From Gammaproteobacteria bacterium (lineage in GTDB: Bacteria > Pseudomonadota > Gammaproteobacteria > CAIRSR01), in the NCBI GenBank assembly GCA_963575715.1, contig CAUYTW010000033.1:1-43387 (forward strand): 43,387 nt of DNA. The letters are read 5' to 3'. This document shows, one piece after another, positions 1-43,387 of this stretch. The position numbers and the translations under genes were made by a program. The notes under the pieces are model-generated. The model was not told the DNA's origin, searched no databases, and was given only the letters and a program-made list of their open reading frames with translations. Each line of letters opens with the position of its first letter. The stretch's first letter is position 1.

Positions 1-3000
1 GTTGACGGCGGCCATTTTGAAGAAATATTTTTTACCATTGGTTAGGTCGGTGATCACCACGCTGGTTCCGGTAATGCCGCTCTTGATTGGGGTCGAGGAT
101 TCGCCACCCGCCGTGGTGCCACGAAAAATTTTGTAACTGATGGCATCCGTGACTGCCGACCACTTCAGCGTAACCTGGGCATTGCCCGCGACGACGCTCG
201 TCAGAGTCGGTGCCTCGGGTGGAGACAGTGGCGTGGCACTGACCTCATTCGATAACGCACTGGTGCCCGACGCGTTGACGGCGGCCATTTTGAAGAAATA
301 TTTTTTACCATTGGTTAGGTCGGTGATCGCCACGCTGGTTCCGGTGACGCCGGTCTTAACCGGGGTTGTGGATTCGCCACCCGCTGTAGTTCCCTGGTAA
401 ATTTTGTAACTGGTGGCTCCCGTGACTGCCGACCACTTCAGCGTGACCTGGGCATTACCTGCGATGGTGCTGGCAATTACCGGTGCTGCGGGGCGCGAAG
501 TCGTGAAGGTAGCGGTCACTGTCTTGTTCGCGTTCATTTTTACCGTGCATGAGGCATTGCTCCCCGAGCAGGCTCCGGTCCACTCAGCAAATTTCCAACT
601 AGTAGTCGGCGTGGCCGTCAGGGTGACGGTAGTGCCCGATACATAATTACCGGAGCAATCTGTTCCGCAATTGATTCCTGCGGGAGTGCTGGTTACCGTG
701 CCGGTACCGGATTTGAGGACGATGAGCGTGCGGGTGAGGAAACTCGCCGTTACGGTCGTCGCGGCGTTCATGGTGACGACGCAGGTACCCGTTCCCGAGC
801 ACCCACCGCCGCTCCAGCCCGTGAAGCTTGATCCCGTGTCGGGCTTGGCGGTTAAAGTAATCCGAGTACTGGGGGAGTAATTCCCAGTGCAGTCCGTACC
901 GCAGTTAATCCCCGTTGGGTTACTGGTCACGGTTCCGTTTCCCGTGCCAGATTTGGTGATGTTCAACGCATAAGTGGTGGCGGTAGAGCGTAAATCTGGC
1001 GTCAGCCGCGCCACGAAGGCATCTTGGCGACCGCCAACTGTCTGGGTACCGCTGGAGGTTGCGGGAAAATCAGCGGATAAGGTATATCCCGCCATAAAAA
1101 CCGCGTCCGCCGTCGCTGCGAGGGAAAAAGCCAAATCTGCACCGCTCCCCCCCAGGTATGTGGACTGAGTCAAGGTCTTTAAATTTAATGGCAACCGCGC
1201 CACAAAGGCGTCGCCATTTCCTGATGATTTTCCACGCGCACCACCAGAAGTACCGGGAAAATTAGTGGAACTAGTACCTCCCGCGATGAAAATCGTGTCC
1301 GCCGTCGCCGCGAGAGCATTGGCATAATCCGAACCATTCCCTCCAAGATAGGTAGACTGAGTTAATCCTTTAAGATCCAATGACAGTCGCGCCACGAAAA
1401 CATCCCGGTCACCACCGCCGAATGTTCCACGCGCCCCACCAGAAGTAGCGGGAAAATTGGTGGAAGTAGTTCCCCCCGCTACATAAACCGCGTCCGTCGC
1501 CGCGAGGGCGTAGATCCAATCGGCACCACTCCCGCCGAGATAGGTGGCTTGGTTTAAGATTTTGAGATCCAACGGCAACCGTGCTACAAAGGCGTCGCTC
1601 GTCCCGCCGAACGTCGTGCGTGCGCCACCGGCAGTACCCGGAAAATCGGAGGAATCGGTTCCCCCGGCGACGTAAACCGCGTTCGTCGTCACCGCGAGGG
1701 CATTGGCCCAATCCGCGTCATTCCCTCCCAGGTAGCTGGCCTGGTTCAACGTCTTAAGATCCAACGATAATCGCGCTACGAAAGCATCAGGGCAGGGATA
1801 GCCGCCGCACGTCCCGCCTCCCGGCACCTCCAGCGCGCCGTTGGAGGTGCCGGGAAAATCAGAAGATAAGGTATACCCAGCCACGAAAACCGCGTTGGCC
1901 GTTACCACGAGGCCATTGGCCCAATCCAAGCCGCTTCCTCCTAGATAAGTACCCTGGTTCAAGGCGTTGAGGTCCAGCGACAGCCGCGCCACGAAGGCGT
2001 CATAACCGTTATCAAATGACTCACGCGCACCGCCGGAGGTGCCGGGGAAATCAGAAGAAGCGGTTCCCCCGGCGACGTACACCGCGTTCGTCGTTACCGC
2101 GAGGGCATTAGCCCAATCTGAATGATAGCCTCCCAGGTAAGTAGCCTGATGCAAGGTTTTGAGGTCCAACGATAGCCGCGCTAAAAAAGCGTCGGTGTCA
2201 CCGCCACCAAACGCTGCGCGTGCGCCACCAGAAGTGCCAGGGAAGTTGGACGAGTAGGTATAACCCGCTACATAAACCGTGTCCGCTGTCGCAACGATTG
2301 CCTTGGCATAGTCATTGCCACTTCCTCCCAGGTAAGTGGACCGTACCAACGGATCGATCATCACAGGCCGGGTGTGGTCATGATCACCAAGGATAAACCC
2401 GTAGCGGTCACGTTGCTTACCCGTCATCCGATAAGAGATCTGGATCGGCTGGCGCTCGCCATCCTTGCTTTCCTGCCAGGCCACCGGGACGGTGAATGAC
2501 ATCAAAGGCTGATCTGCGTTTTCAACACGGAGACCACCGTCTTTCTCAATACTCAATGTCCCGCCAGCAATTTCGAGCGCGATGTCCTCAATTTTGGTAC
2601 CGGGTGCGACAGTCAAGAGTTTTTCAACGTTCCTGCCGTGCGCCGCTAGGCTAATCATCACTCCAGGCCAGACTTCGCCAAGGCTAACCTGGCCCCAAGT
2701 TGGGATGTTGCCTCGCCATTGCTCGCGGCTATTACCGTGAAAATAAGTAATCTGTGTGGGCGATGGGTTGGTTCCGATTACTTTGGGCGCGCCGCCTACA
2801 AAGTGTTCAACCACCGATTGAGCGGGCGCGGGTGGACCAATGAAATCCTTGTCCTGGCGTGGTGGCTGCAAACTCCAAACCAGCGCGCCATCCTTAGTGA
2901 CAAAGATTGGCCCGGCGAAAGTCCGCGCCTGAAAGGCGACACGGGCGTCGGCCTGACCCTGATTTTCTTCAAAAGGAACCGCAAGGCCAGCGAGGGCCGC

Positions 3001-3108
3001 AGTGACCTGTTCCTTGGTGAAGCTCGGAGCTGGGGCATGAGAAGCAGCGATGGTCATGCACGGTAGCGTTAGAAAATAAAAAAAAATGACGTGCAATAGC
3101 CAAGGCAT
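1..3108 (-). CDS. Secreted SBBP beta-propeller / InlB-like repeat / fibronectin III protein, 3' end cut by window
   Basis: The frame is open on the minus strand from an ATG at 3108 to base 1, 1036 codons with no stop, so the C-terminus lies outside the window. Residues 1-25 or so form a signal peptide (MPWLLHVIFFYFLTLPC then TIAASHA). A DUF7948-like N-terminal region (about 30-250, with a NQGQ motif) is followed by about seven or eight SBBP-type propeller repeats (about 256-710), each carrying a TYLGG strand and a DAFVARL strand. Then come two InlB B-repeat-like units (about 718-870, with CGTDC motifs) and at least two fibronectin III domains (from about 875, NGKKYFFKMAAVN repeated). Such proteins are exported, often surface-bound, adhesins or structural proteins; the ligand is unknown. 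The ribosome binding site is weak. It lies 79 bp downstream of the small PKS gene on the same strand. Confidence 0.85.
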   Translation of the reverse strand, partial: MPWLLHVIFFYFLTLPCMTIAASHAPAPSFTKEQVTAALAGLAVPFEENQGQADARVAFQARTFAGPIFVTKDGALVWSLQPPRQDKDFIGPPAPAQSVVEHFVGGAPKVIGTNPSPTQITYFHGNSREQWRGNIPTWGQVSLGEVWPGVMISLAAHGRNVEKLLTVAPGTKIEDIALEIAGGTLSIEKDGGLRVENADQPLMSFTVPVAWQESKDGERQPIQISYRMTGKQRDRYGFILGDHDHTRPVMIDPLVRSTYLGGSGNDYAKAIVATADTVYVAGYTYSSNFPGTSGGARAAFGGGDTDAFLARLSLDLKTLHQATYLGGYHSDWANALAVTTNAVYVAGGTASSDFPGTSGGARESFDNGYDAFVARLSLDLNALNQGTYLGGSGLDWANGLVVTANAVFVAGYTLSSDFPGTSNGALEVPGGGTCGGYPCPDAFVARLSLDLKTLNQASYLGGNDADWANALAVTTNAVYVAGGTDSSDFPGTAGGARTTFGGTSDAFVARLPLDLKILNQATYLGGSGADWIYALAATDAVYVAGGTTSTNFPATSGGARGTFGGGDRDVFVARLSLDLKGLTQSTYLGGNGSDYANALAATADTIFIAGGTSSTNFPGTSGGARGKSSGNGDAFVARLPLNLKTLTQSTYLGGSGADLAFSLAATADAVFMAGYTLSADFPATSSGTQTVGGRQDAFVARLTPDLRSTATTYALNITKSGTGNGTVTSNPTGINCGTDCTGNYSPSTRITLTAKPDTGSSFTGWSGGGCSGTGTCVVTMNAATTVTASFLTRTLIVLKSGTGTVTSTPAGINCGTDCSGNYVSGTTVTLTATPTTSWKFAEWTGACSGSNASCTVKMNANKTVTATFTTSRPAAPVIASTIAGNAQVTLKWSAVTGATSYKIYQGTTAGGESTTPVKTGVTGTSVAITDLTNGKKYFFKMAAVNASGTSALSNEVSATPLSPPEAPTLTSVVAGNAQVTLKWSAVTDAISYKIFRGTTAGGESSTPIKSGITGTSVVITDLTNGKKYFFKMAAVN

Positions 3109-3187
3109 GGTAGCAATTTGTTTCTTACAAGGTGCTAATAAGAGATTATGTATTCGAGACTGAAAGGAATAATTCGTAAGTATCATG

Positions 3188-5857
3188 TCAAGATTCTCGC
3201 TTGCTGGGACGTGCGAACGTAGTGGTCACGCCTTGTGATGAACGCAACACCTCAAGCTGTTGCGCCACAATATGATTGAGTGTCTGCGCGACGGTAGTCA
3301 GTTGTAGATTCAGCAATTGCGACACATCCAACGCGGGCGGGCGTTGAGTTGCAACGACTTGCACTGCTGAGACCGCACTTGCCACGGTGCGCGCGAGCGG
3401 TGTGGGTTGCACGGCTGTGGCCGCTTGCACAGGGGTCGTTTTAATGTTGGATTTGGGTGAAGCCATCGTGTCTAGCCAGTAGCGTTTGCGCTGAAACGGG
3501 TAATTCGGCAGCGCGACTTTACGCCGGGCATAATTTTGGTCAAACGCGGCCCAATTGATCGCTACACCCTGCGTATATAAGGCCGCCAATGTAGTCAATA
3601 CGGAATGCCACACATCATTTGCAGCCGGTGACGACAGATTCACAATCACGGCAGCCATCTCTGCGAGCGCTGCATGGTTGTGCTCAAATGGAGCGGTTGC
3701 GTGGAGTTGCTGCTGCCAATAGGCCGGCGTGGCCATTTCTGCACCAGAACGATGCCCGGTCACGTTCGTTATAATCTCCACGTTTGGAGCGGAATAAGTA
3801 ATGGACTCGGCCACCCCGCGAAATTTCGCTGTGGCTGCGGCATCAGCCGGTGTGGCCAGGGCGCGATCACGCGCGGCCAACAGACGCAAAGCGTCGTCCA
3901 AACTGAACACACCTGCGAGACAGGCAGCGAGATATTCCCCACTACCCTGCCCGGCGATTACCGTTGGCTGTACGCCCCAACGTTGCCAAACCTGCGCGAG
4001 GGCATACGCTACCGCGAAACGTGTTGGTGGCGTTTTTAGTTTCCAATTTTCAGTTTCCAGCAATGTGCGCAAACTGCGCAACGAATAGGATGAAGCTGGA
4101 GCTTCTCCATCGTTAGGGCAGACAAAAGCAATCTGCGGCGCAGCTCCAGCCTTCACGAAACCCTGTGTGACTTCTGCGTGGGCTGTCATTGGTTGCTGCG
4201 CAAAGGCCGTCAGGCGTGCAGCCAGATCTGCTGCGGATGCGCCAATGACCGCAAGCCGGTACGGAAAATGCGAACGGCAGGTGTTAGCCGTAAAACAGAC
4301 ATCCGCCACAGATAAATTCGGCGTATCCGTCAGCATTTGACGATAACGCACAGCCAACGCTGCGAGCGCGTCGGGCGTTTTCGCAGACAGCGTCAGAATA
4401 TGTACAGGCCGTTCTTCCACCGTTTGCGACTTAGACAGCGCCGAAGAGTTAGTCGGGGCTTCTTCCAATACAATGTGGACATTCGTACCGCTGAAGCCGA
4501 ACGAACTCACGCCCGCAACGCGCGGTGCAGTCGGACTCTCCCACGCGCGCAGTGTGGTTGGGATCGTGATAGGTAGGCGGTCCCAAGGAATTTGCGGGTT
4601 GGGCGTTTGTAAATGCAGATGCGGCGGGATCTGTTGATGTTGTAACGCCAGCAGCACTTTGCAGATGCCCGCCATGCCCGCTGCGGCATCCAGATGGCCG
4701 ATGTTGGTTTTGACCGCGCCAACCAGCAAGGGCTGGGCACGCGTGTGGGATGCGTGAAATACGTCCGCGAGCGCGCCGATTTCAATGGGATCGCCAAGGG
4801 GTGTGCCCGTACCATGCGCTTCAATGTAGCTGACGCGCGCAGGGTCGATGCGGGCATTCCGCAGAGCTTGCCGAATCACTTTCGCCTGCGCGATGCCATT
4901 CGGCACAGTTAAGCCACCGCTTGGACCATCCTGGTTGATTGCAGAACCGCGCACTAACGCAAGAATTTGGTCGCCGTCCGCCTGCGCGTCACTAAACCGT
5001 TTTAATACGATCACACTGCAACCTTCACCTCGCGCGTAACCATCCGCAGCTGCGTCGAAGGTTTTGCACCGTCCATTTTTTGCCAGCATCCGGCCCTGGC
5101 AAAAATTGATGAACGTTTCTGGGCCGTACATCAGGTTGACCCCACCTACCAAGGCCATCTGACACTCGCGCTGGCGCAAACTCTGGCAAGCGACATGCAA
5201 CGCGACGAGCGACGAGGAGCACGCGGTATCCATGACAAAACTCGGCCCGGTGAAGCCGAACACATAAGAGAGGCGACCTGCGGCCACGCCGAGCGCGCCA
5301 CCCGTGAGATAATACGCGTTGATGTCTGTAAGTGCGCTGGTCATTATGGCCCGCGCGCCGTATTCCATACTGGTGATGCCGATAAACACGCCGGTCGCAC
5401 TGTTGAATAATGCTTCCGCCGACAAATTCGCGTTTTCCAGACTTTCCCAGGCGACTTCCAGCAGTAATCGCTGTTGCGGGTCCATACTGGCGGCCTCGCG
5501 CGGGGAAATCCAGAAAAAATGCGGATCAAACTGTTCTACATCCCGCAAAAAGCCACCCGCACGCATGTAAATTTTGCCCGCTGCGTTCCCATCTGGCTCA
5601 TAGTAGGCGTCCACATCCCATCGTTCCTTAGGAATATCGCCAATTGCGTCGCGTCCGGCACGCAGCAATTCCCAAAAAGCCGCAGGCGTAGTCGCATCGC
5701 CCGGAAAACGGCAAGCCATGCCAATCACGGCCAGTGGTTCAGTTTGCGCGGCTTCCAGAACCTTGACTTTGGCCTCCATGTCTTGTAGGGCTAGTAAGGC
5801 TTGTTTGGTTGGTGACAATGCTTTAGCAGGGGGAGTAGATGTGGTGGGATTCATCAT
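3188..5857 (-). CDS. Type I polyketide synthase, KS plus degenerate AT, no carrier domain
   Basis: 889 residues. A short helical N-terminal docking-like segment (about 15-40) precedes a complete ketosynthase (about 41-465) with the catalytic set C213 (DTACSSS), H348 (EAHGTGTPLGD) and H388 (NIGHLDAAAG). The following acyltransferase-like region (about 570-800) looks decayed: the nucleophile motif GHSxGE reads GQGSGE near residue 636, so serine is not at its normal place, and the middle of the domain with the AFHS-type motif is missing. No DH, KR, ACP or thioesterase follows; the C-terminus (about 830-889) is a helix that could be a docking tail. It follows the large PKS gene on the same strand and probably accepts its product. 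The start ATGATG directly abuts a HEARO-like element, which fills the 226-bp gap between the two PKS genes. Confidence 0.9.
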   Translation of the reverse strand: MMNPTTSTPPAKALSPTKQALLALQDMEAKVKVLEAAQTEPLAVIGMACRFPGDATTPAAFWELLRAGRDAIGDIPKERWDVDAYYEPDGNAAGKIYMRAGGFLRDVEQFDPHFFWISPREAASMDPQQRLLLEVAWESLENANLSAEALFNSATGVFIGITSMEYGARAIMTSALTDINAYYLTGGALGVAAGRLSYVFGFTGPSFVMDTACSSSLVALHVACQSLRQRECQMALVGGVNLMYGPETFINFCQGRMLAKNGRCKTFDAAADGYARGEGCSVIVLKRFSDAQADGDQILALVRGSAINQDGPSGGLTVPNGIAQAKVIRQALRNARIDPARVSYIEAHGTGTPLGDPIEIGALADVFHASHTRAQPLLVGAVKTNIGHLDAAAGMAGICKVLLALQHQQIPPHLHLQTPNPQIPWDRLPITIPTTLRAWESPTAPRVAGVSSFGFSGTNVHIVLEEAPTNSSALSKSQTVEERPVHILTLSAKTPDALAALAVRYRQMLTDTPNLSVADVCFTANTCRSHFPYRLAVIGASAADLAARLTAFAQQPMTAHAEVTQGFVKAGAAPQIAFVCPNDGEAPASSYSLRSLRTLLETENWKLKTPPTRFAVAYALAQVWQRWGVQPTVIAGQGSGEYLAACLAGVFSLDDALRLLAARDRALATPADAAATAKFRGVAESITYSAPNVEIITNVTGHRSGAEMATPAYWQQQLHATAPFEHNHAALAEMAAVIVNLSSPAANDVWHSVLTTLAALYTQGVAINWAAFDQNYARRKVALPNYPFQRKRYWLDTMASPKSNIKTTPVQAATAVQPTPLARTVASAVSAVQVVATQRPPALDVSQLLNLQLTTVAQTLNHIVAQQLEVLRSSQGVTTTFARPSKRES

Positions 5858-6045
5858 TGTATCCGAGATACCCCCTGCTTTAGCCGGGCAGGGAGGTAAG
5901 GAGACGGTTTTAGCGGGAAAAACAGTTAGTCAAAAAAGCCGGTCTTTCCCGGCTGTCAGCCCTTACGCTGCCCTAGTAACGAGCCTTTCAGCCCGCTCTC
6001 CTCGCCAATGTTGCAACGCAGCTTCGGTTCTTACGAACCTTGCAT
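5858..6045 (-). mobile_element. HEARO / IscB omega-RNA-like element, copy 1, no ORF
   Basis: Read on the minus strand, it has the hairpin GGTTC-GTAA-GAACC (6039-6026), a core GCTGCGTTGCAACATTGGCG (within 6025-5996), a variable hairpin, the conserved GCCGGGAAAGACCGGC hairpin (around 5950) and a 3' terminal hairpin containing GGCTAAAGC (5891-5863). It ends exactly at ATGA, the start codon of the small PKS gene. The same core, the GCCGGGAAAGACCGGC-type hairpin and the abrupt ATGA edge occur in the copies before mamD and the 42361 gene. HEARO RNAs are the guide-RNA part of IscB-bearing IS200/IS605-type elements and are known to sit just 5' of ATGA or GTGA. The family assignment is from motif memory, not from a covariance-model search. 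Confidence 0.6.
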
Positions 6046-6083
6046 AGAGTGATGGCGTTCAATCCTTAATCCTTACTTGCGGC

Positions 6084-9000
6084 TTAACTGGTGTACGTGT
6101 TCAGTTTTTGCAGTAATAAAGCTTCGGCCTCGGCATCAGACATCTCCGCGATTTCGACGCGTGCGGTGTTGTCCACAGGAGTCATTTCCTCTGCGGCAGG
6201 CGCAAGTTTCAATACGTCGGTCGTCAAATAATCGGTCAGTGCTTCCAGCGTGGGATAATCAAACACCAGCGTGAAGCGTAGGGATTGCCCGACCGCAGCC
6301 TGCAACCGCCGCCCAAGTTCCACGGTCATTAAAGAATCCAGGCCCATTTCCTGCAACCGCTGCCGGGGTTGAATCTGATAGTTAGCGGCCAATTCCATGA
6401 CACGAACAATTTCTCCGCGCAGAAATTCCATCACCACCGCGCGTTGCTTGGCTACGGGCGCGGCAGCGACTTGTTCGCGTAAACTGGCCTTTGGCTCTTT
6501 CTTTGCAGACGTGCGCGGCTGTACCCGTTCCAAAAAAGCAGGCCAAGCGCCGCCGGCGAAATGCTGCGCGAACTGTGTCCAATTCACCGGCAACACGCCG
6601 ATCTGTGGGTTATTCGTGTGCAGCAGCCGCGCCAGGACCCGCATGCCATCCTCCGGCGGGATAAATTCAAAGCCCTGCGCAGTAATCCGCTGCTGATCAT
6701 GTTCGTTTAAAGCCGCAGCCATGCCGGTTTCCGCCCATGGCCCCCAGTTGATGCTCAACCCTGGCAAACCAGCCTGCCGCCGGGCATGCATCAACGTATC
6801 TAAAAAAGTATTGGCTGCTACGTAATTGCCTTGCGCGACGGAGCCAAGCAGCGCGACCATTGAAGAAAAGCTAATAAAAAAATCGAGTTGCAAGTTGCGG
6901 GTCAATTGATGTAAATGCCACGCACCTGCGACTTTGGGCGCTAACACGCGTTGGAACTCGTCCCAGGGCTGCTGGCGTAATACACCATCGTGGAGCGTGC
7001 CAGCGGCGTGCAAAATGCCGCGCAATGGTGGCTGTGAGGCATGAATCGCGACCAGCAGCGTAGCCACGGCCTGTGGATCGGTCACATCTGCGGGCATGAC
7101 TGTAATATACGCGCCAGCCGCGTTGATGCGGTCTATTTCTGTCTGAATTTCAGGTGTTGCGCTGCGACGGCTGGTCAAAATGACTGCACCCGCGCCCTGT
7201 GTGGTCAGCCATTGCGCTACGCGCACACCGAGCGCGCCCGTGCCGCCGGTGATTAAATAGCTGCTATCTGCGCGCACCGTGATTTGTGGCTGTTCTTCCG
7301 CAAGTAAACCAGGATGCGGCGTCAAGCGCGGGACATAACGCGTCGCATTGCGCCACGCGATCTGGTCTTCATTTGATGGATCAGCAGCGCGTAATTCAGC
7401 CGCAAGCGCGGCGATATCGGTTGATGTCGCCTCGGGATCGAGATCCAGGCGAAGACAGCGCAGTTCGGGATGTTCCAGGGCAATTACTTTACCCAGGCCC
7501 CAGACCAACGCCTGCGCAGGCCGCAGCGCAGCGGTGGCAATCACGGGCTGAGCGCCTTGCGTCAATAGAAACAACTGCGGTGGTTCTGCGACTGCGGTTT
7601 GCGTGAACGCCTGTACGAGGCATAAAACGCTATTGCATGCGGTGGTGTCTGGCGGCTCTTGCGTTAGATGCCATGCGACCACAATGCCGCGATACGGCGC
7701 AGTTACCGCCTGCAACAATTGGCGGTAATCGTCCGGCGCGGTCGGATTGATTTGATACTGCGCAGTGTTAATTTGCCGATAGGCCAGGCCCGGCGTGACG
7801 ACTGTACAAGTATCACCTTGACTTTGCAGTTGAACAGCTAATTGCGTGCCAATACCGTCCGGATCAACAAAGATCAACCAGTGGCCCGGCGTTGCCGGTG
7901 CGTTTGGCGTTGTGGGTTGCGGCTGCCAAGTAATGGTGTACAACCACGGCCGGAAATCTTTAGGGCGGCCTTGTTGCAGCATTTCTCGGCGTACTTTGCG
8001 GCCTTCCAGTCCTTGAAATTCTGCGATCACGAGATCTGCGGCATCGAATAGCTGAATGTCGCCGCGCTCCGAGTTGACATCATTGGCGCGCAGCCGCGCA
8101 TGGGCATAAATTGGATATTGCTGTGGGCGTTGATAGAACCGCACCTGCTCCAGCCGGAACGGAATCAGCGTTTCATCGGGCCGCATTTCTGTGGCGCTGA
8201 TCATTGCGCCGAAACAAGCGTCAATCAAACCAGGATGTAGCTGATAGTCCGCCAAACCTTCCATGGCGAGCTGTGGCGGCCGCCGCAATTCACATACGAC
8301 TTCCTGGACGCCTTTACGGGTCATGGTCGTCCATTGATAACTCGGACCCAAATCAATCTTGCGCTGGCTATGCCGCGCATATAATTCCTCCGCAGGCATT
8401 TCTTGTGGACACCGCGCCCACAGGTCGGCGAGTGGGGTGGTCAGCCGCAGCGGTTCAGATTTCTTAATCGGATCAATAAGAATCTTACCCGTGGCGTGGA
8501 GAATCCCGGTCGGCTTGTCCATGTTGGGTTCAAGGGTGATGATTTGCACTGCACGCATGGCGGCATCTTCGGCAGTTGCCACGGCCTGCACGGTGCAGCC
8601 TTGACCCTCGGGAATAACCATCGCCTGCGGGAACACCACGTCATCCAATACCGCGCCCGGCGTACCCGCCAGGTGTTCTGCAACGCCTAACAGCAGCGAC
8701 ACATGCGTTGCGCCAGAGACAACCATCTCGTCAAAAACTTTGTGATCGGCCAAGAAGGGCAGCACCTCGGCGCTGTACCACGATTCATAGAACGTGTCTT
8801 TGAGCAGCGGCGATTGAAAACAACGATGCAGTAGCGGATGTACACGCGTCGTTGGCAATTTCAGGTTCGGCTGTGCGGACGCGTTTAGCGTCCAGGAAAA
8901 ATCCAGGGGGAAGCGTTCACGTTGGAATGGATAGGTCGGTAGTGCGACTTTTTGGCGCGGATAGGGTTGATCGAAGCCCCGCCAATTAATATTCAGCCCG

Positions 9001-12000
9001 GCCGCATCCAGCTGGCCGACGGTAGCGAGAATTTGTTCCCAATCGTTTTTGTCTTTCTTTAACGAGGGATAGAACCTGCCAGTGCTAACGTTCCGCGCGC
9101 CCAACGCAGATAGAATCGTATGCCCGCCGATTTCAACGAACAATTCGTAGCCTTCGGCCGCGAGTGCCTGCATAGCCGCCGCGAAACGCACAGGCTGGCG
9201 GATGTGCTGACTCCAATATGTTGCATCCGGTGTGTGCGTCAATAGTTGGCCGGTCAGCGTGGAGAAATAACTGCATTTCGGCGTGTGATACGTCACGCCT
9301 GCGGCAATCTGTGCGAAATCGTCAAGAATTGGCTCCATCAAAGGCGAGTGGAATGCGTGCGACACCGTCAGTAGCTTGGTTTCGATGCCCTGCGCCTGTA
9401 ACTGTTCCACAATCGTTTGCACTGCAGCTGCGGCTCCGGCAATGACGAGGGCTTTCGGGCTGTTGTATGCGGCAATCGAGACTTCGGCCTGATAGGGGGC
9501 AACTGCGGCCACGACCTGTGCTTCATCCGCAGTGACGGACGCCATGACACCATGGCCGGGAGCCATCGCCATCAAGCGACCGCGTGCAGCGACTAGCTTG
9601 ACCGCATCGTCCAGTGTCAGGATGCCCGCGACGACTGCTGCTGCATATTCGCCGATGCTGTGCCCAGTCACGGCTGCCGGAACAACGCCCCACGAACGCC
9701 ATAATTCAGCCAGCGCATATTCGATGGCAAAAATCAGGGATTGAGTAAAGTCTGTGCGGTTGACCAGCGTTTCATCGGCCTGTACGCCATAAATCAGACT
9801 GGACAACGATTTCAGCAGGTACGGACGGAACAGGCGGTCGCAGGTGTCGAACGCTGCCTTGAACACAGGCTGTGTGGCATAAAGTTCCTGGCCCATGCCG
9901 ACGTATTGCGAGCCTTGCCCGGTGAACAAGAACACGAGATCGGATTTGTCGGGCGGCGTGGCTTCAAGATTTGTGATCACGCCTGACACAGCCTCGCCCG
10001 CAGCCCAGGCGGTCAGGCGCGTGCCGAAAGTAGCCAGTGTATCGCCCATAACATTGATCCGTAGCGAAAAATGCTGACGGCCGACGTTGGCCGTATAACA
10101 GATATCGCCAATGGGCGGCAGCGTGTCTACCGTGCAATATGCGGCATATCGCTGCGCTAATTCCCGCAATGCTGGTTCGGTTTTGGCGGACAGTGTGAGG
10201 ATGTGCTGCGGACGTTCAACGGTAGCCGGCGGACGCTCCTGGACGGGCGGTTCTTCAATAATCGCGTGCGCATTCGTGCCGCTAAAACCAAACGAGTTGA
10301 TCCCAGCACGGCGCGGTTCGGCGCGGCGTGGCCAGGGCGTCAACTCCGTAACCACATTAATCGGCAACTCGGCCCACGGGATACGGGGATTCGGCGTGTC
10401 GAAGTGCAATTGCGGCGGCAGCGTTTCATGGGCAAATGCCTGTAATATTTTGATCACACTTGCCGCGCCGGCTGCCGGTTCCAAATGCCCGATATTCGTT
10501 TTGACCGAGCCGAGATACAGCGGGCGGTCTTTAGTATGTCCATGGCCATAGGTGTTGCCGAGCGCGTTGACTTCAATTGGGTCGCCGAGCGGCGTGCCCG
10601 TGCCGTGCGCTTCAATGTACTCCACGTCTGCAGGCGTCAACCCCGCATTTTTGAGCGTCGTGCGAATGCATCTTTCCTGCCCCAGACCGCTTGGCGCGGT
10701 GAGGCCATTACTTTTGCCATCCTGATTGACTGCAGTACCGCGAATCACGCCCAGAATGCGATCGCCGTCGCGCAACGCGTCATCAAGACGTTTAAGAATA
10801 ATGCCGCCGCAGCCTTCACCACGACCATAACCATCCGCAGACGCAGAAAATGCCCGACTGCGGCCATGCGGCGAGATCGCACGCAATTTCGAGAAGCCAA
10901 TATACGCAGCGGGCGTGAGCAAGACATTGACGCCTACCGAGACAGCCAAGTCTGCTTCTCCGGTACGTAACGTCTGACACGCTAAATGCAGACCGACCAA
11001 AAACGACGAACAAGCCGTATCCACGGTCACATTCGGTCCTTCAAAGCCGAAGGTATAGGATATGCGGCCACCTGCGGTGCTCGCTACTGAGCCGGTTAGC
11101 GTATAAGCATTAATTTTGGCAGCGTCGCCGTGCAGTTGCGCCTGAGTGGCATCAATCGCTGAATATCCCAGATACACTGCGGTCTGGCTGCCATGCAAGG
11201 TGCTTAGATCAATTCCAGCATTTTCAAAGGCTTCATACGTAATTTCCAGAACAAGGCGCTGTTGCGGGTCAAGAGACAGGACTTCTTTAGGCGAAATATT
11301 GAAAAAATTCGCATCAAACTCATCAATTGGGATGGTCAAAAAGCCGCCCAAGGTGGTGTACATTTTTCCCGGAGCATCGGGATCTGCAGCATAAAAGGCC
11401 GCGCGGTTCCAGCGATCCGGCGGAACATCAATAATCGCGTCGGTTTTGGTGCGAAGCAATTCCCAAAAGCTGGCTGGATCATGCACGCCGCCTGGCAAGC
11501 GGCAGGCTTGCCCGATAATGGCAATCGGAATTTGAGGAGCGACACTGGCAGTTAGCGGCGCAGGTGCATCGACTGACGCAGCGCGGCGTAACGCGGTCGG
11601 AGCCGCGATTTGCATCGCTAAATACCCGGCTAAGGCCGGAATCGTGGGATAATCAAAGATCATTGTAATCGGCAAACTGATTTTATACATGGCCTCCAAA
11701 ATCTGGTGCAGGCGCGTAATCGCCAGCGACGTCAAGCCCAGATCCCGCAAGGGAAGTTGCCAATTCTGTATCGAGCTGCCCAGCAGTTCTTCAACCTGCT
11801 GTCGCAGCATTGCAATGAGAGGTTCTACAGTGGAAGGCGTGGAAGGCATGGTGAGATGTTCAGGTTCTGCAACTGTGATCGGCACGACAGGCGGCACCGC
11901 AACTGGCGCGCCCGTAGTCAATGCCTGCAAAGCACTTAGCGTGGCATCGAATGCACCGTTTTTGTAGGCATCCAGCAGATGGAAACGTTGAATTTTGCCG

Positions 12001-13640
12001 CTGGTCGTCTTCGGAATGTTCGTAATAGGAATGACGTAATCCACAATTAGGCCAACTTTTTTGAATACTAGGGTTTTCAACTTTGTCGTAATGGCGAGAA
12101 ATTCGGGCAGAGCTTTTTTGTAATAAACGAAAATTAGCAGTTCTTCGCTTTCATTGACATCGTTATGCACGCCGCAGACGACGTATTTATGCGTCTCGGT
12201 CTGGCCGAGTTCATCAAGGATGACACGCTCAATATCATAGGGGTAATAATTCACGCCGCCAACAAAAAGTACTTCTTTGGCGCGGCCGGTGATGGTCAGT
12301 CGGCCTTGCGCCATGAAGCCGAGATCGTCGGTATGCAGCCAGCCATCGGGCAGCAGTAGGCGCTGCGTTGCCTCTGGGTTGCGATAATAGCCCGGCGTGA
12401 CGTGCGGGCCGCGCACTTGAATGTAGCCGATCACGTCATCAGCGACTGGTTGATTAGCTACATCCACAATGCGGATTTCGCCGTGCGCCAGTGGATCGCC
12501 AACATCCACAAAATTCACGGCATCCGGGCTGGTTGCGTCCACGCGGCGCACCTGCGTGCCGATATTCAATGATCGGCGATCTAGCGTATGCGGTTTGACC
12601 GCTGTCCCAATCGGATTGTACGACACGATCAGGGTCGCTTCCGCCAGCCCATACGCAGGAACCACTGCGGTGCGTGGCAGTCGATACTGCGCCATTTCCA
12701 CCATAAATGCCTGATAGAGACGATATGAAATCGGTTCTGCGGCGAGAATCAGATGCCGCACGCAACTCAAATCCCAATCTAGGTGGTCTTTGCGCCGTTG
12801 ATAAAGTTTCAAAAAGTGGCTGAAGCCAAAATCAGGTGTGCCGAGAATCGTCGCGCGCAATTCATGGACTTTTCTGAACCAGAGCGCGGGGTTCCAAATG
12901 AACGCCTGCGTGGCGATTAAACAGTGATTGACACCCGCGACCAGCGGCATCAGATGAAAGCCGACCAGCGAAAAATCGTGCGTCAGCGGTTTCCAGGTCA
13001 AGAAGGTATCCGCAGCGGTGATTTGCAAATAATTCGCCATATCCGCGATATTCACCAACAAATTGCGATGCGTCATCATCACGCCTTTGGGCGTGCCGGT
13101 GGATCCGGAGGAGAATTGAATATACGCGAGATCATCGGGCAGAGCGGGTGCGGGCGTGGCGGCGGTAATGCCCGCAGCGATCTCCGCGTAGAACAACGCA
13201 CGTGCCTGCAACGCCTGATAGGGCGCGTCCAAGCCATGCGCTTGCGCGAAATGCCCCAATTTAGTGAGCAATTTGATGTCATCGGTCACAAAATACGGCT
13301 GTGTTAAGATGTGCGCGACATTCAGCACTTTCCGCATTTTGTCGTCATTATTGGCAACTGCCAGCGCAATCGGCACAAAATGCCCAAGCAGACAGGCCCA
13401 CAGGGTGGTAATGAAATGGCGTGGTTCGTGCAATTGAAATACGATTTCCGCATTAGGCTGAACGCCCCGTTGTCGCAAATTCTGCAACATGATCGCAGCA
13501 GCATGATACAAATCTCGATAGGCAAGGAATTCCTGTTCATCAGAATGATTGACGAAAAATATGCCCCGGTCGGTCTGGCAATGCGCCTGTAACGCGTCAA
13601 TGAGCGTGAAGTATGAATACAAAGTTGAATTGGTTGTCAT
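6084..13640 (-). CDS. Type I polyketide synthase: FAAL-ACP-KS-AT-DH-KR-ACP
   Basis: 2518 residues. An acyl-AMP ligase domain (about 1-590, motif FSSGSTGTPKG near 180) activates a fatty acid and passes it to ACP1 (phosphopantetheine site S638, DLGLTSL). Then come KS (C877 in DTACSSF, HGTGTPLGD, NIGHLEPAAG), AT with GHSIGE (S1328) and HAFHSP, the latter typical of malonyl-CoA specificity, DH (H1633 in LADHKVFDE, D1807 in LHPGLIDACF), KR (GGTGALG and Y2273 in QGNYVAAN) and ACP2 (S2436, GLDSL). Predicted chemistry: load a fatty acyl chain, add one malonyl unit, reduce and dehydrate to an enoyl-ACP. In the DH motif the usual proline is serine (MVVSGA), so activity is likely but not certain. There is no thioesterase, so the chain is probably handed to the downstream KS protein. 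The product is unknown. Confidence 0.93.
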   Translation of the reverse strand: MTTNSTLYSYFTLIDALQAHCQTDRGIFFVNHSDEQEFLAYRDLYHAAAIMLQNLRQRGVQPNAEIVFQLHEPRHFITTLWACLLGHFVPIALAVANNDDKMRKVLNVAHILTQPYFVTDDIKLLTKLGHFAQAHGLDAPYQALQARALFYAEIAAGITAATPAPALPDDLAYIQFSSGSTGTPKGVMMTHRNLLVNIADMANYLQITAADTFLTWKPLTHDFSLVGFHLMPLVAGVNHCLIATQAFIWNPALWFRKVHELRATILGTPDFGFSHFLKLYQRRKDHLDWDLSCVRHLILAAEPISYRLYQAFMVEMAQYRLPRTAVVPAYGLAEATLIVSYNPIGTAVKPHTLDRRSLNIGTQVRRVDATSPDAVNFVDVGDPLAHGEIRIVDVANQPVADDVIGYIQVRGPHVTPGYYRNPEATQRLLLPDGWLHTDDLGFMAQGRLTITGRAKEVLFVGGVNYYPYDIERVILDELGQTETHKYVVCGVHNDVNESEELLIFVYYKKALPEFLAITTKLKTLVFKKVGLIVDYVIPITNIPKTTSGKIQRFHLLDAYKNGAFDATLSALQALTTGAPVAVPPVVPITVAEPEHLTMPSTPSTVEPLIAMLRQQVEELLGSSIQNWQLPLRDLGLTSLAITRLHQILEAMYKISLPITMIFDYPTIPALAGYLAMQIAAPTALRRAASVDAPAPLTASVAPQIPIAIIGQACRLPGGVHDPASFWELLRTKTDAIIDVPPDRWNRAAFYAADPDAPGKMYTTLGGFLTIPIDEFDANFFNISPKEVLSLDPQQRLVLEITYEAFENAGIDLSTLHGSQTAVYLGYSAIDATQAQLHGDAAKINAYTLTGSVASTAGGRISYTFGFEGPNVTVDTACSSFLVGLHLACQTLRTGEADLAVSVGVNVLLTPAAYIGFSKLRAISPHGRSRAFSASADGYGRGEGCGGIILKRLDDALRDGDRILGVIRGTAVNQDGKSNGLTAPSGLGQERCIRTTLKNAGLTPADVEYIEAHGTGTPLGDPIEVNALGNTYGHGHTKDRPLYLGSVKTNIGHLEPAAGAASVIKILQAFAHETLPPQLHFDTPNPRIPWAELPINVVTELTPWPRRAEPRRAGINSFGFSGTNAHAIIEEPPVQERPPATVERPQHILTLSAKTEPALRELAQRYAAYCTVDTLPPIGDICYTANVGRQHFSLRINVMGDTLATFGTRLTAWAAGEAVSGVITNLEATPPDKSDLVFLFTGQGSQYVGMGQELYATQPVFKAAFDTCDRLFRPYLLKSLSSLIYGVQADETLVNRTDFTQSLIFAIEYALAELWRSWGVVPAAVTGHSIGEYAAAVVAGILTLDDAVKLVAARGRLMAMAPGHGVMASVTADEAQVVAAVAPYQAEVSIAAYNSPKALVIAGAAAAVQTIVEQLQAQGIETKLLTVSHAFHSPLMEPILDDFAQIAAGVTYHTPKCSYFSTLTGQLLTHTPDATYWSQHIRQPVRFAAAMQALAAEGYELFVEIGGHTILSALGARNVSTGRFYPSLKKDKNDWEQILATVGQLDAAGLNINWRGFDQPYPRQKVALPTYPFQRERFPLDFSWTLNASAQPNLKLPTTRVHPLLHRCFQSPLLKDTFYESWYSAEVLPFLADHKVFDEMVVSGATHVSLLLGVAEHLAGTPGAVLDDVVFPQAMVIPEGQGCTVQAVATAEDAAMRAVQIITLEPNMDKPTGILHATGKILIDPIKKSEPLRLTTPLADLWARCPQEMPAEELYARHSQRKIDLGPSYQWTTMTRKGVQEVVCELRRPPQLAMEGLADYQLHPGLIDACFGAMISATEMRPDETLIPFRLEQVRFYQRPQQYPIYAHARLRANDVNSERGDIQLFDAADLVIAEFQGLEGRKVRREMLQQGRPKDFRPWLYTITWQPQPTTPNAPATPGHWLIFVDPDGIGTQLAVQLQSQGDTCTVVTPGLAYRQINTAQYQINPTAPDDYRQLLQAVTAPYRGIVVAWHLTQEPPDTTACNSVLCLVQAFTQTAVAEPPQLFLLTQGAQPVIATAALRPAQALVWGLGKVIALEHPELRCLRLDLDPEATSTDIAALAAELRAADPSNEDQIAWRNATRYVPRLTPHPGLLAEEQPQITVRADSSYLITGGTGALGVRVAQWLTTQGAGAVILTSRRSATPEIQTEIDRINAAGAYITVMPADVTDPQAVATLLVAIHASQPPLRGILHAAGTLHDGVLRQQPWDEFQRVLAPKVAGAWHLHQLTRNLQLDFFISFSSMVALLGSVAQGNYVAANTFLDTLMHARRQAGLPGLSINWGPWAETGMAAALNEHDQQRITAQGFEFIPPEDGMRVLARLLHTNNPQIGVLPVNWTQFAQHFAGGAWPAFLERVQPRTSAKKEPKASLREQVAAAPVAKQRAVVMEFLRGEIVRVMELAANYQIQPRQRLQEMGLDSLMTVELGRRLQAAVGQSLRFTLVFDYPTLEALTDYLTTDVLKLAPAAEEMTPVDNTARVEIAEMSDAEAEALLLQKLNTYTS

Positions 13641-13689
13641 GTTTGAGTGTTTGGCTTAATAAAAACTTTTAACTTTTTGCAGTTTATAC

Positions 13690-13830
13690 TAGAAGTTATA
13701 CAGTTGAAAATTTAAGTCATTCTGCGCGAAGCGAAACGGAGTCGCAGAATCCATCTACAGAAAAATTCTGTATTCTGCGACTGCGCGCAGAATGATAACA
13801 AAAAAAATTTAATCTTTTACAGAATAACAG
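13690..13830. repeat. MITE-like palindromic repeat, copy A (right end decayed)
   Basis: The left end TAGAAGTTATACAGTTGAA (13690-13708) matches the terminal repeat of copies B, C and D. It is followed by the shared palindrome CATTCTGCGCGAAG / GCAGAATCC / GATTCTGC-type arms. The right terminal repeat is not recognisable, so this copy is degraded. It occupies most of the gap between the large PKS gene and the DUF697 gene; the remainder of that gap (13641-13689 and 13831-13861) shows nothing else. Confidence 0.75.
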
Positions 13831-13861
13831 AAAAATCAATCTATTTTTTAATGCAGCGAGT

Positions 13862-14401
13862 TCAGTTTTGGGTATTCATAGATGAAAACTGTTTGCGCAT
13901 GAATATTTTTCCTTCTTCAAAGCCACGATTAAAATCTTGGGCCGCCGCCACAGTATCGAATGTTTCTAATGTTTTTCCGTTGGCGAACTGACGCATAAAA
14001 ATATGTCCCATCGTATGAGTAATCGCGCCGGAAAGCAGGGGCCTAACCGCCAACGAACCCAAAAATCCCACTCCTGGCAACAGTAAGGTGGCTACACCGA
14101 TCAAATAATAAGTAATCCACTGGGTGTGCGCGCCGCCAAGTATAGCGGAAATAATCGCCTTAGTGCGATATTCTGGAGTTGGAACATCATAAATTCGCCC
14201 TAAGTCGTGGATCATTTTACCCAAGAGGGCACTAATCGAAACCTGATCGAACAGCGGAAAGGGAATAAATCCAATGCCGCTAGCCGTTAGGGTGTAGTAG
14301 TGTATGAGTATGCGCGCCTGTTCATGGGAAATGTTTGCATTATCACCGTCTGCGGTAATATGAGTAGACAGGACTGGCAGCGAGATACTTGAGGAATTCA
14401 T
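13862..14401 (-). CDS. DUF697 (YcjF-like) membrane protein
   Basis: 179 residues. The segment from about 25 to 150 has the DUF697 pattern: an amphipathic helix with ILIHYYTLTASGIGFIPFPL, then a conserved Asp-Gln before a helix rich in small residues, then one or two hydrophobic segments (about 95-130, around LLLPGVGFLGSLAVRP). DUF697 domains normally occur in inner-membrane proteins near GTPases or as tails of GTPases; here there is no GTPase neighbour, so the partner is unknown. The start ATGAAT directly abuts the 3' end of a HEARO-like element. It is on the same strand as the PKS genes and 221 bp upstream of them, but a MITE sits between, so shared transcription is uncertain. Confidence 0.7.
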   Translation of the reverse strand: MNSSSISLPVLSTHITADGDNANISHEQARILIHYYTLTASGIGFIPFPLFDQVSISALLGKMIHDLGRIYDVPTPEYRTKAIISAILGGAHTQWITYYLIGVATLLLPGVGFLGSLAVRPLLSGAITHTMGHIFMRQFANGKTLETFDTVAAAQDFNRGFEEGKIFMRKQFSSMNTQN

Positions 14402-14465
14402 TCAGAGTCTCCAAAAAAACTCCGCCCTTGAGGGTGGAGAGGAAAGAAGATTAGTAGACGGTAGC
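14402..14465 (-). mobile_element. 3' terminal fragment of a HEARO-like element (copy 4)
   Basis: On the minus strand the segment CTTCTTTCCTCTCC, a short variable stretch, AAGGGCGG, then GGAGAC just before the gene start matches the 3' end of the copy before mamD almost base for base (CTTCTTTCCTCTCC, AAGGGCGG, CTCGGAGACA). As there, the next four bases are ATGA, the start codon of the DUF697 gene. The 5' core of the element is not visible, so this is a fragment or a diverged copy. Confidence 0.55.
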
Positions 14466-14559
14466 GCCTTAATCAATAGGATAATCTGGAAGAAAACGAA
14501 TTTAATTGATTAAATTACTCAACAAAAAACCCCGTAACCCGAATTAATGATAAAAATCC

Positions 14560-16293
14560 ATGAGTTTAAAGCCCTGGCGAGAGATTGCTATTCCCCATCG
14601 TGACGTGCTGGAGGAGACCTTCCTGCAATTAGGATTCAACGCCGATATCACAGCGGTGCATAGCGGCAAGGCAGCCCGTGAATATCAAGAAGCCACTGCC
14701 TTTTTTGAGCGGACTTTTCTCACCGATGGGTTGCGCGCGCTGTTGATTCGAGTGGCGCGACGCCTTGTCAGTCAGGGCGGTGAACCGCTGCTTTGGTTTC
14801 AGGCACCTCGTGGTGGAGGCAAGACCCATGCGCTGCTTGCTGCCTATCACTTGGCTAATCACCACTGCATGCTTACCGAATTAATTAGCATTCCCGAATT
14901 GCTTGATCAAGCAGAAGTGGTGGATTTACCACGCGTGCGAATGGCGGTGCTTGACGGTGCCGCCCATACTCCCCATCAACACTGGAAACGTGGCCAACGG
15001 ATTATTCGGACACTATGGGGTGAGCTGGCCTGGCAATTAGGTGGCGAGGAATGCTTGAGTCGCATCTTGAACGCCGACGCAACCGGCACTTCCCCTAGCA
15101 AGGAAACTCTTCATGAGTTACTCGAAAGTCATGCGCCATGCATGATCCTGATGGATGACTTAGTTACCTATATCCGGCAACTCCCAGTAGGGCGGATTCT
15201 AAGTGGGGGAAGCTATGACAGCAATCTTTCCTTCCTTGGGGCACTCATTGAAGCGGCGGATCAAATTCCCACAGCCATCGTGCTGGCCGCCCTGCCCGAA
15301 TCCGCAAACGACCCGCGCGGGATTGCCACCTTGCGTTCGCTGGAAAAAATTTTTGCACGAACAACGGAACGCTGGAAGCTGATGACCAGTGATGAAGTTT
15401 TCGCAATTGTTGGATGCCGGTTGTTCGAACCGATTCTTGACCTCGCTGCTCAAGACATCATATGTCGCGCCTTTACTAAAACTTATGAAGATGAAGGAGC
15501 GAAATTTTCCGCTGAAACCCAGGAAAGTCGTTATCTTGAACGGCTGCGACGCGCCTATCCTATCCATCCAGAAATTTTTGATCGCTTTCATGAGGATTGG
15601 AGCATCATTGATGGTTTTGCCGGTACTCGCGGGATTCTCAAGTTCATGGCTAAGGCTATCCACCGACTATGGAAGGAAAATAATCGAGATTTGATGATAT
15701 TGCCCGGAAACCTGCCGCTTCATGATGAATACGTGTGTAACGATTTGCTTGATTACTTGCCCTCTGGCTGGAAAATAGTCATTGAGCAAGATATTGACGG
15801 CGAGCAGGCTGAAACGACCAAGATTGAAAACCATGAATCACGTTTCGAGTTAGTAAACGCCGCACGCCGCGTGGCGCGAACCATTTTTTTTGGTAGCGCC
15901 GCCTGTTCGGTGGCGACCACGGATGATGTTCATGGTGTCGATCGCGCTCATATATTGCTCGGGTGCCTTCAGCCAGGACAGGTATCCTCAGTCTACCTTG
16001 ACGCCCTAGAGAAGCTGTGCGAACGCCCAAGCCATCTTAAATATTTTGACGACAACCTTCGCAAGACAACCTCTTATTGGTATGAGCTACAAGAAAATAA
16101 AAAAAATCAACGGCATGAGCCAACGATTACTCCATCCAATTCACCAGCGAGGAACGTGAATTTACCGTTATTTCACGAAACCACCGAAGTCCGTGCGGAA
16201 ACACTCATGCAATTCACAGACAAAATCAACGCCGCGCTTACCGCGAATCCACGAGCAATTATAAAAATAACGCTTGAAATTTTAGAAAAATAA
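14560..16293 (+). CDS. DUF499-type AAA+ ATPase, shorter than usual
   Basis: 577 residues. It begins with the family hallmark KPWREIAIPHRDV and has a FFERTFLTDGLRALL segment. The Walker A region reads APRGGGKTHAL (lysine 88; family form is GGGKTH) and the Walker B-like segment CMILMDDLVTY lies near 195-205. DUF499 proteins are large predicted ATPases usually encoded beside DUF1156-type DNA methylases and helicases in restriction-like or defence loci; family members are about 1000 residues, so this protein lacks roughly the C-terminal half. No methylase, helicase or nuclease is next to it. Its start lies 158 bp from the divergent DUF697 gene. It could be a retained piece of a defence locus or a shorter, separate subfamily. 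The cellular role cannot be stated. Confidence 0.7.
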   Translation: MSLKPWREIAIPHRDVLEETFLQLGFNADITAVHSGKAAREYQEATAFFERTFLTDGLRALLIRVARRLVSQGGEPLLWFQAPRGGGKTHALLAAYHLANHHCMLTELISIPELLDQAEVVDLPRVRMAVLDGAAHTPHQHWKRGQRIIRTLWGELAWQLGGEECLSRILNADATGTSPSKETLHELLESHAPCMILMDDLVTYIRQLPVGRILSGGSYDSNLSFLGALIEAADQIPTAIVLAALPESANDPRGIATLRSLEKIFARTTERWKLMTSDEVFAIVGCRLFEPILDLAAQDIICRAFTKTYEDEGAKFSAETQESRYLERLRRAYPIHPEIFDRFHEDWSIIDGFAGTRGILKFMAKAIHRLWKENNRDLMILPGNLPLHDEYVCNDLLDYLPSGWKIVIEQDIDGEQAETTKIENHESRFELVNAARRVARTIFFGSAACSVATTDDVHGVDRAHILLGCLQPGQVSSVYLDALEKLCERPSHLKYFDDNLRKTTSYWYELQENKKNQRHEPTITPSNSPARNVNLPLFHETTEVRAETLMQFTDKINAALTANPRAIIKITLEILEK

Positions 16294-16316
16294 ATTCTTC
16301 GCATTTTCATTTGTTT

Positions 16317-16453
16317 TAGGAGTTATGCAGTTGAAAAATAGTAATTCATTCTACACAGATTCTGCGACTATGATCGCTAACGCGACCTCCGCGCAGAATG
16401 ATAGAAAAAATTCAATTCTGTATAGAGTTGCAAATTCAACTGCGTAACTCCTA
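16317..16453. repeat. MITE-like palindromic repeat, copy B
   Basis: Terminal inverted repeats of 19 bp with one mismatch: TAGGAGTTATGCAGTTGAA (16317-16335) and the reverse complement of TAGGAGTTACGCAGTTGAA (16435-16453). The interior carries GATTCTGCGAC and GCGCAGAATGAT arms shared with the other copies. Both outer edges are TA, as expected for elements moved by an IS630/Tc1-mariner-type transposase; no ORF is inside. A lone end-like sequence (AGTTACCCAGTTGAAAAAT) follows at about 16467-16485. The rest of the 370-bp gap up to 16663 is A+T-rich and shows no further gene. Confidence 0.85.
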
Positions 16454-16663
16454 ATTGTTTGTAAAAGTTACCCAGTTGAAAAATATTTATCACAAGTCAG
16501 CGTTGTGGCTAGGTAAAATTTTTGATCTCGTTGTGATTTCGCTGACAGAATATGGTGGTTGTGTTAGAATATGGTAGTTATGTTTTGACACCACTACAAA
16601 TAAATTCGTAGAATTTTTGATAATTTTTAATTTAATGATCATTCTTTATTTTTAAGGTACGGC

Positions 16664-19015
16664 ATGGCTAAACCGAAGATCAAACCTCGTTTCACGCCTC
16701 CAACGACTGTTCAACTTCTTGCCCAGGCCGATGCCCATCAAACGGCTCAACGTTATAAGGATCTCATTGAGGTTTACAAGGAGTTGTTACGGCGGGAAGC
16801 ATGTCCAGAATGGGAAGTTGCTTTGGCTCAGGCGTATGGTCAGCGAGCGCGGGCCTTGGCCGCCAAGGGAATGTACCGCGAAGCAGTAGCCATGTGGGAA
16901 AGCAGTCATATTTCTGAGCATTCTAAATCGGATACCGCCATGGTTGTCGGCTGGATGCTCGCAGTAGGAATGTATTCTCAAGCAACGATATTACTGCGGG
17001 AAATTCCTGTTTTACCGGCAGATATCCAAATTCGCCTTGGTGTTGCCTTGTTGATGGGACACGATGAGCTTGCTTCTGGTCTACCTGACGATGCGCCACT
17101 GATTCGTCATTTGGAATGGGCGCGGAGCGCATTGAAAGCGTGGTGCCAAGGAAATGATGTCGCAGCGCGAGAACAGTTACGCGCGATCCCCTTCCGTTCC
17201 CCCTACCGCGAGCTGCGTCAAATTATTCAAGGATTATTGGCTACGGATCAGGAATCCATCGAAACAATTCCAGTTACTTCGCCTTACGCCGGTTTTGCGC
17301 GGGCGGCGTTTGCCTCCCGGGCACCGCTGGTTACCCTGGAAAAACGCCTTGCTGCACTGCGTCCTGCCGAACAAGAACTGGCAGCAATATTGCGCGGCGT
17401 AGATCCTGCCCAGTTGCGGGTAATCCTTGACTTGCGGGCTGCCCTTGTCAACACCAACGAAAATCTCGTGCCGCTATTCCGTTGGGTTACCACCAAGCCC
17501 GCGCCAGTCGCTGAGGAGCAGGCGCGACGTTTTGCCCTTGCCATCCTTCCTCATCAACCGCAGTTGCTCGATATTTTTCTCAAGCGTTTCGGGCCGCTCA
17601 ATCCCTTTGAAAATGCTCGCCTGCGCGCCTTATTCGCCGAACGCGATGATGACCTGGAGCGAGCGCAGTCTTATTGGAAGACCGCGTTTAATGCCTGTGA
17701 CCGCAAGGATGCCACGAGCATTTTGATGGGCGCGTTAATCCTGCGCCATCAGGCCATGATCGAGACCAAAATGAATGGCCCAGACGATCCCGAGGTTATT
17801 AAATATCTGAATCAAAGCCTAAAACTGGACCCTCTCGACCAGCCGACTTGGTTGAGCATCATCAAACAGATGCGTGGATCTTCCGATGCGCCGAAGTGGT
17901 ATACGTTGGCTGAACAGGCATTGACGCATCTTCCCGAAGATTCTGAATTATTGCTGCTTGCAGCTCAGGGAGCCGCCGAGCGTGGTGCTTACAAAAAGGC
18001 AATTGGCTATGTCACCACTTTGTTACGCCTCGACCCCATTAATATCAGCGCACGGCGGCTGTTGATTGGTCTGCATCTGAGCCATGCACGCAAGTCGTTG
18101 AAGGTGCAAAAGATCGCCATTGCAGCGCGTGAGCTGGATGCGGCGAAAAATTTATCCTACGGTGACGCTGACGCTGTCAGGATCGCAATCAATCAAGCCC
18201 TTCTCGCCCTAGCACAAGGGCAACTTCAATCAGCGCGAGAATTTGCCGTCCGAGCGATGAGTGGACCCGCTGGAGGAATCGGAATAGCGCTGCTGTCGCA
18301 GGTCGAGGGCCAGCAGGCGGGATTCAAGCAGAAAGATTTGATTTTTCTGTCCGAGGGTTTGATCGAGGCTGCCCCGAGTGCCGTCCAAATCGTCGCTCTG
18401 CTGGAATTACTGGAAGAACTACAGCCTCTCCATGCCGATCTTGTCCAGTCGCTCATTAAAACCATTTTGCAGCCTTCACTGCGCGCAGCCGCTACTCATC
18501 ATTCCTATACTGAGGATCAGCTTATTTGTCTATTCGAGATCCTGCGCAAGGGACTCCACTGGGATTTGATGGTCGCATACGCAACAACCGCCCTGGAACG
18601 TTGGCCGGGGCGTCCTATCTTTGTTTTTTATTATTACACCGGTGTCAGTCATAATCAGGGCAGTCGACTCGCCAAGCGTGACCTGAGCGTCTTGGAGGAA
18701 GCCCGTGAAGCGGCCATGCAAGCGGATGATATCCATACTGTTCGTCTGATCGATGAACTGATGGAGATATTTCCTTTCCGGCGGCTGTTTCCACGACGCA
18801 ACCCACGCAGTGAAAAGCCATTAGATCCGCACGATATTCCCATGCCGCCAGAGATCCAGAAAATGGTGAACGAAATAAACGAAATGTCGGAAGAGCTGGA
18901 TCAACCTCATGATGAACTCATTCGGAATCTGCTGGAAAATTTTATCGAGAATATGGATGATTCCGAACCACATGGCCGACGTCAACGTCGTCGGGGTCGA
19001 GGAAAAAACAAATAA
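16664..19015 (+). CDS. Large TPR-like helical-repeat protein of unknown function
   Basis: 783 residues, no signal peptide and no clear membrane segment. The sequence is mostly paired helices of tetratricopeptide type, for example the YKDLIEVYKELLRREACPEW and ALAAKGMYREAVAMWE segments near the N-terminus and repeats around 390-470 (LPEDSELLLLAAQGAAERG). TPR proteins act as scaffolds for protein complexes. The C-terminus changes to an acidic stretch (EEIDQ-like, about 735-770) and ends in a strongly basic tail (RRQRRRGRGKNK) that could bind nucleic acid or acidic partners. It stands alone, with a repeat-filled gap before it and a hairpin after it. I do not recognise a named family. Confidence 0.7.
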   Translation: MAKPKIKPRFTPPTTVQLLAQADAHQTAQRYKDLIEVYKELLRREACPEWEVALAQAYGQRARALAAKGMYREAVAMWESSHISEHSKSDTAMVVGWMLAVGMYSQATILLREIPVLPADIQIRLGVALLMGHDELASGLPDDAPLIRHLEWARSALKAWCQGNDVAAREQLRAIPFRSPYRELRQIIQGLLATDQESIETIPVTSPYAGFARAAFASRAPLVTLEKRLAALRPAEQELAAILRGVDPAQLRVILDLRAALVNTNENLVPLFRWVTTKPAPVAEEQARRFALAILPHQPQLLDIFLKRFGPLNPFENARLRALFAERDDDLERAQSYWKTAFNACDRKDATSILMGALILRHQAMIETKMNGPDDPEVIKYLNQSLKLDPLDQPTWLSIIKQMRGSSDAPKWYTLAEQALTHLPEDSELLLLAAQGAAERGAYKKAIGYVTTLLRLDPINISARRLLIGLHLSHARKSLKVQKIAIAARELDAAKNLSYGDADAVRIAINQALLALAQGQLQSAREFAVRAMSGPAGGIGIALLSQVEGQQAGFKQKDLIFLSEGLIEAAPSAVQIVALLELLEELQPLHADLVQSLIKTILQPSLRAAATHHSYTEDQLICLFEILRKGLHWDLMVAYATTALERWPGRPIFVFYYYTGVSHNQGSRLAKRDLSVLEEAREAAMQADDIHTVRLIDELMEIFPFRRLFPRRNPRSEKPLDPHDIPMPPEIQKMVNEINEMSEELDQPHDELIRNLLENFIENMDDSEPHGRRQRRRGRGKNK

Positions 19016-19031
19016 CTCTGCTTCCTAAAAT

Positions 19032-19055
19032 GAGCACATAAGTGTTTATGTACTC
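19032..19055. terminator. Hairpin after the TPR gene
   Basis: GAGCACATAA-GTGT-TTATGTACTC forms a 10-bp stem with one G-T pair and a 4-base loop, 17 bp after the stop codon. No strong T run follows, so it may be a weak or Rho-assisted terminator. The remaining 19056-19449 has no gene; it holds several short palindromes (around 19135-19150 GGCTAGCCTGCGCTAGC, and CGCGAAACTTTCGCG at about 19260-19273) of unknown meaning. Confidence 0.45.
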
Positions 19056-19449
19056 AAATTAAGGATAATTCGCACTCCGTTGATAGTGTTATCACTGCAA
19101 CTGGAGTCCTGGTTGGGCAGTCTCAACCGGAGGCTAGCCTGCGCTAGCAACATCATTACTTATTTACATAGCCCCCGGCCTTGCCGTGAAATTTAACTCG
19201 TTGATCATCCTTGGGCGAGCTAATTTGCGAACCAATGTACGTCACGTAATGACGGTACGCGAAACTTTCGCGCTATGGATACTATCCACGCACGAATTAT
19301 AAATAAGCATGCTTAAAAAACAAAGAGGATATCTTTATTTATCTTTTTTATTCTTCTCTCTTTAGTGGGTTTTCTTGGGTCGGTAGTGTTTTTCATATCC
19401 TTAATTGAACACTATTATTCATATTATAAGCTACTAGAGTCTAGCTCCT

Positions 19450-20562
19450 ATGACCTATAAAATCAACGATTTATTTCTAGCATTGCCCGAACAAGAATTT
19501 CCAACCCGAATCAGCAGCGAAATCAGTCGATTTACCCAGCAGGATCCGTTCTTTCATCTCGCCGCCCAAAAGAACCAAAGATCACAAAATTTAAGAAATC
19601 ATTTTGTGGGTAAGCGTCCTAAAAACATCTACATCAGCTCTGATTTACGGGGATTCGACTATCAACGTGCTGGCTTTGCGGTTCGACTCTTCGAAACAGA
19701 ATACCTTCCAAGCATGGACGATGCCAGGCTCGCGGCCTTGAGCGCGCAAATGGCAGACAGCGTGGTCATTATCAACAACAATGGCGTTGGCCGACCAGGT
19801 TGTTCTCACAATTACGCCAAACTCTATGACCAGTGCGATAAAACCATCTTCGTCGTTTGGGACTGGGATAACCATCATTGGTTGAGTAACAGCACCTTCG
19901 CTGCCGCCCATTCAGACATCTATGTCCCTGCTCATCACGAAAATTTGTATTTAATGAGCCGCTACAACTGGTGCGTTGCTGGGCCGGTTTACTGCGCCAC
20001 GATACAATGGCCGCGCGCTTTCCTCGCCGATCATGTGGGCATCATCGCCAACATGAACCGTTCCAACGATCCATTGGGCAAGCACATCGTCTACCCGGAA
20101 TTCAGCTTCCGCAATCGGGTTGTCATGACCCTCAGCCAACACTATCCGTCGGTTGGCTTCAGTACGCCCAACTTCCATGACCGCACGCTTGAAGAGCGCA
20201 TGAACGAATGGGTCGCACACAAAGCGCACTGGATCATGCCGGTACTCAACGATGTGCCCATTCGCATCTTCGATGCACTGGCCACGGGCGGTATTCCACT
20301 CGTGCCTGAATCGTTGCGCATGCTTCCTCCAGTCAACCAGATTAGCCGCGATCACATTCTGTTTTACACGCCAAATGACATTGTTTCGCCTGAGCGTCTG
20401 ATCAATAAAGCGGTTGAGATGTTCGACAAAGGTGGTCTGGATAAACTCATGGAACGCCATCGCTATTCTCTGGACCACCACCACGCCAGTGTACGCATTA
20501 ATCAAATTCTGCAGTTTGTCGAGGAAAAGTTTGAAATATTGCTGGATGTTTTAACTGTATGA
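19450..20562 (+). CDS. CgeB-like / GT-B glycosyltransferase-like protein
   Basis: 370 residues. The C-terminal third has the layout of the CgeB / glycosyl transferase group 1 C-terminal domain: VPIRIFDALATGGIPLVPESL (about 270-290) resembles the nucleotide-sugar binding E/D-A-x-A-x-G-x-P motif, and a PERLINKAVEMF helix follows. The middle region reads VVIINNNG, TIFVVWDWDNHHW and AHSDIYVPAHH, consistent with a Rossmann-like N-terminal half. The donor and acceptor sugars cannot be told. The gene stands alone on the + strand; the start ATGACC was the first in-frame start after an A+T-rich leader. Alternative: a non-catalytic relative. Confidence 0.6.
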   Translation: MTYKINDLFLALPEQEFPTRISSEISRFTQQDPFFHLAAQKNQRSQNLRNHFVGKRPKNIYISSDLRGFDYQRAGFAVRLFETEYLPSMDDARLAALSAQMADSVVIINNNGVGRPGCSHNYAKLYDQCDKTIFVVWDWDNHHWLSNSTFAAAHSDIYVPAHHENLYLMSRYNWCVAGPVYCATIQWPRAFLADHVGIIANMNRSNDPLGKHIVYPEFSFRNRVVMTLSQHYPSVGFSTPNFHDRTLEERMNEWVAHKAHWIMPVLNDVPIRIFDALATGGIPLVPESLRMLPPVNQISRDHILFYTPNDIVSPERLINKAVEMFDKGGLDKLMERHRYSLDHHHASVRINQILQFVEEKFEILLDVLTV

Positions 20563-20592
20563 ATTAAGGGTTTTAACTGTATGAATTAAGGG
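20549..20592. repeat. 22-bp tandem duplication across the stop codon of the glycosyltransferase gene
   Basis: The 22-bp unit beginning TTTTAACTGTATGAATTAAG is present twice in perfect tandem at 20549-20570 and 20571-20592, and the first copy contains the TGA stop. A third copy starts but breaks off. This is most likely a replication-slippage duplication. Confidence 0.9.
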
Positions 20593-20743
20593 TTTTAATT
20601 AATTGTATTTTCTCTCGATTAGAATATTATATAAAAATTGGAATAACTATATCAAAAATTGATTAATTGATGGTTTCCGATAATTGAATGATCCTAAATT
20701 GCTAGTCAGCCATATCTATGGCTCTTAATTTAAAGGAATATTT

Positions 20744-21289
20744 GTGATTAAATTAAAGATAAAATTTAACCATACTATTATGGTTGCAACTGCTTTTTCA
20801 GCAATGTTAAATACCGGGATGGTTGTGGCTCGTGAATATATGCATGGTGAGGTGGATGCCTATATTTTTGAAAGTGCAACCGTGGTGGAAATCCCAATAG
20901 TATCTTCAACGTCACCGCTATCGACAGAACCTTCTAAAACTGCAATACCAACATCACCTTCAAATGCACGCTTGACTGCCTTCGTCAGTCCTCTTGAGAA
21001 TAAAGTTATTTCAGCAAAAAATGTAGCAATTGTTGGTAAACTTACTAATGCAGAAGGCGTGTACTGTATTAAGCCAGCAACGGCTGCTAATATTACAAAC
21101 GCCCGTTTGGCTGTACCTGTTTTATCCACTGCTTGGGATAAAAGTGCCGCGTCTGTCAAGGTACCACATGCTATTTTTGTTTCGGCTGCTGTGTCGGGCT
21201 GTCCAACTAATAGTCTTGCTGTAATTACCATGGATGCCTATTATGGTCAACGCTCACCCGGAGTGGCATTTTCAATAGTTGTTCCCTAG
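20744..21289 (+). CDS. Exported hypothetical protein
   Basis: 181 residues from a GTG start with a good Shine-Dalgarno (AAAGGAA) 6 bases upstream. A signal peptide is likely: a short Lys-rich start, then IMVATAFSAMLNTGMVVA, cleaved near residue 29. The mature part is small-residue-rich, with a linker rich in Ser, Thr and Pro (about 50-75), and has two cysteines (CIKPAT and SGCPTN segments) that could form a disulfide. I recognise no family. It ends before a strong bidirectional terminator, so it is a single-gene unit. Confidence 0.6.
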   Translation: MIKLKIKFNHTIMVATAFSAMLNTGMVVAREYMHGEVDAYIFESATVVEIPIVSSTSPLSTEPSKTAIPTSPSNARLTAFVSPLENKVISAKNVAIVGKLTNAEGVYCIKPATAANITNARLAVPVLSTAWDKSAASVKVPHAIFVSAAVSGCPTNSLAVITMDAYYGQRSPGVAFSIVVP

Positions 21290-21303
21290 CTTGACCCATA
21301 ACT

Positions 21304-21345
21304 AAATCGAAGATCACCACACTTGATTTCGGTGATCTTCGATTT
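21304..21345. terminator. Bidirectional intrinsic terminator
   Basis: A perfect 15-bp stem, AAATCGAAGATCACC (21304-21318) with GGTGATCTTCGATTT (21331-21345), sits between the convergent exported-protein gene and ispH. T-rich tracts follow on either strand. Confidence 0.92.
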
Positions 21346-21353
21346 TAATTTGG

Positions 21354-22298
21354 CTATTCGTTAATACCACGCAAATTTTTGGGTACGGGAAACACCACGT
21401 CTTCACGTCGCCCAGGGTTTTCTTCCACAGATTCGGCTCCCCATTCCCGCAGACGTGCGACTACTGCCGCTACTAATACCTCGGGAGCGGAGGCGCCGGC
21501 AGTGACTCCCACGGTCTCCGTCAATTCAAGCCACTCGCGGCGAATATCATCTGCTGAATCGATCAAATGTGCTGGGGTGCCCAGTTTTTGGGCAAGTTCA
21601 CGCAGGCGGCGAGAGTTGGAACTAGAGGGAGAACCAACCACGAGCACTAGGTTGCAACTACGTGCTAAGTCCCGGACTGCGTCCTGACGATTTTGAGTAG
21701 CGTAGCAAACGTCATTTTTCCTCGGGCCAAGCAAGGCGGGAAATTGCTCATGAAGCGCGTCAATGATTATCCACGCATCATCCATGGAGAGGGTTGTCTG
21801 GGTGGCGAAAGCCACTTGACGCGGATCGCGTAACCGCAAGTATGCAACATCTTCAATGGTTTCGACGAGATGAATTTTTCCTCCATTGGAATGGTCATGG
21901 CAACCCATGGTTCCTTCCACCTCGGGGTGGCCAGCGTGTCCAATCAGGACGACATCGCGCCCGGCTCGTGCGTGCCGTGTTACTTCCAAATGAACCTTGG
22001 TCACTAGAGGACAGGTTGCGTCGAAGACCCGCAATCCCCGCCGCGTTGCCTCTTCTCGAACCGCCAGCGACACTCCGTGAGCACTGAAAATAACCGTCGC
22101 ACCATCTGGGACTTCATCAAGTTCATCAACAAACACCGCACCACGGGCATGCAAATTTTCCACCACGAAGCGATTATGGACCACTTCATGGCGTACATAA
22201 ATTGGCGAACCAAATCGTTCGAGAACCCGATTAACAATATCAATCGCACGATCCACGCCGGCGCAAAAACCACGCGGGTTAGCAAGAAGAATACGCAT
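21354..22298 (-). CDS. ispH: 4-hydroxy-3-methylbut-2-enyl diphosphate reductase
   Basis: 314 residues, the normal length. IspH (LytB) is the cytoplasmic [4Fe-4S] enzyme of the last step of the MEP isoprenoid pathway, making IPP and DMAPP. The sequence has the family start [15 protein letters not shown], with the first cluster cysteine at C12, a second in [11 protein letters not shown] (about 95), and a third in [10 protein letters not shown] (about 198). The histidine and serine motifs HEVVHN, FSAHGVS and SSNSRRL, which line the active site, are all present. Housekeeping gene; it marks the chromosomal background next to the magnetosome cluster. It is followed by the shared terminator. Confidence 0.97.
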
Positions 22299-22352
22299 GA
22301 AAGCACTAAATCCTTTTGAGGAAGAAACACTGTCTTCATTTTTTGACGTTGA

Positions 22353-22512
22353 TAGGAATTACGCAGTTGAAAAATAGGAAGTCATTCTGCGCGAAACGAA
22401 GTGTAATCGCAGAATCCATCTATATAGATTCTGCTTTCTGCGATTGTGCGCAAAATAACAGAAAAAATTCAATCCTATTTATAGAGTTACAAATTCAACT
22501 GCGTAACTCCTA
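22353..22512. repeat. MITE-like palindromic repeat, copy C
   Basis: The left end TAGGAATTACGCAGTTGAA (22353-22371) and the right end TTCAACTGCGTAACTCCTA (22494-22512) are inverted repeats with one mismatch. The inside holds CATTCTGCGCGAAACG, GCAGAATCC and GATTCTGC arms that can fold on themselves. Edges are TA. It lies 2 bp from the stop codon of pilU and upstream of ispH, so it probably forms the 3' UTR hairpin of pilU. Confidence 0.88.
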
Positions 22513-22514
22513 TT

Positions 22515-23687
22515 TTAGCCGTGAGGTGATTGAGTTTTCTGTTCTTCCTTGGGTTCCTCGAATAATGACAATGCTGTGCGATCCTCGTCTGCCGATCGAT
22601 TGCTTTTTTTACCATGCAATTTAAACTTCAGACGTAATTCATTGATGGAATCCGCATTGCGGAGCGCATCTTCCTTAGTAATCCGACCTTCTTCACACAA
22701 GACAAATAGAGCTTGGTCAAAGGTTTGCATTCCCAATTCAACGGACTTTCCCATGACTTCTTTAATCTGGTTGGTTTCTCCCTTTAGAATCAAATCTGCC
22801 ACCAGTGGTGAATTAAGCAGGATTTCAATTGCGGCGCATCGACCTCCTCCTTTTTTAGGGACCAGGCGCTGGGAAATGAATGATTGTAGGTTGAGCGAAA
22901 GGTCCATACGTAATTGAGAATGACGCTCTTCTGGAAAAAAATTGATGATCCGGTCGAGGGCTTGATTAGAATTATTAGCATGAAGCGTAGCCATGCACAA
23001 GTGACCCGTCTCGGCAAAGGCAAGGGCAAATTCCATGGTCTCGCGATCACGAATTTCGCCAATCAAAATTACATCCGGGGCCTGGCGTAGGGTATTTTTG
23101 AGGGCCGGAAACCAATCCAGCGTGTCGCGCCCGACTTCACGATGAGTAATCAAACAATTCTTGCTGGCATGAACATATTCGACCGGATCTTCAATCGTAA
23201 TAATATGACCATAGGAATTTTCATTACGATAATCAATCAGTGCTGCAAGCGTGGTGGATTTTCCAGATCCGGTGCCACCCACTAGAATGATTAGTCCTCG
23301 CTTCACCATCATCACCTCCTTTAATTTTATGGGCAGGCCAAGATCGTCGAATCTTGGAATTTTTGTGGTAATCGTGCGCAATACCATGCCAACATTTTCT
23401 TGTTGGATAAATACATTAACGCGGAATCGACCGATATCTCTAGGAGCGATGGCGAAATTGCATTCTTTTTCTTTCTCGAATTCGTTGCGCTGTTTTTCGC
23501 TCATTAATGAAGCAGCAAAAGCTTTCGTGTGTTCTCCAGTTAATTTTTGCTGTGTGATTGGCGTCATCTTGCCATCAATTTTCATGGCAGCGGGAAAATC
23601 GGCGGAAATAAACAAATCGGATGCATTTTTATCTAACATCATGCGCAACAAATTATGCATATATGTTAATGCTTGATCATTAGTCAT
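22515..23687 (-). CDS. pilU: Type IV pilus retraction ATPase, PilT-dependent
   Basis: 390 residues, PilT/PilU family secretion ATPase. It has Walker A GGTGSGKSTT (about 136-145), the Asp box ITIEDPVEY, Walker B ILIGEIRDRETM and the His box TLHANNSN. PilU acts with PilT to power pilus retraction for twitching at the inner membrane. I call it PilU rather than PilT from the N-terminus (LLRMMLDKNASDLFISAD), the HREVGRDT motif in place of the PilT form, and the longer hydrophilic C-terminal tail. No pilT is next to it here. A MITE touches its stop codon. Confidence 0.9.
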   Translation of the reverse strand: MTNDQALTYMHNLLRMMLDKNASDLFISADFPAAMKIDGKMTPITQQKLTGEHTKAFAASLMSEKQRNEFEKEKECNFAIAPRDIGRFRVNVFIQQENVGMVLRTITTKIPRFDDLGLPIKLKEVMMVKRGLIILVGGTGSGKSTTLAALIDYRNENSYGHIITIEDPVEYVHASKNCLITHREVGRDTLDWFPALKNTLRQAPDVILIGEIRDRETMEFALAFAETGHLCMATLHANNSNQALDRIINFFPEERHSQLRMDLSLNLQSFISQRLVPKKGGGRCAAIEILLNSPLVADLILKGETNQIKEVMGKSVELGMQTFDQALFVLCEEGRITKEDALRNADSINELRLKFKLHGKKSNRSADEDRTALSLFEEPKEEQKTQSPHG

Positions 23688-23905
23688 AAATCCTCGATAT
23701 GAAAACTTTTCTATCCTGAAGACTATCAGGTATAAGAGTTATGTAGTTGTTGACGTTGATAAGGTATATAAAGATACAGCTAAATAATCTCGAACCACAT
23801 TTCTTGTGAATTGCAAAAAACTCGACAGATTACGTTGAGTTCACATTATCCTTGGTAGCTGTTCAAATTAAAATTATTGGCCGTATCTAAAAATTTTTTA
23901 TCTCT

Positions 23906-24076
23906 TAGGAGTTACGCAGTTGAATTTGTAACTCTATACAGGATGTGAGTTTTTTCTGTCATTCTGCGCGAAGATCGCGTTAGCGACCGGAGCCGCAGAA
24001 TCTATGTAGATGGATTCTGCGGCTCCGCTTCGCTTTGCGCAGAATGACTTACTATTTTTCAATTGCGTAACTTCTA
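23906..24076. repeat. MITE-like palindromic repeat, copy D (inverted)
   Basis: Ends TAGGAGTTACGCAGTTGAA (23906-23924) and TTCAATTGCGTAACTTCTA (24058-24076). The inside contains CATTCTGCGCGAAG and a long palindrome around GCAGAATCTATG / GATTCTGC, ending CGCAGAATG. The subterminal sequence TTTGTAACTCTATA is at the left here but at the right in B and C, so this copy is inverted. An isolated end-like sequence (AAGAGTTATGTAGTTG) is at about 23733-23748. The interval 23749-23905 shows nothing else. Confidence 0.88.
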
Positions 24077-24120
24077 ATCTCTATTTTTACAAAATTAAGT
24101 TATAATATATTTATAATTTC

Positions 24121-24276
24121 TCGGTTACTCGGTTACTCGGTTACTCGGTTACTCGGTTACTCGGTTACTCGGTTACTCGGTTACTCGGTTACTCGGTTAC
24201 TCGGTTACTCGGTTACTCGGTTACTCGGTTACTCGGTTACTCGGTTACTCGGTTACTCGGTTACTCGGTTACTCGG
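24121..24276. repeat. Perfect octanucleotide tandem array, TCGGTTAC x 19.5
   Basis: 19.5 uninterrupted copies of the 8-base unit TCGGTTAC with no mismatch. It lies in the non-coding gap between pilU and the mamD-like gene, about 490 bp upstream of the latter. Perfect arrays of this length change copy number readily by slippage. The next 335 bp (24277-24611) have no gene; they hold a small hairpin GATGC-GTAA-GCATC followed by T-rich sequence near 24395-24420 and CCTCCC / GGGAGG arms near 24360 and 24440. Confidence 0.97.
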
Positions 24277-24610
24277 ATGTGTTAGGGAAATTTCCTATTG
24301 ACTAATATAGTGTGATCGATACAATCGTATTTCATCAAATTTCCTTTCTGGTTTGAGACCTCCCCCATCAGGGGAATTAGTTAAATTAGACAGCGATGCG
24401 TAAGCATCATTATCTTTTTTGGTAATCTCCTCGTTTACAGGGAGGCAATCCACCGATCTCTATCTGTCGATGTCTTTGTCATTCAGCAGATGAGGTCGGA
24501 TGTGAATTGAAACATTAAAATAATTTCGCTATAAGCAGAATAGAGATATTGTTGATAACGTATAGTTTATCAATTTAATTAGTCTCGTGAAAAGTTATTA
24601 AAAAATTTTT

Positions 24611-24765
24611 CGAGCTGCATTGCAATATTGGCGAGGGGAGTTACGTCAAAAGGTGTGCGTCACTAGGCCCGCAAGGCTGACAGTCGGGAAAGACCGGCTT
24701 TTTTACTGACGGTTGAAAACCGTCTTCTTTCCTCTCCGTCTTGAAGGGCGGGTTTCTCGGAGACA
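24611..24765 (+). mobile_element. HEARO / IscB omega-RNA-like element, copy 2, before the mamD-like gene
   Basis: The core GCTGCATTGCAATATTGGCG (24614-24633) and GAGGGGAG match copies 1 and 3. Then come GTGCGTCACTAGGCCCGCAA, the GTCGGGAAAGACCGGC hairpin (about 24685-24700), a GACGGTTGAAAACCGTC hairpin (24708-24724), and a terminal CTCCG...CGGAG hairpin (24734-24762) with TTGAAGGGCGGGTTTCT inside, a pattern like IS200/IS605 right ends. The element stops at ATGA, the start codon of the mamD-like gene. GGAG of its 3' hairpin is at Shine-Dalgarno distance, so the element appears to supply the ribosome binding site. Confidence 0.6.
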
Positions 24766-25587
24766 ATGATTATGGCCTCAGAAACAGTAATACTAAAACT
24801 AAGCGGTGCGACGCAAGCGGCGCAAGTGCCGATGTTGTCTGGACAATCCTTTGTAGTGGGCAAGACGGTTGCGGCCGGGAATGGTTTAAGTAACTGGCTT
24901 TTTTTACATCCTCTTTCATGCGCTGGATCAGCGTGTGGGCCAAGTGGAGGTATGGTTGCTCTTAAATTGGAAGGTGCCCAACAAGCGGGCTTGCTTTCTT
25001 CCATGGTCGGTCAGACGGTAACCGTGGGTCAGAGTCCAGTAGGAGCTGCGACCGCCAATAGTTGGTTGGTGCTTCATCCTTATATGGGCGGAGCGGTGGC
25101 GGGAAAAGGCATGACTACTGTTGGCATGGTCGCTAAGGGCGGTGGGCTACAAAAAGTAGCGGCTATTCGTGCCGTGGAAGCCGCTGAAATTGAAGGCGTA
25201 AAAGGCGCGGCAACGACTGGCACCATTAAGGGTACCGCTGGTAAAGCAGCTTTAGCAGGAAAAAACGCTGCAACAACTGTTGCTGTGAAAGGTACCGCTG
25301 GAAAAGGCACGGCCACCGCAGTAGGAAGCCTTACCAAAGGAAATGCGATTGTTACCGGACAATCGATGTTAATGGGAGGCACTAAAACTGCCACAGGTGC
25401 TACGGGTATCGCTACGGGAGGTGGAACAATTTGGACGGGTTCAGGCACCAAGTTAGGTCTGGGATTGGGCCTGGGATCGTTAGGGCCATTGTTGTTGGTC
25501 GCGGTTGCTTCAGCCATAGGCGTTGGCATTTACAGTTACATGCAACGTCCCGCCGCCGAAAATGAAATCGCTGAGTCTGTCAGTTAA
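24766..25587 (+). CDS. mamD: MamD/Mms6-family magnetosome crystal-shaping protein
   Basis: 273 residues. The C-terminal part has the diagnostic Mms6/MamD segment GGTIWTGSGTKLGLGLGLG (about 222-240) followed by one membrane helix (LGPLLLVAVASAIGVGIYSYM) and a short acidic tail (ENEIAESVS), the iron-binding end in Mms6-type proteins. The middle is rich in Ala, Gly, Lys and Thr. The N-terminus holds two diverged copies of a 45-residue unit (LKLSGA...NWLFLHP and LKLEGA...SWLVLHP), as in MamD rather than Mms6. These proteins sit in the magnetosome membrane and control magnetite size and shape. First gene of the cluster. Start ATG at 24766 or the next ATG at 24772; a HEARO-like element abuts it. 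Confidence 0.85.
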   Translation: MIMASETVILKLSGATQAAQVPMLSGQSFVVGKTVAAGNGLSNWLFLHPLSCAGSACGPSGGMVALKLEGAQQAGLLSSMVGQTVTVGQSPVGAATANSWLVLHPYMGGAVAGKGMTTVGMVAKGGGLQKVAAIRAVEAAEIEGVKGAATTGTIKGTAGKAALAGKNAATTVAVKGTAGKGTATAVGSLTKGNAIVTGQSMLMGGTKTATGATGIATGGGTIWTGSGTKLGLGLGLGSLGPLLLVAVASAIGVGIYSYMQRPAAENEIAESVS

Positions 25588-25631
25588 TCAATAAACATGC
25601 ATGCGGCGGCAACCAAAAATAAAAAATATAC

Positions 25632-25674
25632 AACCTCAATCTTGTAATTGATTGATGATTACAAAATTGAGGTT
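25632..25674. promoter_or_regulatory. Long hairpin between mamD-like and mmsF-like genes
   Basis: AACCTCAAT (25632-25640) pairs with ATTGAGGTT (25666-25674), and inside TTGTAAT pairs with ATTACAA, giving a stem of about 16 bp with single mispaired bases. It ends 15 bp before the ATG at 25690. No T run follows, so it may act as an RNA-processing or attenuation structure rather than a terminator. Confidence 0.6.
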
Positions 25675-25689
25675 AACGAGAATCAATAT

Positions 25690-26001
25690 ATGAACGTCAA
25701 ATCGCCACCGTATCAGCGCAAGATAATGTCGATTCTTAGTTATCTAGGAGTTCTTTGTCTGATACCATTAATTTTCAATAAAGATGATAATTATGTCGCA
25801 TTTCATGCCCGTCAGGGTTTAGTTCTTTGGATATGGACGATAGTTTCTATTTTTTCTTTATACATTCCTGGGATAGGGCGTTATTTTTTTAGTAGCTCAG
25901 TGTTTCCAATATTAATATGCAGTGGATTCGGCGTTTTTTCGGTACTTTTTAATAAATGTTGGAAGATTCCCGGTATTTTTATGTTGTCCACGAAACTCTA
26001 A
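25690..26001 (+). CDS. MmsF/MamF-like magnetosome membrane protein (copy 1)
   Basis: 104 residues from the ATG at 25690; a TTG at 25648 would add 14 residues but lies inside the hairpin, so I prefer the ATG. DUF4870-type protein with three hydrophobic segments (about 15-30, 45-65, 70-90). The signature SYLGVLCLIPLIFNKDDNYVAFHARQG is shared with the second copy at 32386. MmsF is a regulator of magnetite crystal size and shape in the magnetosome membrane; MamF is its close paralogue and the two cannot be separated here by eye. It lies between the mamD-like gene and mamH. Confidence 0.8.
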   Translation: MNVKSPPYQRKIMSILSYLGVLCLIPLIFNKDDNYVAFHARQGLVLWIWTIVSIFSLYIPGIGRYFFSSSVFPILICSGFGVFSVLFNKCWKIPGIFMLSTKL

Positions 26002-26064
26002 TCATCAATTATTTATTATTTTGAATATAATATTTGTCTGAAATTTTGTTCGAGAGAAGAATCA

Positions 26065-27468
26065 ATGTCGCTGACAAGTAAACGGGAAGGTTGTCGGAAC
26101 TGTGTAAATCCATGCGGGCTGGAAGAGAGTGAGGCACAATTAAATAATGATGTTAAAGTGGAATTATTACAACCTCATCATCATAACGCTCTGTATCTCG
26201 TGGTAGCGGTGGTCATGATTTTAATGACGTTTATTGTCGCATTACAACCGTTATATCTATCAGAAATTCTTGGATTAGCTTATAATAATGCTGGTTTTGT
26301 AAATGCCAATATTCAAGTAATTTCTGAAGTGCTGGATTTAATCTTGGTTGGATATTTAGGTTACCTTTCTGATCGAATAGGACGTGTTTCTCTTTTAGTT
26401 TATGGTTTTCTATTCACGGGATTCATGGCATTGTTTGCGCCCTTCGATAAGGAAATCGCAATAGCGCTAGGACTAAGCGCATTATTGGTGTTTTATATAA
26501 TTCGTATTTTGATGTCGCTCGGCACTACATTAATCTGGCCTCAAATGATCACTCTAGCGGGAGATTATAGCAATCCTGGCGAACCAAGTCGATTGGTAAT
26601 TAATGTTGGCTTTATGATGGCTTTTGGAGTGAGCCTGGTTTATACTGTTTTTATGCAGCTCCCCAAGTATATTGGTTTGAAATACATCATGGTGATGATT
26701 GCCGTTATTGCTTTTACAGGAGGATGGTTAGCAAAAAATTTTTTAATGGATATGCCAATATTCAATCGAAAACAGATTCAACCTCCATTGAGTATGATTT
26801 TTAGTCTCATAAAAAAGAAAAAAAATCTTTCACTAAGTTTGATGGCGGCCTTTACCTCACGCAATGATATGGTGGTAATTGGACTATTTTTGATGACATG
26901 GTTTATCTATTTTGCCGATTTGATTCCAGGCATGACTCATGTACAGGCCGCGTCGCAAGGGGGAATCGTAATTGGTTTTATGGGAGGGGTAGTGTTACTC
27001 TCCATTCCTTTTTGGGGCAAAGCTATTGAAAATCTTGGTACAGTAATCGCAATGGCCGTAGCCTTACTTTTAACAGGATGTGGTTTTGCAATCTTAGGTC
27101 TAATCATCAATCCACTCGGATGGTGGATTTTGGTTCCAGTTGCATTGGTGGGCATAGGGCAAGCGGGATGTCTGATGGCATCGCAAATATTAGTATTGGA
27201 GCAGGCGCCTCAAGAAATTCGTGGTACTGTTCTTGGTGTTTTCAATACAGTCGGTTGTATTGGCGTTATCTTTTTTTTACAAGTTGGCGGATTTCTCTTT
27301 GACTGGATAGGACCAACGGCGCCTTTTACCATGGTTGGAATGGCCAATTTGCTAACCTTTGGTTATGCTCTGTTGGTTATAAAACATAAAGATATTCATA
27401 ATATCAATATTCAAGCTGTCTCAAACGATATAAGTAACGAGCGGTGCAATTTTCCAACAGAAATTTAA
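26065..27468 (+). CDS. mamH: Magnetosome MFS transporter MamH
   Basis: 467 residues, about 12 membrane helices, major facilitator superfamily. The motif after helix 2 reads GYLGYLSDRIGRVSLLVYG, matching the MFS G-x-x-x-D-R-x-G-R-R signature. MamH proteins are thought to help iron or solute movement into magnetosomes; loss lowers magnetite yield. The N-terminus (about 1-45) is hydrophilic with CRNCVNPCG, a cysteine pair. The position directly before mamI-mamE is the conserved start of the mamAB operon, which supports the name. Confidence 0.93.
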   Translation: MSLTSKREGCRNCVNPCGLEESEAQLNNDVKVELLQPHHHNALYLVVAVVMILMTFIVALQPLYLSEILGLAYNNAGFVNANIQVISEVLDLILVGYLGYLSDRIGRVSLLVYGFLFTGFMALFAPFDKEIAIALGLSALLVFYIIRILMSLGTTLIWPQMITLAGDYSNPGEPSRLVINVGFMMAFGVSLVYTVFMQLPKYIGLKYIMVMIAVIAFTGGWLAKNFLMDMPIFNRKQIQPPLSMIFSLIKKKKNLSLSLMAAFTSRNDMVVIGLFLMTWFIYFADLIPGMTHVQAASQGGIVIGFMGGVVLLSIPFWGKAIENLGTVIAMAVALLLTGCGFAILGLIINPLGWWILVPVALVGIGQAGCLMASQILVLEQAPQEIRGTVLGVFNTVGCIGVIFFLQVGGFLFDWIGPTAPFTMVGMANLLTFGYALLVIKHKDIHNINIQAVSNDISNERCNFPTEI

Positions 27469-27507
27469 TGTTTTTAAAAAACGTGTTTCAAAGAACGGGA
27501 GGGTTAG

Positions 27508-27732
27508 GTGTTTACAATCATATTTGGCTTAATCTGTTTATCCTTGGGTTTATGGGGTGTCTTTGCGTGGTGGTGGTCACTGGTGGAAGTTCTGCGCGGA
27601 TTAGTGCCGCTATTGGCGGTTATTCTAGGATTTGTGGCGTTGGGCGCGGGTGTCACGAAAATGCAAAAAAGCGTTCACGGGGAATCAATGGATCCCGAAA
27701 TGACGGATAATTCTTTACCTACTGACGAGTGA
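27508..27732 (+). CDS. mamI: Magnetosome membrane protein MamI
   Basis: 74 residues from a GTG with a GGGAGGG ribosome binding site upstream. Two membrane helices separated by the family motif WWWSLVEVLRGLVP; the second helix is followed by a short hydrophilic tail (KMQKSVHGESMDPEM). MamI is essential for magnetosome vesicle formation or early crystal growth, depending on the species. Its stop codon overlaps or touches the start region of mamE. Confidence 0.93.
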   Translation: MFTIIFGLICLSLGLWGVFAWWWSLVEVLRGLVPLLAVILGFVALGAGVTKMQKSVHGESMDPEMTDNSLPTDE

Positions 27733-27737
27733 TTGCT

Positions 27738-29762
27738 ATGTTTTTCAAACGGAGTGAGTGCGGTTTAGAAATGCGCAAGTACCTTTATTGGATTGGCCTA
27801 CTGGCTTTCCTCACTCTAGTAGGCAGTTATTGGTACTTAAATTATTTTTTAGACGAGATAGGTTTGGATGCGCATGAGCAATGGACCTCTCCGCCACCGC
27901 ATGGCGCGGGTCCATTTTCCACTATAAATATTGATCCGCCACCCTCACAGCCAGAAATAGCCGCCGCTCCTGTCGCATGGCCTACTGGAGTGCTTCGTCC
28001 TCCGGTAACAGCAGAGAATTCTTTTGCGACGGTGGTTCGTAATATTCTTCCCGCCGTGGTGAATGTTTCTACCCAAAATAATACACTTGGATCTAGGCAA
28101 AATTCCAACCCCGCAAATCAGCAGGCAGCTGGAGAAGGGATAATGAAATTTGCTAGTCCTTATTCAGGGGTCGCTTGGGAAAGTATAGGATCTGGTGTCA
28201 TTGTAACGGCGGATGGTTATATCGTTTCCAATTATCATGTTGTAGAAAATTCTAAGAATGTGCTTGTAACGGTATTTGGTTCGTTGGGGAATCAACGTTA
28301 TCCTGCTGAAATAGTGCAACTGGATGCTGCGCGCGATCTCGTTCTCTTAAAAATTAAACCAACCCAACCTATGCGGGTAGCTCCCCTCGGTAATAGTGAT
28401 GAATTACAGGTTGGTGAATCCGTAATTACTGTTGGTTGTCCATTCGGTTTAGATCAGACGGTAAGTAAAGGTATCGTGTCTGGTTTGCGTAAAATGGTTA
28501 CTATCGAGGGAGTAATTCACGATAATCTAATTCAAACCGATGCAGCTATTAATCAAGGAAATTCTGGAGGTCCGCTAGTTTCAGCGAGCGGGGATGTTAT
28601 TGGTATTAATACTGCTATTTATTCTCCAACTCAAGCATTTTCGGGTGTTGGTTTTGCAGTGCCGGTAAATACGGTGCGAGATTTTCTTAATGAAGTAATT
28701 TTATTACCGGAAGGGGTTGGAGGGATTAATTTTCCATTAACTCCTCAACCAGTAGCTGCTGCGCGTAAATTACCGCCTCCCATTCCACCTAATGCCATTG
28801 CACCACATGTAGATCGTGGTGCATGTGAAAATTGTCATCAAATTATAAAAACTGGTCAATTGGTAGCTCAATATGTCCAACCAGGAATAATCGATCCCAT
28901 GGTAAGCGCGAATGGTCGCAATGTCGCTCTACCTGTTTCTGAAAATTCCATTGGTGCTACTTTTAAACCAGTTGATCCTTATCTGATTCAACGTTTTCGA
29001 CCACCTTTTGATGGTGGTGTATTCGTGGCAAGAGTAAATCCTGGCTCGCCCTCTGCAATAGGTGGATTAGCGGATGGAGATCTCATCTTCAAGATGAATG
29101 GACGCTGGGTACGTACACCAGAAGAACTGCAAGCATTGTTAATGGGTATATCACCCGGAGAACGAATTCGCTTCGGGGTAATGCGTAATCAAGAGCGCAA
29201 GGAAGTCATAATCACACTGGGTACAGTGTCAGATATGGTACAGCCGGTTGCTGGGCGAGGATTTGGACCAGGTGCCGGACGAGGATTTGGACCAGGATTT
29301 ACATTTGGTGGACCAGGGCCAGCATGTGGTCGTCAGGCAGCCTATCCTTGTTTAGCGGCGGCCCAGCCGGTTGCCGCGATGGCTGCTACGCCCATGATGG
29401 CTCCCGAAGTAGTGAATCCGATGATAGCAGCACCAACTCTTCCTAAACAACAAACCGCATTGTCTAAACCACCAACTGAATTCGAATGGCAAGGGATGGA
29501 ATTACAACCCATCACTGCGGCTATGGTCACCAAGGATCCCACATTAATGAATAAATCAGGGGCGGTGATTCAAGAAATTGATCCTGGTTTGCAGGCGGAG
29601 AAGGCAGGGCTTAAAGCTAATGACATCGTCTTAGCCATTAATAGTCTGCCAGTCGCTTCCAATGCGGAACTTGATAAAGCGATTACGGCTACGAATCAGA
29701 TTAATACTATTCTTTTGGATGTGGAACGGGCTGGCCAACATAAGTTGGTTACCTTAAAATAA
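27738..29762 (+). CDS. mamE: Magnetosome HtrA-like protease and magnetochrome protein MamE
   Basis: 674 residues from the ATG at 27738; a GTG at 27729 overlaps the mamI stop. One N-terminal membrane helix (LYWIGLLAFLTLVGSYWYL) precedes a trypsin-like domain with the full triad H167 (SNYHVVEN), D200 (AARDLVLL) and S276 (GNSGGPL). Then comes one CXXCH magnetochrome motif (CENCH, 363-367) and two PDZ domains (about 425-500 and 605-674). Between the PDZ domains lies a Gly/Ala/Pro-rich linker with GRGFGPG repeated. MamE processes itself, MamO and MamP and controls crystal maturation. Well-studied homologues have two CXXCH motifs; only one is present here, plus two cysteines (ACGRQAAYPC) in the linker. 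Confidence 0.95.
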   Translation: MFFKRSECGLEMRKYLYWIGLLAFLTLVGSYWYLNYFLDEIGLDAHEQWTSPPPHGAGPFSTINIDPPPSQPEIAAAPVAWPTGVLRPPVTAENSFATVVRNILPAVVNVSTQNNTLGSRQNSNPANQQAAGEGIMKFASPYSGVAWESIGSGVIVTADGYIVSNYHVVENSKNVLVTVFGSLGNQRYPAEIVQLDAARDLVLLKIKPTQPMRVAPLGNSDELQVGESVITVGCPFGLDQTVSKGIVSGLRKMVTIEGVIHDNLIQTDAAINQGNSGGPLVSASGDVIGINTAIYSPTQAFSGVGFAVPVNTVRDFLNEVILLPEGVGGINFPLTPQPVAAARKLPPPIPPNAIAPHVDRGACENCHQIIKTGQLVAQYVQPGIIDPMVSANGRNVALPVSENSIGATFKPVDPYLIQRFRPPFDGGVFVARVNPGSPSAIGGLADGDLIFKMNGRWVRTPEELQALLMGISPGERIRFGVMRNQERKEVIITLGTVSDMVQPVAGRGFGPGAGRGFGPGFTFGGPGPACGRQAAYPCLAAAQPVAAMAATPMMAPEVVNPMIAAPTLPKQQTALSKPPTEFEWQGMELQPITAAMVTKDPTLMNKSGAVIQEIDPGLQAEKAGLKANDIVLAINSLPVASNAELDKAITATNQINTILLDVERAGQHKLVTLK

Positions 29763-29790
29763 ATCAACTTTTCGCCGAAAGGCGTTGATT
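29763..29790. promoter_or_regulatory. Intercistronic hairpin after mamE
   Basis: AATCAA pairs with TTGATT around an inner CGCC-GAAA-GGCG stem with a GNRA-type tetraloop; a bulge lies on the 5' side. No T run follows, so it may act in RNA processing between mamE and the next gene rather than in termination. Confidence 0.5.
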
Positions 29791-29809
29791 ATAGTAACGA
29801 GAAACGCTA

Positions 29810-31210
29810 ATGAACGAAGATAACAAATCCACACTTGATAATTCGGAAGAATTGCTGAAGACTAGCATTCCGGTAAAGATGGATGATGGAAATAAATTTG
29901 TTTCATCGAAAGATGACACAAGTATTCAATCATCTCCTCTGCCAGAACCGAGGCGTGTTAAAAACAACCCGCTATCTCCTAAATGGTGGTCATCAAAAAA
30001 TGAGTCTGGACAGTCAGTAGATAGTGACAAGGTGGAAATTGTAGCCGTGGAAACGACGGTCACTACTCAGCCCCAGCATTTTGGTAAAAATAATGAAGTA
30101 GTAGTCCCTGCTGGAGTTACTACCTCATTGATGGATAATCAAGCTGAAATAAAAGAACCTATCGTAGTCGTCACTTCGATGGATAGTCAACCTGAAGTAA
30201 AAGGATCGGAAACCACATCTCTACCTTCGTCAGGAATTATTTCTGAGTTATCTGATGGAGCGAAAAATATTATGGCAACCGTATCCGATTTTCCGCTAAG
30301 TAAACCATCTGGCGTGACAGTGGATGAAGAAAAAAAGATATTGAAGACAATGAGTGATGTAGCTTCAAAGTTCGCAAAATTAGATCCGTCTAATATCTCG
30401 AAAAAATCAGAAAATGTAACAAAAGCGGCGACTATTTCTGAGAGAGTATCTTCTCTTTCGCAAGGAGGATCTTTTGTAACGACTGCTGAAAAAGAATTAC
30501 GCTTGAAAGAAATCCGCGAAGCGGCAGTTCAGAAGATCGAGAAGAAAAAAATACTGGACGCGCAGTTGCTTTCCGCCATGACAACACCATTGGATGAAAA
30601 AAAATCGGAAGAGGCAGCTGTATCAACTGTCGTTCAAGATGTGCAGCCAGAGATAACAGTACCAGAAATAGCGGTTCCAATAGCGGAAATCGTTGTCTCC
30701 AACCTTGATACTTTAGTACCACCTCCGCCACGTCCTACTGGATCATTTTCGCAAAATAAATCAGAGATTCGATCTGCTACTCAAACTCGTATCAACGAAG
30801 CTTATTTGAGACAACTCAAAGGAGAAGAACCTCTCGTCGAAAACGTGCGGGAATCGAAAGAGCCGCCTATGGTAAATAGTACCCCTGTTGGTGGGCGTAG
30901 GGAGGTTCCCGTAGAATCATTGGGTACTGGTATCTTTAACGCACTTGGCGACGTGATTGGAGGTGTAGTCAATCTCGTTAATATAGTAGGTGATGGTGTC
31001 GGAAAAGTTACCGCAGTTAATCCAATTTCTCAAAACTCAGGCTCGGAGCGAATGGCTTTGGGGCTGCGAGAAATGTTCACTGGTGTGAAGGAAATCGTAA
31101 AGGGTGGTGGCAATATTGTAATTGGCACTGTCGGTATAGTTGCAATCCCAATAGTTGCTGCGATTCAATCTATCAAATCTTCCAATAATTCAGAATCAAA
31201 AGAGACTTGA
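29810..31210 (+). CDS. MamJ-position, low-complexity magnetosome linker candidate
   Basis: 466 residues lying between mamE and mamK, where mamJ is found in Magnetospirillum. The first 340 residues are hydrophilic, Ser/Thr/Glu/Lys-rich and predicted disordered, with loosely repeated segments such as TSLMDNQAEIKEPIVVVTSM / TSMDSQPEVKGSE and PEITVPEIAVPIAEIV. Two hydrophobic, glycine-rich stretches follow: NALGDVIGGVVNLVNIVGD (about 380) and GGGNIVIGTVGIVAIPIVAAI (about 435), which could attach it to a membrane. MamJ tethers magnetosomes to the MamK filament and is poorly conserved in sequence. I infer the same role from position and composition; the sequence itself does not prove it. Confidence 0.6.
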   Translation: MNEDNKSTLDNSEELLKTSIPVKMDDGNKFVSSKDDTSIQSSPLPEPRRVKNNPLSPKWWSSKNESGQSVDSDKVEIVAVETTVTTQPQHFGKNNEVVVPAGVTTSLMDNQAEIKEPIVVVTSMDSQPEVKGSETTSLPSSGIISELSDGAKNIMATVSDFPLSKPSGVTVDEEKKILKTMSDVASKFAKLDPSNISKKSENVTKAATISERVSSLSQGGSFVTTAEKELRLKEIREAAVQKIEKKKILDAQLLSAMTTPLDEKKSEEAAVSTVVQDVQPEITVPEIAVPIAEIVVSNLDTLVPPPPRPTGSFSQNKSEIRSATQTRINEAYLRQLKGEEPLVENVRESKEPPMVNSTPVGGRREVPVESLGTGIFNALGDVIGGVVNLVNIVGDGVGKVTAVNPISQNSGSERMALGLREMFTGVKEIVKGGGNIVIGTVGIVAIPIVAAIQSIKSSNNSESKET

Positions 31211-31286
31211 AAATTTTGTTTTCCGTAAAAAAACCTCTATTTAAAATTTTTATTTTTATAACCAGTTAATAAAAAAGGGGTTATGT

Positions 31287-32336
31287 ATGAGTAACATAGA
31301 CAATATCGATCAGCCATTATTGCTCGGGATCGATTTAGGGACTTCCCGTACCAGAATAATGTCTAACCGTGGTGTCCGTTCTGAGGTTTTCTCAGTAGTA
31401 GGTTATCCAAAAGATATTGTTGGTGTGAAATTGATGAAGCATTCTTACATGATTGGTGAGGAAGCTTTGAGGAGGCAATCTTATCTGGATATTCAATATC
31501 CCCTGGAGGATGGAGTTATTAAAGAGGCTAACGATCATGCCACCGATGCAGCTAAATTATTAATTAAGCATGCAATTAGCCTGGCTAATCCACAACCTGA
31601 TGACAAAATTTATGGTGTGTTGGGTGTTCCAGCTCGTGCCTCCATGTTTAATAAATCACAGCTTTTGAGAATTACTCAAGAACTATTTGATTTTTCCATG
31701 GTAGTCTCTGAACCCTTCATGGTTGCTTATGAAATAGGTGCATTAAATAATTCCATTATTATTGATATCGGTGGTGGTACCACAGATATTTGTGCCATGA
31801 GAGGTACTATTCCTACTGGTGAAGAGCAGGTCACCATTTTGAAAGCGGGTAATTATATTGATTTGGTTCTGGAAAATTTGATCAGAGAGAATCATCCAGA
31901 AGTGCAGATAACTTCCAGTTTAGCACGCAAGATAAAAGAACAATACGCTTTTGTTGGTGAATCACAAGAAGCGAAACTGGTTAATGTTCGTATAGGTGGC
32001 AAGCCAGCAGTGATTAATCTTACCAAGGAAATTAAAACTGCTTGTGAAACCATCATCGCTGAAATTGTTGAACATCTGCAAAGTTTAATTATGATTTTTG
32101 ATCCAGAGGGTCAGGATGAAGCGTTACAGAATATCTATCTGACTGGTGGTGGTTCTCGTATTCGTGGTTTGGATGCAGTAATTATTGATCGCATGAAGGA
32201 ATATGGCATAATTACTGTACGTCAAATTTCCGATCCTGATTTTTGTGGCGTGGCGGGTGCTTTAAAATTGGCAATGGAACTACCAACCCAATATTGGGAA
32301 CAAGTCGGTCAGGTAATCAATAAGGCAACTAAATAA
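31287..32336 (+). CDS. mamK: Actin-like filament protein MamK
   Basis: 349 residues, the normal MamK size. Actin-fold nucleotide motifs are seen: phosphate 1 LGIDLGTSRTR (about 12-22), phosphate 2 IIDIGGGTTDICAM (about 158-171) and the adenosine motif LTGGGSRIRGLD (about 285-296). MamK polymerises in the cytoplasm and lines up magnetosomes in a chain. AAAAAAGGGG lies at ribosome-binding distance. The gene follows the MamJ-position gene by 76 bp, so the filament and its likely linker are side by side. Confidence 0.96.
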   Translation: MSNIDNIDQPLLLGIDLGTSRTRIMSNRGVRSEVFSVVGYPKDIVGVKLMKHSYMIGEEALRRQSYLDIQYPLEDGVIKEANDHATDAAKLLIKHAISLANPQPDDKIYGVLGVPARASMFNKSQLLRITQELFDFSMVVSEPFMVAYEIGALNNSIIIDIGGGTTDICAMRGTIPTGEEQVTILKAGNYIDLVLENLIRENHPEVQITSSLARKIKEQYAFVGESQEAKLVNVRIGGKPAVINLTKEIKTACETIIAEIVEHLQSLIMIFDPEGQDEALQNIYLTGGGSRIRGLDAVIIDRMKEYGIITVRQISDPDFCGVAGALKLAMELPTQYWEQVGQVINKATK

Positions 32337-32385
32337 TTTCAGATGTTTTTTGTTCTAAAACTGTAAAACTAACCAAGAGGTCGTC

Positions 32386-32709
32386 ATGAGTCAAATTAAA
32401 ACGGTACAAACCCAATCTGGTCTAGGCCCAAAAATACTCGCTTGCATGAGTTATCTTGGAATCTTAGCACTGGTTCCACTTGTATTAAATAGTGATGATG
32501 ACTATATTCGTTTTCATGCCCGTCAAGGGGTAGTAATTTGGATGTGGGAAGTGTTGGCAATTTATGCCCTGGTAATACCAGGAGGGCGTTTATTTTTTAG
32601 TATCTCCAGTTTTTTATGTTTCACCTTATCGATAATTGGCTTGAGTTCAGTTCTATTAGGAAGGGCTTGGAAACTCCCGGTAATTGGGAATTGGGCTGAA
32701 TCCATTTAA
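32386..32709 (+). CDS. MmsF/MamF-like magnetosome membrane protein (copy 2)
   Basis: 107 residues, ribosome binding site AAGAGG. Three hydrophobic segments; DUF4870-type signature SYLGILALVPLVLNSDDDYIRFHARQG aligns well with copy 1 at 25690. Probably a second crystal size and shape factor. A mamF-type gene placed between mamK and mamL is unusual for Magnetospirillum, where mamF and mmsF lie in separate operons. Confidence 0.82.
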   Translation: MSQIKTVQTQSGLGPKILACMSYLGILALVPLVLNSDDDYIRFHARQGVVIWMWEVLAIYALVIPGGRLFFSISSFLCFTLSIIGLSSVLLGRAWKLPVIGNWAESI

Positions 32710-32751
32710 AGCGTTAAAATGTTATTATCGGGTTCACATCGGGAATCACCC

Positions 32752-32985
32752 ATGAAAAAAATTACGGCGAGACCATACAGCTCGCTGATGGGTGCAATGT
32801 TGGTGTTGATTTTTACCTCGCAGAACATGCACGAAGTAGAAATACGCTTGATTTTTGGATCACCATTTACGATGCCACTAATTGTAATTATCTTGGGGGC
32901 ATTTATTAGTGGTTTTCTAGTAGCAACTTTGATACGCAAGAATCGCAATCGTGTTCGAGTTATGGAAAACATAGATAGGGAATAA
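32752..32985 (+). CDS. mamL: Magnetosome membrane protein MamL
   Basis: 77 residues from ATGAAAAAA; an upstream alternative start at 32719 would add 11 residues. Two membrane helices: SLMGAMLVLIFTSQNMHEVE and TMPLIVIILGAFISGFLVATL, then a basic tail (RKNRNRVRV). LapA-like (DUF1049) fold. MamL is needed for invagination of the inner membrane, and the basic amphipathic tail is thought to bend it. The position before mamM is conserved. Confidence 0.9.
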   Translation: MKKITARPYSSLMGAMLVLIFTSQNMHEVEIRLIFGSPFTMPLIVIILGAFISGFLVATLIRKNRNRVRVMENIDRE

Positions 32986-33054
32986 TAGTAGAAATTAGTC
33001 AATAATCTCTTCGATCCTCAATAATTGAATTTGAGTGTTGTTTAATTTAAATTT

Positions 33055-33099
33055 GTTGCCACCAATCGTTTACACGATTTGCGTGGCAACGTATTTTTT
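33055..33099 (+). terminator. Intrinsic terminator after mamL
   Basis: GTTGCCAC (33055-33062) pairs with GTGGCAAC (33083-33090), and inside AATCG pairs with CGATT; a run of six T follows at 33094-33099. It implies that mamM onward has its own promoter in the 100 bp that remain. Confidence 0.8.
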
Positions 33100-33162
33100 G
33101 GTTCTCTGTGCTAATGATATCTTTTGAAACAAATTTAATTTTGTTTTTTGTTTAAGAACCTC

Positions 33163-33203
33163 TCGAATCGTTAAGATCGATTAGGTTTCCACGCCGAGGA
33201 TCT
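33163..33203 (+). mobile_element. HEARO-like 3' end before mamM (diverged)
   Basis: An imperfect hairpin (AACCTC...TTAGGTT) is followed by TCCACGCCGAGGA (33188-33200), identical over 13 bases to the leader of mamT, then CT and ATGA. GGTTTCC-x-CGCCGA also matches the 3' end of the copy before the 42361 gene (GGTTTCC-GCGCCGA). GAGG lies at Shine-Dalgarno distance from mamM. The 5' core of the element is not recognisable. Confidence 0.4.
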
Positions 33204-34145
33204 ATGAACTATTCTAAGTGCATCGTGTGCTATCACGCGGTTGGCTGGATCGGCTTAGGCGCTAATTTTGCCATTTCGATTCTGAAAATCGTGGTTGGGG
33301 TTATTTCTGGTTCCCATGCGCTAGCGGTGGATGCATTGTATTCAGGAAAGGACGTTCTTACTTCGTTTCTAATTATTTTGGGATTGAAATTCACCAAACA
33401 ACCAATTGATGAGGAACATCAATTTGGACACGGAAAAGCTGAGTTTCTTTTTTCGATGATAATAGGTCTTTCTTTAATAATTATTACCGCACTTGTTCTC
33501 TATTTCGAGGCGGGTAAATTGATTCAGGGAACCCACCATGCTCCACATTTGATTGCGTTATGGACAGCGATTTTTGCCGCAGGTGCCAATGTGATGCTGG
33601 CTAGGTATACGCGATGTGTGGCTTTCCAAATTAATAGTCCGATGGTTGGAGTACTCACTCAACATCAAAAATCAGATGCTACTGCTTCTTTGGCGGTCGC
33701 GTTGGGTATTATTGGTTCTCATTATCTTAATATGCCATGGTTGGATACGGTGGTAGCGGTAGGTGAATGTATTGACCTTGGTTACATGGGAGGAGAAGTT
33801 TTTATCCATGCAGTGCGTGGACTTATGGATATTGCTGCACCGGAAAAAGTCGTAACTAAGATTCAAAAACTTTCCTCACTTATTTCAGGTGTCAAAAAAG
33901 TTGAAATAGTACGAACACGACGGGTAGGACAAGAAATTTGGGTTTCCTTGGTGATCGGAGTCGATCCGGAATTGTCCATTCATGAAGCGAAGAAAATAAG
34001 TCTTGTGGTAAGGAAAAATTTATTTGAATCCATTCCGCATTTAGGAGAAGTTAATGTCCATTTCAAATCCGTAAAGGGTTCAGTACCTGAATTGGACTAT
34101 ATCTTGCGTCAAAGTCGTTCGCATCTCGAGCTGGAGATATCCTGA
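33204..34145 (+). CDS. mamM: Magnetosome iron transporter MamM (cation diffusion facilitator)
   Basis: 313 residues, cation diffusion facilitator with five or six membrane helices and a C-terminal cytoplasmic domain of about 90 residues. Metal-site candidates are Y46 and D50 (VDALYSGKD) and H154 and D158 (QHQKSDATA), matching MamM rather than the bacterial zinc exporters. The N-terminal CIVC pair is typical. MamM imports iron into the magnetosome lumen with MamB, which it stabilises. Its stop codon overlaps the mamN start (TGATG), so the two are translationally coupled. Confidence 0.95.
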   Translation: MNYSKCIVCYHAVGWIGLGANFAISILKIVVGVISGSHALAVDALYSGKDVLTSFLIILGLKFTKQPIDEEHQFGHGKAEFLFSMIIGLSLIIITALVLYFEAGKLIQGTHHAPHLIALWTAIFAAGANVMLARYTRCVAFQINSPMVGVLTQHQKSDATASLAVALGIIGSHYLNMPWLDTVVAVGECIDLGYMGGEVFIHAVRGLMDIAAPEKVVTKIQKLSSLISGVKKVEIVRTRRVGQEIWVSLVIGVDPELSIHEAKKISLVVRKNLFESIPHLGEVNVHFKSVKGSVPELDYILRQSRSHLELEIS

Positions 34146-35440
34146 TGGCGGCGGCCCCATTGAGCGTGGTACTGTTTGTATTAGTTTTTTTTCTCGTGGA
34201 AACTGGAAAGGTGGGTCGTCATCAAGCCATGCTCGCGGGAGCAATTTTGATGCTTATGCTAGGTTGGATATTTGATTTCTATGCACTGCATCAAGCGCTA
34301 AAATCTATTTATTTCGATACACTTGCATTAATTTTTGGAATGTCGCTCGTCGGAAACATTTTGATTCGGTCCGGGCTATTTAATGTACTTGCTATGAAGG
34401 TGACGGCTTATTCACGAGGCAATGCTCAATTAGTTTTAGTGTTGCTAGTATTAATTACTTATGGTTTTTCATTGGTAGTGAATAATCTGGGTACGATGTT
34501 AATTATATTGCCACTGACTTTAGCCTTATGTAACGAAGCAAGGTTGGAACCCGTGCCAATTGTTATTGCGGAATTAATTGCATCTAATCTCGGAGGTGCA
34601 TCTACGCTGATTGGTGATTTTCCCAATATGATTATTGGCGCGGCGGGAAAACTCCATTTTGATGATTTTATTGGTGGCATGATGGTACCCTGCCTGATGA
34701 TGCTGGCGATCTTGCTGGGATATTTTGGTAAACGCATGGCGCAATCAAGTCATGATGGTGGAATAATGATGGAAAAACAAATTTTTGAACAAAAAGGTAT
34801 CAACAATTATCTTTTACGAGTGGGAATCACAATTTTAAGCGTGATGCTATTAGCCATGCTGTTCGCTTATCCTCTTGGCTTGCGGCCAGGCACTATTGCT
34901 TTAGTGGCAGGCGTGGTTATTCTCATTTTTGGCCGCGTACCACATGAATTTTTTTTTAAAGCCATAAGTGGTGCTGATATCTTTTTTTTCGCATCCTTAT
35001 TTATTATGGTAGGTGGATTACAATCGGCGGGGGTATTAACAATTTTTCACGAATTAATTGTTACCTGGGGTGGAAATAATATTACCCAGTCTTTATTGTT
35101 GTTCATGTTGTTGAGTGCGCTGTTGACTCCTTTTCTAAACGCAGGTCCCGCAACAGCACTACTTATTCCAGTAGCGGAAGTGATAAATCGAGACTTTCCC
35201 GGCAGCCAAGTATGGTGGGCGCTTTCCCTTGGTGTTTTGGTCGGATCCTCGGCAACTCTTTCTGGGGCCACAGCGGGACCGGTAGTAGCTAATCAAATGT
35301 TGCATCAACTCAAAGATCATCAGCGCATGTCCCACTCCGGTTGGATATTGGATTCAAGAAAATATCGGCAATGGGGCATACCAATTGCAGGTAGCTTTCT
35401 TTTATTTTCAATGTTTTATATTGCGATGTGGATTCAATGA
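34145..35440 (+). CDS. mamN: Magnetosome transporter MamN (ArsB/NhaD type)
   Basis: 431 residues with about 11 membrane helices, ion transporter superfamily related to ArsB and NhaD. Helix-breaking motif segments such as VVNNLGTMLIILPLTLALCN and LGGASTLIGDFPNMIIGAAG (about 150-170) match the two inverted repeats of that superfamily. MamN is thought to remove protons released during magnetite formation, but the ion has not been shown. It overlaps mamM at the 5' end and mamO at the 3' end by the four-base ATGA type. Confidence 0.94.
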   Translation: MAAAPLSVVLFVLVFFLVETGKVGRHQAMLAGAILMLMLGWIFDFYALHQALKSIYFDTLALIFGMSLVGNILIRSGLFNVLAMKVTAYSRGNAQLVLVLLVLITYGFSLVVNNLGTMLIILPLTLALCNEARLEPVPIVIAELIASNLGGASTLIGDFPNMIIGAAGKLHFDDFIGGMMVPCLMMLAILLGYFGKRMAQSSHDGGIMMEKQIFEQKGINNYLLRVGITILSVMLLAMLFAYPLGLRPGTIALVAGVVILIFGRVPHEFFFKAISGADIFFFASLFIMVGGLQSAGVLTIFHELIVTWGGNNITQSLLLFMLLSALLTPFLNAGPATALLIPVAEVINRDFPGSQVWWALSLGVLVGSSATLSGATAGPVVANQMLHQLKDHQRMSHSGWILDSRKYRQWGIPIAGSFLLFSMFYIAMWIQ

Positions 35441-37251
35441 GCAATGACACTCCCCCCTTGCGGCCTTTTTGTTGGCAGGCCTGGAAGATTCCTGTCTTAA
35501 TCCTCGTGTTACTTTATTTCGGCACGCTTGCTTGGACCTATCATCTAGTTAAAGAACACAATGTGTTGGGATTGATGGCCACTGGGAACACAACCAGGAT
35601 TGCCAGCGCGCGGCCTGTCGCGCTCAATGTTCTTCCTAGTGAGGAACGCGCGGCTGTAGTGAATATCGGTGGCACCTTAAAATCACCATCTGCGGGAATG
35701 TTGCCTTATGTCTCGGTAGGTTCAGGAGTGTTGGTTAGTCCAATCGGTTACGTGGTTACGGCTCAACATCTCATTCAAGATCTTGCTGAGATTCAGGTGC
35801 GAGTACAAACCAATCAAGGGCCAAAACAATATTCCGCTAAGATGGTCAAGGTAGTGCCTGAACATGATTTAGCATTACTAAAAATTGTGAGCCGAGATCG
35901 TTTTTCTTATTTAGCTTTGGAAAATGGATTGGTGCAGACTGGAGAAATCGTGCGTGCCTGGGGTGATCCAATGGGAACCGATGCAATGCGACATCTTGGC
36001 GCAGTGACCCAGCTCAACCTAAATAATTCGATGCAAATTCTCAATCGTCGCTTTACTCATTTGATGCAAACGGATGCCGTTGTGCATTGGTCACAGAGCG
36101 GCGGTCCATTAATCAATGGAAACGGTCGATTGGTTGGCATTAATCTCGCTGTTGAGGATCCTAATATCGGAATCGTGGGTTATGCGGTTCCAGCCCAAAT
36201 ATTGATGACCCATTTTCAAGAATTGATCAATTTCCCTAAGGAACCGCTCTCTACATCAGTAGGGCGACCTGCGGATCGTTGGTGGAAACGGGTCAAAAAT
36301 TTCATGCAAAAAAATTTAGGTCAGAATGCTATTCCCTTCACGATTGCTGCCCCAGTGCGCGATCTCGCTCATGAGCCGACAACGCGAATTTTAGGTTATC
36401 CCATTGCCAATTTTTTTGGGCTGTTGCTGTTGGGATTTATATCAGGAATTAGCGGTGGCATGATGACCATGGGGGGAGGGATCATTAAGGTCACGGGTTT
36501 AATGTGGCTTTTTGGTTATGGGCTGCTATTGGTGCGTCCGGTTGCGTATATCACCAACATTTTTATGTATGGTGCTGCCACTCTTCGTTATCGTCAGGAT
36601 GGATTGCTGCGTTTTGATCTTTGTCGACCTCTGATTCCCTGGGCCATGGGTGGCATGGTGTTTGGTTACTTTATTGGCAACGTACTTAGCACCACCATTA
36701 TTCAATGGTTACTGGGTGGCTTCGCCCTAATACTTGCCATCAAGATGTTGGTGGAGATATCTGAAAGCACGAGCCATCAAGAATTCGATGAGGATGACAT
36801 TTCGCCAGACTCACGATTTATGAGTCGCGTATGGCGTTATTTAGGTACACGCGATTTACCTTCGAACAAACCATCCCAAACAAGAATACATGGAGTGTTG
36901 GGACTGCCAATGGGACTAATCAGCGGGATTCTTGGCATCACCGGAGGCGTAGTGGAAGTACCGTTACAGCGTTATCTGGCGAAGGTGCCCCTGCGCAATG
37001 CCATCGCCAACAGCGCCACACTGGTATTTTTTGCCTCATTGGTTGGTTCGGTGGTGGCCTTGATCCATGGCACACAAAATGGTTCGTTTGAATGGCAGAC
37101 GCCGGTAATTATGGCTTTTATCTTGACTCCTGGTGCTTGGGTGGGCGGTAAGCTCGGAGCCTGGTTGACCGCAGTTGTACATTTAAATACTTTACGCTGG
37201 GTCTATGCGTTATTAATGTTCGTAATTGCAATCAGGATGTTTTTGTCATGA
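35437..37251 (+). CDS. mamO: MamO: trypsin-like domain fused to a TauE/SafE-type transporter domain
   Basis: 605 residues from the ATG overlapping the mamN stop. One N-terminal membrane helix leads to a trypsin-like domain (about 60-265). In Magnetospirillum this domain is a pseudoprotease with H116, D149 and T225, and H148 helps bind metal. Here H111 (TAQHLIQ), H143-D144 (PEHDLALL) and S221 (SQSGGPL) occupy those places, so the nucleophile position is serine, although the oxyanion-loop Gly-Asn is replaced by Ser-Gln. The C-terminal half (about 325-605) has about eight membrane helices with [12 protein letters not shown] and [13 protein letters not shown], typical of TauE/SafE. MamO promotes magnetite nucleation. 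Its stop overlaps the mamP start. Confidence 0.94.
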
Positions 37252-38015
37252 AACCAAAATTATTTCCACTGCTGAAAAGCGTTGAACAAATTGGTTATGT
37301 CATTACATCAATTGGTTTCATCATATTCTGCGGAGTTATACTTGCCGCACTGTTTGGTCGCACGAGCTGGGAAAGTTCTCAACCAACCAAAACATTAAGT
37401 CAGGACCAGTTAGAACCACCAATAGCGGTTGGTCACGGGCCAAGAAAATTGCGTAATCCCCAGCTTAAGGCGTATGTGGGTCCTAATATTCGTTTATCGG
37501 AGGCTCATTGGCAGGGGCTTGAAGCATTACCATTGAGCACAGAATTGAAACAAAAATTGCGCTTACCTGATACGTTGAACGGATTATTGATCGATGAAGT
37601 CACGTTGAACGCGGCGGCGAGTGGTTTATTAGCAGGAGACGTGCTGGGAGCGGTCAACGGAATAGAAGTGAATAGTCTTGAAGCCTTAGTGCAGGTATCC
37701 AGGCTAGTACAAAATCAAACGAATGTAATGGTAACCGTCTACCGCAAGGGACAATGGCTTTCTTTCACGCTATCAGCGCCAGATAATCTAGGATTCGCTC
37801 AGGCGGAGACAGCGCCAATGATCCTCCCCGGAGAAATTATGCCACACCCCTATCGTGGACCTTGTACGGAATGTCATGCTATTGGTACTACAGGACATAT
37901 TGTGCCCGATCCAGATAATATTATTTTGCCACCTCCTCCAATTTCTGCCAAGGTAACCACGCCACCTCATAAAGATAGAGGACCGTGTCGTGCTTGCCAT
38001 CAAATTATCCAATAA
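37248..38015 (+). CDS. mamP: Magnetosome PDZ multihaem cytochrome MamP
   Basis: 255 residues: N-terminal membrane helix (about 15-35), a PDZ domain (about 95-180, [20 protein letters not shown]), and two magnetochrome domains with CTECH (206-210) and CRACH (247-251). MamP is an iron oxidase that sets the Fe(II)/Fe(III) ratio for magnetite growth; its acidic pocket comes from PDZ dimers. The haems face the magnetosome lumen and need c-type maturation. Start ATGA overlaps the mamO stop. Confidence 0.95.
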
Positions 38016-38036
38016 ATGAGCCAGGACTAAAAATTT

Positions 38037-38699
38037 ATGAAAAATTATCAATTATCCGCCAACATTATTGATGAACTTCAACTAATTTCCTATGCAACGC
38101 TTGGAGTGCTCAAACGCGTTGCCGTGGGTTCAATTGAACTATTTAATTCCGTATTTGTCGTGGATGAAGAGTTACGGATGAATTTTTACCGGGATCGAGG
38201 CATTCATTACACCAAGCAAGGTCAATACGGGCAAGCGATTGCTTTTCTAAAGCAGGCGGCGCAAAAATATCCCACGGATGAATCTTTAGTTTTCCATTTA
38301 GGTTATAGCTACTTAAAAATGGATCGTATTATTGAAGGAATTGAATTATTAGCGCGAAGTGTAAAAGAGAAAACCGCTTCGACCCGTATTCGTTCGACTC
38401 TGGGAATGGCCTATATTCAGGCGAAGGAATATAAAAAAGCAGTGGAAATTCTGGAAGAAGCTATCCGTGAGGCCCCGGATAATTTTAACCTGCATTATCG
38501 CTTAGGATTAGCCCATGATCATCTTGTTGAATATGATGCAGCGATTGCCGCCTTCCAGGAAGCATTGCGTATTCGTCCAAATGAAACCAAAGTATATCAA
38601 TCCTTGGGTTTCATTCTGGATCAGCAAGGAAAACATGACGAAGCCGTGGTCTTTTTTAAAAAAACCTCTGAACTGACTGAATCATTAGTGGAAAATTAA
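38037..38699 (+). CDS. mamA: Magnetosome-associated TPR protein MamA
   Basis: 220 residues with about five tetratricopeptide repeats from residue 55 on (RDRGIHYTKQGQYGQAIAF, DESLVFHLGYSYLKM, IRSTLGMAYIQAKEYKKAV, FNLHYRLGLAHDHLVEYDAA, TKVYQSLGFILDQQGKHDEA). MamA forms a protein coat on the cytoplasmic face of magnetosomes and is needed for activating vesicles. It is separated from mamP by 21 bp and from mamQ by 6 bp, so all are probably co-transcribed. Confidence 0.94.
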   Translation: MKNYQLSANIIDELQLISYATLGVLKRVAVGSIELFNSVFVVDEELRMNFYRDRGIHYTKQGQYGQAIAFLKQAAQKYPTDESLVFHLGYSYLKMDRIIEGIELLARSVKEKTASTRIRSTLGMAYIQAKEYKKAVEILEEAIREAPDNFNLHYRLGLAHDHLVEYDAAIAAFQEALRIRPNETKVYQSLGFILDQQGKHDEAVVFFKKTSELTESLVEN

Positions 38700-38705
38700 G
38701 CCAAT

Positions 38706-39527
38706 ATGTCCGAAGATAAGATCGGGGATACCGACGATCTGGGAGAAATTCCCAACAGCGAGCGTTTGCGTCGCATGAAAGAGATCATGGGTCGGATCAA
38801 TAATAATGAAATTCCCGTCAAGGATCTAAAAATACCTCCTGTTAGGTCCAGACATTTCATTATTGTGGCTTCGATTGGTAGCGTGTTGCTTTTGGCATCG
38901 TCAACTTTGTATAAATATAATTGGTTTACCAATGCAGAGGAAGATGTCCTTTCTGCTAAGGGTGCAATCCAAAACGCTCTCCAACTTCGTTCCAATTTAT
39001 TCAGCAATCTCGTTAATCTCACGCTGAATCAAGCAGCCATGGAACAGGAGACGGTTCGTTATGTTGCGGAAATTCGATCCAAGCAGGGCAACCCGCCTGA
39101 GAAAGCACAACCAGTCGCTGCGAACACGGCGATGGAATTCAATGGTATGGGTGGAGCCGTTCCGGAAGCATTAGGACGATTGTTTGCTGTGGCGGAACAA
39201 TATCCTGATATCAAGACTTCCACCACCTATAAAGAACTTATGGATAAGTTAATGGAACTCGAAAAACGTATTCATCAACGTCGCGATGAATATAATGAAA
39301 GAGTGCGAATTTTTAATTCGACGACTAGTACCTTTCCCTGGCATTTCGTCGCTTATCTATGGGATTTTCATCGTTATCCATATTTTGAATCTGATCCCCA
39401 CCGCCCGGATACTGTTGAAATCAATCTTAGTGCGGATTCATTTCGTCGTTTGATTCCAACATTAAAAGGTGCAATTGAAGTCAAATCCGATAAAAATACG
39501 CCTATCTCCACTGAGGTTAAACCGTGA
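38706..39527 (+). CDS. mamQ: Magnetosome LemA-like protein MamQ
   Basis: 273 residues. A cytoplasmic N-terminus of about 50 residues, one membrane helix (HFIIVASIGSVLLLASSTLYK) and a LemA-type helical domain with the hallmark NLVNLTLNQAAMEQETV and LMELEKRIHQRRDEYNERVRIFN. MamQ is one of the few proteins essential for making magnetosome vesicles. The reading frame runs four bases into mamB (ATGA-type overlap by GTGA), and mamR, usual at this place in Magnetospirillum, is absent. Confidence 0.94.
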   Translation: MSEDKIGDTDDLGEIPNSERLRRMKEIMGRINNNEIPVKDLKIPPVRSRHFIIVASIGSVLLLASSTLYKYNWFTNAEEDVLSAKGAIQNALQLRSNLFSNLVNLTLNQAAMEQETVRYVAEIRSKQGNPPEKAQPVAANTAMEFNGMGGAVPEALGRLFAVAEQYPDIKTSTTYKELMDKLMELEKRIHQRRDEYNERVRIFNSTTSTFPWHFVAYLWDFHRYPYFESDPHRPDTVEINLSADSFRRLIPTLKGAIEVKSDKNTPISTEVKP

Positions 39528-40411
39528 AATATCCGCATTGCGCCCAATGCAGAAATCAAGTGGAATGGTATGTACTCGCTGGAAACACAGGTCTGGTTAT
39601 ATTTAAGGGTGCGTTGGGAGTAATGAGTGGAAGCGCGGCTTTAATCGCGGATACTTTCCATTCTTTTGCGGATGTATTAGCTACCATCGTTACTTTATTC
39701 AGCCTGAAGGTTTCAGCCCGTGCGCCAGATCATATCCATGCCTATGGTTATGGAAAAATTCAGCATATTTCTTCTGGAACTATTGGGTTGTTGCTTTTGG
39801 GTGGATCGATATTTATCCTGACTGGCTCCATGATTGATATCGTGCGTGGTACTTATGGAACTCCCAAGACTATGGCACTGTTGGGAGCTTTTTTTTCTAT
39901 TCTCGCCAATGAATTTATGTTTCGCTATGAAAGCTGTGTCGCTAAGGAGAATAATAGTCCGGCGATCATGGCAAATGCCTGGGATAATCGATCTGACGCC
40001 CTTTCTTCCACGGGCGTATTGATTGGACTCATTTTTGCGACTCTTTTAGGATATCCTATTGCCGATCCTGTGACAGCAGTTTTAATCGCCATCGTGATTA
40101 TTAAAATCGCGGTGACGCTTATCGTCGAGGCTATCCATAATTTAATGGATGCTACCCCTGATTTTGTAAAATCGTCTGATTTATTTGGGATTATTCGTAA
40201 ATTTCCTTCGGTAACCGGAATCAATTATTTACGCGCGCGCAGTCTCGGAGAAGATTTTTATATTGAGGCAGATGTTCGTGTTGATAAGAAATTAAAAGTA
40301 TATGAAGGTGATCTGATTGTGGCTACCTTGGAAGATCAGATTAAAAAAGAACTTGAACATGTAGGTAGTATTCAGATTTATCTATCACCAGAGGAGGAGC
40401 CAAGGCGGTGA
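39524..40411 (+). CDS. mamB: Magnetosome iron transporter and invagination factor MamB
   Basis: 295 residues, cation diffusion facilitator. The start is GTG at 39524, overlapping the mamQ stop. The N-terminal CAQC pair, the first metal motif D43-T-F-H-S-F-A-D50 and the second NAWDNRSDAL (about 145-155) are as in MamB. About six membrane helices and a C-terminal cytoplasmic domain (about 215-295) follow. MamB carries iron into the vesicle and also starts membrane invagination. Its stop overlaps the mamS start. Confidence 0.95.
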   Translation: MKYPHCAQCRNQVEWYVLAGNTGLVIFKGALGVMSGSAALIADTFHSFADVLATIVTLFSLKVSARAPDHIHAYGYGKIQHISSGTIGLLLLGGSIFILTGSMIDIVRGTYGTPKTMALLGAFFSILANEFMFRYESCVAKENNSPAIMANAWDNRSDALSSTGVLIGLIFATLLGYPIADPVTAVLIAIVIIKIAVTLIVEAIHNLMDATPDFVKSSDLFGIIRKFPSVTGINYLRARSLGEDFYIEADVRVDKKLKVYEGDLIVATLEDQIKKELEHVGSIQIYLSPEEEPRR

Positions 40412-40971
40412 AAAAAAAATTCTTACTTGATGGAATGTCGGTAGTGATTGGCGGCTTGCTATTTCTGATGGTGCTAATTGTAGTGGCGCTATTATTCCCA
40501 AATTGGTTTGTATCAGCACCATCAATCAATCAACAAGATGCTTCAATGCTATCGGTTAGCCCGATTGTCAACGACATTCCAGTGCGTATGATTCCAATAG
40601 CGACTGTGCAGCCCACGCCACGAGTGAATGGTAATGGAAAAGGTATCACATCATTACAAAAAACACCTCAGATAAATTTCCAAGGCATTGTCCAACAAAT
40701 TACGGAACAACCTCAAAGCGATGGGCAATTGCATGTCTGGATCAATTTACCTGACGGAACGGAGCGGCGGATCTCAGTTGCTCCAGGATGGTTTTTGCAA
40801 TATCTAGGATGCCCATTACAACATGACATCACTATTTCTGGTTCTGGTTTCATTTTTCAGCAAGAGATCGGCAACAACCTAGTCTACGCAAGAAAAATTG
40901 TAGTGAATGGTAAAACTTGCAATTTGCGCAATGATGAAGGCTTCGCTCTTTGGTCTAACAAGTTGCGGTAA
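40408..40971 (+). CDS. mamS: Magnetosome protein MamS
   Basis: 187 residues from a GTG overlapping the mamB stop. One N-terminal membrane helix (MSVVIGGLLFLMVLIVVALLF), a proline/threonine-rich linker, and a C-terminal domain (about 90-187) of beta type with WINLPDGTERRISVAPGW and CPLQHD. MamS is a membrane-anchored factor for crystal size and shape with a PDZ-like domain reported in homologues; I cannot confirm that fold by eye. Two cysteines are present, no CXXCH. Confidence 0.9.
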   Translation: MKKKFLLDGMSVVIGGLLFLMVLIVVALLFPNWFVSAPSINQQDASMLSVSPIVNDIPVRMIPIATVQPTPRVNGNGKGITSLQKTPQINFQGIVQQITEQPQSDGQLHVWINLPDGTERRISVAPGWFLQYLGCPLQHDITISGSGFIFQQEIGNNLVYARKIVVNGKTCNLRNDEGFALWSNKLR

Positions 40972-41060
40972 TCATCATCAAAAACCGTTGCAACCTGGAA
41001 AAACCGATGCCTGATTTGAGCTGAATCCATTGATTCTAATACCAAATGGTAGCGTTTTTT

Positions 41061-41106
41061 CACCTCGATCATTCGGAATCGAGGAGGTATCCACGCCGAG
41101 GATTTT
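41061..41106 (+). mobile_element. HEARO-like 3' end before mamT (diverged)
   Basis: A hairpin CCTCGAT (41063-41069) with ATCGAGG (41078-41084) is followed by AGGTATCCACGCCGAGGATT and ATGA. TCCACGCCGAGGA (41090-41102) is identical to the leader of mamM. GGGGGTATC in copy 1 compares with GGAGGTATCC here. GAGG is at Shine-Dalgarno distance from the mamT start. Confidence 0.4.
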
Positions 41107-41583
41107 ATGAATAGCGCGGAACGAATAAAGAATGGCGGGCGAGTGGCAGTGGTTATCCTGGTGATTTGTTTGATTGCCTGGGGACTGTGGCGAGAAAAAA
41201 TAGAGATAAATCCTACCCGCCAGATTCAAGGTGAAGTGTTGGGTTCGATGCCAAAGGCAATTCAGCCCCCACTGATCCAACCTCTGGCGGAAATAGCCAA
41301 CCCTACGCCATTACAGAAAACGCTAATTAAACGTATCCCTACTATTGGTCCGGATGCCAAAATGCCTCATTCCTTTTGGGGTCCATGCACTAAATGTCAT
41401 CTCATTCAGGGAGGTGCTCCTCCAGGGAGCCAACCAGCAACACCGGTGGCAAAAGTTTTCGAGCAGGTATCATCCATTCTCAAGGTGGGTCCGCCGATTT
41501 TACCTAATTCCATTCGACCCCATCCTGTTTCTGGACGTTGTATAAAATGCCATGATATTTTAGTTTATATAAAACCAAATTAA
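41107..41583 (+). CDS. mamT: Magnetosome dihaem cytochrome MamT
   Basis: 158 residues. One N-terminal membrane helix (VAVVILVICLIAWGLW) and two magnetochrome motifs, CTKCH (94-98, in HSFWGPCTKCH) and CIKCH (145-149, in HPVSGRCIKCH). Each is preceded by the Pro-His motif typical of magnetochrome domains. MamT acts in crystal maturation by electron transfer with MamE and MamP. It is the last recognised magnetosome gene here; mamU is not found. It is separated from mamS by 135 bp, in which a HEARO-like end lies. Confidence 0.94.
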   Translation: MNSAERIKNGGRVAVVILVICLIAWGLWREKIEINPTRQIQGEVLGSMPKAIQPPLIQPLAEIANPTPLQKTLIKRIPTIGPDAKMPHSFWGPCTKCHLIQGGAPPGSQPATPVAKVFEQVSSILKVGPPILPNSIRPHPVSGRCIKCHDILVYIKPN

Positions 41584-41624
41584 ATCACCTTAAGTGCTAA
41601 AGTAGCTGTGGCTCTAATTGAATC

Positions 41625-41860
41625 AAACTTGGTTTACCGTCCAAATCTGTGATAATCGTGCTACTGTGACGAAATAAAAGACTTATTCTGGGGAGCTTCC
41701 TCAACTCCAGGTACTGAAAGCGATAAATGCAGAAAACTTTGAATTTTAAATAGTAAAGCTCTCTGCTTTATCGTTGTTCGTTCAAAGACTGGAAACGATC
41801 GGTGCGTTCAGTGTAAAAAGCCTTTATAAAATTGGTTGATGAGTATCCACGAGTTTCGCC
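41625..41860 (+). mobile_element. Possible 5' half of a second HEARO-like element
   Basis: Two diverged copies of one sequence lie in tandem here: CTTGGTTTACC at 41629 and 42030, then GTGCTACTGTGACGAAATAA against GTGACTACGTTGTAACGAAG, CTTCCTCA in both, and CTGAAAGCG-x-GCAGA-x-AAC-x-TT in both. The second copy leads directly into the full element ending at 42360. The first continues to about 41860 without a recognisable 3' end. No ORF of convincing length lies in 41584-42179, and the stretch has palindromes (CGAGTTTCGCCCG and GAGTATCC/GGATACTC near 41850-41900) that suggest RNA structure. Confidence 0.4.
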
Positions 41861-42029
41861 CGGTTCACGGCTTGCCGGCTTTTAAAATCGGATACTCGCA
41901 TTCCCACAAGTGGTGATTAATACCCGTAATTCTTCGAGATTTCAGGGTTTTCTCGTCACTTATTTTATAAATAATCATTGAAGAAGCCATGTAAATCACC
42001 CCACGGCTAAAGAAGGCTTTATGGATAAG

Positions 42030-42360
42030 GCTTGGTTTACCAGCCTGAGCCACAAAACATCGTGACTACGTTGTAACGAAGTACAAAACTTACCTACGAA
42101 TACTTCCTCAGTTTGTAAGTTTGTAGCTCTGAAAGCGGCAGGTGCAGACAACCTTAGGGGTAGCATGAAACGGTTTGTCGCAAGGTTCGCAATAACTGAA
42201 GCTGCGTTGCAACATTGGCGAGGGGAGCCACACCGCAAGGTGTGCGTCACTTGGGCCGCGTAAGGATTGACAGCCGGGAAAGACCGGCAACTTCAACTGC
42301 AAAAAAACAGGAGGCGGCGCTTCCCATGGCTAAAGTCAGGGGTTTCCGCGCCGAATTTGG
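42030..42360 (+). mobile_element. HEARO / IscB omega-RNA-like element, copy 3
   Basis: The best preserved copy. The 5' part (42030-42180) repeats the upstream segment at 41629. Then come GCAAGGTTCGCAATAACT (42180-42197), the core GCTGCGTTGCAACATTGGCG (42201-42220), a hairpin CACACC-GCAA-GGTGTG (42229-42244), GCCGG-GAAAGA-CCGGC (42273-42288), and a terminal hairpin with GGCTAAAGTCAGGGGTTTCC. The element ends at ATGA (42361), the start of the next gene. Length is close to 330 bp, without any IscB or TnpB frame. Confidence 0.6.
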
Positions 42361-43137
42361 ATGACCGAACTTGTCCATCCCTTAGAGGATCAGCTGCAGG
42401 CGCGGATCGCGATTATGGAAAATTTATTGCGCCAGGTAGTGGAAATTAATGTTGGTGCAACGACTCGGATGCACGAATTAGATGGAAAATTGCAAAAAAT
42501 TGAAACCATCCTTCCGATGCTCTCCAATTTTATCGAGAGGGTCAAAGTTCCACCTGTTGATTCATCATCAGCTAAGAAAGACATCGCTGACATTAAGAAT
42601 CGACTGGATGAATTTCATCAAGAGCTACTTTCTATTCCGCAGCGAATTGAGACTCTGTTGGAAAAAGCAACAACTACATACGAACCAGACGCATCGACGC
42701 TGAATAAATTAGTGGACAGGATTGAATCACAGCAAAGCACAATTCTCCAAACACTTGAAAAACGAATTGATCCTCGTCTCATGATTTATCTAAAACCATT
42801 AATAGAAATGTTGGAAGAAGAAGGGCGACAAGCGGAAAAGTTGAAAGATGTTGCACTACAACAATTGCAGTATCTCCTCTCAGGAAAAGCACCAGGATCA
42901 AATGAAGAAATTTCCCGCGTGTTGCAGCAAGTAAATCAAGAAATTGGCAGGTGTACCGAAGCGTTTGCACGGACACAACAAGCATTGCAGATTGTGGTGA
43001 TACCCTTTCAAAACATTGGAAGGATTTTTCGTGATAATTTGGAAATTGTGGTGCAGGCGCATGACTTAATGGCACAGCTCTATGATGATCTACCACGATT
43101 CCTGGATGAAATAAAAAAGAAGACGAGATCTATTTAG
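42361..43137 (+). CDS. Coiled-coil protein of unknown function
   Basis: 258 residues, no membrane helix, no signal peptide. Almost entirely helical with heptad-like stretches (about 15-50, 70-135 with LDEFHQELLSIPQRIETLLEKA, 150-185 and 190-255). The N-terminal ARIAIMENLLRQVVEI segment and C-terminal LMAQLYDDLPRFLDEIKKK are the most amphipathic. I do not recognise a family. It is on the same strand as the magnetosome cluster but 778 bp after mamT and behind a HEARO-like element, so membership in the cluster is unproven. Its start codon is the ATGA that abuts that element. Confidence 0.65.
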   Translation: MTELVHPLEDQLQARIAIMENLLRQVVEINVGATTRMHELDGKLQKIETILPMLSNFIERVKVPPVDSSSAKKDIADIKNRLDEFHQELLSIPQRIETLLEKATTTYEPDASTLNKLVDRIESQQSTILQTLEKRIDPRLMIYLKPLIEMLEEEGRQAEKLKDVALQQLQYLLSGKAPGSNEEISRVLQQVNQEIGRCTEAFARTQQALQIVVIPFQNIGRIFRDNLEIVVQAHDLMAQLYDDLPRFLDEIKKKTRSI

Positions 43138-43387
43138 ATGCTGTGGAAAAATCTCTATCGAATAGTTTTGTCGTTGTAGCCCATGAATTTTTAGTTTTTA
43201 GATAAAAATAATTGTATCTGTGTATACTTGTTCATTGCGCAATCTATTGTTCTTTTAATAATCGTTGACTCCCCCCTTCTTAAAAAATGAACCGCGCAAT
43301 CTATTACTACCTCGACTCATAGGGACGAGGTTTGTACTAATCTGCGCGTTGGTTAGGGGACGCTCACTAAATAGCATAGCGAACGGA
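43138..43387. other. Non-coding end of window
   Basis: No gene is seen in 43138-43387. GCGCAATCTATT occurs twice (about 43238 and 43294), and CCTCG...CGAGG (43310-43330) is a small hairpin. Nothing further can be supported. Confidence 0.4.

Follow-up and report, generated by a model that had tools for sequence, protein, structure and literature searches.

The closest described system to the gene analysed here is MamO of Magnetospirillum magneticum AMB-1 (PDB 5HM9 and 5HMA), in which an HtrA-like domain is joined to a TauE domain and which proved to be the best PDB match of our protein both by sequence and by fold. In AMB-1, the exchange T225A at the nucleophile position brought no defect, and the exchanges H148A and H263A abolished magnetite (PMC4794232). 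Catalysis is prevented by E223 and W222; in the crystal structure, W222 diverts the peptide bound there, and the His-Asp pair sits behind the metal loop (PMC4794232). A degenerate triad, a residue other than glycine at position 193 and a tryptophan in loop L1 were described in the same study for every alphaproteobacterial MamO (PMC4794232). An older report, in the form in which it is cited in PMC3905215, gave no protease activity for MamO expressed in E. coli, and no protease assay of any serine-bearing MamO was found in the open-access literature.

Here, the window, that is, the whole stretch of 43,387 nucleotides analysed, carries a mamO gene whose features are listed in Table 1. The identity of this open reading frame as MamO, assumed in the original prediction, is borne out by architecture, position and phylogeny. 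Its product of 607 residues combines an HtrA-like domain with TauE at the C-terminus (Pfam Trypsin_2 at 98-238, TauE at 332-604), and the gene lies between mamN and mamP, as its neighbours are named by NCBIfam, in a mamAB-type cluster with the order mamD, mamH, mamI, mamE, mamK, mamM, mamN, mamO, mamP, mamA, mamQ, mamB, mamS, mamT. In the tree, 58 MamO rows stand on one side of a single branch, apart from MamE and HtrA (SH-aLRT 100). The NF040961 score of the window protein falls below the curated cut-off of 800 bits, which is a database threshold and not a biological trait; for comparison, L031 of Magnetococcales scores 700, also under 800, and the serine-bearing L046 passes with 896. The mamE of the same cluster likely encodes the active protease partner of MamO, to judge from its intact motifs. 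Between mamE and mamK stands an open reading frame in the slot that mamJ occupies in Magnetospirillum, and two large polyketide-synthase genes share the contig with the cluster. The mamO of the window is closest to that of Magnetococcales (about 56-59% identity), but bins named Thiotrichales belong to its family of four genomes, and the class-mates of this family bear the name Gammaproteobacteria; with the host class read from record titles and kinship, the cluster is a candidate for horizontal transfer from a Magnetococcales-type donor. In the sister genome G003 (loci L007 in G003:C201, L092 and L093 in G003:C41), the only mamO, with Asp changed to Asn, shares its contig with a mamE that seven stop codons interrupt, the intact mamE being on another contig, and G002 has two intact mamE copies. 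As read from these assemblies, mamE is duplicated in the family of the window, with one copy decaying.

Table 1. Genes, clusters and active-site codons of the window, with their counterparts in AMB-1 MamO and their states among 61 MamO sequences
Feature	Coordinates	Strand	Assignment and remarks
Two polyketide-synthase genes	3188..13640	-	889 and 2518 aa; KS, AT, DH, KR and AMP-binding loading domain
Magnetosome cluster	24766..41583		mamAB-type
mamE	27729..29762	+	HtrA protease, intact H/D/GNSGG; magnetochrome and PDZ domains
466-aa ORF	29810..31210		no Pfam or NCBIfam match
mamN	34145..35440	+	upstream neighbour of mamO; NCBIfam MamN 503 bits
mamO	35428..37251	+	Pfam Trypsin_2 and TauE; NCBIfam MamO (NF040961) 710 bits; one MamO clade, SH-aLRT 100
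H114 (CAT)	35767..35769	+	AMB-1 H116 (His57); kept in 59/61 MamO
H146	35863..35865	+	AMB-1 metal ligand H148; H in 59/61 MamO, 0/23 MamE/HtrA
D147	35866..35868	+	AMB-1 D149 (Asp102); Asn in sister G003; D 55, N 6 of 61 MamO
W221	36088..36090	+	AMB-1 W222 (position 192); W in 55/61 MamO
S222	36091..36093	+	position 193, AMB-1 E223; Gly in 1/61 MamO vs 23/23 MamE/HtrA
S224 (AGC)	36097..36099	+	position 195, AMB-1 T225
H262	36211..36213	+	AMB-1 second metal ligand H263; H 56, D 3 of 61 MamO
mamP	37248..38015	+	downstream neighbour of mamO; NCBIfam MamP 284 bits; two magnetochrome stretches

Residues are numbered from the GTG at 35428. In the original prediction, counted from the internal ATG at 35437, H111, D144 and S221 had been read as a trypsin triad; these are H114, D147 and S224, and they do align with AMB-1 H116, D149 and T225. 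The serine was placed opposite T225 by phmmer against 5HMA/5HM9 (E 7e-32), by pairwise alignment with AMB-1 MamO (score 308, against 57 for the best of 200 shuffles) and by three MAFFT modes, and a misalignment of S224 was rejected on this concordance. The structure of residues 60-275 predicted by AlphaFold2 (mean pLDDT 91) had 5HMA (Z 29.8) and 5HM9 (Z 29.1) as its best PDB matches, at about 2.0 Å over 187-189 residues. Since the predicted fold superposes on the MamO protease domain in agreement with the sequence alignments, the serine is found at the nucleophile position and not off it. Position 193 is glycine in nearly all active trypsin-like enzymes, and the replacement of the oxyanion residues Gly-Asn by Ser-Gln had been recognised correctly, with S222 in place of Gly193 of the oxyanion hole and Q223 aligned with AMB-1 Q224. 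The metal histidine next to the aspartate, previously H143, is H146 and is kept; the second ligand H262 and the tryptophan of loop L1, both missed before, are also present. Among the residues of an active protease, His57, Asp102 and Ser195 are thus present and Gly193 is absent. The marks of MamO, a non-glycine residue at 193 with the L1 tryptophan, and a histidine next to Asp102 with another in helix 2, are all present, and the triad is complete rather than degenerate.

In its domains, Trp192, non-Gly193, Gln194, di-His and location in a magnetosome gene cluster, the window protein resembles AMB-1 MamO, and it differs in Ser195 (Thr in AMB-1), in Ser193 (Glu in AMB-1), in an identity of about 36% over the aligned domain and in its host, which record titles place in Gammaproteobacteria. 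A likeness of active site is also shared with MamO of Magnetococcales, for example that of Ca. Magnetaquicoccus inordinatus UR-1 (L046), which belongs to the same starred clade and likewise combines Ser195 and a complete H-D-S with Trp192, non-Gly193 and di-His; here position 193 is alanine, and the identity is about 56%. With the MamE of the window and HtrA/DegP/DegS/DegQ it has the protease fold and His57/Asp102/Ser195 in common. However, MamE and HtrA keep Gly193 and Asn194 (Ser194 in 1/23) and lack di-His and Trp192, and MamE has PDZ and magnetochrome domains where MamO has TauE.

For the comparison across the family, genomes were scanned using six aligned MamO proteins and two peptide patterns of the TauE domain, a search blind to the active site, by which 61 loci were returned. 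The set that was read, these loci together with the window and sister G003 and minus two fragments, comprises 61 MamO, and most of the sequences compared come from metagenome bins. Outside Alphaproteobacteria, mamO loci occurred in records named Thiotrichales, Gammaproteobacteria, Mariprofundus, Nitrospirae and Nitrospinota; relatives of MamO were found neither in viral contigs nor, by DNA or protein search, on plasmids. Within the domain, position 195 ranks among the more variable columns (123 of 173 by entropy), with serine in 20 sequences, asparagine in 17, threonine in 11, valine in 7, glycine in 4 and isoleucine and methionine in 1 each. Threonine is the state of Magnetospirillum and its near kin, and asparagine is commoner across the 61. 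The difference from Magnetospirillum to which the original prediction drew attention is therefore real, but threonine is not the rule of the family, and serine at 195 in the window protein is an ordinary state. All four genomes of its family, in two genera, have Ser195, and the starred clade that joins this family with Magnetococcales holds 12 serines and 6 asparagines. The serine codon is AGY in 17 of the 20, one step from asparagine and threonine. It has switched from AGY to TCG in L014, within the window's own family, and is TCC in L067/L068; the latter lie inside a clade of asparagine and threonine, and their serine looks like a regain from threonine. An analysis of active-site residues on the tree, as had been proposed, thus gave a single MamO clade with serine throughout the family of the window, while at least one other serine, that of L067/L068, may have been regained.

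At position 193, the 61 MamO have glutamate (23), alanine (22), serine (9), threonine (2), isoleucine (2) and one each of methionine, glutamine and glycine, and among the controls (13 MamE and 10 HtrA) His57, Asp102, Gly193 and Ser195 are invariant in 23/23. The published absence of Gly193 (60/61) and presence of the L1 tryptophan (55/61) generalise well to the wider family. The published degenerate triad does not hold for it: 17/61 keep H-D-S, none of the 17 has Gly193, and the degenerate triad was treated as non-defining for MamO. The sole Gly193 accompanies a threonine nucleophile in L037 (Nitrospirae HyVt-426, mamO at 4844 onward), where WGQTGG is found with His and Asp present; this protein is arguably a better candidate for residual activity than that of the window. 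Joint retention of serine and aspartate for catalysis was considered and is unsupported, Asp102 being kept in 17/20 serine rows and 38/41 others (Fisher p 0.38). The closest sister, G003, has a MamO 81% identical to that of the window in which serine is kept and Asp is changed to Asn (draft genome). On the tree, 11 changes were counted at position 195, of which 7 remained without long branches; in the latter tree, 6 changes fell at position 193, 1 each at Trp192 and His263, and none at His57 or the metal His101. Because positions 195 and 193 change often and His101, Trp192 and His263 hardly do, the conserved set in MamO is scaffold and metal site, not catalytic machinery. The dN/dS of the protease domain is about 0.07-0.10 between the window and its sister, a near pair (dS is saturated for several other pairs), which shows that the domain is maintained under purifying selection. 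Divergent forms also exist. L040 and L069 of Magnetococcales have complete H-D-S letters but lack di-His, Trp and Gln194, having lost the metal site with the triad letters still in place, and in L071 (Zetaproteobacteria PCbin4, 5905 and 6962) mamO is apparently split in two, a protease-like frame in which His57, Trp192 and Ser195 are missing and a frame for TauE by itself.

We consider it highly probable that the window MamO is an ordinary member of its family, a pseudoprotease that binds metal, has a TauE-like transporter as its fusion partner and works next to an active MamE, with S224 non-catalytic. By analogy with AMB-1, the protease fold would act as the framework on which H146 and H262 are displayed for binding iron in the magnetosome lumen, so promoting magnetite nucleation, and the TauE part, as demonstrated in AMB-1, may be needed for switching on MamE. 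All residues for these two roles are kept in the window protein, whose gene cluster also contains an intact mamE. S224 would do no catalysis because, with serine in place of Gly193, the oxyanion hole could probably not form normally, and because W221 would block the path of the substrate. Serine would then be one of several residues tolerated at 195 (S, N, T, V, G), and S224 would most simply be an ancestral HtrA serine retained in the Magnetococcales-type branch. Several points speak against this reading. Ser193 is small, and a trypsin with Arg193 is active, so the loss of Gly193 alone is no proof of inactivity; serine is uniform in the four-genome family despite the change from AGY to TCG in L014, which could mean weak selection on the serine; and the Asp to Asn change of the sister is read from a draft genome.

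Regarding history, the protein could be a true evolutionary intermediate, with the nucleophile in transit from serine to threonine and the family of the window half-way to a scaffold. This is possible, though doubtful. MamO forms one clade, outside which stand HtrA and MamE, all of these with serine, and the loss of Gly193 nearly everywhere with serine in 20/61 would fit an order in which the oxyanion hole went first. Indeed, since only 1/61 still has Gly193 but 20 still have serine, drift of the nucleophile probably followed the loss of the oxyanion hole; the state of 195 in the ancestor is argued here from clade composition. However, 18/20 serine-bearing MamO keep H101 and H/D263 and are thus no less specialised; threonine is found in L037, L048 and L047 at the base of the MamO clade, whose root the tree does not resolve, so that serine is one candidate for the ancestral MamO state; and the TCC codons of L067/L068 suggest regain. 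The idea of an intermediate, raised in the original prediction, survives in a weak historical sense, in that serine was maybe kept from an HtrA ancestor after loss of the oxyanion hole, but this serine is a common state of the whole clade. It is improbable that S224 was instead regained from threonine or asparagine and put to a new use, such as tuning, through a hydrogen bond, the His-Asp pair at the back of the metal site. Such a use would accord with the location of that pair in AMB-1 (PMC4794232) and with the codon switch in the sister L014, but serine is common in the Magnetococcales-type branch and nested within all of it, and retention is simpler.

The weakest alternative, also raised in the original prediction and not borne out, is an active or conditionally active protease using H114-D147-S224, with L1 opening on binding of substrate or metal despite Ser193: the complete triad letters, a predicted fold resembling 5HMA and DegS/DegP, the serine retained in 4/4 genomes of the family and the activity of human trypsin-3 despite Arg193 (PMC8609519) are outweighed by the absent Gly193, W221 in the substrate path, the Asp to Asn change of sister G003 with serine retained, a nucleophile column that varies freely among the 61 MamO and an intact MamE already in the cluster, so that this reading is very improbable. 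There is an equally slight chance that some serine-bearing MamO, that of the window included, are slow or metal-gated proteases with Ser193; if so, metal binding and proteolysis would coexist in one MamO domain.

Taken by itself, the serine of the window MamO is ordinary, and serine-bearing MamO may have been noticed earlier, the literature compared being open-access. Its meaning lies in the family. The picture drawn from a few strains is corrected in that the nucleophile is not always lost, Gly193 is lost in 60/61 and the di-His is kept. Natural variants with Ser, Asn, Thr, Val and Gly at 195 are available for testing, and the comparison suggests that in MamO the usual first or fixed lesion is that of the oxyanion hole and that the conserved function is metal binding.
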